Positions 1 through 64,000 of a DNA stretch of 64,000 nt are shown one piece after another. Origin of the DNA: Psococerastis gibbosa (lineage: Eukaryota > Arthropoda > Insecta > Psocodea > Psocidae). A program made the translations under genes and the position numbers. Location: contig OZ020488.1 of NCBI GenBank assembly GCA_963971405.1, positions 124,001 to 188,000 of the forward strand. The letters run 5' to 3'. Below the pieces are notes generated by a model. The model was not told where the DNA came from. It saw only the letters and a program-made list of their open reading frames with translations, and searched no databases. Every line of letters begins with the position of its first letter. Position 1 is the stretch's first letter.

Positions 1-284
1 AACCATATTTCTCATTGACAATTGACGTATGTGGAAACCCCGCCTGAGAAATTGATCATGGGTACAATAATGGGGGATGATAGGTTGTTGCAAGGAAAAG
101 TTAATTTCAGAACGCACTTTGGAAAATTTTGTTTGCTTAATTCATGCCGCCTGGCGAAAATATAGTCAAGAAACCGACTAGACGTCTTCTGCTAGCCCTA
201 TTGCTACAATTTTAAACGTCTGCAAGTCCCAACCGGCAGAATCGGCCATGCGTACCGGACATCAAGGAGCTGTCTGTTGAGAAT

Positions 285-446
285 GGATCCCTTTCGGAAG
301 AAATCCAAGATGGCGGCTATTCCTGCCTCCAATTTTCAACGCTGGTGGGATCCCTTTCAAGTAGAAATCCAAGATGGCGGCTATTCCTGCCTCCAATTTT
401 CAACGCTGTTTGGACCCCTTTCAAGTAGAAATCCAAGATGGTGGCT
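285..446. repeat. 64-bp tandem repeat, about 2.5 copies
   Basis: Two full units and part of a third, 63-64 bp each, begin with GGATCCCTTTC or GGACCCCTTTC and contain AATCCAAGATGGCGGCTATT. The units are nearly identical, so the array is young. It keeps a short open frame (277-480), but that frame only reflects the repeat and is not a gene candidate. Confidence 0.85.
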
Positions 447-1655
447 CGACCAGCAGCCAATCGAACTTTTGCAATCCTAAGTCAGATTTTAATTAAAAAA
501 AATCCAACAAAAGCTAATAGCAATAGGGTTGGCTTCAGACATTTTATTGCACTGTCAGAACTTACCTGGACGCAACGCATTTGTGAAATGGGCATAAACG
601 AAGTTACCGTTTGTTGACGCTCTCGGACAAAAATCACAATAGTCACTTTCTAAACCTATAGCCGTACCGTATGTGAACCCAGGACCAAACTGCCAGCCTA
701 TTCCTACTGTTGATACATACCAACATAGTACTCATAGACAAGTTTCAGGGATTCCGCTCAGCATCTAATAAACAAAAATTCAACTCACTGAAGCACTACA
801 TAGCCTACCTCCCCTATATACGTGGGGCAGTCAAACTTGTGGATTTCGCATATACAGTACAAGTTCACACTAGGCTAACTTGACTTTTACAGTATTTTAC
901 AAAATTATTATTTCTATATTATTGGATTGAGATCTGAGAACTAAGCATCATGAATTTCATCTATAATTTTATTCTGTGGGGTTATTCATGCATCATAATC
1001 ATATCACCAACTATGAGGTCTCCATCAAATGGAAATGAAAAACAGATTCAAAATAGAGTAACAGCTTAGCCTAGTGTGCACTTGTAAAGTTGTACGACAA
1101 TATACGTTTAGTGGAGACTCCGTTAGGCACCTATTGACAAAACATTCCATTTTAGGTTCAAACTAAAAAAAAAAAAAAATAGGCCTACCTACCACTTGTA
1201 ACGTTTTCGTTTTGGGATATGGGCCTAGTCCAAAATTCGTCCTGAATTGGTCCTTAACCACTAACCGAGCTATTGAACGCTAATAATCCTCAGAACTGGA
1301 TTGAAACAGGTTATAAGAAAGCGGTTACATATAAGATTAGGCTATAACTACTAACTATAACTTCTAACTGGGCAAAATTCTGTACTTTCTAAGCCCCCCC
1401 CCCCCTTAACAAGAATGCAGCTGGTCATATATAAAGCTTTGAAAATTATTTAAGCATACGGTACGGCCCACAACAGGATAGGTAAATAATTTAAAAAGTC
1501 AAAACGTACTCTCGGGTTCAAACAACAAGGAAATGCCTCAGACTTTAAACCCTTTGGTGACATACACTAGTGACGCCAAACGGACGGAGCTGGGTGGGTG
1601 TATTGACCTGGATTCACCTTTTCCATCATCAGCGCATGAATTAATGCATCGAGGC
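447..1655. other. Intergenic, no gene seen
   Basis: AT-rich sequence with a poly-A run near 1,165 and a poly-C run near 1,395. I see no long open frame, splice-flanked exon or recognisable repeat copy. Confidence 0.5.
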
Positions 1656-1945
1656 TCATAATGAGTTTTGAAGAGCCATTGGTGGAGAGGATGGCGAGAA
1701 AGAGACTGCAATGGTTGGAGCACTTTAGGTGAAGGTGCGGGGGGAAAATTGCTGGATGAAGAAATAGAGAAAACACGAAGAAGTGGAAGGCCAAGCAATA
1801 AAACCAGATTGAGGGCATCTCAGAAGAGTGGGACTGGTACCAGAGGTTGTGTTAAATGATCTGAAGTGTCGGGACAGGAGGGAGTGGAGGAGGCTCACAT
1901 ATCACACCCTGGCTTACGGAGCTGATTAAATAATGATAGTGATAA
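1656..1945 (+). pseudogene. LINE 3'-end remnant (reverse-transcriptase C-terminal tail)
   Basis: Read with frame changes, the sequence gives a tail of the type RKRLQWLEHFR, then GRPSNKTRL, then DRREWRRLTYHTLAYGAD and a stop. This is the usual C-terminal tail of RTE- or craniofacial-type LINE reverse transcriptases. It is followed by a TAATGATAGTGATAATAAAT-like end. A related remnant sharing AAGAGTGGGACTGGTACCAG lies at 44,040-44,230. The frame is broken, so this is a dead 5'-truncated copy. Confidence 0.5.
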
Positions 1946-2374
1946 TAAATGAGTTTGAACCCTCATGTGGGTAGCATTTAGCCTATACATGGGGGCGATT
2001 ACTCGTCTTACCCACAACTAGTTTCAATTTTTCAATGTTTCAAATTTCATTTAAACTCTGGAAGAAAAGAAGGCACTTTGGCAACCCTGATACTGGAGGG
2101 TATACAGACTGAGGCATTTTCTTAACAAATAGACAAGAGGACAGATTCGGCAAGATGCAACAGAGGTAATAGGCCTCTAAAAAATTTTTCGTTGTACGTA
2201 TTTGAAAAAAAAGTAAATGTTTGCCTATCTCATGCTCATCAAATGCTGCAGGACCATGACCTCGTAGGCAGCTTACATAGTGCACTCTGTTCATTGGTTC
2301 TTCCACACATACATTTTGCATCTAGTATAAACCGTACTTGGTAAAACTTACGAGCTACTGTACTATTGATGATA
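1946..2374. other. Intergenic, no gene seen
   Basis: No supported gene or repeat copy. The short open frames lack splice signals and recognisable domains. Confidence 0.4.
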
Positions 2375-2852
2375 CAACAATTTAAAAAAACTTCAGGGAA
2401 GTACACCCCCCCCCTCCCCAAACTGCAGATATACCCCATCCTAATACTGATTATTCTTTGTGCATTTTTGGTCACCCTACGCAAGTGTCCCCGCCTTTGG
2501 CTGCCTCAAGTGGGCTATAAGCTATCTGGACCTCAAAGCACTCTGATTGGTAGGAAACTTACGATATATAAGAGGGAAATTCTAACCGATCCCACATCAT
2601 GTCTAACACGATAAAAGTTGTCCGTGTCATACGCATATTCTACGTCTAATCAGCACCCTCAGGGTTCAACAGTTTTAAAAGTTAAGCTCTTCATTCTCAA
2701 CGTGCTCAATCTAATGTCCCTTACGGGCTAATCTACTATTGATGATTAGATTCAGCTCTGTAACGACTTAATACATCGGCGGCATTCGTGCGGTACAGCC
2801 CCCTCTGTACGTCAGTACACCAGTTGCAGATCAATTTCCATGATATAGTTTC

Positions 2853-3016
2853 CTATAATGTGTTTTCCAGAAGAGGAATCTTCACAACCTGAGCTCTGGC
2901 AACGTAAAAGCTACTCAAACGTTAAGTTCTTGTTATCAGCGACGAATAGAAGACAATCATATGCATGCATTCACATGGTTATCGCACAATATTTGCCTCA
3001 GATCCCAAGCAACGAC
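2853..3016 (+). other. 164-bp island identical between the two duplication copies
   Basis: These 164 bases match 12,931-13,094 without mismatch or gap, while sequence on both sides differs by substitutions and indels. A plus-strand frame starting at the ATG at 2,859 stays open through the island (MCFPEEESSQPELW...), and is the same in both copies. This could be a conserved exon or regulatory block, or a recent gene-conversion tract. The protein is not recognised. Confidence 0.6.
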
Positions 3017-4508
3017 TACTGTTCAAATTGAGTTTGGAATGGAGTGAGTGACTGAAGTTTCATATTGGAATTTCCCTAGTGGACTGACCAGTGCCATGGT
3101 CATTGGGCAGCACAACGGTGGATTTAAGGACTAACAATTAGGTGTTGAGTTGCATGGCGGGCGACCGATAGTAGCTGAGTCCAAGACAAGAATAGCCTTA
3201 AGTGCTCAGAACACATCAGGAATGCCTACCCGACAGATGAGCGGGGATGAGCTCTGGATTGAGAACTTTCAGTGGGTGTCGCTGTTTAGAAAGGCATATG
3301 ATGCAATGACAGTGCATGGACCGAAGTCAGGCAGCTAGGTGTCTCAACCCTACAAATCACATTCACTTCACTTCACCAAATACCTAATTCAAGCCTAAGC
3401 ACTACACAATGTATTTTCTTCATCTCCTCTTCTTTCTTTCCACTTCACAGACACTTCACCGACCCTCAAAAGACACCCAGCTGCCCAAAGGCATCCATAT
3501 TTCTACTGTCAAAGTTTTGGATCTTATAAAATGCGACCATTTTGGGCTCCCATCCAGTAGCCCTAGCGTGGCTTACAATGTTAATTTAGCAGCGTTGTTG
3601 AAAATTTGAACGTAGCAGAACAGAATAACTATGATGGGATTGAGAAGGCAGGACGTGGCGTTTAATAAAAAGCTGCTGCAATCTAGAAATACGGAATACC
3701 TCCTTCTACTTACAAAGTGTGATCTATAGGCTTAATATTGGATGTGGAACTTGGACTGTATAAGTGAAAGGAAGAACTTACTGTCAAATAGAGGCTTGAG
3801 ATGAAGTGCTAAGAAAGAATCTTATGGGCAGTCAGCAGTGATAGCCGGATGGATTGCACATAAAAATATAAAATGCCGAGCTAGAGGGGCGGATGTACGG
3901 TAATCATAGAGGGGGATTGATGAAAAGGGAGGGATAGAACAAGATACCAGGACCAAGACGTGGAGTACCAACTTACAAGAGTAAAACTTTAACAAGATAC
4001 TAAATAAACATGGTAGGTCATGGTAGGACAGCAGTCCATCGTCCTTCTTTTGTCGTGCGCTCTCTTTGAATACGAGTATATTTCTTGTACTCAGCAGCAA
4101 TGGTTACTACGCTATACAACTCATACACTATACTGTCTTATCGCAATAATCCACTCCAAACACCTCGTCGCATTCGAAACCGAAGTTAAACTAGCCTTTG
4201 AAGAACTTAGAGGCTGACCGATACTCATTTTGCGAAGCAATCTTTTGGAAAACAAAATAGTAGAAGCCCCAGCCCATTAAGAAGATGACCTTGCCTGGCA
4301 TACATCACGAACTGTACGCAACAGCAACCAATGAACCAAATCGGTACTGAAGCTATCGAACCTTACCAATAATAGACAGTAGCTCTGGGCGCAAAAGATT
4401 CAGTAAATCGAGAACATTAGCGCAGTCTTCAAGTCTGCTGTAGCCTAAGGAATGTTGAAGAGACGTGAAATATGCATCGACGCAAAAGAACATCTAGACT
4501 GTGTAAGA

Positions 4509-4844
4509 CAGGGGTTCCCAAACTTTTTTGTCAGTGGCTCATTAGATTATTTTATGACTTTTTGTGGACCACCATGGCTGTGACAGAAAAATCGTCAAAT
4601 TCTAGGACCAAGATCAATTAGTTTGTGCCTAAATTTAGCCTACGTTCTAATATTTGATTAAATATTTGGGACTGACATCGGTTAGATTTTATATTTCAGT
4701 GTCAAACTTACTGTATTTTACTTCTAATTTTTAATAACTCAGCTGTTTTATTTTCTTATTTCTTACTTTGTTCCATGGACGACCTGATATACTGTATGTC
4801 TGTGGACCACCGATGGTCCATGCACCACAGTTTGGGAACCCCTG
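4509..4844. mobile_element. hAT-type MITE with 8-bp target duplication
   Basis: The ends are inverted: CAGGGGTTCCCAAACTTTTT on the left and TTTGGGAACCCCTG on the right. Flanking octamers are GTGTAAGA (4,501-4,508) and ATGTAAGA (4,845-4,852). Copy 2 of the duplication keeps the uninterrupted site GTGTAAGACAA near 14,606, so the insertion came after the duplication. Length (336 bp), terminal CAGGGG and an 8-bp duplication fit a non-autonomous hAT element. A second copy is at 58,831-59,141. Confidence 0.9.
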
Positions 4845-4965
4845 ATGTAAGACATTACCCATTTCAAGTTTCCTACTAAACTAGGTGTTTGAGGTCCTTC
4901 TGCCGAAAATTCGATATAATAGTGTTCCTGACACAGCGCCGGCGCGTGAATATTGTTAGCTCGTG

Positions 4966-5834
4966 CAACGAGATCATTGCTTGTTTTAAGTATTTGCATA
5001 CAGAAATTAAAATGTAAAGGAACATGGTGGAATGTTATCAGTTTAAAAAGAAATCGGGAGACATTCAATGTCACAGAATGTCACATTGGGAATGTAGTCG
5101 GTGTCAGCAAAAGCTGTAGATGTGTTTATCTCAAAACGACATTATGCAAGTTAACACCTTTATATAACTTGTGTCTTCAATTAGGCTAAATTCAGTTTAA
5201 ACCATTGACCAAACGCATATCCATGGGAAATGTAGTTAAAACGCTAAATGCGAATTACAATAACAACTAAAAAAATACAATGTGTAAACAAAATTTCGAC
5301 TTGGGCTTATACATTTTCATTTCTAATGAACAATGACTTGACCTTGGGATATGGTATAGCCTAGTAATGTCACATAGGATCAACAATGTAATACACGAGT
5401 GGATGAAGGCAATATTAATTTTAAGTGGATTATATATTTCAATAATGATAGTTAACACCATCTTCTCGTGTATTAAATTATTGCATTGAGTATTTATTAC
5501 AATTATCAAGGCAAGCGAAAATGTAGGCTCACAATTTCATGCAGTATGAAGAACCAGGGGCGCCGGGTTTTGAAAATTCGAGTAGCGCAAAGCTAGCCGA
5601 AATTAGCTACCGCAGGCATCAGACCAGGCAAAACGACACTGAGCAGATATTAACCCCATCCAAATGTTTTGATAGTTTTGATCAGAATCAATTTTCTGTT
5701 TAAAAAAAAAAATATTCAATACTATTAAGATTGCTTATTTACAAAATACCTAGGTATTATAATTATTGGTAAGAAGTCAGGATTAAAAAGCCATTGATAG
5801 TAAAAAGCGCATATTTTCCTTATGGGGCAAAATA
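4966..5834. other. Intergenic, no gene seen
   Basis: AT-rich DNA containing GAACCAGGGGCGCCGGG near 5,551, which resembles a MITE end without a matching partner. No coding signal. Confidence 0.4.
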
Positions 5835-7431
5835 CTACCCTGATTCAAAAAGGTTGGACCACCTCAATTCACAATGCATTTCAATTTTTATCTCTGTTAA
5901 TACAAATTGTAAGTCGCTGAGTTTACTCTGGAAATTAGCCAGATACTCCCTTAATGACATTTGATCAATTCAATTTAGATCCGTTAGTTTTTCATCGATT
6001 CCTCGACACTTTCGAGAGAAGGTGCATAATTAACCGAATCAAAAATCTTGGACCACTTAGCGTTATTCTTTCCGTGAACATCCAGGCAAGCTTGAAAAAA
6101 ATGCACATTGCTTACATGCAGTGTGTAGACATATTTTCAAAACATCAGACACGTTATTTTTCCCTATCTGCATTTTATCATTGAGGAATGGTAAGAGGAC
6201 CTGCTGTAGCGAAGAGCGTTCAGAAACTGATAATTTTCCATCATCAAACAAGAAAAAGTGAGACAGAGATAAAGAGAATCCTCCAATTATCAAAGCCTAC
6301 CGTCCACAATATTTTTGGTACGCTGTGCAAACGCCAAGACCACTGATCCGGGGGAAAGCGACGAGGCGGCCACGCAAGACGTCTAGTTGCCAGGACAGGG
6401 AATTCGTAAAAATCATTAAAGCCAAACGCATAACTGCTCTAGAGCTCAAGGAAGCTTGGAACTAATCAACATTGTCCAATAGCCCAGGTTCTGAGAGTAC
6501 TACAGTTAGACGAATCCATTCTGCCCGCTATGGTTTTTACACTGCCACGGCGAACCCCCTATTGACACCTGTACAGATGAAGAGGAGATTTGCTTGGGCA
6601 AGAGAGAGGGTGAATTGGACTGAACAGGGCTGGAAAAAGATCATTTGTAGCGATGAGGCCTGATTTCAACTAACTTTGGATTCTGCTGGATCTAAGCGCG
6701 TAGTGCGAATATCTGACGAGAAAATCAAGCCCCACTGTATCAATAAAACCGTGAAGTTTGGGTGTATGAGTGCATCAGGAACAGGTGTATTTTTTATTTT
6801 GTTGAGGGTACTGTTAATGGGTAGACGTACATTAACATTTTGGAGGACAGTTTGAAGCCTTCCCTTACAAAGATGGTGTCGAATGGGAATTTTATATTTC
6901 AGCAAGACCGTGCAACTTGCCATACCGGCCGAATCGCTAAGGCATGGTTTCAAAATAATGATATTAAACCTCTCCTATGGCCTTCAAGCAGCCCCTGGTC
7001 TTTCCCCAATCGAAAATATTTGGGGAAAAATGAAGAAGAAGTTGAGAACCCCTCTTGTACGGACAAAGGACGAACTGAGGACCATTTTATTAGAAATTTG
7101 GGATTCGTTCACTGCAGATGATTGTGTCGCTCTTGTATCTTCCATGCCCCGTTGCATTAAGGCAGTTATTAATGCAAAAGACACTATAACAAAATATTGA
7201 AAACGTAGTGGTCCAGGTTTTTTGAATTGATGATTTCAGCATATGTTTGAGCAAAGCTGTCTTGTCAGATAGGTTTTAAACCTAATAAGGAGAATTTTTC
7301 TCATTTGATTGAGGAATAGTTAGGCTACTTTCTATATTAAAATAAATGATATATTATTCGAATTGACAGAGATAGAAACTGAAATGCATCGTGAATAAGG
7401 GTGGTCCAACCTTTTTGAATCAGGGTTGCAG
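5835..7431 (+). mobile_element. Tc1-like DNA transposon, degenerate
   Basis: Terminal inverted repeats of roughly 70-75 bp: the left reads CCTGATTCAAAAAGGTTGGA and the right end is its reverse complement (GGTCCAACCTTTTTGAATCA). Both continue into a shared GATGCATTTCA..TATCTCTGT block. TA dinucleotides flank both ends (5,833-5,834 and 7,432-7,433), as expected for Tc1/mariner. The ~1.6-kb length matches a full Tc1-type element. The enclosed transposase is broken. Confidence 0.88.
6188..7200 (+). pseudogene. Tc1-like transposase, frameshifted
   Basis: The likely start at 6,188 opens a helix-turn-helix region (AKSVQKLIIF..SKPTVHNIFG). After frame changes, 6,472-6,663 carries the middle of the protein up to the first catalytic aspartate (ICSDEA), where a stop replaces the usual tryptophan. 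The second aspartate lies in FQQDRATCHTG (about 6,897-6,930). The third acidic residue is in LSPIENIWGKM (about 7,001-7,034), which is in a different frame from the QQD motif. The protein end at 7,200 is typical. At least three frame breaks and stop codons make it inactive. Confidence 0.85.
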
Positions 7432-8254
7432 TACAAGCCCCCCCCCCCCACGCCTCCGCTTGCTTGGCGCCCCTGGGGTGAACAACATTTATCATATTCA
7501 GTTTTTATAAACAATTAACAACAACAATGCACTATATCTACAGCTGTTACTAGATATTTAAATATTCATTTTTTTTTTAACAATTTGTACCGTACCAATC
7601 AAGCAACAGACAGCAGCAGACAAAAAGACACCAAGAAATATTTTGCACTTAAATACAGTAAAACTTCACAGATGGTAAGGCAGACATTTAAACAAAAGTT
7701 CATAATGTCCTCCACTCATTTCAAGGTGAGCCTGGTTCAAAGAGAGCACCAAACTTCGTAGACGACGAGCGGGGACGCTTATACAATAGTTGATGAATAC
7801 GAATGAACGTGGAAGAATAGTGGCAGGACGGCAAAATATAATGTAAATAAGGTGACATACAAGAAGTTACAATTGACAAAAACGAAACAATGTTTCCGAT
7901 TAGCATCATTATTACTACTGTACCATTTATTAACATCAACTTCACTTAATAATAATAATGCTTCACGCATGCTTGCTGCTTAATAAATAATGCTTCACGC
8001 AATAGGTACCGTATGCTATCAGATCTTGTTATATGGTCACATTGCAGACTTAAATTCTCAAGTAAAAGCCCCAAACTATCCATCCTGAGTGCCTACGCTT
8101 TATATTGATTCCTCCCAAAAAATGAGTGGCAATTTTTATTTATTAAATTCCAATAACATTTGAAGTTCTCTAAGCCCAGTCCTGCCCAATCTCTGCTATC
8201 AGTTAAGGCATTGAGGACCTAGTCGTTAAGGCATGGCAGCCTATTTTCTATACT
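7432..8254. other. Intergenic, no gene seen
   Basis: A poly-C run at 7,440-7,449 is followed by AT-rich DNA. A short direct repeat, AATAATGCTTCACGCA, occurs twice near 7,955-8,000. No coding signal. Confidence 0.4.
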
Positions 8255-8339
8255 AGTAACAGAACAAAAAAGTCCTTATTTATTAATTATTTATTTATTA
8301 TAATCTGTACATTGCATGGCCAATGCTTCAAAGCCGCAT

Positions 8340-8600
8340 GTGGCGCGGGTCCCTATTGGGAACTTGCGCTAGGAAATTGGGGATGTTTACCGATTATAGA
8401 GGTATCTGCTCTGCTGTGTAAGTAGTGGGGGGGGGAGGTTAAATGTTGAAGAAGAGGCCGGATGCTTTTAGGAACAGTATGATATGTGTGATCTGTGGCT
8501 GTTGTTCTGTTTCCTAGCGCTTCGGAGAGGGAGGAGATAGCTCGTAGGACGGAGGTTCGTTGGACCGAGTAGGTTGAGCAATCGAGAAGAGGGCGAGATA
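8340..8600 (-). mobile_element. 5'-truncated copy of the RNase H-bearing LINE
   Basis: The segment matches 28,155-28,412 in the same orientation: GCGCGGGTCCCT, then the poly-G stretch, GTTAAATGTTGAAGAAGAG and CGTTGGACCGAGTAGGTTG. On the minus strand it encodes the end of the RNase H region (LLDCSTYSVQRTSVLRA) and then the 3' untranslated tail. It is a second member of the family whose long copy lies at 28.1-35.0 kb. Confidence 0.85.
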
Positions 8601-9779
8601 AAATTTTACTAAACAAGCAGATTTGGGTTCCATTTTTTTTTATATTAATTGTTGAAATTTTCATATTTGGCTCTTTGGCTAAAAAGTTTACCAACCACTG
8701 GCCCAGCTGATCATCATACAAAGAGGGACAAAAGCATCAGTAACTTCTTGCAGCCATATTAGCATTGGAGAAAATTTCATTCAAATTTTTACTTTTCGAT
8801 CCTCATCCCCATCCTTGAAGTATTGGACATTACAGGTTAAACCCTTAATTAGTTTAATGTATTGTATTCCAGAGTCATTAAATTGAGTTAACATTGATTG
8901 TACAAATGGCCCTCCCTGAAATTTTGATTTTGATAACGATGAAAATTTGACAGGAAAGGAGCCTCCCGAAGATCGCTTTTATACACGTAGACAAGAAAAC
9001 GATTGGGCGTACCCCGGGAAACATCACTGAGATTTCTGTGCAAATGGAATCAAACCCACCCGATTGGCACTTTTCAGAGCCATTCCTGACGGGCACGAAA
9101 AAATTGGAAAAACCTGTACCTGATTAATTATTAATTTTTTCCCCCGTTCAGCAATGACTTTTGTGAGTTTAGTGATGGGCTCGTAGTGTATTCCTGCTCG
9201 ATCGTGAGCATGCGGATTCAAATATGCGACAAACAGTCCCGTAAACTCCCTGTGTGTCCCATAACTTACAGCAGGCATAAGTTCGCAATAGCGGCATTTT
9301 TATTTAATTATTCTCTGGCGAACTTCGACCGGATTTGTGGCACACACAGAGAGATCTAGGATACTTCAGAGGACAAATTGTAGAGTAGAATTGGCCATGT
9401 TGCACATCGATTGCTAGAGTGTGGGCAACCGCATTAAGTAGTTATTTCCTAACTCACCTAGTGCACCTCCCACAAAGTAGTGGAGCAATTTTCAGGTGTT
9501 CGAATGCGAACACGCACTATTGAGTGCAGTTGAAAGGGATACACTAAAGGTAAATACATTGAATTAAATAAGAGAAATTCTAACCCATTAATAATTAATT
9601 AGCCGGCTTCGGTGCGGTGGCAGATCCACAGGGGGGTAAATGAGTAAATTCATAGAAAAATTCATAAGATACCTAGTAAAAAAAAATGGATATAACTCAA
9701 CTTTTCAACAACAACAAAAAATTACCTTTTAAACGTATAAAAAACTAGTGACCCCCCCCCCCCTAAATTTACCGCTTGC
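8601..9779. other. Intergenic, no gene seen
   Basis: No recognised gene. Contains a poly-C stretch near 9,752 that resembles the inside of a G-rich fold-back element, without clear ends. Confidence 0.4.
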
Positions 9780-9935
9780 ACTCGTGCGAGTCTCACTACA
9801 CGCCATATGCGACCGGAGACATGTCGTTACTCAAAGCAAATGCTATTAAGTTAATTAGGGACTGAAGAGGTAAATATGATGCATTCTTTAAATTGTTTCT
9901 ACTCGATTTATCATTAAAAAGAAAAAAAAATCATT
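9780..9935 (+). repeat. SINE-like repeat with tRNA-like A box, diverged copy
   Basis: Shares GTGCGAGTCTC.ACAC.....ATGCGA and GGGACTGAAGAGGT with the better copies at 54,905-55,060, 56,000-56,140, 23,395-23,530 (minus) and 45,715-45,850 (minus). This copy has lost the left end with the A-box-like motif. Confidence 0.6.
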
Positions 9936-10162
9936 ATAATAGGGGTATTCACTATGCGGTATTTTGCATGCTGAGCTGTGTTAAATATGTTAATTCGAGA
10001 ATCCCACTCTCGATCGTACATTTTAAAATGGAACTCGGGGTTCGCATAATCCATCGTTAATGTAAATTTAAACATACATTTGTGTAGAGCGGCCGCGGCC
10101 ATTTAAATGTCATTATAGTTTTTTATTGTTTATGAGCAGATATTTAGAGTGTGAGAGGTTAA

Positions 10163-10985
10163 TTGCTTTCCAATTTATACGTAGTATAAGGAAAGCTTTG
10201 TGACGGTCGAAATTTTCGATTCCAAGATTTCAACGGATTTACACGTTTTCAGGTCCCAGGAACCCAAAAAAGTGGTTTTTACGAAATGTCTGTCTGTCGT
10301 TCTGGCTGTCTGTCTGTTCGTCGATTTCCGGGCAAACTACTCGGTCGATCTTGATGAATTCGGCATGTAGGTTTACAAAAATCATACGTCGGAGCAATTT
10401 TTTTTATTTGGGGCTAACTTAATTTGGAGGGGTTTTATTCTCAAAAAAACGTCTAAAAAAATTATTTCTCAAAAACGGCTCCAACGATTTCTTTTAAATT
10501 CACATATATTGTAGTCGTTATTAATATTACCGAAATGCGTGGGGTCGCTTGCCTCTTGATAGGTTGCTTCTGGGGGTAAAAAAAATAAACATAACTAAAT
10601 TTTAATGAAAAATAACTAAAAAATAATTTTTCTGCGAAACTTTTCAATCGATGATTTCTACCTTCAGGCATGTTTTAGGCGTTAAATTGAGTAACGAAAC
10701 CGGACAGGTTGCTTTCCCAGAAAAGTATTTGGTTTTGTAAAAAAAAAATGTTTTTTTGAAAAAATGATAGAAAATTCACGCTCAAATGCATATTGCGTGC
10801 CCTGCCAGCTGCCAGTATTGCTGTGTGGTAATGTGTTGGTCTGAACTATCTAGAATTTACCTCATCTCCAGTGACGTCAGGTGGTTTTTAGCAAATTACA
10901 AAAAAAAGTGGCAGCCTAGTCCACCCCCGGACCCCCGAAATCTCACGGGAGGGGGGGGGGGTTGTTCCAGGTTTTTCATGCTTTT
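10163..10985 (+). repeat. GCTTTCC-family interspersed repeat, copy A
   Basis: Begins TTGCTTTCCAATTTATACGT and includes the run GTCTGTCTGTCG. It then has TTTCCGGGCAAACTACTCGG and later CAGTGACGTCAGGTGG. At least five related copies lie in the window. This one departs from the others after ~10,890 and lacks the shared 3' tail. No open frame is conserved among copies, so the family is non-autonomous here. Confidence 0.85.
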
Positions 10986-11871
10986 TACATGACTGCTGCC
11001 AACCGATAAAGGTCTACGTAGCAAGAAAAAGTCATATTAACTATAAATATATTAAAAAATGACGCGAAAAGAACATTTCTCCCGGGTGATTTTAACCCAT
11101 CACTTCAAGTTAAGTGATTTGGTGACCCTCATTTAAATTAGAAGTTCTTTTTAAGCCGATTTTCTAGGGAAATATTGTAGGTAGAGCCGTCAAAAATATC
11201 CTTCAAACTAGCAAAAATGCCCCTCTACATTACAATATATAGCCTATGATATGTGGCCTTCACTTACACCAATAATTGGCCACAGTTCTGGAACATCTTG
11301 TCTTCGGGACTAACACACCACGTTTATTGTACAAAAATACAGGCTACTTGACAATTTTTGAAAACCTATTACCATTTTATTTTTATTTTATTTTATGCAC
11401 GTTAAAATCAATTTAAGTTTGATGGTTAACGTGACTAGTATGCGACGCCATCCGTGACAGCCGCCGTAGCTGTAGCATTAATATAATACGTATGCGAAGT
11501 CTGGCGTCATTTTCTTGTTGCCCATGTCTGCCGTGGTTTTGGCTCCACAGTCAAAAACACCAAAATTCAAAATTTATTTATTTATTTTCAATATTTACAA
11601 GTTTTTCAGCAATAATATATAGGTGTGTTATTATTGTTAGCCTATATAAGATAATCTTGCATATTTTATATTAACTATCAAATAGCCTCTATTGAATTAG
11701 AAAAAAATGGCCCATGTTATCATACATCTAAATCGTCAGAAATTTCTTGAATGGTGGCCTGATATATTGACAGCTGTAATTCTAAGAAAAAAAAAAATTG
11801 ATACTTAAATACCATGAGACAGATATTTGATTTTTTCACCTAATAGGCTTTTACCCCTCTGGTAGTCTCTT
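10986..11871. other. Intergenic, no gene seen
   Basis: AT-rich. The short open frame at 11,492-11,674 has no recognisable domain or splice context. Confidence 0.4.
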
Positions 11872-14757
11872 AAAAACCATTTTAAAAAAAAACTCCCCCC
11901 AACCTGCAGATACCTACCCCATTCTTATACTGATAATTTTTTGTGAATTTTTGGTCACCCTACGCATTGGGTGCCTCAAGTGGGCTATAAGCTATTTGGA
12001 CCTTAAAGCATAAAGCACTCTGACTGGTAGGAAACTTAACAGGGAAATCCTAACCAACCCCACATCATGCCTCACACGATCCAAGTAGTCCGTGTCATAA
12101 GCATATTCTACGTCTAACCCAGCGGCGTAGTCAGAAATTTTTTTTTGGGGGGGGTGTCCAGTTTTTATCAATATCATCTAATTAGGGACATGATCTTAAT
12201 TTTCCTTGCCCAGGCACCCGAGGGTCGGGAGGCCGAAGGCGGGTCCGGGGGTCTCCCCCGGGGAAGGGGTTTGAAAAAAAGTAGACCTGAAATTGTGGAG
12301 TTTTACACATTTAGATGTCTTGTAACGTATTCAAATAACGTTTAGGTTTTACAGCCGAATAATAGTAGCCTTACTGCAAGAAAGAGCGGGCCGGGGGTCT
12401 CCCTCGGGGGAATTATTTTTAAAAGGAATAGGCCCAAAGTAATGGAATTTGCGCACTTTGAAAGCTGTTATGTTTATATTTCACATGAGAAGAATATTAC
12501 AGCTAACAAGGGGCTACCCCGGGGAACGTTTTTTAAAATCGGCAAAAAAAATTGATTTTGCAGACAATAACTGTATTAACAAAACTGTAAACAGGGGGAC
12601 CGGGGTCTCCCCGGGGATTTTTTTTGAAATAAATATCTGATAAATGTGGTGTTTTGCTAAAAAAAAAAATTTGGGGGGGTCCAGCCCCAACTGACCCCCC
12701 TTGGCTGCGCCACTGGTCACTCTAACCAGCAACCTCAGGGCGCAACAGATCTAAAAGCTACGCTCTTCATTCACAACGTACTCAGTCTAATGTCCCTTAC
12801 GAGCTACTGTATTATTGATGATAAGATTCAGCTCAGTAACGAATTAATACATCGGCGGCATTCGTGCGATACAAGGCTCGATGTACACCATAGTTGCATA
12901 TCAATTTCCTAAGGCGCATGGTACAGTTTACTATAATGTGTTTTCCAGAAGAGGAATCTTCACAACCTGAGCTCTGGCAACGTAAAAGCTACTCAAACGT
13001 TAAGTTCTTGTTATCAGCGACGAATAGAAGACAATCATATGCATGCATTCACATGGTTATCGCACAATATTTGCCTCAGATCCCAAGCAACGACCACTGT
13101 TCAAGTTCAGTTTGGAATGGAGTGAGTGACTGAAGTTTCATATTGGAATTTCCCTAAACACTAGTGGACTGACCAGTGCCATGGTCATTGGCCAGCACAA
13201 CGGTGGATTTAAGGACTGACAATTAGGTGTTGAGTTGCATAGGGGGCCACCAATAGTAGCTAAGTCCAAGACAAGATATATAGACATCAGTGCTCAGAAG
13301 TGGAGTGCATACCCGACAGAAGAGCGGGGTAGAGCCCTGGATTGAGAACCTTCTGTGGGCGTAGATGTTTAGAAAGACATATGATGCAATGACAGTACAC
13401 GGACCGACGTCAGGCAGCAGCTAGGTGTCTCAACCCTACAAATCACGTTCACCTCACTTCACTTCACAAAATACCTAATTTAAGCCTAAGCACTTCACAA
13501 TTTTCTTCATATCCTCTTCTCTCTTCCCACTTCACAGACACTTCACCAGACCCTACACTCCCAAGACACCCTGCTGCCCGAAGGCATCCATCTTATACTG
13601 TCGAAGTTTCGGACATATAATGCGACCACGTTGGCTCCCATCCAGTAGACCTAGCGTGGCTTACAATATTGATTTAGCACCGTTGTTGAAAATTTTAACA
13701 CAATAACATGCCTCAATATAACCATGGGGTACTGATAATATAGGATGGGAGAAGTAAGAAGGGGATAAAATAGAATATTCCTGGTTCAATTGGCATTTAA
13801 CATGAAGATATTGAAGATACTGCAAACCAAAAATGCGGTTGTTGTGATGCTGTAGGCCTTACGTTGGCTGTGAAACTTGGGCTATAAGTGAAGGCATGAA
13901 CAGTCAAATAGAGGCGCTCGAGATGAAGTGTTAAGAAAGAATATTATGGGCAGTGATAGCCAGATGGATTGCACATACGTACAATGCCGGGCTGGAGGGG
14001 CAGATGTACGGTAATCATAGAGAGGGATTGATGAAAGGGAGGGATAACGTATAACAAGATACCAGGATTAAGTTGTTGAGTACCAATTTACAAGGGTAAA
14101 ACTTAACCAAGGTACTAAGTAAAGCAGACCATCGTCGTTCTTCTGTCGGGGGTTTAATTCTCCATGAATATACGAGTATACCGTATTTCATGTACTCAGC
14201 AGCAATAGTTTGTCCGCTATACAACTCATACACTATACACTGTCTTATCGCATTAGTCCACTCCAAACACCTCGTCGCATTCCAAACTGAAGTTAAACTA
14301 GCCTTTGAAGAACTTAGAGGCTGACCGTTACTCTTTTTGCGAAGCAATCTTTTGGAAAACAAATTAGTAGAAGCCCCAGCCCATTAAGAAGATGACCTTG
14401 CCTGGCATACATCGCAAATTGTACGCAACAGCAACCGATGAACTAAATCGGTACTGAAGCTATCGAACCTTACCAAAAATAGACAGTAGCTCTGGCCGCA
14501 AAAGATCCAGCAAATTGAGAACAGGAGCGCAGCCTTCAAATCTGCTGTAGCCTAAGGAATGCTGAAGAGACGTAAAATATGCATTGACGCAAAACAACAT
14601 AGAATGTGTAAGACAATCTGATAGGGTCCCATCAACTTTCCCATTCCAAGCTTCCTACTAAGCTAGGTGCTTAAGGCCCTTCTACCAAAAATTCGATTTA
14701 GTGTTCCAGACTAGACTAGACTTGACTACGGCCGGCGCTTGAATATTATTAGCTCAT
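11872..14757. repeat. Duplicated segment, copy 2
   Basis: Direct-orientation partner of 2,375-4,965. It carries a ~600-bp G-rich element (12,123-12,714) absent from copy 1 and lacks the hAT MITE present there. The matched portion is ~2.25 kb in each copy. Both copies end near the same sequence, AATATT.TTAGCTC. Neither encodes a recognised protein. Confidence 0.85.
12123..12714. mobile_element. G-rich fold-back element with internal tandem units
   Basis: The ends are CAGCGGCGTAGTCAG on the left and GGCTGCGCCACTG on the right, an imperfect inverted pair. TCTAACC occurs on both sides of the element, and copy 1 of the duplication has the uninterrupted site. Inside are about four units of 110-130 bp. 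Most units carry a hairpin-forming GGGGTCTCCCCCGGGGA-type block followed by a purine-rich stretch and a ...GAGTTTTACACATTT-like phrase. Confidence 0.75.
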
Positions 14758-15449
14758 GGTAAATACAATTTTTCGCCCTCCCCACGTATTCCTCAATTTT
14801 GCTTCAATTAACCCTTAATTAACCGGTCACTTCATGTTCAACAAGCCCATGCGAGGTGTTGGATTCGCCACTGCGTGCCAACGCGTGCTGTTTGAAGCGC
14901 CCACGCGCCCACGCGGGATGGTTCACATTTTACTGCACACCTGATGAGTACTTAATTTTTGTCTTTGTTTTTAATCTTTGTTGTGAGAGTACAGGCATCA
15001 ATAAAATGCTCTCTAAGTTTGAATACTTAGTTGGATCTCAACACCTTCAAAGCATTTTCATGAAGTTGAAACTGATTGGGCAAAGTAAGAAGCAGCATTT
15101 TGATAACCAATGAGGTGTTGTCTTATGGCCACTCATATCCTACAATCCAATTTGTTATAAAATTGATAAGTTTTAATATTTAAAATGAATAAAAAAATCT
15201 TTGTATAGGCCAAAGCATTCACTTTAGATTTTTTTGGAATATCTAAAAGACTAATGATGAAGATTATTTATTTAACTATCAATCAAGACGTCGGGGTTAG
15301 TGGTTTTACTTTCCTATATTTTATTACTTTCCTATTTATTTTTTATTTATTATTTTGCTTCTAAATGTTATTTCTTATTTTTTCCCTTCGTTTTAAATTA
15401 AATTTTGTAGTTTTAGACTTCTATCAATTTTTTATATGGAGTACCTATA
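14758..15449. other. Intergenic, no gene seen
   Basis: Contains ACGCG-rich DNA at 14,865-14,925 (CGTGCCAACGCGTGCTG..CGCCCACGCGCCCACGCG) and then AT-rich sequence. No coding signal. Confidence 0.4.
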
Positions 15450-15910
15450 TACTGTTCGCCCAGAAAAGTTTGCAAATGCACTTGAAAATATCCCTTAATG
15501 CTTTACCAAGTCGGGGACAAGTCCCGCCTCTCCATGTAAATTCCCTATGCTGCATTTTCAAATCAGATAGAACTACTTTGCATGTGTTTATATACACAAA
15601 ACTTGCGGGGGTTCCATTCCAAATTTAATGAATTAAGGTCACAAGTGGACATTGCTTATTTTTTTAGCTAAAATTGTCGATCTGTTGCACTTTTTACGAA
15701 TTCACGACTCCAATGTCAAAATCAAAATTAAAATTTTCTGAATGTTAGTTAATTGTCTTCAATTACTGTAGCAACGTTTGTGGAACGGTTTTAGGAGCAT
15801 CATAGAACAAAATCAAAGCAATATTTATTGTTATAAATATTATAAGTGATGCGTTTCTTGAATTTGAGAAATGTTTTTAAAATTTTCATCTTACCATACT
15901 GCGTTATAAA

Positions 15911-16111
15911 ATGGATCAACATGAAAGTAGACAGTTAATATCGAAGTTAAGGGCATTCAGACCACAGAAAAGAGTGTTAAGTCTTACCAAAGGAAGCAGG
16001 CCTAGTAAGAGGAAGCAACTGAAGCAACATTTCCGCATGAACCGTTTGGTAAGGCAAGCAAATTCACTAGGAGGCATGAATGATGATCTTAAACCTTTGC
16101 GAACTATTTAA
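15911..16111 (+). CDS. 66-codon basic open frame starting inside the left arm
   Basis: Starts MDQHESRQLISKLR and is rich in Arg and Lys (SRPSKRKQLKQHFRMNRL). The ATG lies in the left arm, so the right arm carries an inverted copy of the start. It may be the N-terminal DNA-binding part of the element's transposase, but I do not recognise the fold. It is in a different frame from the downstream transposase piece. Confidence 0.35.
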   Translation: MDQHESRQLISKLRAFRPQKRVLSLTKGSRPSKRKQLKQHFRMNRLVRQANSLGGMNDDLKPLRTI

Positions 16112-16302
16112 GGAAGTTGAAAGTTATATATAAGATATATATATACAGAGTCCAGGAGTCCGTTGAGGTATAAAATCAACAAAAATATAAAGGAAAGAAG
16201 ACGTCAATAATACTACAATAATCTCGACGAATGTGATGAAAGTATGATAAGGAACCCCATAATTATGTACATTCATCCTAGGATGATTGCTGACTGTTAA
16301 GC

Positions 16303-16680
16303 TTGGACACCCTGCGACAAGAAATATTTGAGCTTAATGGTCGTTACCAAATGCCCAAGGAGAGCCTCCGCGTATTTATCACTAGGCGTCTTCATTTCAG
16401 GTAAAATAAAAAACACAACCAGTCGGTTGAGGAGACTATTATAAATACACGCAGAAGTGCAGCAGAAACAAAGAAGTCACAATTTAAATGCTGTGCAGAT
16501 TTAAGATGTTTGACAAAATACAACGTCTTGGTCGAGTCGCCACGCACGCTTTCTTGGCGTTATAGGTATTTACAAGGAATCCGAAACGCCAGGTCTGAAG
16601 GAAATCGCATTGTATACCTTGACGAGACCCTTATTGGTGTGATTTACAGAAACTCTATTCTGTGGCCTGAACGCTCTTAA
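16303..16680 (+). pseudogene. DDE transposase fragment with VYLDET motif
   Basis: One frame reads LDTLRQEIFELNGRYQMPKE..VFITRRLHF, then a stop (AGG TAA), then SVEETIINTRRSAAETKKS.., LSWRYRYLQGIRNARSEGN and IVYLDET. Arrangement and motifs fit the region of IS630/Tc1-like (DDE_3-type) transposases leading to the first catalytic aspartate (YLDET). The frame closes exactly where the right inverted arm begins, so the catalytic C-terminus is missing. CAG|GTAAAA at the internal stop could also be read as a splice donor. Confidence 0.6.
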
Positions 16681-17489
16681 GTTAACTTTCTACTTTCAAG
16701 TTGATCCATTTTATAACACAGTATGGTAAGATGAAAATTTTATAAATTTCTCAAATTCAAGAAACGCATCACTAATAATATTTATAACAATAAATATTGC
16801 TTTGATTTTGTTCTATGATGCTCCTAAAACCGTTCCACTAACGTTGCTACAGTAGTTGAAGACAATTAACTAACATTCAGAAAATTTTAATTTTAATTTT
16901 GACATTGGAGTCGTGAATTCGTAAAAAGTGCAACAGATCGACAATTTTAGCTAAAAAAATAAGCAATGTCCACTTGTGACCTTAATGCATTAAATTTGGA
17001 ATGGAACCCCCGCAAGTTTTGTGTATACAAACACATGGAAAGTAGTTCTATCTGATTTGAAAATGCAGCATAGGGAATTTACATGGAAAGGCGGGACTTG
17101 TCCCCGACTTGGTAAAGCATTAAGGGATATTTTCATGTGCATTTGCAAACTTTTCTGGGCGAACAGTACGTGCATTATCTATTTTCATATACGTGAGGAG
17201 TTGGCACAGTTCTAATAATCGTGTGTATAAGACAGGGTGTACATTTAAGGGTATGTCGTTTAGCTTCTTTGATCGTATAATGAGGCAGCAAAACATTGTA
17301 TTTTATGTCACTTTTTTTTTGAACTGTACGTATTTGTTCCTTCTGATGATTGTAGTTTTTAGCCAACGGCCTTACCATGTTGATTCCATTAGAGCAGAGC
17401 TTGTTTCAAACTGCGGCAACTTGGTAGTGTGCACAGCGTTGGCAGGGGAACCTGGTGGGACATGATAACTCGCTTAGGCAGTATAAAAG

Positions 17490-17725
17490 TCGAGTCCTGG
17501 TCACCTCCGATTTAATCGTGTGACTTTACCATGTTCCCCAAGTGGTTCGGAATCCACTATAATCAGGAGATCCACCCTGTTAGTCAACTCCCCTTTCCCC
17601 GAGGTGAAAGAGTCTGCCCTTAGGGTGCCTCAAGTTAACAAACAGACTCACTCCCCCCGCCAGGCTGACAGGGTTGCTTAAAGCAGAAATGCTGAAAGCA
17701 GGCGTTAGAAACAACAACAACAACG
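17490..17725. repeat. ~235-bp interspersed repeat, copy 1
   Basis: Matches 27,150-27,385 and, in shortened form, 61,792-61,972. Shared phrases are GTGTGACTTTACCATGTTCC, AAGTGGTTCGGAATCCACTA, CCGCCAGGCTGACAGGGTTG and a tail of AACAACAAC. The tail suggests a retroposed SINE whose 3' end lies at the right. No tRNA boxes are clear to me. Confidence 0.75.
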
Positions 17726-18508
17726 CGCCGGCCTTGCTGGATCATGGACCACCGAAAAAAAACTTCTGACTACATTCAATCGCATTTCTTTCAATTATGT
17801 AATTCCAGAATTCCACCACCAAATTATGTATGCAAATGACGGAATCAAATATGGGTTGAAAATTTCTCTTAATTACGGGCTACAATTTCACAGGCTAAGT
17901 TATTGTGGAGTTAACTGGTGCAATTGGGTTAATATACCCTATTATTTCTGGCTTGCGTGGGAAAAAATAATTAAAAACTTAAAAAATGTAATCATAAGTA
18001 CAGGTAACTTATGGACCTTTTTCGAACAGGAACCCATAGGGAAAGGTCGGCTAAACCCCATGATTTGAATGATCTGATTGGTTTTCTAGGTCTGTGGTTC
18101 CCATTAAGAATAATTCGCGGACCCCATTTCGGCACAATAGCTCTGGTAAAATAATTATGTGCTCTCCCAGTGATAAGCCATCCCTGAACAGTTCATCGTA
18201 TCAGCTTAGGTCGTTTCGTTTGAGGCTGTGTTCCTTTTTTAATGCAGAGATTGGGCTTTTTCGATGCTAGATAGAGACCTTGCGCTACTCATAAAATTCA
18301 ATTGGGCTGATAGTGCTTGAATAAGTGCGGTAACAATGGTAGAAATGATGCGTGCCGGAAACACTAAAATATAGAAAATAAACAATATTAATTAAATACC
18401 TTTGACGTAGCCGTCATGGCCTACGTGCCGGAAGATGGTTGTATAATGTCCTGCCACCACGCTCTTAGGCCCGGTATACACGGAGGGAACAAAGATCAGT
18501 GCCATAGA
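17726..18508. other. Intergenic, no gene seen
   Basis: No recognised gene or repeat. The 80-codon frame at 17,826-18,068 has no domain I can name. Confidence 0.35.
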
Positions 18509-18727
18509 CTACAATAAGGTATAACAGCAATTCATGTAGGCCAACGTGCGCCGCCGTCTGCGAAGTGTGGTAAAGCAGAGAAATGGTTTGGAGGGGGCGG
18601 TGGCGGTGTCCGACTCGTGTTCCATCTTCTGCTGGTGCTGGTGGGAAGTCCCGGGAGGCGATGACAACTTTTCCCGCTGCACTATGAGGAGACGCGACGC
18701 GGGAGGTGAAGACAGCTGCTCCATCAA
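18509..18727 (-). CDS. Candidate terminal exon, GC-rich, unrecognised
   Basis: On the minus strand a pyrimidine-rich tract ends in TTTCTACATAG, an acceptable acceptor, followed by an open frame beginning LMEQLSSPPASRLL. It contains Ser/Pro-rich (REKLSSPPGTSHQHQQK) and Arg-rich (TLRRRRRTLAYMN) parts and stops at 18,509-18,511. GC content is clearly higher than around it. It could be the last coding exon of a minus-strand gene. I do not recognise the protein and cannot show which upstream exon joins it. Confidence 0.35.
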   Translation of the reverse strand: MMEQLSSPPASRLLIVQREKLSSPPGTSHQHQQKMEHESDTATAPSKPFLCFTTLRRRRRTLAYMNCCYTLL

Positions 18728-18729
18728 CT

Positions 18730-19545
18730 ATGTAGAAACTAAAAAAAAAAAAATATTAGAATCTCCAACCATTTATTTCCCCGCAAAAAAGGCCAATTTT
18801 CTCCCAGTCGTAGAAATGAAAAAGATAGTTTAACCATGCAAGAGAGTCCTTATGAGATCATTGGACCCCCACCCCCTATATAGCAGAAGATATTGATCGT
18901 AGAATCAACAATCCGTCTCAAGTTAAAACATCTAGAAGAAACGTTGAATTTGCTATTCTACAGATCTTGGTACTGAAAAGGTGTCTCTCCTATTAATTTA
19001 CCCTAAATCTCTCTGCAGCCGACTATTCAACACATCTAATTGCACTGGTAAGGTTTCTCTCCTATTACTTGTGCCTAACTGTGGCTGTGGGTAACTGTTC
19101 ATCGCATGTAATGGCACTGATAGGCTTTTCTCCTCTTTTTTGTCCCTCAATAACCCTTTAAGCGACTGTAATTGTTATTAATGTTATTATTTTGAACTAA
19201 CTTGAAAATTCAACCCATCTCCTGGCACTAAAAAAGCCATATATAGCAACGCAAAGGCTTCCCTTCTACCAATGTTCTCTATATGGCTTTACGACTGATA
19301 TTGATCAGACAATTTATTATTAAGTAAGAACTCTCTCCAAAACTCCGATATGGAAGGGTCGAATTTCTAATCTCTTCTAATGGGACTCCTAACTACACCA
19401 TGTCTCGGATCAGTTTAACAAAATTTCTCAAAAAGTAAAATTTCACAGGAAATATTGAGCATAGATATTTTTTAATAAAGCCTCAGGATAATTTCTTAAA
19501 TTTAAGCTTGACTGATATTTCTGAGCAGAAAAAAATAATCGAACT
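18730..19545. other. Intergenic or intronic, no gene seen
   Basis: AT-rich with repeated phrases such as TTTCTCTCCTATTA. No coding signal. Confidence 0.35.
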
Positions 19546-19788
19546 TACGTTTTAGAGGAAACGTATTGGGCAGCTTCATGACTTCATATTTGAGTGAGTC
19601 CTTGGCATTGCCAGCAGCCAGGCTTTTTTTCGTCAGGAACCTTCCACTCGCCCAGGCGGCAGGGCCACCAGAAACGTTGTCACTGCCTGTCCGGACCATT
19701 GCGCAGCTGCTCATAAAGTAGGCCTATTCGATGAGGACGGCCTCCGCTGATGCCTCTCATCCTCTTTGGTGATGGCGTATACAATGCT
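19546..19788 (-). CDS. Candidate exon, unrecognised
   Basis: Bounded on the minus strand by TTTGTTGTTTCAG (acceptor) and CTAAAAC|GTAAGT (strong donor). An ATG at 19,714 starts the frame MSSCAMVRTGSDNVSGGPAA.., which runs open to the donor; stops lie upstream, so the exon would begin with untranslated sequence. No family is recognised. It may belong with the exon-like segments at 18.6, 22.1, 23.6 and 24.1 kb. Confidence 0.3.
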
Positions 19789-19969
19789 GAAACAACAAAA
19801 AATGTACTTTAGAAAACGCAACCACACATCTATTGTAGGCTGATTTCATAAGACTGCCTCCAATATTGTGACGTATTGGAGCCTACTTTTGTATCAGTGG
19901 AAACCACCATAGGTATATAAATTATTGTCCTCTGTTGCACTGTTGGCTCGGATCAAGTTCCCATTTATA

Positions 19970-20112
19970 TAGGTATATTCCATGAAAGTGGAATCGCCCA
20001 ATGAGCTACTTTGTAAAACTTTCAAAAATTGAATACATCTACAGTAAATAGTTCTCTGATGCTCTTCGCATTGTGCTGATTGGGTGATTCTGCTTTCATG
20101 GAATATTCATGG
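19970..20112. mobile_element. Short palindromic MITE
   Basis: The left arm ATATTCCATGAAAGTGGAAT..CGCCCAAT pairs with GATTGGGTGATTCTGC..TTTCATGGAATAT on the right. Arms are ~30 bp around a ~75-bp centre. Too short to code; a non-autonomous DNA element is the simplest reading. Confidence 0.6.
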
Positions 20113-20114
20113 GA

Positions 20115-21225
20115 GCCTGATCTGACTCAAAAATACGCTTTGGTTTTTAAATGAAATATATTAGAACAGTAGCTGCAGCATTAAGCAGCAGTGGTACAAT
20201 ATTGAATCTTGAAGTCTGCTGTCTGCTGGTGAATAAGTAAAGTAGGCTACTGCCTGCTGACATTTTTATTTTTGGAAATATACCAATTTTAACTTGTTGT
20301 TTATGCTTTAGCTCATTGAAACAATTTATAGTTGCCACAGTTAACCTGCTTTATACTATAACCTAAAAGATCGTTAGAGCATGCACTGTATTCGAACACA
20401 CTCTTGAACAAAGGAGGAGTGTGGGACTTACCATTTCTCCGCCTGGCCTCCGGTTGGGTTTGCGCCTGTTACTCCAGGTGTGGCTGCCAAGGAATTGATT
20501 TGGGCAACTTCTAAATCAGCCTAGCCTGGTGACGCCAGCAGTCTCGTCGGATACATTGAAGTGGGTCCTGGGGATGACAACGCAATGATGTCTGAACATG
20601 AAAACATTTTGTCGGACATGTTGGAGCCATCAGTGGACTAGTGTTTCTTGCTAGAATCTCCGACTTGCCTCCAAGAGAACAATCTAAGCACTGATGGAGA
20701 CTGCCGACAACCTGTAACAATAATAATGCTAAACACTTGCAGGTCTGATAGGGCCAGGGGTTGGCTAGTTTGTAAAACGGTTATTAAGTGGCTAGCCGAC
20801 GCTATGGGAACGAATGACACTCGGATTATAGCACGGCGAAAATGATCCATGGGCTGACACTACTTCCTGAGCTATGGAAAGGAGTAACCGGAGGGCCACA
20901 AACTGAAAAAGTGACAAAAAAGAGGCTGGGTTACAATACGTCTAAGGCTGCTGTAAGGGCTACCAAACCGAAACTATTTCAACAAAAGAAACATGGAATC
21001 ATTTTAGATAACAAGCTTTTCAAAATCATTTGTTTTAAATTATATTCATTGGTGTTAATACCATAAAGGTGTACTGTAGTAGTAGTAGTATGGTTGGACA
21101 CAGTCCCAGGCCACGGTGTGGGCCCATAGGAGGACAGAAGGTGTACTGTAACGTAACCTCTTTTCAGGTTAAGTGGCTAAATAGGTAATTAGCCAAATTA
21201 TAGGCTACATGGTCAATATAATTGC
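20115..21225. other. No supported gene; two weak open frames
   Basis: At 20,511-20,720 (minus) and about 20,528-20,640 (plus, ending EHENILSDMLEPSVD and a stop) there are overlapping open frames, neither with a recognised domain. The GTAGTAGTAGTAG microsatellite at 21,077 and TCCCAGGCCACGGTGTGGGC follow. I would not call a gene. Confidence 0.35.
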
Positions 21226-21231
21226 TTTCCA

Positions 21232-21950
21232 ATTTATACGTAGTACAAGAAAGCTTCGTCACGGCCAAAATGTTCGATTCCGAGATTTCAACGGATTTAC
21301 ATGTTTTGAGGTCCCAGGATCCTGTATACATTTTAGTCGTTAGTAATGTTAATGAAATGTGGGGGTTGCTTGCCTCTTGATAGTTTGCTTCTGGGGGTAA
21401 AAAAATAAAAATAACTTAATTTTAATGATAAATTACTAAATAATAACTGCGAAACTTTTCTATCGATGATTTCTACCTTGAGGCATGTTTTAGGTGTTAA
21501 ATTGAGTAACGCAACCGGACAGGTTGCTTTCCAAAAAGTTTTTTTTTTGTAATGATAGAAAATTCACTCTCAAATGCATTGCGTGCCCTGCCATTATTAC
21601 TGTGTGGTAATGTGTTGATCTGACCAATCTAGAATAAGTTATGCAATGCCATCCATTAATTCAGTGCTTTGGGATAGGTGATATCCTAGGTCGTTGCCAG
21701 AGGGGGTCCAGAGGGTCTGACCCCCCCCCCTTCCCAAATGGTTGCAGCGTACACTAGGTAGAATGGAGTTTTAAAGATTTTTAAATATATTGAGGTTACC
21801 TCACCTCCAGTGACGTCAGGTGGACACCCCCCCCCCCCCCCAGATATCCGAAATTGAACCATAGGAAAATTATTTATCATGAAATTACTCATTTTCTAGT
21901 AATTGATAAATTGGAAAGCATGTTCGAGTAAACTCGGACCTGTTCTTTGC
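21232..21950 (+). repeat. GCTTTCC-family repeat, copy B (internally deleted)
   Basis: Starts TTGCTTTCCAATTTATACGT and lacks the GTCTGTCTGTC block found in copies A and C. It resumes at a CATTTTAGTCGTTAGTAATG-like segment and ends with TTGGAAAGCATGTTCGAGTA, AACTCGGACC, GTTCTTT. Inverted GCTTTCCAATTTAT near both ends and the CGAGTAAACTCG palindrome at the tail are shared with copies C and D. Includes a poly-C run beside a CAGTGACGTCAGGTGG phrase. Confidence 0.8.
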
Positions 21951-21984
21951 ACTGTAAGTACAGTATAAAGGTTACTTGCAACTT

Positions 21985-22188
21985 ACCGTTTGGTAGGCAG
22001 TCATGCCTTGAAGACCTTTTCGACTGGTGGCCACTGGTCTTGGTTTCGTCATTGTGAACGGTGATGATCTTGCCACTGCAGGCCAGTCTTGTTAGTCTCT
22101 CCACAGCGGGCGGTAATGCTTTAGCTATTGACGTTCGAATACCACTACGGGTGGGGTAGGCTTTGACATTGGCGATCCCCTTACTGAA
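21985..22188 (-). CDS. Candidate exon, unrecognised
   Basis: The minus strand shows a TTATTTTATTCAG acceptor and an AAACG|GTAAGT donor. One frame is open throughout (GIANVKAYPTRSGIRTSIAK.. to ..SSRHDCLPNG). An alternative frame, phase-compatible with the donor of the 23.6-kb candidate, reads RGSPMSKPTPPVVVFERQ and then stops. No family recognised; the signal is splice sites plus open frame only. Confidence 0.3.
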
Positions 22189-22327
22189 TAAAATAACAAA
22201 GATTGTTTAACATCCAAACGCATACAAATAATTATGAAGGAGAATTACTGCATCTACCTAAGGTGTAAAAATCAAATTTCACATTTCTTTAAGAAAATAA
22301 ACCGATAGCAATTAGTATTGAAATGAA

Positions 22328-22540
22328 AAAAAAGGACTTTTTATTGTTTCTATTACTAAGCCAACCCAGCGGAGTTAGGGCTGTAAAGCCCTCTCTTACA
22401 CTCCACTAGGAAAGCCCGGGACCGCCTGCTTTACATGCCCTCCGAAGCATGGCCAGAAAATGTAGCCAGTGTGGGACTCGAACCAACAACCTTTCGGGTG
22501 AAAGTCAGAGTCCGTACCACAACGCTACATGTCTTGACAT
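22328..22540 (-). repeat. tRNA-derived SINE, copy 1
   Basis: On the minus strand the head reads GACATGTAGCGTTGTGGTAC (A-box-like), then TTTCACCCGAAAGG and GGTTCGAGTCCCACAC (a good pol III B box). The body runs through GCGGTCCCGGGCTTTCC to an A-rich tail near GGTTGGCTTAGTAATAGAAA. The head resembles a tRNA-Glu (TTC anticodon region). Other copies: 26,755-26,980 (+), 39,884-40,032 (-), 56,515-56,708 (-). Confidence 0.85.
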
Positions 22541-22641
22541 TCTTCGACATTTTTATAGCAGGCCACTCCACCAACGCTTAGAAAGTTTTCGATTGGATCA
22601 TTGGATGGCGATGAATTTGACCTTTAAGGCGAAGTACCTAC

Positions 22642-22918
22642 ACAGGCGCGGATCTAGAATGAGACCAAGGAGGAGGCTAAGATTAAATACTAATGTTTTT
22701 TTTTAAAAATAGGGCTGAAATGTTGGGGTTTTACGCATTTTTAGAGCAATCTATATTATAGGTAATTAATACAATCGAGCACAAGGGGGGCCCGGGCGTC
22801 CCCCCGCGAGAAAAATAGAACTGAAATAGTGGGGTTTTACGCATTTTGAGGAACCTAATGGAGGGGGGGTCTATAGCCCCCATGCCGCCCCCCCCCCCCC
22901 CGTAGATCCGCGCCTGCC
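22642..22918. mobile_element. G-rich fold-back element, GCGGATCTA type
   Basis: The ends are CAGGCGCGGATCTAGAA and TAGATCCGCGCCTG, with CCTACA next to both. Inside, two units carry ATAG..CTGAAAT..TGGGGTTTTACGCATTTT, and long G and C runs face each other (22,864-22,870; 22,887-22,900). The same internal unit appears in the cut-off copy at the window's right edge. Confidence 0.75.
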
Positions 22919-23394
22919 TACAATCAGCATACACGTCTTCGTTAAGGTTGTGCCTTTCATTGGATTTTTTAAATGGATCTGTCGTAAATTAAGATTTTTT
23001 TTTTAAATATTCTTTTTGTGAACCGGAACCTGACTTTCATGGTGTGTCACGTGTCACGTGTCAATCATTTTCCAATTTCGTAAAAATAGGACCCGTTGCA
23101 CATCAAATTAAAGTCTTTGAAATATTAATTCATGTGACATAGCCTACCGTCTAATAGCGTTGGTCAGCGCCTTAAGATTTGAGATGAATTTTCTGAAACG
23201 TCCCCATTTTTTTCCAAGAGTAATTAACCAAACTTGAGGCGCAGGCTCATAATAATTAGTATGTCAAGTGATTTGCAGTTTCAAGGGCTCTCGTATGAGT
23301 GCGTTGTCCAATACAAAAAAAAAAAATGAAATAAAAAATAAACTGCGCCTGTAATTTTTTTAAAAATATTATTCGCATACAAACAATTATGAAT

Positions 23395-23530
23395 GTATCC
23401 GAATGACCTCTTCAGTCACCTTTGTAGGTAATACCTTTGTTGAGTTACGACAGGTCACCGATCGCATGATGTGTAGAGACTTGCACAAGTATGAACAAGC
23501 TACCACTATGCCATCGAAGGCATATTATAT
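23395..23530 (-). repeat. SINE-like repeat with tRNA-like A box
   Basis: Minus-strand copy of the family at 54,905. It shares GCATAGTGGTAGCTTGTTCA, GTCTCTACACATCATGCGAT and GGTGACCTGTCGTAACTC. TGGCATAGTGG at its head is a near-perfect pol III A box; the B box is weak. Confidence 0.65.
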
Positions 23531-23582
23531 TAATTCTGTTCATAAACTACTGCATTTCTCAACAAGAAATATTTAGCCTACC

Positions 23583-23720
23583 TTGTTCGCCCCCAGGTTG
23601 TTCTGACAGCACTCTGAATGAACCTCGTTTGTACAAAAATCCAAGATGCTGGCTATATTGAGAAACATCGTCAAAACTCGCATTGCTCTGGTTGGTACTC
23701 TGCCTGATCTGATTAAATTA
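23583..23720 (-). CDS. Candidate exon, unrecognised
   Basis: One minus-strand frame reads QSTNQSNASFDDVSQYSQHL then GFLYKRGSFRVLSEQPGGEQ before a CAAG|GTAGGC donor. The start is uncertain: the good acceptor at about 23,797 (TTATTTCAG) would run into stops in all frames, so the acceptor would have to be TTTAATCAG at about 23,718. Composition looks protein-like, but I recognise no family. Confidence 0.3.
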
Positions 23721-23999
23721 GTTGACCGCAAGCTTTTCCTACTGTATATGGCTACAATGGCATCCATATGCGCTCAGCCTCTTCTCCGGGCGTCGTTCTG
23801 AAATAACAAAAATTAATAAAATATTAAATTCGGCTATTCAAAATTTGTCTGAAGCAAAGCCTGCCAAAAACGATATGTTCCCGAGCTTCGGAACAATCAA
23901 AGTGAAGTTTACATACAGCATTAGCATTTATAAACCCTGCAGAAACAACGATCATACTTTGAATGCAGTTGCCTTTTGCTAAGGTCTACATACAGTATG

Positions 24000-24200
24000 T
24001 ATAAAAATGTATACTTACATTGCTGAATCTCGACAGGCAAACTAGCGGCTTGGGTGGCATAGTGGAATGGTGTGGAAGTGCGGTGAGCCGAACGGGGGCC
24101 AACGCCAACTATCTCGAGGACTGGCGCGAACCACAATGAATAATGATCGAGAACAAAGGGGTGCAAGTTCCAACTTGAGCCAGCCACCTGCGGGCTGCGA
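24000..24200 (-). CDS. Candidate exon, weak
   Basis: A GC-rich open frame (WNLHPFVLDHYSLWFAPVLE.. to ..ASLPVEIQQ) ends at CAGCAAT|GTAAGTAT, a strong donor on the minus strand. Other frames are also partly open and no acceptor stands out. Unrecognised. Confidence 0.22.
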
Positions 24201-24256
24201 GCACCATTCCAACCACGGGGTGGCCAAAATTACAGCAACAATTTCAATGTGTAGGC

Positions 24257-24526
24257 CAGGCACGTAGCCAGGGAGGGGGCTTTGGGGGCTGAAGCCCCTC
24301 TCGAAATGTAAGAAAAAGGGAAAAACAATGATTTTTTTGGTTTATTTATATTTGTTCTCGTTCGATCCAGTGTACATAGGCCTGCAGTTGATTCGATAGT
24401 GCAAGATACTTCCGCAGATTACGGAAGTCTTGACCCGCCGTTTTACTGGGGGTATTCCATACCCCCCCCCCCCGCAACCCCCTGGTAGTTAGCCCCTCCC
24501 GAAATAAAATCCTGGCTACGTGCTTG
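24257..24526. mobile_element. hAT-like MITE with perfect 8-bp target duplication
   Basis: The ends CAGGCACGTAGCCAGG and CCTGGCTACGTGCTTG are inverted repeats. The octamer GTGTAGGC lies directly outside both ends (24,249-24,256 and 24,527-24,534). Inside are GGGGGCTTTGGGGGCTGAAG on the left and a poly-C run on the right. An 8-bp duplication and CA..TG-type ends suggest hAT mobilisation. Confidence 0.88.
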
Positions 24527-24624
24527 GTGTAGGCTATACACAATTCAACTGATGTCGTAGTCTAAATTCTTTCCGATAGAATTTTCATAAAATTCTGCAT
24601 GTACTGTAGGTTGTCCAGGGCTAT

Positions 24625-24900
24625 TTTTTTCATTTTTTAATATAAATTCATTTTGGGGGTTTTATACACACACAAAAAACGAAATAACTAATAAAAAATG
24701 TTTTCTCGGAAATGGCTCCGATGATTTCTTTAAAATTAACATACTGTATGTTGTAATACCGAATTTTGTTATTTTTTTAAGAAACCCCACTAGGTCACAT
24801 CCCCCTTGATAGTTTGGTTCAGGGCGTATAAAATAAGACAAGTAAACGGTTCAAATCTTTTACTGAAGAACCATTCAATTGATGCTATTTAAGTTCAGGT
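24625..24900 (+). repeat. GCTTTCC-family repeat, diverged internal fragment (copy F)
   Basis: Shares GGGGGTTTTAT, TCGGAAATGGCTCCGATGAT.TCTTTAAA and CCCCTTGATAGTTTG with the middle of the better copies, but both ends are gone and divergence is high. Confidence 0.6.
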
Positions 24901-26750
24901 AGGAGGTGTTTAGTGTAGTGTTCCGTAGTGTTTTACAATAGGTGCTAAATAGAGTTCAACAGCAAAAAGCATGGTGCTTTCCAAAACAAGGCTTTGGTTT
25001 TTGAGACAAAATTATGATGATATTTCCTTTCAAATCAGCAAGTTAATGTGGATTACCTACGAGATAATTAATAAAAAACTTTGGAGTTTTCCTCAACAAC
25101 AACAAAAATCAATTTTTGAGCGTTTTGAGGATAATTTATGTCGCCAAATTTGGCTAGGCTATATAATATACAAAGAATTGTCTGCAGAAGTTCGATAAGA
25201 TAGTTAGGCTAATTGGCTCACTAATTAGCACTGGCCGACCCCGACTGACTATATTGGCGACTACTGCAGTCGTGCTGAGAGACTGCCAACAGTCACTCAA
25301 GCTACCAGCTATTTCTTTTACATCCCATAACCTGCAGCTATTATACCAAGATTCTCCAATTTTTAAATTCAACGCGCAGTTTTGGTAACATTTTCCGAAA
25401 TTCTAACCATAATTCGAGAAAAACGCAGTTGAAGTTTGGTAGTCTGCATCCGACATTATTTTCAACCCCCTTATAGCGCAACAACTATGTATGATAGAGA
25501 TACACCGTTTAGCTGCTCATAGATTAGCTTTCGGAAATTGCCATATGGTGCACTTATCTCATAAAGTAAGAAAGTGTCACTTATACCCATTGTCTTCTAA
25601 CTCATTCAATTTGATGTTGTCACTTAGAAATCTGGACCATAAGGTCAAAATCCAAGATGCGGTGACCTACAAAAGGTAGACGTTTCATTACGGCAATTGT
25701 TTCCACTCTCACGCCCGATTTTCAACTCTTAAATTTTTTTATGACACATGAGACTACAGTACAGGCTTACGGCATTGAATATATTTAAGGCTACAGGTGT
25801 TATTTATGCATACGGCTACATTTATATTCTGAAGAATACTGTAACCTTAAGCCTGTAGGCTATAGTGGACGTGCCATAAAAAGAGGTGAAAGTACAAAAT
25901 TTGTTACGTGTTAAATTCCAATGGCACAGGAAGTGAACAAAACTCAGGAAATTGAAATACATAATACAATATATACTACTGTATAGGTACAGTATATTCT
26001 GGGGTTCCAAATCCCTGGACTAAGTTTAAAATGTTGACCACCCCTTGCCGATGACGTCTGTCTAGCGATGGAGTTGCTTCTTGACTTGTTGCAAGTTGCA
26101 ACTTGTAAATTACGATTGGTCTGCTATTGTAATTATTTTGTAGCTGACTGCTACTTGATAGGCAAGGCCTACAGAACAGTAAGCTTAGGCCTTAGGGTTT
26201 GAGTTAGGAAACATTGGACACAAACGAAAACTTTGCATTTTAGATCCTCATCGGTACGTGCTGAATGACTAGTCAAAACAACCTTAAAATCCCATTTACG
26301 CTAATTTTTTTATGGGAGTAAATGTCCCCCAAAACGAGGGTACATTCAGTTTTTAGTGGGGTAATTATTCACCTCACGGCAAAAAATATAATTTTCAAAA
26401 AGATTGTCAATTAAATTATACCTTCAAAACGAGTACGATATGAAAGGGGCAAAATCAGAGGGGCTGAAATTTTTCACAATTTTGGAGTTTTTCACATTTT
26501 CAAATTAATATAAATTTCTGTAATTGCAAAGGCACGGCCGGAGTCGTATGAAGAACCAGTAGAATCCGGGCTGATGGGCCGTGGTCGATATGAAAGTGAA
26601 CTTCCAAACGTTCCGTCAACATCTGCGGTCGACATATTCAGTGTACTCAGTGCCACTGAAAATGTCGACCATCAAATCAACATAGGATTTCTCTTCAGAT
26701 TCCTATACACGAAAGCTACCCATAAAAATGCTCGGCCAATATTGATGTTT
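24901..26750. other. Intergenic, no gene seen
   Basis: The frame at 24,971-25,198 (MVLSKTRLWFLRQNY..) has no domain or splice context I can use. The rest is AT-rich single-copy-looking DNA. Confidence 0.35.
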
Positions 26751-26754
26751 TATA

Positions 26755-26980
26755 GGACATGTAGACTAGTGGTACGGACTTCAGACTTTCACCCGAAAGG
26801 TTCTTGGCTCGAGTCTTACACTTCCTACATTTTCTGGCCATGCTTCGGAGGGCATGTAAAGCAGGCGGTCCCGGACCTTCCTAGATGAGTGTAAGAGAGG
26901 GCTTTACAGCCCTAACTCCGCTAGGTTGGCTTCGTAATAGAACAAAAAGTCATCATTTATTTATTTATTTATTTATTTAT
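26755..26980 (+). repeat. tRNA-derived SINE, copy 2 (with TTTA tail)
   Basis: The plus-strand head GACATGTAGACTAGTGGTAC is followed by TTTCACCCGAAAGGTTCTTG and TCGAGTCTTACACT. The body ends in AGGTTGGCTTCGTAATAGAA and then AAAGTCATCATTTATTTATT, a (TTTA)n tail. Orientation is opposite to the other three copies. Confidence 0.85.
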
Positions 26981-27149
26981 AAATGAACTTTTGCTTTTAT
27001 TTAAAAAGTTTCGATTAGGCTATTGCAGGCTACCTAAAAGAATATTGAAGACGAATTTTCAATTTCACAGAACCGCAATGCAACGCTCGTATGTGTTAAT
27101 TTATGTTCTGTTATCTATAGCTACTTACTTATAGTCAGTCTAAGTGCGT

Positions 27150-27385
27150 GTCGAGTCCTAGTCACCTCCGATTTAATCGTGTGACTTTACCATGTTCCCC
27201 AAGTGGTTCGGAATACACTATAATCAGGAGTCCACCCTGTCAGCCAACTCACCTTTCCCCCGAGCTGAAAGGGTCTGCCCTTTAGGGTGCCTCCAGTTAA
27301 CAAACAGACTCACTCCCCCCGCCAGGCTGACAGGGTTGCTTAAAGCAGAAATGCTGAAAGCAGGCGTTGACAACAACAACATTCT
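27150..27385. repeat. ~235-bp interspersed repeat, copy 2
   Basis: Nearly the same sequence as 17,490-17,725, including GTGTGACTTTACCATGTTCC and CCGCCAGGCTGACAGGGTTG, and the terminal GACAACAACAAC. The near-identity indicates recent spread. Confidence 0.75.
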
Positions 27386-28125
27386 CTGTTTAGATTTGGC
27401 TTACATAAGTATTTTGAAATCTCTACATACTGTATGTACTTCGCCTGTCCAGGGAGACACGCATATAATGAGTTGTCCAAAGTTGAGAAGTAAAGTAGGG
27501 TATAGTAAAATGTATTCCTCCAAAAAAATTTACAATGTTTAGAAAATGGATTCATTGATACACGATGATTTTCGATGCAACCACAACTTGGACAGCTTCG
27601 TTGTTTGCTTCATGCAGGTCGTCAAACGCTGCATTCATTTCTGATGATGGGAGTAGCACCCACTCCCGTAACGTCACTCCCTTCCACTAACAATGAGCAC
27701 CGCCCTAATTGTTCGATGACTGTGAGGCCCCCGCCTTTAATGACTATTAACACAGCAGCTGCAATTTAAGTCCGACTAACCCTTAGGTAAACAATACCAC
27801 AGTTTAGTTCTCTACCAACTGAACTTTTTCTGACCATAAAACATTTCATAAACAAACTTTTAATAATAATTATAAGTTAATAATAAGTTTAGCACTATCT
27901 ATTTATTCCTTTTTAACTGTTATATGTTTATTTGCTTATAGGTTCTTCACGAGTGGCATATGCTTGTAACCACGCGCGATGTAATTCTGCTCGTCATATG
28001 GATTTTCATTGCCTTTTCCCCTAGAAGTGATTTACTTCGGGAGAAACTCATCTCCATGAGAGGGAAGCAACTGCAAAAAGGCGCAATATTCAGCATAAAT
28101 TTGCAACAGAACTCCTAAATCTCGT
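27386..28125. other. Intergenic, no gene seen
   Basis: No supported feature up to the LINE poly-T tract. Confidence 0.4.
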
Positions 28126-28336
28126 TTTTTTTTTTTTTTTTTTTTTTTTTTTAGCGCGGGTCCCTGTTGGGAATTTGCGCTAGGAAATTGGGAATGTTTA
28201 GCAATTATTTAGTGGTAGAGAGTTATCCGTTCTTTTGTGTAAGTAGTGGGGAGGGGGGGGGGTGGTTAAATGTTGAAGAAGAGACCGGTGGCTCTTAGGA
28301 ATTGAATGATATTATTTGTGGCTGTTATTGTGTTTC

Positions 28337-29300
28337 CTAGAGCATCGGAGAGGGAGCTCGTAGGACGGAGGCTCGTTGGACCGAGTAGGTTGGGCAATCG
28401 AGAAGAAGGTGAGCTATTGTGAGGGCCACTCCGCACCTTGTGCATAGGGGGGGCGCCTCATTCCTCATCAGATGTTTGTGAGTGAGGTTTGTATGCCCTA
28501 TTCTAATTCGGGCCAATACAATTTCCTCCTTGCGGCTGATTCGATAGGACGTGTCCCATTCTGTTATGATGGGCTTAACTGCTCGCAATTTGTTTTGCAC
28601 GTAGGCTGGCCCATTCCAGATTTTCTGTTGCCATTTTTTCAAGATAGATTTGCGTAGGTAATTGTTTACGTCACTTAGTACCAGGGTGGGCCATGGGGCA
28701 GACACTAGTGTGGCAGCTGTCTTTGCCGCTTTGTCGGCTTCCTCATTTCCTGGTATACCAGCATGAGACGGGACCCAGTGGAAATGGATTTTTTGGTAGG
28801 GGGCCATGATATTCAGTAGTTGGTGGATTTCTTGGACTAAGGGGCATTCCTTGCTGTAGGTAGGTCCTATTGCTTGAAGTGCGCTCTGGCTGTCAGAAAA
28901 AATGACTACGTTCGGTATGGAGTGTAGGTGGATGAAATTTAGGCACTGAAGGATGGCGAATAGTTCAGCAGTAAATATAGAGCATATAGGCAAAAGCGGG
29001 AATAAGTACGGCACTGTATCATGGATAAAGGCAGCACCCACACCAGTGTCTGCCGTCTGTGTAAAAGTGGGACCAACTCGGTCGTGGGAACTGCAATGTT
29101 AAATTACGGAATAGCTTACGGTATATGAGGGTTGGAGTGTTGGCTTTACTTAATATTTGGAGACCAAAGGAAGGGACGGGTGGATTGTAAAACCAAGGCG
29201 GTATAGGCGAGCCGTGAATCGGACTAACATTCAGGTCGTAAAGTCGGAGTTCAAAATTTAAAGTTGAGTAGCGGTAATGCAATGGCTTTGATGAGCGTGG
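28337..29300 (-). pseudogene. LINE ORF2 C-terminal part: RNase H domain, frameshifted
   Basis: The upstream frame (29,282-29,019) ends just after FYTDG, which holds the first RNase H aspartate. The downstream frame (29,041-28,337) continues GAAFIHDTV, then AELFAILQCLNF (Glu), VVIFSDSQSALQAI (Asp), and HWVPSHAGIPGNEEADKAAK (His/Asp). A small deletion near 29,050 shifts the frame between them. A zinc-knuckle-like CTRCG..HLLLDC end follows, as in other RNase H-bearing LINEs. All four acidic positions are still visible but not in one frame. Confidence 0.88.
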
Positions 29301-30860
29301 GCGGTGTAACGGGTTATTTCCGTTACCGTGTCAAAATCATTCCGACCGTGGGGTCGAAATGCAGGGCTTGATACACTACAAGGAAATTAATAAAACTTAC
29401 AATAATCCGATTCCTGACAAGGCCCTCCGTAGCCATATTTGTTTATAAACAATAACAAAGCTTCGACACTCGAATGATTAAGGCAAATTTTTCGATAAGT
29501 AATAAACCGTAATCTGAGAAAGGACAACTTTAATAAAACACCTAGAGAAAGGCAGATTCCTAGCCCTCTGCTCGGAATATAACTACCTCTCGTACAAATA
29601 AATACAAGAACATGCAGTTCCTCGAAAACAGAAGAAATATAGAAATTTACCGTTTGCGCCAACTCACAAACTTTTACGCGCCTTTTCCTTTCATAACCGT
29701 AGCAGAAGAAAGTTTACGTGGATGATAAAATCACTTCTTGAAGCCAGAGTGAAGGACGACTTACAACTGATAAGATCAGAATTTAAATAAAAGTAAAAAC
29801 CCTTGTCTAATGTAAAGTGAATAGCAATTAAATCCATCCAACCCTAACCTGGGCTAACCTATGGTGTAAGGCGAGAACCGGTGTTCCAAGAGTTCCAAGG
29901 AGGCGTTCTCGACGTAAATCCCCTGATGGGGAACTACGTGGAGGGGAACTTCTTGGTGGACGGAAAGACTGGACCGAGACCATCATCGGCCCGTAAAGGC
30001 CATACCGAGGGAAAGATGCACCAGGGCTAAAAGAATGGGTAGGACGAGGGTCCTCAGCAATTACAACTTCACTTCACTTCGTTCATCTTATTATTAGTAA
30101 GAATTCTCTGCACCTGTAAGTCTCCATTATTGTTTTGTAACTGAAAGGAAAATGTACTTTATGCTGTGTTATCTAGATTGTGCGCGGGACGACGTCGCTG
30201 ATCTGGAAGTGGAGGATGGATTCGGTTGGAGAAGGGAGCGGGTCGCTCCTCTTCCTCATCCGGGGCCATGATCCCCTCCCAGGGCAGATGGTCGGTCAGT
30301 CCTCTGGATAATATTTTGTAATGTGTAGATTTCTGAGACTGGCACCATGATATTTCTCTCTTTACAAAAGTCCAGTGCTCAGAAAATTCTCCGTCTAATT
30401 GTGCGCAATGTTAACTAGGATGATCGTGGGTTCGATGACGAACGGAGGGAGTGGTCCAGATTCAATTCTGTATCCGGTCTCCGGATGGAATCGGACACAC
30501 TCTCCCCGTTCCTCACCGAACCAATGTCGGATCTCCGGCGATATGCCAATTTCTATTGTTTGTTGTGGTGTTATAATGATGTTTGGCAGCGGCCAAATTT
30601 TCCGGTCGAGGAAGAAGTGACCAAATATATTTGCTGATCTTGGACAATCTGGTGTTCTCTGTGCTTCCTCCGCATCTCTCTAGGTTGAGACTCTCTCTCT
30701 CTTTTTGCGAATATTTAGCCCCATGATCCACGCCCTTTACTTTCTGCCGTCCCTGAGCTACCGACGCACCGGCTGAGGCCACCCTTGTTAAGATGAGTCG
30801 GATTTGATAGAAGGAGGAGTTATCTCCAGTTTTGTGGTTACCATCTGGTAATTGGTCTAT
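29301..30860. other. Unidentified ~1.5-kb segment splitting the LINE
   Basis: The LINE reading stops matching at about 30,870 (FRVRCK followed by foreign sequence) and resumes near 29,300. The insert has a GC-rich block at 29,870-30,050 and an unnamed minus-strand open frame at 30,400-30,680 (..FLDRKIWPLPNIIITPQQ.., EIRHWFGEERGECVRFHPET, ..PPFVIEPTIILVN). An ATGGCTACGGAGGGC start followed by ATT|GTAAGT lies on the minus strand near 29,400-29,440. I found no terminal repeats or target duplication. Confidence 0.5.
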
Positions 30861-33565
30861 CTCTCCAGTTTCACCTTACAGCGGACTCGAAATAAATTGT
30901 GAAATTTATCTGAGAAAATCGCTGAGTAGGTAATATGAGTTTGGCAATGCTTCAGCCTGCTAGAAAATTTTAGCATTAAGTGCTCTCGCCGTAGTTGCAA
31001 GGGTGGTTCATATGCGTCCACACATAAACTCATTGTGGGGCTGGACTTAAAAGCACCGGTGCAGATTCGAAGGGCCTCATAGTGGACGGTGTCTAGACTT
31101 TGTAGAAGAGTTTGTGTAGCTGCTCCATACACTATGCTGCCGTAATCTAGACGAGACCGAATCAAGGCTCGATACAGTTGAAGCAGTGTTTTACGGTCCG
31201 CACCCCAGTCATTACCGCTGACAACCTTGAGTAAGTTAAGAGTGTTTGTACATTTAGCTCTTAACTGTATGATGTGCTCCTTCCAGGTTAACTTTTTATC
31301 CAGGACAAGACCGAGAAACCGATGCGAGGTCACAACTGGTATTTGTAAATTGTGGAAAGAAAGTACTGGGTCATCATGGCAATGCTTTCTGCAAAAATGG
31401 ACTATTTTGGTTTTAAGTGGATTGAAGGTGAACCCAGAGCCTTGGGACCATTGCTCCAGAGAAATTAATATAGGTCTGAGCACATGTTCAATATTCCTAA
31501 GACACTTTGCCCTGTACAAAAGACACATATCATCAATGTAAAAAGAGGCTAAAACTTCTGGTGGTATAAACTCAGTGACCGTGTTTAGGGCACAATTAAA
31601 AATATTGCAGCTCAAGACACATCCTTGAGGCGTGCCTAAGCCTAAAGTGTGTGTTAAAGAGATGGTAGAGCCACATTTCACTGCAAAAGTTCGATTATGC
31701 AAAAATTTTCGGATGAATGATGGCAATTGCCCGCGTAAGCCCCATCTTAGGAATTGATGTAGTACAGAGACTGTCCATGTACGGTCATAGGCCTTTGCTA
31801 TATCAAGGAAAATGCCTATTATGTGTTCTCTTTGTACAAAACCTTCCTGTATGTAGTTACTAACGCGAAGTAGGTGGTCTGTAGTTGAGTGGCCTTTCCG
31901 GGATCCACATTGGAATGGGGATAACAGCTTTCTTTCGTTTAAAACCCATCTGAAACGTGCATTAACCATCCGTTCCATTAGTTTCACTAGGGTGTTTGTT
32001 AAGGATATAGGCCTATAGGAAGATGTAGAAGAAGGGTCTGAGCCGGGTTTGGGCACTGGAAAAATTAGGCTATGCTTCCAAGTCGAAGGGATTTCACTCG
32101 TTTTCCATATATAATTATAAAGAGAAAGCAGGTAGGATAAATGAGAGTCGGGAAGGTGAATCAGAAAGGCATACGGTATAGTATCAGGGCCAGGTGCACT
32201 GGTTTTTTGTTTAACTGACTCCAGAGCTTGAGTAAGTTCGGCCATAGTGAAAGGAACATTGTAACTTTCATTTTCACCCCCAGAAAAAGAGACCGGCTCT
32301 TTATCTAAACGCTCTTTAATTTTTAGACTAGTTAAAGGTAGAATGTCTTCACTGGACGATTCTGAAAAATGCAATGCTAACTGGTTGACAATGTCTGCCG
32401 GGTTGGTGTATATCGTCCCATCCACAATTAGGGGTGACAAAAGAGAGGAGTTTCGGCCCCGTATACTCCGAATACGTTTCCAAACGGTTGAAGGAGGGGT
32501 GGATGCTGTAAGGGTAGAAACAAAATTTCGCCAGTATTCTAATTTACTATTTTTTAGGGTTTTTTTGGTAATTGCCTCCTGTTTCTTATACTCTAATAGG
32601 TTCGCAGTGGATGGGATACGATTGAAACGGTTATATAGTTGGCGTCTTAGTTTGACTGCTAAAGCACATTTCCGTGTCCACCATGGGACAGTAGGTCTTT
32701 TGCCCCGTTGGGGGTTTGTCTGGGGAATAGTTGATGAGGCAGCCGAAATAATTTTCTGTTGGAATCGAGTGGCTGTAGAATCTATATCCAAGAAGGGAGC
32801 ATCGGGTTGGAGGGATGGAGGGGGAGAGCCCAGGGCTCTCTGATATGCAACCCAATCAGCAGCCTCAATTTTCCATGTTGGCGAAAAAGTATAATTGGAG
32901 ACGGGCGTTCGCGTTATATATTTAATTAAAATTGGGTTGTGGTCACTACTGCAGAGGTCAGGGTATACTTCCCATGAGAAGTCGCTGCTAATTGATTGGG
33001 AAGTTATAGTAAGATCTATAGCACACCAGGTACGCCTGGTAGAAAAATGTGTGGGTGTCCCGTCATTTAAAAGCTGGAGCGAAAAAGCCTGTACTATGGC
33101 CTCAATATCTTTTCCCAGCAAATCCGAGGAAGAGGTGTTTTTGGACCAAAGGGGTGAATGAGCATTGAAATCGCCCGCCAAGCAAAAGGGGTGACCTAAC
33201 TGCTGGATTAGGCTCTGCATGTCTGATCTGGAGATAGTGAGGCCAGGTCTAATATAGATTGAACAGAGGGTTATAGGTTTGTCTAATAGTGTACGTATAG
33301 CCACTGCCTGAAATGGAGATGTTAGAGGAATTCTTGTAGCTGACAATTGTTGCTGAATATAAATTGCTGCACCCCCCTTCCGCCGCCCAGGAGTGACGTC
33401 ATTGTCACAAAAATATTTGTAACCTGCAAGGGCAGGTGGACCCTCTGTCTCAGAAAAATGCGTTTCCTGAAATAGCATTGCAATCGGTTGGAATTTATTA
33501 ATTAAGTATTCAATTTCTGCTAATTTGTGAGCCACTCCGTTGGGGTTCCATTGTAAAACATTCAT
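30857..33565 (-). CDS. LINE ORF2: apurinic endonuclease and reverse transcriptase (902 codons)
   Basis: Catalyses nicking of target DNA and target-primed reverse transcription of the element's RNA. Endonuclease motifs: FQET (32-35), GDFNAH (131-136), SSDHNP (206-211). Reverse-transcriptase motifs: SYRPISLT (516-523), FLDIAKAYD (586-594), GTPQGCVLS (644-652), and the catalytic FYIDD (675-679; Ile where FADD is usual). The frame is open over 2.7 kb, so this portion is recent. Its start ATG (33,563-33,565) shares its A with the stop TAA of ORF1 (33,565-33,567), giving TAATG. The last residues (KVKLER) come from the foreign segment, so the connection to RNase H is lost. Confidence 0.95.
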   Translation of the reverse strand: MNVLQWNPNGVAHKLAEIEYLINKFQPIAMLFQETHFSETEGPPALAGYKYFCDNDVTPGRRKGGAAIYIQQQLSATRIPLTSPFQAVAIRTLLDKPITLCSIYIRPGLTISRSDMQSLIQQLGHPFCLAGDFNAHSPLWSKNTSSSDLLGKDIEAIVQAFSLQLLNDGTPTHFSTRRTWCAIDLTITSQSISSDFSWEVYPDLCSSDHNPILIKYITRTPVSNYTFSPTWKIEAADWVAYQRALGSPPPSLQPDAPFLDIDSTATRFQQKIISAASSTIPQTNPQRGKRPTVPWWTRKCALAVKLRRQLYNRFNRIPSTANLLEYKKQEAITKKTLKNSKLEYWRNFVSTLTASTPPSTVWKRIRSIRGRNSSLLSPLIVDGTIYTNPADIVNQLALHFSESSSEDILPLTSLKIKERLDKEPVSFSGGENESYNVPFTMAELTQALESVKQKTSAPGPDTIPYAFLIHLPDSHLSYLLSLYNYIWKTSEIPSTWKHSLIFPVPKPGSDPSSTSSYRPISLTNTLVKLMERMVNARFRWVLNERKLLSPFQCGSRKGHSTTDHLLRVSNYIQEGFVQREHIIGIFLDIAKAYDRTWTVSVLHQFLRWGLRGQLPSFIRKFLHNRTFAVKCGSTISLTHTLGLGTPQGCVLSCNIFNCALNTVTEFIPPEVLASFYIDDMCLLYRAKCLRNIEHVLRPILISLEQWSQGSGFTFNPLKTKIVHFCRKHCHDDPVLSFHNLQIPVVTSHRFLGLVLDKKLTWKEHIIQLRAKCTNTLNLLKVVSGNDWGADRKTLLQLYRALIRSRLDYGSIVYGAATQTLLQSLDTVHYEALRICTGAFKSSPTMSLCVDAYEPPLQLRREHLMLKFSSRLKHCQTHITYSAIFSDKFHNLFRVRCKVKLER

Positions 33566-35037
33566 TAAATTGGTTCATCTGAAGATGAGTTTGTGGGCGA
33601 AACGGGAGATTGGTTACCACTGACATCCATCGAGGTGTGTAACTGGTTGTTAGAAGTTTCCTCGTGACCTGCCTGTACATGTAAAGGAGGAATCTCACGA
33701 GTATCAGTATGGTTGACTTTCGATTGCCGATGAGCCTTGGTACGGCCACTTCCTTCGATAAGTTGAGACTGTGCAGAAAATTGTAGTTTGGTCTGGCCAA
33801 AATTAAATGTAGGTGGAATTGGATGAACCCTTTCGGGAGGATGTGCGCCCGGGTGGAGGGACGAAATATGAGGTGGTGAGGCATGGGCATCAGTAGATAC
33901 AGCCACCGGCTGAACCTGAGAGTGGACCTGGATGCCTGAGTTAGCAATCAAAGAGGGTGCGATGTGTGCCAACAGCGTAGTAACTAAATTGGTTAGTTTG
34001 GTTACCTGCTCAGTGAGAGATTCCACTTTAGGAAGTAATTGTTTACATTCCTGGCATGTCGACGGGGCCTGCAAGGCAGGGGAGGAACGAACAGTGCTTG
34101 GGGGAGGGGGTTTAACCGTGGGGGAAGGTCTAGGGGGTGACTGGCTTGAATTTGTTGACCACTGTTGACTGTTTGCGGTAGCATTGGCGTAAGATTTTTT
34201 AACCGTTCGACGAGCTACAGGTACACTTATGTTCTGCTGTTGTGACATGCGCACAGCTCGACACTCGGATTTATATACTGGACATTCGGAAGACATTACA
34301 TTATGGGCAGTACTTTGACACGCGGAGCATTTTTGGGGTCTTGTACATTTTTCATTTTCGAGGGGATGTTCTTGGGCGCAGTGTGGACAGCGCCTGGGAT
34401 TCGGGCATGGAGTGCGGTGTCCATATTTATTGCAGTGGAAGCAACGCAATGGTTTAGGGTAGTAGGGGGTTACTGGGTAACGTTGGTAGCATATTTTAAT
34501 ATGGTCTGGAGGGAACTGGCGAGAAAAGGTCAGTGCGTAGGTAGGTGGCCGTTGGCCAGATTGAGTTTTGGTTTTATTGGTGAGACATTGAACGTGCGTT
34601 ACCTCTTGTGTCTTAAGTGCTTGCAGAATTTCCTCGTCACTTAAGGACACAAGATCCCAACACCGTATTATACCTTTAACACTATTTAGGAATCCGTGCG
34701 GTGTGACAGTTATTGGGATAGTATTCCCCTTCAAGGATGTCAAGGCCAAAAGAGCATCTGTCTGCTCCTGGGATTGAGTTTTCACTACAAAAATTCCACT
34801 TTTGTGTCTCTTGACACTGTCAGGGGGAAGTTGACCCAACTTTTGCAACGCCTGGGAAAGGGTGCTTTCAATGAGGAAAGGGGAGACGGCCTGCAATGTT
34901 TTCCCCTCTTCAGCATGCTGGAAGGCCAGGAACATGCCTGCTGAAAAGGTGAAACATGACGGTTCTATCAGTGGAGAGACTTGCCGAGGTCTTTTGTAGG
35001 CACCTGTCCTGGCTGGAACGTTTGCAGCACCGTGCAT
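33565..35037 (-). CDS. LINE ORF1: Gag-like nucleic-acid-binding protein (490 aa)
   Basis: Packages the element's RNA. Residues ~115-198 match the RNA-binding PRE_C2HC-type region of insect jockey/I elements (GFLNSVKGIIRCWDLVSLSD..). Three zinc knuckles follow: CFHCNKYGHRTPC (199-211), CPHC..H..C (217-231), and CSACQSTAH..C (237-252). The rest is Pro/Ser/Gln-rich linker with a short CQECKQLLPKVESLTEQVTK coiled-coil-like piece. The frame is intact. The start chosen is the first ATG of the frame (MHGAANVPAR). Confidence 0.93.
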   Translation of the reverse strand: MHGAANVPARTGAYKRPRQVSPLIEPSCFTFSAGMFLAFQHAEEGKTLQAVSPFLIESTLSQALQKLGQLPPDSVKRHKSGIFVVKTQSQEQTDALLALTSLKGNTIPITVTPHGFLNSVKGIIRCWDLVSLSDEEILQALKTQEVTHVQCLTNKTKTQSGQRPPTYALTFSRQFPPDHIKICYQRYPVTPYYPKPLRCFHCNKYGHRTPCPNPRRCPHCAQEHPLENEKCTRPQKCSACQSTAHNVMSSECPVYKSECRAVRMSQQQNISVPVARRTVKKSYANATANSQQWSTNSSQSPPRPSPTVKPPPPSTVRSSPALQAPSTCQECKQLLPKVESLTEQVTKLTNLVTTLLAHIAPSLIANSGIQVHSQVQPVAVSTDAHASPPHISSLHPGAHPPERVHPIPPTFNFGQTKLQFSAQSQLIEGSGRTKAHRQSKVNHTDTREIPPLHVQAGHEETSNNQLHTSMDVSGNQSPVSPTNSSSDEPI

Positions 35038-35045
35038 GTTCCAGC

Positions 35046-35389
35046 CACAGTCAGAGACCTGAAAAGGAAAGGAAGCTCACCGACACGTATACTACTTCCT
35101 GGCAAAAGAGAGAATTATTCCAAGTATGAATCCTGTAGTAATCCAAAGTAATCCAACAGCGCAAACACAGCACAGCACAGAAAACCCCAGTACTCATGCG
35201 TAAAAACACGTCCGATCTCGAAGCGAGTCAAGATTGAACTCGCCTGAAATAATATTGGTAATATTGGTAATGTACTCGTCAAAATATTGTAGCATGATGT
35301 AGTGTATAATACTGGCATTAAGTTAACTTAAGTTGAAGAAGCGACCCCCTCAATATAACCGAAAGTAGTATAAGTATAGATATGTAAAA
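35046..35389. other. Flank of the LINE, no gene seen
   Basis: May include the LINE's 5' leader. No target-site duplicate of the sequence beside the poly-T tract was found here. Confidence 0.35.
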
Positions 35390-36225
35390 TCTGAACTTGG
35401 TGGGATTCGAGCGTACATTCTATGCCTTACCAAGGCATCGTTTTAATAGCTAGAACGCAAGCCCGGTCAAGTACAGAATTTACTAAAACCTCTACATATA
35501 ATACCATGCTCGCCGACATGATTCTCATTTGTTAGATATAAGGGGTATTCACTGCTTTTCGATTTCCCCAAGGGAAAGTATAGGAATAGAACTCCAGTTT
35601 TTCTACGGTAGAAAAATAATGCCATAAGGAAATTTATTTCAAAACATTCCCCCACTTTCCACAACTAGCCCTACTTGGTTGGGTAAACTGAGCTTGGGAA
35701 ATCGAAAACGCCAAACGGCCATTTTTGTTGTTGTTTTGCATTTGAATTTTGGTTTTATTTTTATTTAATTTTAAAAAAATGAGCTCTGCGACAGAAATTA
35801 ATAAAAAAAAGCAAACATATGGCAAGAGGTGGACTACAGCAGATGTTCGAAAGTTAAGTGAAGGCAAAGAAACTTTGGAAGTAGGTTAGGTTAGGTCGTG
35901 TAAAGTCAGAAACTTAGAGGTATACGTTTCCATGGCAAATATTTTTCTACCGTAGAAAAACTGGAGTTATATTCATACTTTCCCTTAGGCGGCAATTCCA
36001 CCGGCGAATTTACTTCATTTGCGATTAAATTCGCCGCTGGAATTGCCGCCAAAGGGAAATCGAAAGGCAGAGAATACCCCTAGTAGGTAGGTTAGCACCA
36101 GCTGTACTACCACCTAACCCAACAGGTCTGTGAGCTAACTTAAGGCAATGGCTTTTTCCATTATTGTAATTAAGACAATGCCCCGACAACATAATCGTGG
36201 GTTCGAATCCCGCCAAGTTCAGATT
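35390..36225. mobile_element. Nested fold-back elements with tRNA-like outer arms
   Basis: The outer arms CTGAACTTGGTGGGATTCGA (35,391) and TTCGAATCCCGCCAAGTTCA (36,202) face each other and resemble the T-arm end of a tRNA. Inside, GGGGTATTCACTGCTTTTCG..CAGTTTTTCTACGGTAGAAA (35,540-35,620) pairs with 35,940-36,085. Inside that, a 65-bp palindrome (35,986-36,050) begins TAGGCGGCAATTCCACCGGC. This is a three-level nest of insertions. Confidence 0.75.
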
Positions 36226-36612
36226 TTTTTATATTATGCTCTACATTAGTTTATGATACTCGTCATAAGTTTGGTGTATACAACAGCATGTTGTACGTAC
36301 CTAGTAGCCTGCATGAAAAGAATACGTTGATTTCATTAAATTCTTTTAATTTTCATTGATAAATATACACAAATACACACTAGAGACGGAATGGGGAAAA
36401 TATTCCCCAACATATAGGTCATCAATGAAGAATGGTTAAAATTAACATATACATGTACAGTACTGTAATCAGTGAGTATATGCCAAAATTGAATTTAAAT
36501 CCCATATGCACACACTAAAATATAATAAGCATCTCTAATTTCAATTTATGAAGGTTGGATATTTTTAATAATTCTAATATAAAAATACAAATTTAAGTTT
36601 GGTTTATCTCAC

Positions 36613-36781
36613 TAAGCGGCCCGATCTGACGATGGTACTTATCATTTAAGTGACGCTTATCTTGCTTTTAATCATTGAATCGGTTCACATAGGCTATAAC
36701 TACTACTACCGATTCAATAATAACAAATAATAAAATAAGCGTCACTTAAATTATAAGTATCAGTGGTCGGATCGGGCCTAA
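36613..36781. mobile_element. Palindromic MITE, GGCCCGATC ends
   Basis: Left AAGCGGCCCGATCTGAC..TTTAAGTGACGCTTAT and right ATAAGCGTCACTTAAA..GTCGGATCGGGCCTAA are inverted arms of ~50 bp around a 60-bp centre. No coding capacity. Confidence 0.75.
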
Positions 36782-36934
36782 ACCTATTAATAACACTTGA
36801 GTGTTCATCGATGTAAATATAGCTGCAAAAAAATTCATTCGACAAGAATACGAAAAATAGCTGTTTACTTATTTTATTTTATTTAAACAGAGTGATAGTG
36901 ACACAGTAATAGACAATTGTATATTCATTTTACA

Positions 36935-37085
36935 CATTTTTTTTTTTTTTTTTTTAAATATTTAAACGCGGGTCCCTGTTGGGAAATTGCGTTAGGAAGT
37001 TGGGGATGTTCACCTATTAATTTGTGGAAAGGGGTTATTCGCTCTGCAGTGTAAGTAGTGGGGGGGGGGGTGTAAATGTTGAAGA
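36935..37085 (-). mobile_element. 5'-truncated copy of the RNase H-bearing LINE (3' UTR only)
   Basis: A poly-T tract at 36,938-36,954 is followed by CGCGGGTCCCTGTTGGGAAA, the poly-G stretch and GTAAATGTTGAAGAA, matching 28,150-28,280. The copy is ~150 bp long and carries only the tail of the element. Confidence 0.85.
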
Positions 37086-37476
37086 AACATTTAACCACAA
37101 TTAACCACAAGGTACTCGTGCATCGATAAAGTACGGTTCTCGACAATTTAACCTAATTGAATTACAAATTAGTGATTACAAATTCGAGAGACAAAAATAG
37201 AAATTCAATTCAAAAGTAGGCCTAATGTTAAAAAAATGGTAGAATTGGGTATTACTACATAAATGATGTTAGCAGACAAAAAATTCGTTGACGGCCACAT
37301 CTCATGAGGAGACGTTTCGCTTGGCTTCTGGGGACGTTACGGCCCGTAAAAATACACATCTGTCCGTACCAGCCTGCTGTTATCACTAGGCACGGTACTA
37401 GTACATTGTACATCAATGGGAGGAAAGGCTTATAACAGCTTTTCAACGGTTTTAAACAAGTGTTGTTAAAACTTAC

Positions 37477-37563
37477 GCTGGTCCTCTTCAGAGGAATTCA
37501 CGTTGGCCCGTCCACTGGATACTTTACCGGTTCCTGATCACCCTGAGTTCACCAGTTTCAGAT
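37477..37563 (-). pseudogene. CadN: CadN-like exon: cytoplasmic tail, with in-frame TGA
   Basis: Acceptor TTTTATTTTTACAG and donor CAGC|GTAAGT. The first two bases complete the codon left by the 39,025 exon (N|D). It reads DLKLVNSG, TGA, then SGTGKVSSGRANVNSSEEDQ. The NDLK start and SSEED end resemble arthropod CadN tails as I recall them. The TGA either truncates the tail or is a real alternative end. Confidence 0.6.
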
Positions 37564-39024
37564 CTGTAAAAATAATATTCATTAAAATTAAATAAATAAT
37601 AAATAAATAAGATTTATTGTGTTGCCAACAGAGTTCAAATAAGACATCACTTACAGTAGAAACGTAAAACAATACTCGAGAAATACGCAGTCAAAATGAA
37701 AATTATGTCAAAGACCAAACAAGCGTAGGGCCTAAGCATAGTAGGCCTAGACTGTAAACTACCAGGGGCGTAATTTCAATATTTTTCAGGGGGGCAAGAT
37801 GACTAAGAGGCACATTTTTACAAAAGGTGAGCTCTTAAACTCGACCTGAAGGAAGCAACGGTTCTATTGTAGCTTCCCTAATCTCAGCTGGGGTGGGTTC
37901 CAGAGTACGGCAGATGGTAAAAGGCTTGTGAAACCTGTCAGGGCTGTGGAGAGGGATTTCAAGAAGGATTTCTGTTAGACAGCCTGTTTATGCTAGTTGC
38001 TAGTGGATATCAAAACGAACATTCACTGAAATACTGAAACATAGCGTTCTAACAAAATTGTTACCTAAAACAACAAAAATGTACAGACGAATTAATTAGA
38101 TTAGAAACAAGTTATGTATATAGATCGATAACTGAAGTTATGCTACTGACACTGGTGTAGACGCCCATTTAGAACTTGAGTAGGTCACCTCAAGGCCTTA
38201 TTAAACATCCGGACACCAAAAGGGGAATTGGATATAGAACACGCGTGAGTCAGGTGATATCCCTGCTCACTGATCACTGGAACGTAAGCCCTCACCTCAC
38301 CCAGATTGGTGTGCAAGTGGACAACAATCTGTGCCGATATTGTGCGATAGAGACCGAAAGTGGATGGCACATTCTCGCTGAGTATCATGTGATCTAGCGC
38401 CCCAGACTTGAGCATGCAGGGTGCACTGTTGCTAATGACGGTTGGGCTCCAGTAAGCCAATCTGCTGCCATAGCGAGATTCGCAGAAGCAATAGAACTCG
38501 ACTAGTGCGACTGGGGGACCTATCGACCCAAATTGAGGCCTGGGTCCCGACTCCATGATCGTACATACTATACTGTACATACAGCCTCAAGGCAAAGACA
38601 TGCTCAAATTCACACAGTAAACCTATTCACTATGTTGAGCGGTGTGATACTGACAGCTCAATGTGCCCTTTCATAAGGTTAATCTGTGTTCAGTATTCCC
38701 AGATTCTCATCAAAACGCCCCTCTATTCATAAAAATTCCTTTGTTTCTACAATTATCAACATTCTCCCTTTTCTTTCGACAAGTCAGGGCTTTCATTTCA
38801 CAAACCATACGCTACTAATATTGCAAAACAAAACGCTGGCGTAACTTTTGCACACTTTAAAAGATTATTAATTATAAAATTTCTAACACCCCCTGGTCAC
38901 TGGGGAAGACCACAGTCTACTGCTCTATCCGCAAAGCAACAAAGATGACTCTGTCGACACGAGAGCCGACCGGCCAAAAACGGGCGTAGGCTAACGTAAG
39001 AAGTCAGCAGTATAGTCTACTTAC
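37564..39024. other. Intron of the CadN-like gene, no coding sequence seen
   Basis: Contains GGGGCGTAATTTC..CAGGGGGGCAAGATG (37,765-37,800), which looks like one end of a G-rich fold-back element. The overlapping open frames at 38,176-38,580 (both strands) show no domain on the plus or minus reading that I can defend. Confidence 0.4.
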
Positions 39025-39277
39025 CATTCTTGATACTGTTTTCAGAAAAACTAGCTAACGGTATCGCCGACCAGGAGGGTTTGCCAGCGTCGACGTCGGC
39101 GGGGGGTTGGCAAGACCTGTTGAGGTTGCGCAGATAATCCGCTGGGAGCTCTGCCTCCAACTCGTCGCCCGCTGAGCCATAGCTCCGCAGCGAGTCCATG
39201 TTGTTGAGGGGGATGGGTGGATGGGGCTCGGAGGACGCCGTGTAGGAGGCGGGGCGCTGCGGCCCTGGGACTTCCCT
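39025..39277 (-). CDS. CadN: CadN-like exon: cytoplasmic tail
   Basis: Acceptor TTGTTTTTGTAG and donor AATG|GTAAGT. Reads REVPGPQRPASYTASSEP.. then LNNMDSLRSYGSAGDELE, LPADYLRNLN and KPSWSAIPLA. The LNN.D.LRSYGSAGDELE block is a signature of arthropod N-cadherin tails. Phase 0 entry joins the preceding exon (..NLEVSQ|REVPG). This exon is intact and GC-rich against an AT-rich background. Confidence 0.9.
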
Positions 39278-39883
39278 CTACAAAAACAACCAGTAAATGT
39301 TAACCAAGGATAATAAAATCAAATAGATGGCGCCTAACCGTAAGCTAACGAAAACGCACGGTATACCAGTTTTCCAATGGGCAAAAATGCACACGGAAAC
39401 AATACAAATAATGTCTGAAATCCATACGGTCGTTATACAGGCGCAGTGAAATCTGCGAAATTGACCTTGGGCTTTGACTCTTGGACTTATGAGACTAGGT
39501 ACCAACGTCTTTTGCCGCTTCATTGCATACGCTGTTGATGTCCGCAACCAGCTAGCCTGAAGCTTACAAGTTTGAAATTTGGCGACATTTTCCTCAGACT
39601 GTAATGATTGAGACAAAGCGTGGTTGAACATTGAGGAGCATGAATTTAAAAAGCGATTTGTCACAAAAAAAATTTTTGTTGGAATCACTGGAATCGTCGA
39701 TTGCTAAAACACATTTAATAAAAAGTCTAATTCGATTCCTATATTATAAAAGAATATTAAATAAAATATTACATCCCTTAATGTATTTTATTATTTTATA
39801 TAATTTAGATTCAGTTCTAAGTCTCCCCTACATTTACAGTTTCAAGTGGCAAATCGCCTTTAATTATAGACTTTTTACTTTTT

Positions 39884-40032
39884 TGTTCTATTACTAAGCC
39901 AACTAGAAAGACCCGGGACCACCTGCTTTACGTGCCCTCCGAAGCATTACCAGAAAATGCAGCAAGTGTGGGACTCGAACCAACAACCTTTCGGGTGAAA
40001 GTCGGAGTCTATACCACTACTCTACATGTCCT
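39884..40032 (-). repeat. tRNA-derived SINE, copy 3 (internally deleted)
   Basis: Same head as copy 1 (GGTTCGAGTCCCACAC on the minus strand, GGACATGTAGAGTAGTGGTA), but ~45 bp of the body between CCAACCCAG and AGGAAAGCCC are missing. Lies in a CadN intron. Confidence 0.8.
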
Positions 40033-40245
40033 TTTGTATGCAAGCCCCTCAATTAAGTTGTTCCGAAGGATAATATATTACCGTACCATTAAATAGTTAC
40101 TTCATTGCAAATACGTCATATTACTACAAATCTGTTTTTATACGCTAGATGTTAGACTTGTCAATTATTTTTCAAATAAACGGTTCGTTTCAATAAAATT
40201 GAGAGATGGTTTAAATAAATAACGAGTCTGTATGAGTTTTAAATT

Positions 40246-40414
40246 AAGTAACGGCTATTTCACCTGTCAATATTCCGTCAGTTATGCATCAATAATAAGT
40301 CTCTACCATATTATAAATTAACTTATAATAGTCTCCTTAAAACAAAAATCTCTTCAATTATTGATGCACAAATGACGGAATATTGAAAAGTGGAATAGCC
40401 GCCTTACCTATTAC
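40246..40414. mobile_element. Palindromic MITE, GGCGGCTATTCCAC ends
   Basis: The left arm ACGGCTATTTCACCTGTCAA..TATTCCGTCAGTTATGCATC is inverted at GATGCACAAATGACGGAATA..GTGGAATAGCCGCCTT. Related ends occur at 45,470 and at 35,986, so this is a family. The centre shares TATAATAGTCTCCTTAAAA with the 45.3-kb copy. Confidence 0.75.
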
Positions 40415-40765
40415 GTATGCGCACAAAACCTGCAGAAAGGAAATTATTGTAAATGAAAAACAATACCTATACCTATACAAAACGTTAAACAACTTCTTGT
40501 TAGCCTAGGTAAAAAAGGATTAAGAGCAACTTCGGTAAATAGGTGACACGCGGAAACCAAAAATTTAGATATTTTAGGCTAAAATTTAGGCTACAGAAAA
40601 ATGTTAGAGAAATCGACACACCATGCACTATTTTACATGACCTACATTTACTAAAAGACCATTTTCTTATGGTCACTGCTATACAATGAGCCTTGCCCTC
40701 AGTGTCAAATAATCGTCGGCGGCCCTGAAAATCACCCAATCTATTATTAATTTGCCTTAAAAAAA

Positions 40766-41075
40766 TTGGCATTGACATACTGCAATATACCCCTGAAAGG
40801 GCGTCGAATCCAATGGCAAGGTCATGTGCACCGAATGCAGGCGACGAGGACGCCGAAGCTGGTTTTGGAAGACCCCTTCAACCACCCTAGGCTGCCCGGT
40901 AGGCCAAGGCTCAGATGGATGGACCAAGTACTAGATGATGTGCACGCCACCGGCACCCGAGACTGGACGCTAGCGGCGGAAGATCGTCCGAGATGGCGTG
41001 GTGTAGTGGCAGCGGCCAAAAGTCCCCCCGGGCTGGATGCGCCTACCTTAGTCAAGTAAGTCACCCCTTTCTCTT
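40766..41075 (+). pseudogene. RTE-like LINE 3' end (truncated)
   Basis: The open frame reads RRIQWQGHVHRMQATRTP.., then RLPGRPRLRWMDQVLDDVHA, then AAEDRPRWRGVVAAAKSPPG and LDAPTLVK. This is the C-terminal tail of a LINE reverse transcriptase. It matches 49,076-49,340, including the end ..AAGTCAAGTAAGTCA, which marks the 3' terminus. Only the last ~100 codons are present. Confidence 0.8.
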
Positions 41076-41312
41076 TAAGGGACTCCCATATTGCAAATAA
41101 CTGAGTGACACAAAACGTAGCGCCAAGGAGAACCTACAAATTATTTTACGAAGACGAGGAAATATAAAATAAATACAAAATAGAGTGTTGACGAGTAGCC
41201 AGCCTTCTATAGCCAACCAAGATTGCAGCAGTCAGCAGCCAGGAGCTATAACGTCTTCAAAGTGTTGAGTAAATTAAGTAAGTTTTATGGGTAATAAAGT
41301 AAAAGTAAATAC

Positions 41313-42042
41313 CTGACTAACTTCTAAGTTGCTCAACTTGGAGCCCCGCTTGAAATCCACATCATGGGGCTTACACGTTGAATTCAAAACAATGTCTTTA
41401 CGCGTCTCATTATTTATATGGTTACCAGAGTGTCTCGACCGGCTGGTACGCACTTTACGAAATATAACAAAACATAACACCAACACAAGAATGACCACGA
41501 GAACGCCGACGATTCCGACCAGTTCCTCGAGAGTTAAATTATAAATGGAAGAAGAAATAGGGGCGGAATACAGAGGCGTAGCACAGAGGGGCCCACTGTA
41601 CGCCCCGCGACAGTGGCACGTGTACCCGCCAATGACATTGACGCAAGTGGCACCGTGTAAACAGGGTCCGCTAAGGCACTCGTCGAAATCGATCTCGCAC
41701 AACTGACCGGCGTAGCCGTTGCACTTGCAGATGGGCCCGTTGTCGCCCTCCTCACACTGGCCGCCATTGCGCCACGGGTTCGGGTTGCAGAACCGGCCGA
41801 ACTCGCAGCGAGACTCAGAGTCCCCGCGGGCAGACGCAGGTGTAGCCCTCGCCTTCAGGCTCTGGCTTGCAGATCCCTCCGTGAAGACAGGGCGACGACT
41901 CGCAAGGGTTCGTGTCGACCTCGCAGTGGTGCCCGGTGAAACGTTCGTGGCAGGAACATTCGTAGCCGTCATCTGGTAGTTGTCTGCAGGTGCCTCCGTT
42001 CTGGCACGGTTGTGTTCCGCAAGCTCCCTGTGATATAAGTAC
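41313..42042 (-). pseudogene. CadN: CadN-like exon: EGF domains, membrane segment, start of tail; frameshifted
   Basis: Acceptor TTTTTTTCCCAG and donor AGTCAG|GTATTT. Before the shift: CGTQPCQNGGTC.. and NPCESSPCLHGGIC... After it: CEFGRFCNPNP, EIDFDECLSGPCLHGATC, a ~23-residue hydrophobic membrane segment (TLEELVGIVGVLVV..), then basic RKVRTSRSRH and ETRKDIVLNST. Length is 730 nt; removing one G of the GGGG run (41,822-41,825) gives 243 whole codons. CNPNPWRNGG has Trp where an EGF cysteine is expected. Confidence 0.88.
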
Positions 42043-42442
42043 CTGGGAAAAAAATGTGTTGGTCTCACTCACATAATTTAAATACATATATGCATTTGAC
42101 AGTTAATGTGGTCTTATGGGCGGGCTATGACTATATATAAAAACCTCAAGAGCAGAATGGCAGTAAACTACACTAGCGATAGCTAAGATCCGGTATCGAT
42201 TGGAACCCCGGCGATACGTCAGATACCTATAAATCTTTGGAAGTGAGTTCAAAATTAGATTGTTTTCCCCAGGGAGTCTGTCGGGTCGCGATCGTCCGTG
42301 GGTAGCGGGACTATATCCCATGGTATGCGTAAGCTCGACATGCTCTTTTTCCATTGAAAACATTGCCAGCAATGGCTTCGGTGACGTTAAAGGCCTATAA
42401 AGCTAGGTTGAATGTCAATATGAGCAATAGAAAGGTACATAC

Positions 42443-42616
42443 CGTGGCCGGATTGCAGTTGAACTTAGTTGAATTTAGCCTCTTCATAGATACGACCGTG
42501 CTGGAGCCTGACTTGTGGAGCGGAACACTGACTTGCGCCATACTCACATCGTCCATGCACCCTATGAACCCTCATCGCAGGTCGTAGAATCCGATAATAG
42601 TCGGATGCTGATGTAC
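42443..42616 (-). pseudogene. CadN: CadN-like exon: end of laminin-G domain, with in-frame TGA
   Basis: Acceptor TTTCCTTCCAG and donor CACG|GTATGT. Reads VHQHPTIIGFYDLR, TGA (42,572-42,574), GFIGCMDDVSMAQVSVPL.., ending FNCNPAT. GFIGCMDD is the conserved C-terminal strand and cysteine of CadN laminin-G domains. The TGA sits between two conserved blocks, so it is a nonsense change rather than a wrong frame. Phases match both neighbours. Confidence 0.85.
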
Positions 42617-43540
42617 CTGGAAGGAAAGAAAAAGATAATATAGCCAAGATTGTTACCATTCTATGGAAAACACCTTAAGACGTGCCAGGCTCTCGTCAGT
42701 AGCAGAGGTTCACCAGATTATGTGTTGTGTTGGGCTGTAAGAAAGCTGATGGCGGAAGCCTTATGCTATGGTGTAATTTAAAAATAATAATAATAATAAT
42801 AATTTAGTGATGAACCTGTATTTTTTGTGCACTTCTAGGCAATAGCCGATTTTTGAAGTGCTCATTCTTATGGGAGGGTCTTGAAATCTGTATTGTTATC
42901 CTTTTTGCCTTTTGGTGACGCAAACTGTGGCTAAACTCGATGAAAATCATCTATTTATTTTTTCTTTTCTGTTTAGGGCCAACTCAATTTTGGGCGTTTA
43001 CCAGCCTAAAACTAAATTAAAATTCTACTACAATTATTTTTCAAAAACGACTCAAATTATTATTGTAGCCTATTATTTTTACTCTTTGTTCATTAAGAGG
43101 ATATGCTACGTAGAAAATTGGCACCTCAAAATTAAATAGGCTACTTTTCATTTTTTAACTTAATTAACTCAGCAAGTTATTAAAAATTTGGTTTGGTAGT
43201 TCTTCTAAAAATCCCAGAATACGCGAAATGTTAGTCCTGTCTGGTATTTATGAAAGAACTAAGGCACCAAAAATGTAATATTTCCTAATATATATGATGC
43301 ATGAAGTAGTCTTCTACAACTTCCATGAGCCAAGCCTTTATTGATTTGCTTTGTTAATTAAATAAAAAAATAAAAAGTCAATAAAAACAACAAATTTTGG
43401 GGTGCTCATTTTCTACATACATTTCCTCTTAAAGAAAGCAGCTGATATGGGTGATCTCCTTATCTAGAGAATAAGATATTGGAAACACACCAACAATTTC
43501 CAAGACTAATTTTAGGATAGAGAATAGACGGCAGACCCAC
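42617..43540. other. CadN intron with a diverged GCTTTCC-family fragment
   Basis: About 42,955-43,200 shares GGGCCAACTCAATTTTGGG and TTTTTCAAAAACGACTC with the GCTTTCC family. A TAATAATAATAATAATAAT microsatellite lies at 42,786-42,804. No exon seen. Confidence 0.5.
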
Positions 43541-43765
43541 CTCAGCACCAAAATAGAAAACGGCCGTCTGCACGTTGAGGACCTCGTTGATGCCTGGAGA
43601 CGACCCGTGGACGACGTGCTTACGGTCGACGACCCGCGCGGTGTTGCCTTCTCGCTCCAGCAGAATCTCGTGCCACTGCCCGTCCGAAACCAAGACACTG
43701 CTCACGCGCACAAGCCCCTCTCCCATGCCGAGGTCAAATCTGTATTGGACGACCCCATTCACGAT
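43541..43765 (-). CDS. CadN: CadN-like exon: laminin-G domain, middle
   Basis: Acceptor ATTCTTGCAG and donor GCTGAG|GTGGGT; 225 nt, 75 codons, open. Reads IVNGVVQYRFDLGMGEGL.., SDGQWHEILLEREGNTARV, KHVVHGSSPGINEVLNVQ and FYFGAE. The VQYRFDLG.GEG and DG.WH patterns are laminin-G hallmarks. Fits exactly between the 44,396 and 42,443 exons. Confidence 0.92.
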
Positions 43766-44039
43766 CTGCAAGAATTGACATTGACGACACATTAACAGCT
43801 GTTATTCTACTAATTATACCAATCACGAAGTACAGTTGGGAGACAGTCGGCACGAATAACAGACAAAACAGTGAAATCGTGGCTGAGATTAAGTTCACCG
43901 GAGCAGCCCGTCAAGACAAGAGGCAGGATTAGAAATTCGTTCGGGGTGGAAGAACCAATGGTTCGGAAAGAGATTGGATAACAGCAGGTGTATATGAGGA
44001 AATGACTGGAGGAAGAAGCATAGAGGGAACATGAAAAAA

Positions 44040-44230
44040 TATTGACTTTTTGTTCGAGGGTGAAGAAGAGTACGACCAATAATGAGACACAGAAACCAAA
44101 TTGGGGACATGTAAGAAGAGTGGGACTGGTACCAGAGGAAGTGTTGAATAACCAGAATGGAGGAAGCTCAAGTATCGCACCCGGCAACTGCAGCTGGATC
44201 AACTCATTTTCTCATACCAAGACGCCCTAG
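44040..44230 (+). pseudogene. LINE 3' remnant in CadN intron
   Basis: Shares AAGAGTGGGACTGGTACCAG and a WRKL..RT-like tail with 1,656-1,945, in broken frames. Confidence 0.4.
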
Positions 44231-44395
44231 ATGGAGTGCTGTGGAAGCGCCAATGCCATCGTACCACGACCTCCCGTAGGGGATAAGGTGCGGAATAAGT
44301 AAAAAGTAAACAGTATAAGTGCCTATTTGTAGTAAACTGTCCCTTCTTTTTTGTCTCTGGGCAAGTTGCGGAAGGATATTTTTACCTCTAAAATA

Positions 44396-44511
44396 CTGTA
44401 GTCTATCTTCCCAGCAGCATACATGAGATTTCCAGTTTGCTGGACAGTACGAATCCATAGTGACAGACTTAACCCCTCCTCAAAAACAGTCTTCCTCAGT
44501 CCTTTCTCCAC
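44396..44511 (-). CDS. CadN: CadN-like exon: laminin-G domain, start
   Basis: Acceptor TTTTGCTCTGCAG and donor TTAGAG|GTAAAA; 116 nt. Reads VEKGLRKTVFEEGLSLSLWI then RTVQQTGNLMYAAGKIDYSI. The SLSL.IRTVQ.TGNLMYAAGK block is typical of CadN laminin-G 1. The last codon is completed by the first bases of the next exon (LE|IVNG). Confidence 0.92.
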
Positions 44512-44862
44512 CTGCAGAGCAAAACCAAGAATGAGGCATATTCAGCGTAAAACTGACCATGAACAATTAATTTAACCGCAGTGGTAAATAATAGGTATTC
44601 CAGTTTTCTGAAATAAGGAAAATCATGGCGACAAAACATCTTCGACAATGGTTTACAATGGAACGACGTTTACAATCATCTTTACAGTGAATTCTTCAAT
44701 TTGCTAGCCAAGAATGTGCACTATATGAAGTTCCCAAAATAGAACACATTCTATTCAACGTAAGAGGGCTATTGCATTCAACAAAATTACAATATTGTAA
44801 TTTGTATCCTAAATTTTAGTAATCCTAGCTAGGCGTGATAATATGATATGACTTTTGCCTAC

Positions 44863-45082
44863 CTGATATTCAGCACAGCTGTTACCCATGAAGGAAATAG
44901 GGTTTCTACTGCCGTAGCAGCCTTCTCCAGAACACGTGTTCACAGCCACGTCGCACGTAGATCCCACGTGACCATCTCACACTGGCATGTGTAGCCCTGC
45001 TCAGACTGGTCGGGCACACAAATCCGGTTTCCGGTACAGGGGTTACGGGCACATTCATTGACTATCAGCTCGCAGTGATCTC
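44863..45082 (-). pseudogene. CadN: CadN-like exon: EGF-like domain with 1-nt deletion
   Basis: Acceptor TTATCGTTTCAG and donor TATCAG|GTAGGC. Reads GDHCELIVNECARNPCTGNR.., ending QGYTCQCE, then shifts frame and resumes GHVGSTCDVAVNTCSGEGC.. to SCAEYQ. Length is 220 nt where 221 would keep the frame. The shift lies between CQCE and GHVG (about 44,965-44,975), exactly inside the C.C..G..G..C end of the EGF fold. Confidence 0.88.
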
Positions 45083-45104
45083 CTGAAACGATAATAGACT
45101 AATT

Positions 45105-45300
45105 AAAATATAATATATAATATACATATATATATACATATATATATATGTAACCTTGCTCGTATGTCAATTTGTTCGTATCTCAAAGCAATTTTCCCCA
45201 TTGAAATTAATTGAAATGTCCCAAAAATGCTACCCCTAATTGTTTTTGTTATGTGTTTTTTTTTAAATAAAAAATATGTATTTATTTATATTTATTTATT
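45105..45300. repeat. AT-rich simple repeats
   Basis: ATATAC/ATAT microsatellite near 45,110-45,150 and a TTTA/TTTAT run at 45,280-45,310. No cadherin-coding sequence is seen from here to 45,901. Confidence 0.6.
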
Positions 45301-45309
45301 TATTTATTT

Positions 45310-45470
45310 TATTAATTAGACTCTGCCATATTATAACTTAATTTATAATAGATAAGTTAAGTATCTACATTATAGTCTCCTTAAAATATGGCAGAGTCTA
45401 ATTAATGATGTCTGCTACCACGTCATCCACATGCACATTGAAAATTGACGTCGGTGGAATAAGCGCCTTA
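45310..45470. mobile_element. Palindromic MITE, GGCGCTTATTCCACC end, left arm short
   Basis: ATTAATTAGACTCTGCCATA (45,311) is inverted at TATGGCAGAGTCTAATTAAT (45,386-45,405). The right side continues to GACGTCGGTGGAATAAGCGC..CTTA, the terminus shared with 40,414. The matching outer left arm is missing. Confidence 0.65.
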
Positions 45471-45714
45471 ATGAAGTGTTCCGAATTCTCGCAGTAGAAA
45501 ATAGACGGTGAAAATCAGATAAATCATCTGACGGAGAAACTATGAGTGCAGGCAAAACGGTGCCTGAAGTCACTACCAAGAAGTAAGCAGTAAGTAATCA
45601 TAAAACAAAAAATGTTCATTAGACAGTTCGAAGCAAAATACGTTTGACGCTACGAGTCATAGAGAAACTGGATGATTTTTGCACACTCGGATACCCTGAA
45701 TGAAATTTACCACT

Positions 45715-45850
45715 TCAGTCGCAATCTGTGGGTGCCTGATGGGCTAATGCCTGGGTTGAGTTACGAGTCACGTCTCCGATCACATGGCAAGTAAAGAGTC
45801 GCACAAGTATAAGCCCATGCGACGGAACACGTCAAGTTACTGATTTTAGA
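45715..45850 (-). repeat. SINE-like repeat with tRNA-like A box, diverged
   Basis: Shares GTTGAGTTACGA, TCCGATCACATG and AGAGTCGCACAAGTA with the family at 54,905 and 23,395. Confidence 0.55.
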
Positions 45851-45901
45851 TCATTCAGTACAGTGGGAGCGCAAATACGGTTTGGATGCTTGAATGCTCA
45901 C

Positions 45902-46219
45902 CTCGGACGATCTGAGACCCCTCTTCCAAATTCTCAGCAATGACAATTCTATAAGGCGTCGACTGAAACTGCGGCGCGTGGTCATTCTCATCAAGGGCAC
46001 TCAGCCCAACTTCCGCCATCGCTGAGAGCGGCGGACTTCCGACCGTTTCAGCCATTATCGCGATCACGTGACTATCCGTCTCCTCGCGGTCCAAAGGCCG
46101 TGCCAGCGTCACTTCGCCGGCCTCGTCAATGGTGAACTGTGGATTTTCGAGGTCACCAGACACTATCCGGAATGTCACTGATGCATTGCTCACCATCTTC
46201 ATTTTCGTGATTATAGAAC
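45902..46219 (-). CDS. CadN: CadN-like exon: cadherin repeat
   Basis: Acceptor CTCTCTTTCCAG and donor CCGAG|GTGAGC; 318 nt, open. Reads SIITKMKMVSNASVTFRIVS.., LARPLDREETDSHVIAIMAE, the Ca-binding DENDHAPQF, and starts the next repeat (PYRIVIAENLEEGSQIV). The split glycine codon joins 47,793 (PPG|S). The repeat it begins has no continuation in the next visible exon. Confidence 0.93.
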
Positions 46220-46592
46220 CTGGAAAGAGAGGTTTTTAATGGTGGTTAGAACTGTTTAAAACTGTGGTTAGAAAAGTCTGTGGCCAGTAAGCCACTAAAA
46301 TACACTACTGTTCTTGAAGTAGCAGAAGTTATTATTAAGACAGAGATTTCCAAATATTTTGTAAACAAACCAGGCTTGGGCATTTTTGACTAAACTAATT
46401 AATTTCTCGTTTCACTGCAGCAAAGATAAAACTATTGTTTTATGAAAAACTCGAAAAAATATAAGCTTTCTAAAAAGGCAGACTATGTACCGGCCCGATT
46501 ATATATTATAGTATTCTGTGGCCCGATTTACGACTGTTCTATAAAATCTGTTTAATGCACTTTATCACATTTCTCTAGATTAATAATAATTC

Positions 46593-46754
46593 TGCAGCCT
46601 GATCATGGCGATTATAATACCGGTATTTATTTATCCTGGTATTAAAAATGTAAACAAGATAATAAAGTGCTATTCAAAATTTTTTTTTTGTTTACATTTT
46701 TAATACCAGGGGATTAAATAAATGCCGGTATTATAATCGCCATGATCAGGCTGC
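46593..46754. mobile_element. Palindromic MITE, GCAGCCTGATCATGGCGATT ends
   Basis: The left arm GCAGCCTGATCATGGCGATT..ATAATACCGGTATTTATTTA is inverted at 46,684-46,754 (..CGCCATGATCAGGCTGCG). Arms ~65 bp, centre ~25 bp. The same ends cap the large fold-back at 48,712-50,310. Confidence 0.8.
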
Positions 46755-47110
46755 GGGTGCGAAAATGCAAATCTACTACGAAAGAAATTATTTCTTTTAT
46801 GCATTTTTCGTAAACAAAATTTTCTATCCTTGCGGCCGTGAATCAAAGAACTATTTTAGCCATTATTTTAAAAAAATATTTGGTAGCCTAATCTCCGCCT
46901 TAACTATTAAACTCTGCTAGTAAGAACATACCAAACAAATAGGTCCATTAGTATAAGTTCGAATGCCAACCCATGCGAACGTACATTAATATACACACTA
47001 ATTATTGTACCAGCAACAAAATTTACTTTTCAGCATCATAATTAAAGGCAACATTGAGAGCAAAGGTTGACCGCAACAGAACGCATGGAAATTTCAAGAG
47101 AACTGCCCAG

Positions 47111-47289
47111 CAAGGCCGTAGCCAGGATTTTTTTTTTTTTTGGGGGGGGGGTTAGAAATTTCATTGGGTGTTACATAGTGGTTTTTACTTTTCCTCTCAA
47201 AATCCGATTCGATCTAGTATCAAGCCATTTAATTTCGGGGGGGGGGGGGGGGTTGAACCCCCATGAAGCCCCCCTTGGCTACGGCCTTG
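47111..47289. mobile_element. G-rich hAT-like MITE with perfect 8-bp target duplication
   Basis: The ends CAAGGCCGTAGCCA and TGGCTACGGCCTTG are perfect inverted repeats. CTGCCCAG lies directly outside each end (47,103-47,110 and 47,290-47,297). Inside, poly-T then poly-G on the left, and a second poly-G run then ACCCCCATG on the right. A truncated relative lies at 54,468-54,605. Confidence 0.92.
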
Positions 47290-47792
47290 CTGCCCAGGAT
47301 CTGTAAAAATTGTTCGAAACTTGGCAGAAAACCAATCGAAGGAATGTAACTGAAGTGGAAAATATTGTTTAGTTTTAAACGAGATATCTATCGCCATGGC
47401 AAATGCAAAAGAGTTGCAGTTGAAAAGCAAAGATTTTGGTTTTAAGGTGTATTCCTGACCATTTTGGATAGGGCCATCAGTTGCAAATGGTTGTATCGTT
47501 TTACTTTCAACAACAAAACTAATGGCGGCAAATGAAGATCCAGCAGGCAGACTTGCCAACAGAACCGGCGCAGTAAGCTTCTGCACTTTATTATGACGAG
47601 AACCTTAAGCTGAATCTCAGTCACAACGTTTTGCCCCTTTTTATGCTACGGATGCTCACCTTACCCGCCTTAATTTATTCGTACACTTACAAAACCCCAT
47701 AATGCATAGAATTTTAGATATTACGTTGGTAGTAGTTCAAAACATTTGATATATGAACAACACTAACACTATCTTCAGATCAGGCTACGTAC

Positions 47793-48099
47793 CAGGAGGA
47801 GCACTTTCGGGCAGAAAGAACTTGTCGTCCCTCCTTTCAAACATAGGCGCCGCATCATCAGCCGCCATAACGTACACCTCCACGGGTAAATGCGTATGCC
47901 TGCTGGGCAATCCCTTGTCCGATGCCCGGACGAAAAACTGGAACACCTCTCCTTCATGTGGAGTTAGGTCTCCAACGACGTAGAGCCCGCCGCTTTGCTT
48001 GTGGATGCCGAAAAGTTGGATAGACGAAGACGGGGCGTCGAGAAGGGAATACTCGATTTCGGCATTGATGTCGTCGTCATCATCATCGGTAGCTTTCAC
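47793..48099 (-). CDS. CadN: CadN-like exon: cadherin repeat
   Basis: Acceptor TTGCGTTTCCAG and donor CCTG|GTACGT; 307 nt, open. Reads VKATDDDDDDINAEIEYSLL.., DLTPHEGEVFQFFVRASDKG, then DDAAPMFERRDDKFFLPESA. ATD.D and ASDKG..S are cadherin Ca-site motifs. The DDDDDD stretch is an Asp run coded by GAY repeats. Confidence 0.92.
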
Positions 48100-48711
48100 C
48101 TGGAAACGCAAAAGATGCCGTTAATAGAAATAAATGGATAATGCTATTGGAGCTAACAAACCATCCTGAAATCGGAAGATTTGAAGAGTTTAGTAATGAG
48201 CGCATTCAAAGGACCCGTCAGACAATCAGTCTCGTGAAACTGAACGGCTGCGCCCGCAACAAGAAGTTAGTCCAGTCCAGAGGGCCCAAATTGTGGCCTG
48301 GGTCCCGACTACAAGTTCATACTACTACTAGTCCAGTTCAGTCGGTAGAGAACTGGGCCATGAAATGGGAGATCAAGGTTGGAGATTCGATGTAAATGAA
48401 AATATTGTCCACCGGGAATTCGAGACTCGACATGGGAGGAAGCCATTTCGACCATCAAGCCATTTAGTATTAATTTATTCTTGGTGTTAAAAATGTAAAT
48501 AAAACCATTTTGAATAGCAGTTTCGATTTTGAAATTATGTTATTTACATATATAATTATAAAAATTATTATTATTATTAAAATTAAAAATAATCCCCATC
48601 ATGGTCGCCATAGCTGGAGACTTAATAGGTTTGATTAATGGTTAATACACCTTCTCAGGTAAGTTCGCATCATAAAAAAACTACATATACAAGAATTTTA
48701 TTTGCTGCAGA

Positions 48712-50310
48712 CCGATCATGGCGTATTCGTATTATTATAATACCGGGGTTAATATAATAGTATGTCACGTGATGGTATTAATTCAATTGCTTAAAATAAA
48801 TAAACAGTAAATTTCAGATTTTTTTAATTTTTGATGTTAGTAGGCCTAGGCCTAATTGCCGCGAGAGTGCAAAGCGCATAAAATTCAAATTGGGTCAATT
48901 GAAACAATTGGCCTTTGACTATATTTTTGATGAGTTTCTTAATTTTGTCTCCCTTAGATTTTAGACAAATTATTTATAGTTCTTAATATATTTCAAATTT
49001 AAATTTAAAACTTGTAGGGAGAAAAAATTAAGAAACTCACCAAAAATATAGCTGAAGATCATTCAATTGTTTAAATGACTTACTTGACTTAGGTTGGCGC
49101 GTCCAGCCCGGGGGGACTTTTGGCCGCTGCCACTACACCACGCCACCTCGGACGATCTTCCGCCGCTCGCTTCCAATCTCGGGTGCCGGTGGGGTGCATA
49201 TATCTCCGAGTACTTGGTCTCCCCATCTTAGTCTTGGCCTACCGGGACGCCTAGGGAGGTTGAAAGTACCTTCGAAAGCTAGCTTTGGCGCGACCTCTCC
49301 GCTTGCATACGGTGTACATGACCCAGCCATTGGATTCGACGCCCTTTTAGTTCTGATATTATGTTCGGAGAGTCAAATAGGGCATGTATTTCGGCATTGT
49401 GTCTAATCCTCCAGACACCGTTCTCCCATCTACCGCCGAAGATAATGCGAAGCATTTTTTTCCTGAAGACTCTTAATCTATGGGCGTCCTTAATGAAAAG
49501 TGTTTAGGCCTCACCTCCATACATTAGAACAGGCCGAATTAGGGTCTTGTACAGGCGAACCTCTGTAGTTCTAGACAGGAGTCGAGATCTAAATAGCGGT
49601 CGGACTTGAAAGAAAGTCACATTCGCAGCCTTGATACCTCCCCCATGCAGTTGTCACTTGTCATCACCGAGCCGAGGTATCTAAATTGCTGAACCGACTC
49701 GAAGCGGTCTACCTTCGCCTGGTAGACACTGGTTCTTCTTTGGACTATAAGGTGTTTTGTTTTGCCTATGTTAATCTTTAGTCCAACTAATCTAGCATCC
49801 TCCTCTATTGTCTTCACCAAGGCCACCACCTGTTCCTCGTCATGAGCCATAATGTTCAGGTCTTCAGCGTAAGCGAGGATTCTTATCTGACCGCCTATCT
49901 CAACCCCACCTGGCATTTCAGTAGCTCTCCTTACCACTTTCTCCAACACCAGATTAGAGAGACACGGCGAGAGCCCGTCCCCTTGTTTCACTCCCGATAT
50001 GACATCAAAGGGATCCGACAGGCTTCCCTCCGCCTTTACTCCAGCCCGCGACCCTCATGCATACCTGCACCATTTTCACTACCTTTTGGGGTATTCCCAT
50101 TTCTTCTAGGATCATCCCGCAAAGTTGTGACCGGTTTATAGAATTGTATGAATAGGCGCACAATTTGAATTATCTGAAATTTACTGTAGGCCTACTGTTA
50201 ATTTATATTTTAAACCATTGAATTAATACCATCACGTGACATGGTATTATATATCAACCCAGGTATATTATAATAATACAAAATCGCCATGATCGGGCAG
50301 CTGTAATTCA
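48712..50310. mobile_element. Large fold-back element holding an RTE-like insertion
   Basis: GCAGACCGATCATGGCGTAT..TCACGTGATGGTATTAATTC (48,712-48,830) is inverted at 50,150-50,310 (..GAATTAATACCATCACGTGA). The ends match the MITE at 46,593. Between the arms sit a smaller palindrome (48,893-49,075; TTTTTGATGAGTTTCTTAAT facing ATTAAGAAACTCACCAAAAA) and an RTE-like LINE fragment. Confidence 0.8.
49076..50145 (-). pseudogene. RTE-like LINE reverse transcriptase, 5'-truncated and broken
   Basis: On the minus strand: INRSQLCGMILEEMGIPQK.., GVKQGDGLSPCLSNLVLEKV, then the catalytic region AYAEDLNIM (Glu instead of the second Asp of YADD), GLKINIGKTKHLIV, RYLGSV. It ends with FNLPRRPGRPRLRWGDQVLG and the AAGTCAAGTAAGTC terminus. 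Frame breaks after ..EVSRLRM and elsewhere. It starts abruptly at the right arm of the fold-back, so it inserted there. Confidence 0.85.
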
Positions 50311-50955
50311 AAACTTACAAAACAATTTATGCTTACATATGATTTCTAGATGTTTGGTGATCCTGTCCAGCCGCCCAAGGGTTACCCAGCACCGTGACCA
50401 GAGATGGGTGTTATGAAAAATACTTTTATGGTATTTTCTTTCAAATATGTGCAATTATATGCAAGTTCCTCAGTCTTCGACTCTGCAATGAAGCAAGGCA
50501 CAATGTTAAGTGAAACGCTCTTATTACTTTACTAATAACTCGAATAGCTTTATTGTGGCTTTTTACGATAGCTCAGGATAAATAAATAAATAACTCACTA
50601 CAGGGGTGTATCGTAAAGGTTAAAGGGACTTCAAATAATTACGCTCCTGAAGGGCTATATAGGTATAAAGAGGAATATATATACATTTGAATATATGTGC
50701 TGTATGATATGGATCTGGCTAAACTTCTCATCCGAAAGTCGACGCCATACCGCTATACTGGACGCACGGCATAAGCTCGTTCAGCTACCGTAGCTTTTAT
50801 ATATTTATATTATTTTATATTATAGCAATTACCTGAGGATTTTTTCACACGCATGGGTATACTGCACAAGCAAAAGAAATTTAGCGAACATTTAGCCTAA
50901 AGTCCCATTGTGTGGCAAGCCCGCAGCCAGGATTTTTTTTCGGGGGTGGGTGTGG
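50311..50955. other. CadN-region intron, no gene seen
   Basis: CCGCAGCCAGGATTTTTTTTCGGGGGTGGG at ~50,919-50,948 is the left end of a G-rich fold-back element whose other end is not found. Confidence 0.45.
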
Positions 50956-52430
50956 TGACTGTGATGAAAAATGAAATGAAAAAACGACTTTATTGCAAAC
51001 AAAAGGCGAACAATAAGACTATAAAGTCTTGTTTTCATGCTAACCTTAAAAACTAAAAAAAAAACATTGTAGACTATGATAGGTCTACATTAATTAAAAT
51101 TAAATAGAGAAGAAGGAAACAGAGGAGTAGTGAAAAAAGAAGGATAAAAGGTATAGGGGGGGGGGGGGAGGAATCCATTGTCATCACCATTACAGGACCG
51201 GAGAGAGTCTATGCGTTATCTAAGATATACAGTTTAATTATTTTCTTACAGCTACTGAGTGAACTAGCTGCCCTGATCTCCAATGGTAGGCGGTTCCAGT
51301 GGCGAATCGAGTATAATACCGTAGATTGCCCATGTCTTGTGGTCTTATGTAGTAGTGGTATTTCATACGTTGTGCCATTGCGTTGTGACTGTAATTTTGT
51401 ATATTTTTGAATAATGTAGGAAGGTGCGTTTGAGTGGGTTACTTTATACATTAGCATCAGTGCATGTTCTTTGGTCGGCGGTTAGGAAATTTAGTATTTT
51501 GTACTGTGGGCTAATATGATCGCGACGCTTAGAGTTAAAAATAAATCGGATGCAACTGTTCATTGCCCTGTGCAAACGGCGTGACAGATAATCCGTGCGA
51601 CTGGATGATAATACAATACAATAATCAAATAGTGGGGTAATTAGCGTGGAAACAATGTTTTTCTTTATGTTAATTGGTAAAAAATTTCTAATTCTGTTCA
51701 AGGGATATAAACATTTATAAATTTTGCTACAGGTTTTGTTTACATGGACTGACCAGTTGAGTTGTGGGTCTAAATACACTCCTAGATTTTTCACACCTTC
51801 TTGTTTAAAGGGTATTACTTCACCGTTTAAGATAATGGTTGACCTTAAGGTATTTTGTAATTTTACGAAGGTATTGTGGCTGCCTATCAGCATTGCCTGA
51901 CTCTTAGTCGGGTTCAACTTGAGACCATGTTTTATGTACCATTTTAAGACGTTCTCTAAATCAGCATTAATATCAGCTATGGCCTGTTCGCAATTACTAG
52001 ACATGAAACTAGTATATAATTGAAAGTCGTCAGCATATACATGATAAGAACATTTGTTCAATGACTGTGACAATAAGTGGAGAAACACCAAGGGCTCAAA
52101 ATCGTACCCTGCATTAATCCGTTAGGGAGGTTACAGAACTCAGACGTTTGGTCGCCTATTCTCGTTGCTTGTTCTCTATTTTCTAAGAGCGAAACCAAGA
52201 AGTTGACTTATCAGCGAAGTTTAAAGATTTTAATTTGGCAAGGAAGATGTCATGTTTTACACATGAGAACGCGCTGGAGTAATCTAAAAGAATAATGCAG
52301 GATACGTCACCTCCGTCGTAGGCACAACTTAAATTATCAACCACTTGAATTAATGCTGATGTAGTGCTGTGGTTTTTCTTTAAACCGGATTGCAGGGGAT
52401 TAGCTAGATTATAACTAGCCATATAGCTCG
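50956..52430 (-). pseudogene. CR1/L2-like LINE reverse transcriptase, truncated and frameshifted
   Basis: Minus-strand pieces in order: LKKNHSTTSALIQVVDNL.., LLDYSSAFSCVKHDI (motif A; canonical D.S.AFD..), GTILSP, YADDFQLYTS (catalytic YADD), GLKLNPTKSQAMLIG, PLFDYCIVLSSS and WNRLPLEIRAASSLSSCKK. Frames change after about 52,183, 52,091 and 51,444. The C-terminal IRHWNRLP block is typical of the CR1/jockey-type tail. The 5' part including endonuclease is missing. Confidence 0.85.
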
Positions 52431-53739
52431 AAATGTGTGATCCTATTTATAGTGTAATTTTTTTAGAATTCAATTGTATTTAGTGTATTCTTTAGATTTT
52501 ATGTTGTTACTCGTTTATATGATAGCATAGGCACATCAAACGTCTATTTATTGGCTGATTTAGCTTCGGTGCGAACACAGGCTTATAATATTTTGCTGAT
52601 ATTTTCTTTAAATAAGCTTACACGTTTTTTAAAATCATTACAAGAGTATACTTCAAGCACGTGCTTGGTCGGCCTTGTGGTTAATCCGCCACTGTGTAAG
52701 CTTCTGATTCTCAACAAGCCGTTCACAAAACAATATTTCCATAGTCCTAGGCCAGGGATAATTACATAAGTTTCCCACTTACCAGGCGATCCCATCACTT
52801 TCGGCAGCAATGCAGGCTATCGTTCGTCCCAATCACAAAAAAACAAGAATTTGTGGTTCTTCAACAGACTCTTCAATGGATGTACATATGCCCGCTTTTG
52901 AAAATTGATGAACTACGGCCCATTCCTGAAAAAATGTATATATTATCACGCCTACAGCCTACATTGATTTTAATGCATAGTGTATTCCGCAGATATACAT
53001 TAGACCAGGGGTTCTGAAAGTGTGGGTCGCGGTGTGGTCTCGTCTGCCAGTTATACACTAGATAGAATTGAATTGAATGACAAGTTTTTTTTTTCAATTT
53101 AAGCCATATATATATTTTTTAAAGATTGACGAGAACCAATTCAATATTAAATAGAGTAGATCGCTAGACCAATGGGGGAATGCATTGGCCTAGGTGTTTC
53201 TTTGTACGTAGGTGGCAGCAGAATAAAGTAAATAAATAAAGCATTTTGCCTATCCTTCGAAAAATTTGCCTCGGGGGAGAGGGGGGTGGTAGTAAGGCGA
53301 GGTATCATATTTATTGGTCGCTGGATCCACCCCCTAGCTTGCCCCCCCCCCCTTACTCCTATTCCTGCGTACGCCTGTAAAGCTATTTTTTAGGAAGGAA
53401 ATATAAATAAACATTGCAATGTAGAATTTAGTGGGTCGCGATGCAATTTCAAATCATTTAGTGGTCCGCGACGAAAAAGTTTGAGATCCTCTGCATTAGA
53501 CTATAAAACTACAAAATAGGCTAACTCTCATTAACGCATGGTATTGCGACCCTTCGACCTATACAGTATAAATGAATAAATATGGATTTAATACCAAGTC
53601 AACTGATAATACCTTAAGGAGGTTTGTTTCCTTTTAGGCGTTCTGGATATATAGCCTAGATACCATCAAGCGCGGTAAGTGGTTACAGAGCAGCATCCTA
53701 GTAATGTAGCCTACTACTAGGCTATTCTTCTAAACTTAC
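52431..53739. other. Intron, no exon seen
   Basis: Contains a facing G-run (53,275-53,290) and C-run (53,342-53,352) that look like the inside of a G-rich fold-back element, and AGGGGTTCTGAAAGTGTGGG (53,008), which resembles one end of the CAGGGGTTCCCAAAC hAT family. Confidence 0.45.
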
Positions 53740-53814
53740 CTCAGTGTTGAGACGTGATAATATGGTGTCATTGTCGAAGCTGAAGGTGTCTCCAGCATGG
53801 ATTATTTCGGCAGG
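53740..53814 (-). CDS. CadN: Candidate CadN-like exon, 75 nt
   Basis: Donor CTGAG|GTAAGT is strong; acceptor ACAATAG is weak. The frame reads PAEIIHAGDTFSFDNDTIL.. and ends RLNTE. Phase 0 exit joins the 48,099 exon as RLNTE|VKATDDD, which is a natural cadherin strand (..V.ATD.D). Short and supported mainly by phase and fit. Confidence 0.45.
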
Positions 53815-54467
53815 CTATTGTCTATTCTGTAAAACCGGTGCAAATAGGCCTAGGTACTTGGCCAATCTCGGTCTGCATATAGGAGCTTTCGTTGCTGCTT
53901 GCTAATCTGACACGTCATGTACCACGGCACTCTCACATGAAGCTAAAAAAAAATCAATAGGATTTCAAGAAATTCGATCCAACAATTTCATAAAGAGGAA
54001 ACTTAACAAATTTTTGAAAAACAGCATGACATCTCTCGTCCTCGTTCCACGGTTTCTATACTGGCAAACTCACACTTTGAAGACCACATGAAATAAATAA
54101 ACTTTGATAATGCACAATTCATTTTTTCTTCTTCAAAAACTTGTATGAATTATTTTTTACCTGCAAAATATTAAAATTTGAAAGGAAGAAGTAGACGATG
54201 CAATCAAGAAATAGGACTCACCCTATTGAATTTTATACATTTTATTCAAGACAGACTGCTTGACAAAATCAATTGTGTATTATCACAGCTTATATACTTT
54301 ATAGGAGGGATTCAGTTTTTTTTTTTTTTTTGCCAGTATCCAACACACTTACTTAATCCGGCTTTGACGCTAAGGCCCGTGAAGGGCTTATCTATCTGTA
54401 CTTTTCCTGAACATTGTATTTTTGTTGTTGATGAATATAGAAGATTTTCGACAGGTAACGCCACCCA
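53815..54467. other. No further CadN exon seen
   Basis: AT-rich; a poly-T run at 54,317-54,332. Most of the CadN ectodomain is therefore not upstream in this window. Confidence 0.45.
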
Positions 54468-54605
54468 AGGCCGTAGCCTCCCCCCCCCCCCCCCCCCCCG
54501 AAACGAAATAGCTTGACAGAATAGATAGAATCGGATTTGAAGAGGAAAAATAAAAACTACTATGTAAGACAGACAAAAAAAAAATATCCAATGAAATTTC
54601 TAAAA
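54468..54605 (-). mobile_element. Truncated G-rich hAT-like MITE
   Basis: One end, CAAGGCCGTAGCCTCC plus poly-C, and the inner AATAGATAGAATCGGATTTG..AAAATATCCAATGAAATTTC, match the 47,111 element in reverse. The other terminus is missing. Confidence 0.75.
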
Positions 54606-54904
54606 AATGTACAATATAAAAGAGCGAGCGATCCGAATGACCAACAAGAGAAGCGGAAAAATTGTTTTGTAAGCGGTATGATCCCCCATAATTAGTTATA
54701 GTCATTATTTGTAGTCATAATTGTTATCGTATACTTTTAATAATTTTAATGTTTAATAGACAGTAGACACCTCGGTTTCCTCTATACTATAGGCTGTCTG
54801 ACGTCGGGCCAGACGGCTGCACGCCCATTCTAAGTTTATACAATACTCGAAAGAGACGCGAACAGGCGTGCTTAAGTACCTAAATTTGTATTGTTTTTAA
54901 GGAC

Positions 54905-55060
54905 TTATGGCATAGTGGTAGCTTGTTCGTACTTGTGCGAGTCTCTACACATCATGCGATCGGTGACCTGTCGTAACTCAACACAGGTATTATCTACAGA
55001 GGCGACTGAAGAGGTTATTCGGATACATTCATTGAATTCTTTGTAAGCGAACAATCTTTA
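54905..55060 (+). repeat. SINE-like repeat with tRNA-like A box, best copy
   Basis: Head TGGCATAGTGGTAGCTTGTT contains a near-perfect pol III A box (TGGCATAGTGG). It continues GTGCGAGTCTCTACACATCA, TGCGATCGGTGACCTGTCGT and GGCGACTGAAGAGGTTATTC. The B box is weak or lost. Five copies occur in the window. Confidence 0.7.
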
Positions 55061-55574
55061 TTAATAAAAAAAAGAAAAAAAAGCGGTTGTATGTCCATAC
55101 TATGTGGAATGTGACTCTTACAAACGCGATATCTCAGAAATGCACCTTCAGAAGAAATAAAAATTGACACCTTTTTTGGTTGAGAATTTTAAGATCTACA
55201 ACTTTAGTACAAGTTTTTGATAACACTTACCGTTTTCGAGAAGAACTAAAAGGAAAACTGAAATTGTTACCTTTGACCCCGAACAACTTTTTTTAGCACA
55301 CATGGGATCGATGGGGACTTTTGACATTTTTATTTATAATGGTAAACCCAAGGTCTGTTCCAAAAATTGACCCTGACGGAATTTTTGTTATTTGAAATGT
55401 CCAAATTGACTGGGCTGGTTTTTTATAACTTTAAGTAGGTAATGACTATGCGAATTCAGCTACATCCTATGCTCAGGCATTTGGTATCAGTCTAGTTAAG
55501 CTACCATGTTGGGTGAAAATGCATTTTAAGTGGAAGGCAAACGGTCCATGTGCAAGATAATTTATTAAGCAAGG

Positions 55575-55729
55575 ATTGAAATTAGAGGAAAAATAAAAAC
55601 TGGACTTGGCGGGATTCGAACCCACGTTCTACGCCTAACCACCTAAGACGACGCCCCGGTTAGGCGTAGATCGTGGGTTCGAATCCCGCCAAGTCCAGAT
55701 TTTATTTATCCTCTAATTTCAGTTATAAC
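55575..55729. repeat. ~70-bp-arm hairpin with tRNA-like T arms
   Basis: CTGGACTTGGCGGGATTCGA..ACCCACG.TCTACGCCTAACC is followed after ~17 bp by its inverted copy GGTTAGGCGTAGATCGTGGG..TTCGAATCCCGCCAAGTCCAG. Pairing continues outward through TGAAATTAGAGGA. GTGGGTTCGAATCCC reads as a tRNA T arm. Related half-sites cap the 35,390-36,225 element. Confidence 0.8.
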
Positions 55730-55999
55730 GTGGAGGTTGCCTCTTCAACCAAAAGTTAATTTAAAAGTCAGTGTTATATACTCCATATAATACTGCAATA
55801 ATGTGTAAGCAAGGGTTGTTCTATATACATGCCTCTGACATGTTCCTTCCATAAAATTTGTCACGAGCAATAAGTGTCATACCTACCAATGCAAACATTC
55901 AATATATAAAATGTAAGTAAATAAATAGACCTCGGCGACCTTTAATTCTTTCCGAAATGGGCTTCTCTTAAGCTAAATAAACGATACATAATCAATTCA

Positions 56000-56140
56000 A
56001 TGGCATATAGTGGTAGCTTGTTCGTACTTGTCTCTACACATGATGCAATCGGTGACCAGTTGTAACTCGACACAGCTATTACCTACAGAGGCGACTGAAG
56101 AGGTTATTCGGATTGAATTGTTTGTGTGCGGATTTTTTTT
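56000..56140 (+). repeat. SINE-like repeat with tRNA-like A box, second right-end copy
   Basis: GGCATATAGTGGTAGCTTGT.., GTCTCTACACATGATGCAAT and GGCGACTGAAGAGGTTATTC match the 54,905 copy ~1.1 kb away, same orientation. Confidence 0.65.
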
Positions 56141-56289
56141 AAAGTTATTTTATTAGGGGTAGCTTCACTAGACATTTACCCTTTAACCACAGTAATTGGA
56201 TGAGTGAGGGAAGCTAAGTAGGTAGCCTACCTAGCCCGCTAATCTCAGTTGCTCGCAATCTCATTGCAACTCGATCGTGACTCGGTTAG

Positions 56290-56490
56290 TCCGGCCCTCC
56301 CGAAGGGCGGATTTTAGGGGGGTCAGAGGGTCCGGACCCCCCCCACCAAAAAAAAATGAACTTACACTAGATAACAATGGGTTTACAGTGGGAATTAAAG
56401 ATAATAATGTTTTTTAATGTTACAATCCATTGAACCTGCCCGCTGACCCCCCCCCCCCCCTAAATTGTAGGCAAAATCCACCCTTGCCAC
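56290..56490. mobile_element. G-rich fold-back element, GGCGGATTTTAG type
   Basis: AAGGGCGGATTTTAGGGGGG..GGTCCGGACCCCCCCC on the left faces CCCCCCCCTAAATTGTAGGC..AAAATCCACCCTTG on the right. Short inverted ends and internal G/C runs match the structural type of 47,111 and 24,257 but not their sequence. Confidence 0.65.
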
Positions 56491-56514
56491 CCTTGGACCT
56501 TAATATTTAATAAA

Positions 56515-56708
56515 TAATGACGTCTTGTTCCAGTACGGTACTAAGCCAACCCAGTGGAGTTAGGGCTCTACACTCAACTAGGAAAGCCCGGGACCGCCTG
56601 CTTTACATGCTCTCCGAAGGATGGCCAGAAAATGCAGCATGTGTTGGACTCGAACCAACAACCTTACGGGTGAAACGTAGAGCCCGTATCACTACGTATC
56701 ATGTCCTG
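56515..56708 (-). repeat. tRNA-derived SINE, copy 4
   Basis: Minus-strand head GTCAGGACATGATACGTAGT.., then GGTTGTTGGTTCGAGTCCAA and the CGGTCCCGGGCTTTCCTAGT body, ending GGTTGGCTTAGTACCG. Confidence 0.82.
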
Positions 56709-56731
56709 ACTAATATTTGAGTCATACTGTC

Positions 56732-56903
56732 AAGGCCGTGCCCAGGTTTTGATTTCCGGGGGGGGGGGGTCTAATGTTTTTTACCGTAATTTATTAATGA
56801 ATTAATGGATAAATTATTCTAACCATACAGGTTAATACACAAAAATTTATTTCGAGGGGGGGGGGGGTCTGGACCCCACGGACTACCCCCCTGGGCACGG
56901 CCA
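56732..56903. mobile_element. G-rich hAT-like MITE, GGCCGTGCCCAGG ends
   Basis: CAAGGCCGTGCCCAGG and CCTGGGCACGGCCAAG are the inverted ends; outside them are CATACTGT and CATATGGT, an imperfect 8-bp duplication. G runs lie at both sides of an AT-rich middle. Confidence 0.78.
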
Positions 56904-57845
56904 AGCATATGGTTATAGGAAAAAACAAAATAAAAATAGTATACGTACGGTAAGTGCTTGCTTAGTAGAGTAAGAGTAACTTTCTCGAACATCAAGGCTT
57001 GACTACGAGAGTAAGTTAATTAGAAAACGTTAGCATATTAATTAAGACTTAGCATATATTTTAAATAAAGTTATATGAACTATTGAATGATGCCGTATTG
57101 TGTTTGTTTTCAAGTTCTCCAAGGATCGAGCATAGACATCTACAATTGTCTTTTCTTGATTTAATATTTTGTTGCCAGTTTTTTGCCCTCTTTAAGAAGT
57201 AGCTTTTTTAAAAATTTATACACCAATATAGTTAGTATAACTTTATTTTACGGGTGACTTTTTATAATGGCCCAACTACTTGAATTGTAAATCGATGAAT
57301 CGATGGTCAGAAAAAATCGATAGAAACTTACCCCTGAGACCACCTAAGTTCATTGCCCTTCCACGGCTGGTTGAGGCAGTACAGTGTGCGTTCGCATTCT
57401 TATTACTTACTTCGCAGTGTGTCTTCAAGCTTCGTTTGTGCTTTTGAGGAAGTAAGTGAATATTCTATGCCTTTATTTGTAGCTAGTATTACTTACTGCA
57501 TAATTTACGGTAGACTTTATATAATGGCCCACCTGTTGCGCCCCATTTGTTGAGGCTGGTATTAGGCTTCTTAGTCGAATATTTATATTGTATATGTAAC
57601 TAAGCCTAAGTAAAAAAATAATAATTAAGATTAAATTAAATTTAAATTAAATAGAATAATCAGGCTGGCCAGATTTTCAAAACCAAAAAAACGTATATAG
57701 GCTATACATCCATACGGTACGTAAGAGCCATGCGAGGGGGAGGGGGGAAGGTGGTTGTCACACTCTCTTCTTTAAATCACAGATTGATGTGATGGAGTAT
57801 AGTAGGCCTATTTATTCACTAAAAATCGTAGGATATCACGATTAT
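56904..57845. other. Intergenic, no gene seen
   Basis: AT-rich; a 66-codon frame at 57,353-57,553 has no recognised domain. Confidence 0.4.
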
Positions 57846-58698
57846 AACTTTCCAATTTATACGTAGTATAAGGAAATAAGCTTTGTGATTGTCAAAATTT
57901 TCAGTTCCGAGATTTCAACGGATTTACGCGTTTTGAGGTCCCAGGAACCCAAAAAAGTGGTTTTTACGAAATGTCTGTCTGTCGCTCTGTCTGTCTGTTC
58001 GTCAATTTCCGGGCAAACTACTCGGTGGATTTGTATGCAATTTGGCGTGTTGGTTCACAAAAATTATGCCTCGAGACAATTTTTTTTTTTAATTTTGGGT
58101 TTACTCGGTTTGGGGGAGTTTATTATCAAAAAACTAAAAAAAACGTCGAAAAAAATTATTTCTCAAAAACGGCTCCAACGATTTCTTTTAAATTCACATA
58201 TACTGTAGTCTTTATTAATGTTGACAAAATGCGGGGGGTCGCTTGCCCCTTGATAGTTTGCTTTTGGGGGTAAAAAAAAATAAAAATAACTAAATTTTAA
58301 TGAAAAATGACTATTAAAACAATTTTTCTGCGAAACCTTTCTGTCGATGATTTGATGATTTCTGTCTTCAAGCATATGTTTTAGGTGGTAAATTGAGTAA
58401 CGAAACCGAACAGGTTGCTTTCCCAAAAAACTATTTGGCTTTGTGCAAAAAATTATTGAAAATTCACGCTCAAATGAATTGCGTGCCCTGCCATTATTAC
58501 TGTATGGTAATGTGTTTGTCTGACCTATCTAGAATTTATCTCACCTCCAGTGACGTCAGGTGAACAACCCCCCCGCCCCCACAAAAAATCCAAAATTTAA
58601 CCATAGGAAATTTATTTACCATGAAATTAATCATTTCCTCTACCTAATAATTGATAAATTGCAAAGCATGTTCGAGTAAACTCGGACCAGTTCTTTTA
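57846..58698 (+). repeat. GCTTTCC-family repeat, copy C (most complete)
   Basis: Starts CTTTCCAATTTATACGTAGT, contains GTCTGTCTGTCGCTCTGTC.., TTTCCGGGCAAACTACTCGG, AACGGCTCCAACGATTTCTT, CCAGTGACGTCAGGTG. It ends GATAAATTGCAAAGCATGTT, CGAGTAAACTCGGACCAGTT. At ~850 bp it sets the family length. Confidence 0.85.
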
Positions 58699-58830
58699 AT
58701 TGCGTTAACAAACGTTGAGCGAAGCAATAGCGACATGAATAACGAAACTAGTATTACATTCTACCTAGTGTACTTTTCTGCGATCCAAGTTACTTATTGT
58801 ATTAAGCTGAAGAATGCACTTCCTCTAGCA

Positions 58831-59141
58831 CAGGGGTTCCCAAACTTTTTGTCCGTGGACCACTGCCCACCGACCGCCATATAGCGGCGACAGGAAAATT
58901 GTCAAATTCTAGGATGATTTGTGCCTACAATTAGGCCTACATGCTTATATTTGATTAAATGTTTAGGACCTGTATCGGTTGGATTTTATAATTCAGTACC
59001 AAGACTTACTGTAAGTTAAGTTAAGTAAAGTTACTTCAAATTTCCAATAACTCAGCTGTTTTATTTTCTTATTTCATACTTTGGTCCGTGGTCCGTGGAC
59101 CACCTGATGTATGCCTGTGGACCACACTTTGGGAACCACTG
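58831..59141. mobile_element. hAT-type MITE, second copy
   Basis: CAGGGGTTCCCAAACTTTTT and CTTTGGGAACCACTG are the inverted ends; TCTAGCA flanks both sides (58,824-58,830; 59,145-59,151). The interior shares GGTTGGATTTTATA.TTCAGT and CAATAACTCAGCTGTTTTAT with 4,509-4,844. Confidence 0.85.
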
Positions 59142-59316
59142 CAGTCTAGCATGCTAGCAAAATTCTGTAAAAGAGTAGGATCTGATTTAATAATATATTC
59201 TCATCAAGAGCGCAAAAAGAAAATGTATGTCGAATTGGGAACACAAAAGTAGTATAAATACTCTTGAGAAAAGTATATCTGGCCACCCTGCAATAATATA
59301 AGACGAAACACTTACC

Positions 59317-59951
59317 AAAGAACCGGTCCGAGTTTACTCGAACATGCTTTCCAATTTATCAAAATTAGTAGATAGAGAAAATGAGTAATTTCATGGTAAA
59401 TAATTTTCCTATGGTTAAATTTCCGATATCTCGGGGGGGGGGGGGGTGTCCACCTGACGTCACTCGTCATTGGTGGTTTTTGAGTCATTTTTCATTAAAA
59501 TTTAGTCATTTTTATTTTTTTACCCCCAGAAGCAAACTTTCAAGGGGCAAGCGACTCCCCGTATTTTATCAACATTAACAACATTTACAATATATGTGAA
59601 TTTAAAAGAAATCGTTGGAGCCGTTTTTGGGAAATAATTTCTTTAGACGTTTTTTGAAGTTTTTTGAAAATAGAAACCCCCCCAATTGAGTTAGCCCCAA
59701 ATAAAAAAAATGGTCCCGAGGTATGACTTTTGTAAAACTATATGCCGAATTTCATCAAAATCGACCGAGTAGTTTGCCCGGAAATCGACGAAAAGACAGA
59801 CAGGCAGACAGACAGACAGACATTTCGTAAAAACCACTTTTTTGGGTTCCTGGGACCTTAAAACGTGTAAATCCTTTGATATGTCGGAATCGAAAATTTC
59901 GACCGTCACAAAGCTTTCCTTATAGCCTACTACGTATAAATTGGAAAGCAA
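59317..59951 (-). repeat. GCTTTCC-family repeat, copy D (inverted, internally deleted)
   Basis: Reverse-orientation copy: begins AACCGGTCCGAGTTTACTCG and AACATGCTTTCCAATTTATC, ends ACTACGTATAAATTGGAAAG. A block between the CCACCTGACGTCACTCGTCA phrase and the GTGGTTTTTGAGTCATTTTT phrase is missing. Confidence 0.85.
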
Positions 59952-60218
59952 TAATCAATGCACCGGGACACGCAGATAAATAGAATTACTTATTAAAAAT
60001 ATTATAAACACTACATATACATTACTACTTCTCTATCTGGATCAGTTGATAATCTTGTACGGTTCTCGATCTGCCTCTGGCCCTATATTCCGAACCAACT
60101 CCTGTTTAATAGACACCTCGGTTGCCTCTATCTATAGGCTGTCTGACGTCGGGCCAGACGGTTGCATGCCCATTCTAAGAAAAGCCCAGTGTCGCTTATG
60201 CAGCACTGAGCTGGCCAA

Positions 60219-60772
60219 ATGTCTGTCACTTTGTCTGTCTGTGCGTCGATTTCCGGGCAAACTACTCGGTCGATTTTGATGAAATTCGGCATGTAGGTTC
60301 ACAAAAATCATACCTCGGGATCATTTTTTTATTTGGGGCTAACTCAATTTGGGGGGGTTTCATTATCAAAAAACTCCAAAAAAACGTCTAAAAAAATTAT
60401 TTCCCAAAAACGGCTCCAACTATTTCTTTTAAATTCACATACATTTTAGTTGTTATTAATGTTGATAAAATGCGGGGGGTCGCTTGCCCCTTGATAGTTT
60501 GCTTCTGGGTGTAAAAAAAATAAAAATAACTAAATTTTAATAAAAAATGACGAAAAAATAATTTTTCTGCGAAACCTTTCCATCGATGATTTCTAACTTC
60601 AGACATGATTTAGGTGTTAAATTGAGTAACGAAATCGGACAGGTTGCTTTCCCAGAAAAGTATTTGGTTTTGTACAAAAAAATGTTTTTATGAAAAAATG
60701 ATAGAAAATTCACGCTCAAACGGATTGCGTGCCCTGCCAGTATTGCTGTGTGTTAATGTGTTGGTCTGACCT
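60219..60772 (+). repeat. GCTTTCC-family repeat, copy E (both ends missing)
   Basis: Runs from a GTCTGTCTGTGCGTCGATTT phrase to GTGTTGGTCTGACCT. It lies directly against the palindromic element that follows. Confidence 0.8.
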
Positions 60773-61174
60773 AAACTTTAATTAATTATAGGTAGTTTTA
60801 CTTTTGTTATAGTATATAAGCTAAATTTTATATATGTTACTTGGGGACCAATGAAGAAATGTTAACTCAGTAGCCGGACAGTTTAAATGGTTTTTACATC
60901 TTGCTGGACACATTGATAGATAGTTATAAGTGCGAGCGCAATCGAATAATACAACCGCCCTCTCATATCACTCGCACCCGCTTCATTGTATTGCTACCTC
61001 GCGTTCGCACTTAAAGCGAGCTTTCAATGTGTCAAGTAAGATGTAAAAACCATTTAAACTGTGCGGCTGTTGAGTTAACATTTCTTAATAGCCCTTAGGC
61101 CCCCAAGTAACATATATCAAATTTTGCTTTCTTACTTTAACAAAAGTATATATACCTATAATTAATTTAAGTTT
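60773..61174. mobile_element. 400-bp palindromic MITE
   Basis: AAACTTTAATTAATTATAGG..GTTACTTGGGGACC..AGTTTAAATGGTTTTTACAT is matched in reverse by ATGTAAAAACCATTTAAACT..CCCCAAGTAACATATATC..CCTATAATTAATTTAAGTTT. Arms are ~165 bp; the centre (~60,940-61,015) is GC-richer and only partly paired. Confidence 0.85.
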
Positions 61175-61790
61175 AGTAGCGAGTGTCTGGAAGGGAGTAG
61201 CAACTGTCATAAGTATTTGACAATTGATGACGAGATTTCCAAAGTTATCCCTAAGAAAATATAAAAAAAATTGAGCTTTAAATTTTAACAAAGTTTAGAT
61301 ACTATTTTTTTTACACCTTTAATACCCGTTACCTGCCCAAGTAACCACAACCCAAACTTTAAAGTCCCTGGTCATTCTTACATCTATGTCAAGCACAGAA
61401 AAACTTTGGGCTTTTATAAAATAACGAACGTCTGGCCCTCGTGGGCACTTAGTCTATAACTATAGGTTGAATAGTTTGATCATAGGTTAGGATTTTTTTT
61501 AAACAACTTTATATGGACCCAGGCCTACTTATAGTGGCCCATAGGCCATAGGTCCCTGGATTTCGGACATGATTTGTATTGTTTCTGTAAGAATTTTTGG
61601 CCATTGGCAAACTGCTATACGTTCTCGATTTCAAACTACACCGTCTATAAGCGATAATGGGCAAGCTGAGACAAGCTCACCATTAACGCAATGAAGCAGG
61701 CGAAGGCATGACTTAACCATGTACAGATACGAGTCGAATAGTTTGATCAGTCTGTTTAATCAGTAATCAGCGTTGGCAGGGATAGGGTTT
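61175..61790. other. Intergenic, no gene seen
   Basis: No coding signal; repeated phrases GGCCCATAGGCCATAGG near 61,545. Confidence 0.4.
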
Positions 61791-61791
61791 A

Positions 61792-61972
61792 AGTGCGTGT
61801 CGAGTCCTCGTGTGACTACTATGATCCCCAAGTGTTTCGGAATCCACTATTATCAGGAGGTCCACCCTGTCACTCAACTCCCCTTCTCCCCTTACGCGGT
61901 GCCTCAAGTTAATAAACAGAGTCACTCCCCCGCCAGGCTGACAGCGTTGCTGAAAGAAGGCAAATCGCGTTG
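61792..61972. repeat. ~235-bp interspersed repeat, copy 3 (shortened)
   Basis: GTGCGTGTCGAGTCCTCGTG.., GGTCCACCCTGTCACTCAAC and CGCCAGGCTGACAGCGTTGC match the copies at 17.5 and 27.2 kb, with several small deletions. Confidence 0.7.
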
Positions 61973-62143
61973 AAGACACAGCACATAATGTGCACACAAA
62001 TAAACACAAGAACACCTATATTTTAATACCTAATTCTTACATATTACAAATTGTACAATGCATGGTAAATTGAGAGAAATTATTGTGTAAATTTGTTATG
62101 AGGAGGGAGGTCTTAACTATTAAATTTGAAATGTGAATATATA

Positions 62144-63450
62144 CCTAGTCCTGCCATAAGTTCTGTCCCTAAAGTTATGACATGGTGCAAGGAATCAAAA
62201 AGTTTAATATGCTTCGATTATTTTTTTATATATTTAATTATTCATATTTAAGTAATAAAACATACTAAATTTCAAAATGTCCACCATCATTTTGAACACT
62301 AGCCTGAAGACGTTGTGGCCACACATCTATTGCGGCACGGACGGTTTCCAGAGTTAAATCTTGGGCTGCTGTGATGAGGGAATGCTTCAGCTATCCAAAT
62401 TTGGGTGACGCTTTGAGCAGGCCTTGGCCTCCAAAACTGACCACAATGAATGGTCCAGGGGGTTCAAGTCTGGACTACCAGAGGGCCAGTCTGCTGTAGC
62501 AATAAATCCGGGATTTTGGTCCTGAGCCACTCCTGAGTGGTTTTGGCTTTGTGGGCAGGCGCTGAATCTTGCTGGAAGCACCAATCGTGCCCGTTGAACA
62601 AAGTGGTATTGAGGGGCTTCATTACTCCTTCCAAAACGTTATTCTGGTACACTTTAGCTCCAGTTTTTACGCCTTTTTCGCAAAATGCTAGGTTGTCACC
62701 CCCTGGTACGACACCCCCCAACACACCATCACTGAAGACGGGTGATAACCTCGTTGCACGCTGGAAACAACTTCCCTGGCTTCCCGAGATGAATGAGCAT
62801 AAACCTTGTCATTTTGGCGGTTGTAAACCTCTTCTATCACAAAAAATTTTTCGTCGTTGAAAAGGATCCACTCATGACCTTGAGCTGCGTGCCACGTAAG
62901 TAACGCCTGCGCTCTGGTCCTCCTGATAGCTCGTAGTGCTCGAGTGAGCAGGTGTCATGTGGATCTCCGATAGGCCTTCATCTGTAGATCGTCCCAGACA
63001 AGTCATGACATCGACCTCTTGGACATGTCGAGTTCCTTGGCTTTCTGCTTTCGGAGTGGATTTCTCCGAATTCGCTCCCTCACCACTTTAACTGCTTTAG
63101 CAGTCCTCACAGTCCTCGGACGCCCAGATCGCGGCCAGTCTTCAAAACTAGAAGTCTCGTTGTAACGATTAATTGCACGGTACACAATTTTTCTTAGTTA
63201 TTTTTAAAGGCTTCAAAGTTTTAAAAATGTCATTAGGAGGCATACCATACTTGTGGAGGCATATCACGGTAATACGGTTTTCATCAGTACTTCATTCCAT
63301 CTCAACAGGGCGAAGTTTTAACCGCAACTGGTGTTATTCCACTAGCAGAAAGAACAATGTAAACAATGCCAGGGTTGACAACCATCAACCCTTGAGATAA
63401 AGTCAGCGTGGCCAAAATGCCGCAGGGACAGAACTTATGGCAGGACTAGG
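62144..63450 (-). mobile_element. mariner element (DD37D), degenerate
   Basis: The inverted ends CCTAGTCCTGCCATAAGTTC..TGTCCCT (62,144-62,170) and AGGGACAGAACTTATGGCAG..GACTAGG (to 63,450) match perfectly over ~27 bp, with TA on each side (62,142-62,143; 63,451-63,452). The 1,307-bp length is standard for mariner. The transposase is on the minus strand. Confidence 0.93.
62387..63330 (-). pseudogene. mariner DD37D transposase, frameshifted
   Basis: N-terminal helix-turn-helix pieces are GMPPNDIFKTLKPLKIT and, in the next frame, YRAINRYNETSSFEDWPRSG, then RPRTVRTAKAVKVVRERIRR. The centre is broken. The second catalytic Asp is in WCFQQDSAPAHKAKTTQEWL. A single-base deletion near 62,507 shifts the frame before FIATADWPSGSPDLNPLDHS, which holds the third Asp. 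With the frame followed across, 37 residues separate these two Asp, giving the DD37D (maT-type) spacing. Confidence 0.88.
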
Positions 63451-63721
63451 TATACAATAGAACGATTTGAGATACAGTACCACAAAACTGTCGTGCCCGG
63501 TGCCTTATACTACAGATAAAATAACACACACATAATAATTATGTAGGCTATATAAACTTTGAAGTGTCTTGGCTATCCATTGATGAGATTCGTCGTCGGC
63601 TCGTGTCGTTCCAACCCTTCAGAATAAATTTAGATTTCAACGCTGGTTAATAGGCTACAGACAACTGAAAATTATGTTTCAAACTAAATAGTTACCAAGG
63701 CGTGGTAAGTACAAGAAGGCA

Positions 63722-64000
63722 GAGGCGGACACAGCGACCGGCACTGAGGGTAATTGCCCCCCCCCCCCCCCCTTTGGCCAGCAGTTATATTCTTTGCCTC
63801 TAAAATCTAAGTGTTACTGCACTCGAAATGCGCAAAACCTCTCTATTTCAGCCCTATTTTTCAAAAAAATTCTCCCGGGTGAGACCCCCAAGCTCCCCTT
63901 GTACCCAATTATATTGATTCTTTGTAATATACAGTATAAGCCTTATTGCTATCAAAATGCGTAAAACCTCACCATTTCAGTCCTATTTTTTAAAAACTTT
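63722..64000. mobile_element. G-rich fold-back element, cut by window end
   Basis: AGGCGGACACAGCGACC followed by a poly-C run and units with TGCGCAAAACCTCTCTATTTCA / TGCGTAAAACCTCACCATTTCA, the reverse of the internal units of 22,642-22,918. The right end lies beyond the window. Confidence 0.65.

Follow-up and report, generated by a model that had tools for sequence, protein, structure and literature searches.

The stretch of DNA analysed here (the window, 64,000 nucleotides, from an arthropod assembly of 409 Mb) holds an N-cadherin-like (CadN) gene that keeps its introns and is interrupted by disabling lesions, which raises the question of whether it is a working gene, a decaying copy or a fault of the assembly. 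The assembly contains 12 broken CadN copies, the window copy among them. It is very probably an unprocessed pseudogene, partial and with its introns kept, that travelled as a passenger within an interspersed segmental duplication of recent origin, and no protein function is expected of it.

Exon structure of the window copy

Nine exons were found on the minus strand of the window copy, each bordered by AG and GT. They are given below together with other features of the locus.

Putative most 5' exon, 53,814-53,740, minus strand: part of a dispersed repeat, not found at the open gene
e48, 48,099-47,793, minus strand: cadherin-repeat exon, open; homologue at C14:14,619,426-14,619,749
e46, 46,219-45,902, minus strand: cadherin-repeat exon, open; homologue at C14:14,616,482-14,616,802
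e46-e45 intron, 45,083-45,901, minus strand: 819 bp, against 9.38 kb in the open gene
e45, 45,082-44,863, minus strand: EGF exon, frame break at ~44,978
e44, 44,511-44,386, minus strand: beginning of the Laminin G domain, open
e43, 43,765-43,541, minus strand: Laminin G exon, 3-nt in-frame loss at ~43,633
e42, 42,616-42,443, minus strand: Laminin G exon, TGA at 42,574-42,572
e41, 42,042-41,313, minus strand: EGF repeats, transmembrane and juxtamembrane parts; 2-nt loss at ~41,816, Trp at 41,774-41,772
e39, 39,277-39,025, minus strand: cytoplasmic exon, open
e37, 37,563-37,477, minus strand: cytoplasmic exon, TGA at 37,540-37,538
Satellite scrap, 36,798-36,887, unstranded: ~170-bp satellite, also in C13 samples at 1, 60 and 105 kb

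Cadherin, Laminin G and EGF domains all exceeded the Pfam cut-offs in the exon peptides. Their order, with Cadherin repeats followed by EGF and Laminin G and then by a transmembrane segment (read off the sequence without a prediction tool), is that of a descendant of N-cadherin. A search of solved structures returned general cadherin matches only, among the best 60 of 151, and nothing in Rfam matched at the gathering thresholds. The cytoplasmic tail presumably resembles that of fly CadN; Pfam Cadherin_C (PF01049) gave no match in the cytoplasmic peptides examined, and scanning the window for simple motifs, in itself weak evidence, revealed no catenin-binding terminal exon. The satellite scrap sits directly past the 3' end of the CadN piece.

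Exon order and splice sites had been described beforehand as those of an arthropod CadN. The nine exons with their AG and GT borders agree with this, but they do not make up a complete CadN: the block between e46 and e45, which carries at least seven Pfam Cadherin hits in the open gene, is gone, and the two exons lie 819 bp apart in the window copy versus 9.38 kb in the open gene. Nor is there support for counting the putative exon at 53,814-53,740 as part of CadN. A search with its peptide gave no match at the open gene and matches in 11/11 duplicated blocks and at five further loci (C12:18.68, C12:21.06, C15:17.04, C13:10.68 and C13:38.60 Mb), and joining it to e48 lifted the Pfam score by just 1 bit.

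Two other arrangements of the exons were rejected. One was that some exons are mutually exclusive and have an intact partner within the window; it was discarded, as a search with e48, e46, e45, e41, e39 and e37 listed no second copy of any of these six there. Weak e41 matches within the window coincide with e41 itself, and no alternative partner of the transmembrane exon was seen within the window. A fusion of two EGF exons into e45 by a 6.1-kb deletion was discarded, as e45 of the open gene is uninterrupted; in the copies at C14:11.5 and C15:34.8, the 6.1 kb within e45 proved to be an LTR element, with LTRs of 234 bp and a target-site overlap of 4 bp.

Shared lesions and the open gene

The TGA codons that the preliminary description placed at 42,572 and 37,538 are real and in frame (e42, 42,574-42,572; e37, 37,540-37,538), and both occur in 12/12 duplicates and are absent from the open gene. 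Its 1-nt deletion near 44,970 likewise holds, as a 1-nt loss at ~44,978 relative to the open copy, which breaks the frame of e45 in 11 of the 12 duplicates; e45 matches as a single open stretch solely in the open gene and in the copy at C14:11.13. The supposed extra G at 41,822-41,825 is instead a net loss of 2 nt at ~41,816 when compared with the six of 13 loci that are open there, and this frameshift of e41 is present in 7/12 duplicates. The Cys-to-Trp change in an EGF domain was recovered, Trp at 41,774-41,772 standing at a Cys position, and is private to the window copy (1/12). In e43, 3 nt are additionally lost in frame (~43,633).

Four of the five lesions described earlier recur, each at 7 to 12 loci. 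Sequencing error was rejected as their source, the same lesions being found at independent loci, and because they are common to many copies most of them are older than the dispersal. The LINE in the window, which had been used as a control of sequence quality, is itself split by a 1,573-bp insertion (29,305-30,877) that is present in the window and in the C2 copy and absent from the three other copies covering the site.

A genome search with e41 gave 13 loci whose amino-acid identity was 91-100%; the match ranked next by E-value was at 41%, and all rows below the 13 loci were at 50% or less. An open CadN gene lies on a different contig from the window, at C14:14.60-14.63 Mb, and every tested exon is open there, including all seven from e45 to e37 with intact splice sites (C14:14.60 Mb); its upstream part (C14:14.610-14.627 Mb) has at least 14 Pfam Cadherin hits. 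This is the intact paralogue that had been proposed as a check, and it is taken as the parent, the direction from parent to copy being inferred from the lesions. The window copy keeps its introns, has an open homologue and carries disabling lesions, as an unprocessed pseudogene does, and with two TGAs and two frame breaks it does not qualify as a functional N-cadherin. The earlier reading as a decaying CadN duplicate was right but incomplete, having missed the dispersal and the loss of the cadherin-repeat block and having included a spurious 5' exon.

Over 3.5 kb, the copies differ from one another by 0.03-0.60% and from the parent by 1.84-2.22%. In e42 and e41, nine of the ten coding differences fixed between the parent and its copies fall on the third codon position. 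Much of this divergence thus built up while constraint still acted, either before decay or between alleles, and the ~2% cannot be read as the pseudogene's age. Exchange between copies is suggested by markers in conflict: four of 55 SNP pairs among the copies failed the four-gamete test, and the 2-nt loss in e41 disagrees with the LTR insertion in e45.

A functional, reduced second N-cadherin comparable to fly CadN2 is extremely improbable. The order of EGF, Laminin G, EGF repeats, transmembrane and cytoplasmic parts is kept, the coding changes of the duplicates are mildly rich in third positions (7/11, P 0.04, with a 6-base cluster and indels left out), and an N-cadherin expansion is described in Anopheles gambiae (PMC2447487, in excerpt), but the two TGAs are present in all 12 copies and the frame break in 11, and the exons of the duplicates are no less variable than their introns (17/904 versus 28/2575 variable sites, P 0.09). 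In the fly, CadN2 has a part in synaptic targeting, and it is a neighbour of CadN, as one small deletion removes it along with the first half of CadN (PMC3340374, in excerpt). The likeness to Drosophila lies in a second N-cadherin-like sequence per genome; the parallel with CadN2 drawn earlier breaks down, however, as CadN2 contributes to function and stands beside CadN (same excerpt), whereas the window copy is a dispersed, truncated and dead remnant on another contig than the open gene. It is also highly unlikely that the copies yield non-coding RNA (e.g. antisense or small RNA) acting on the open CadN: 12 near-identical, intron-bearing copies of the 3' half of CadN would suit such a role, but nothing in the sequence demands it and the exons of the copies are without sign of constraint.

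An assembly artefact, in which unpurged haplotypes or misplaced repeats multiply one duplicate or base errors make the lesions, would account for the fact that some copies are just 0.03-0.1% apart (0.03% for the two on C12), and the comparison was confined to the interior of the block. Very similar copies such as the C12 pair might partly be artefacts. As a general explanation it is nevertheless quite unlikely, as the copies lie on seven large contigs with SNPs, insertions and LTR elements absent from other compared copies, and identical lesions recur at 7-12 loci.

The duplicated block

Like 11 of the 12 broken copies in all, the pseudogene is part of a block of roughly 100 kb that contains the whole window (1-64,000) and occurs as an interspersed segmental duplication of 11 copies across seven large contigs. 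The 11 loci were located by peptide probes derived from non-coding DNA, and the span between the outermost probes found was 81-155 kb. Five 40-kb copies align with the window (or mutually, beyond its right end) over their full length except for insertions. The copies are longer than 1 kb, more than 90% identical, non-tandem and spread over several chromosomes. Six of the 11 blocks start at most 1.5 Mb from a contig end (binomial P 2.6e-5 over eight contigs, the 1.5-Mb limit having been chosen after the positions were known), and the other five start away from contig ends. A TTAGG telomere repeat, as is consistent with an arthropod, is present at the start of C3.

A discrete giant mobile element (~100 kb) with defined ends, which captured part of CadN and moves by its own enzymes, would also leave one extended collinear unit at 11 loci that diverge little. 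Such an element is unlikely, as the right ends seem to differ by probe: three of the 11 copies (two on C12 and C14:11.5) match the probe from C13:205 kb, and these three are not among the matches listed for the probe from C13:230 kb. Partial copies of the block occur, and Pfam matches in 10 scanned ORFs of the window were confined to three, with RNase H, reverse transcriptase and a DDE domain below the cut-off. We favour segmental duplication over a giant transposon with fixed ends on account of the differing right ends.

History of the copies and related cases

The first CadN duplicate would have arisen near 11.1 Mb of C14; the copy found there (C14:11.11-11.13 Mb) keeps more cadherin exons and an open e45. 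This duplicate may have gained the two TGAs and lost its internal block, after which its 3' half would have become embedded in repeat- and satellite-rich DNA. The composite block would then have been copied to chromosome ends and other sites via DNA-level duplication and ectopic exchange. A conceivable though rather unlikely extension is that the broken cadherin fragment and the satellite-rich DNA of C14 seeded a self-propagating block of ~100 kb that is still copying between chromosome ends, which would parallel, in an insect-sized genome, the mosaic blocks of duplications in apes.

Among long interspersed duplications with partial, unprocessed pseudogenes inside them, those of primates are the best described, and the human NF1 pseudogenes are a possible analogy. 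A literature search, limited to the top-ranked matches, gave no report of a case like this. PKD1 has six pseudogene copies in human and in chimpanzee and one master gene; the copies are ascribed to recent duplicative transposition and later amplification, and gene conversion is indicated (PMC2564946, in excerpt). The CadN copies resemble these in being several pseudogene copies of a single gene. In human, the PKD1 copies share a chromosome arm with their master gene, whereas the CadN copies of this arthropod are spread over seven contigs and sit in a block of ~100 kb. A single N-cadherin ortholog is reported for mosquito, silkworm, beetle, honeybee and water flea, and the honeybee is said to be without the alternative transmembrane exon pair (PMC2655722, in excerpt). 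Like arthropod CadN as given in that excerpt, the window copy has cadherin repeats, an exon for EGF-CA and transmembrane parts, and a cytoplasmic tail; it differs in being truncated and broken.

One assembly thus gives a series of an open gene, an early copy and near-identical daughters with shared lesions, and as the series stands in a single genome the order of decay and dispersal is largely readable. Cadherin exon counts, CadN variant calls and the design of CadN probes in this species would be misled by the 12 broken copies.

The CadN piece and its open, putative parent gene

On the minus strand of the window, nine exons with AG/GT borders (e48, e46, e45, e44, e43, e42, e41, e39 and e37, from 5' to 3' of the gene) carry a cadherin-type frame that is open except at the lesions. 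Pfam placed Cadherin in e48 and e46, Laminin G across e45-e42 (joined, with X placed at the lesions) and EGF in e41; the EGF of e45 was below the Pfam cut-off. The preliminary description, an intron-bearing CadN with five lesions at 37,477-53,814, was confirmed for these nine exons and not for its first-listed exon, 53,814-53,740. The peptide of the latter was not detected at the open gene in a genome search, and was found in all 11 copies of a duplicated block of roughly 100 kb, inside which the window wholly lies, and at five other loci of the assembly:

contig C12, 18.68 Mb
contig C12, 21.06 Mb
contig C15, 17.04 Mb
contig C13, 10.68 Mb
contig C13, 38.60 Mb

A search of the assembly (409 Mb, 68 contigs) with e41 found this exon at 13 loci with 91-100% identity; the single C3 locus contributed two rows, and the next match in order of E-value had 41%. 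Twelve of the loci are broken copies, including the one in the window, which corresponds to C13:124,001-188,000. In the remaining one, the putative parent at C14:14.603 Mb, all seven exons from e45 to e37 were open with intact splice sites, with open matches of e48 and e46 upstream. Its identification as CadN, and not another classical cadherin, rests on domain order and on a tail that we take to resemble that of CadN. At least 14 Pfam Cadherin matches were found in the region of this gene (C14, 14.610-14.627 Mb); 16 cadherin repeats are given for arthropod N-cadherin in the relevant excerpt of PMC2655722. A further run of Cadherin matches, with a weak match nearby to e41 (the exon of the EGF repeats and transmembrane segment), was seen at C14:34.571-34.583 Mb, possibly a second classical cadherin gene.

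Lesions shared among the duplicates

The TGA codons reported in e42 and e37 were both present in all 12 duplicates and absent from the parent. A net 2-nt loss in e41 was shared by seven of the 12 (C13, C2, C19, C3, two on C12, and C14:11.5), the C3 copy having lost one further nucleotide there, and Trp at the EGF Cys position of e41 was confined to the window copy. Only the parent and C14:11.13 matched e45 as a single open stretch; the exon was broken in the remaining 11 duplicates, judging by DNA for the window and five fetched copies and by peptide matches for the remainder. The distance from e46 to e45 was 9.38 kb in the parent, where this stretch holds seven of the at least 14 Cadherin matches, 3.8 kb at C14:11.13, and between 0.82 and 0.94 kb in the remaining 11 duplicates.

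In two fetched copies, C14:11.5 and C15:34.8, a 6.1-kb LTR element lies inside e45 at the identical position. Its LTRs are 234 bp long and match each other at 100% and 99.1%, and the target sites overlap by 4 bp; peptide matches suggest that both C12 copies share the element. At 42466-42472 of the window (e42 positions 145-151), six of seven bases separate the parent and C15:34.8 from the other 11 duplicates, as if altered in one event or converted.

Divergence and probable exchange between copies

Over 3.5 kb compared at all 13 loci, the duplicates were 0.03-0.60% apart and 1.84-2.22% from the parent. Nine of the ten fixed differences between parent and duplicates in e42 and e41 were at third codon positions (P 0.0004 vs one third); much of this divergence therefore arose under constraint, and may be allelic or older than the decay. 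Among the duplicates, exons were at least as variable as introns (17/904 vs 28/2575 sites, P 0.09, with a 6-base cluster in one copy counted). Without that cluster, third positions made up 7/11 coding changes (P 0.04), which counts slightly against free drift. The four-gamete test was failed by 4/55 SNP pairs, and C15:34.8 has the LTR insertion and lacks the e41 loss; C13, C2, C19 and C3 show the reverse, having the loss and no insertion. Both patterns suggest that the copies have undergone exchange or conversion.

The blocks at C12:19.09-19.18 and 20.36-20.44 Mb differed by 0.03% across 3.5 kb, and the offset between them stays close to 1.267 Mb throughout. This pattern suggests a local duplication of larger size, or one made in the assembly.

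Extent, position and reading of the duplicated block

Five further copies were fetched (40 kb each). Interrupted by insertions, they aligned along the fetched length to the window, or past its right end to each other, with 96.9-99.8% identity to the window (aligned pieces >400 bp, kept if >94% identity). Peptide probes translated from non-coding DNA showed that the block continues outside the window. The probe from window 495-614 was found in nine of 11 blocks, the exceptions being C15:34.8, where the contig ends, and C14:11.5, for which it was not among the scored rows; the C14:11.5 block reaches the window 3.97-kb probe or further. The 495-614 probe also matched C20 and, at 89%, C3:10.50 Mb. 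Probes 3 kb past the right end and at C13:205 kb were found in 11/11 blocks, the former with many further sites because it lies in a repeat. The probe at C13:230 kb was found in eight, the two C12 copies and C14:11.5 not being among the matches listed; only the best candidates were scored, so for any of these probes a missing match is weak evidence.

Both outermost probes were found in seven blocks, separated by 105-155 kb in the coordinates of each block (worked out by hand); near its right end the C2 copy is longer than C13 by about 50 kb. The C15:34.8 block spans 102 kb, to the contig end, and the two C12 blocks and C14:11.5 span 81-85 kb (worked out by hand). On C13 the start of the block seems to lie in the interval 116.3-124.5 kb: the sequence sampled at 116 kb was a common repeat with no match listed near the other blocks, and samples at 1, 60 and 105 kb were a roughly 170-bp satellite. 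The twelfth duplicate, C14:11.11-11.13 Mb, is unlike these blocks: it has at least seven Cadherin matches and the CadN 3' half, and the only flanking probe among its matches listed was that from window 36.2 kb. The right part of the block also recurs in incomplete form, lacking the CadN piece, at C15:17.03, C13:10.69, C12:18.65 and C12:21.05 Mb and on C56; some of these copies, being less similar, are perhaps older.

A 1,573-bp insertion (29305-30877) splits the LINE in the window; it was present in the C2 copy and absent from C19, C14:11.5 and C14:1.28, and the fetched stretch of C15:34.8 leaves the site uncovered. A repeat family of about 750 bp (about 82-90% alike) occurs in both orientations inside the block and its right-hand extension. 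Its members in the window, in both orientations, are:

10162-10884, ~750-bp repeat
57841-58702, ~750-bp repeat
59305-59959, ~750-bp repeat
60220-60773, ~750-bp repeat

The 11 blocks are spread over seven large contigs. Six of them start <1.5 Mb from a contig end; such zones make up 6.5% of the eight contigs used for this count (P 2.6e-5, a guide only, as the limit was picked after the positions were seen and the blocks, belonging to one family, lack independence). C3 starts with TTAGG repeats, and C13 and C14 with satellite; a contig end is therefore not always a telomere.

The core idea of the preliminary description, a decaying CadN duplicate, stands, with an open CadN elsewhere in the assembly and lesions common to several duplicates. 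The window very probably holds a partial, unprocessed CadN pseudogene that was broken before most of its dispersal, as a passenger of a large, recent interspersed duplication. The dispersal is a larger fact than the decay of a single duplicate. The PKD1 pseudogenes of apes, as described in part of PMC2564946, are an example of the same kind; the case in P. gibbosa is of a known kind, and is noteworthy for its size, copy number and host.
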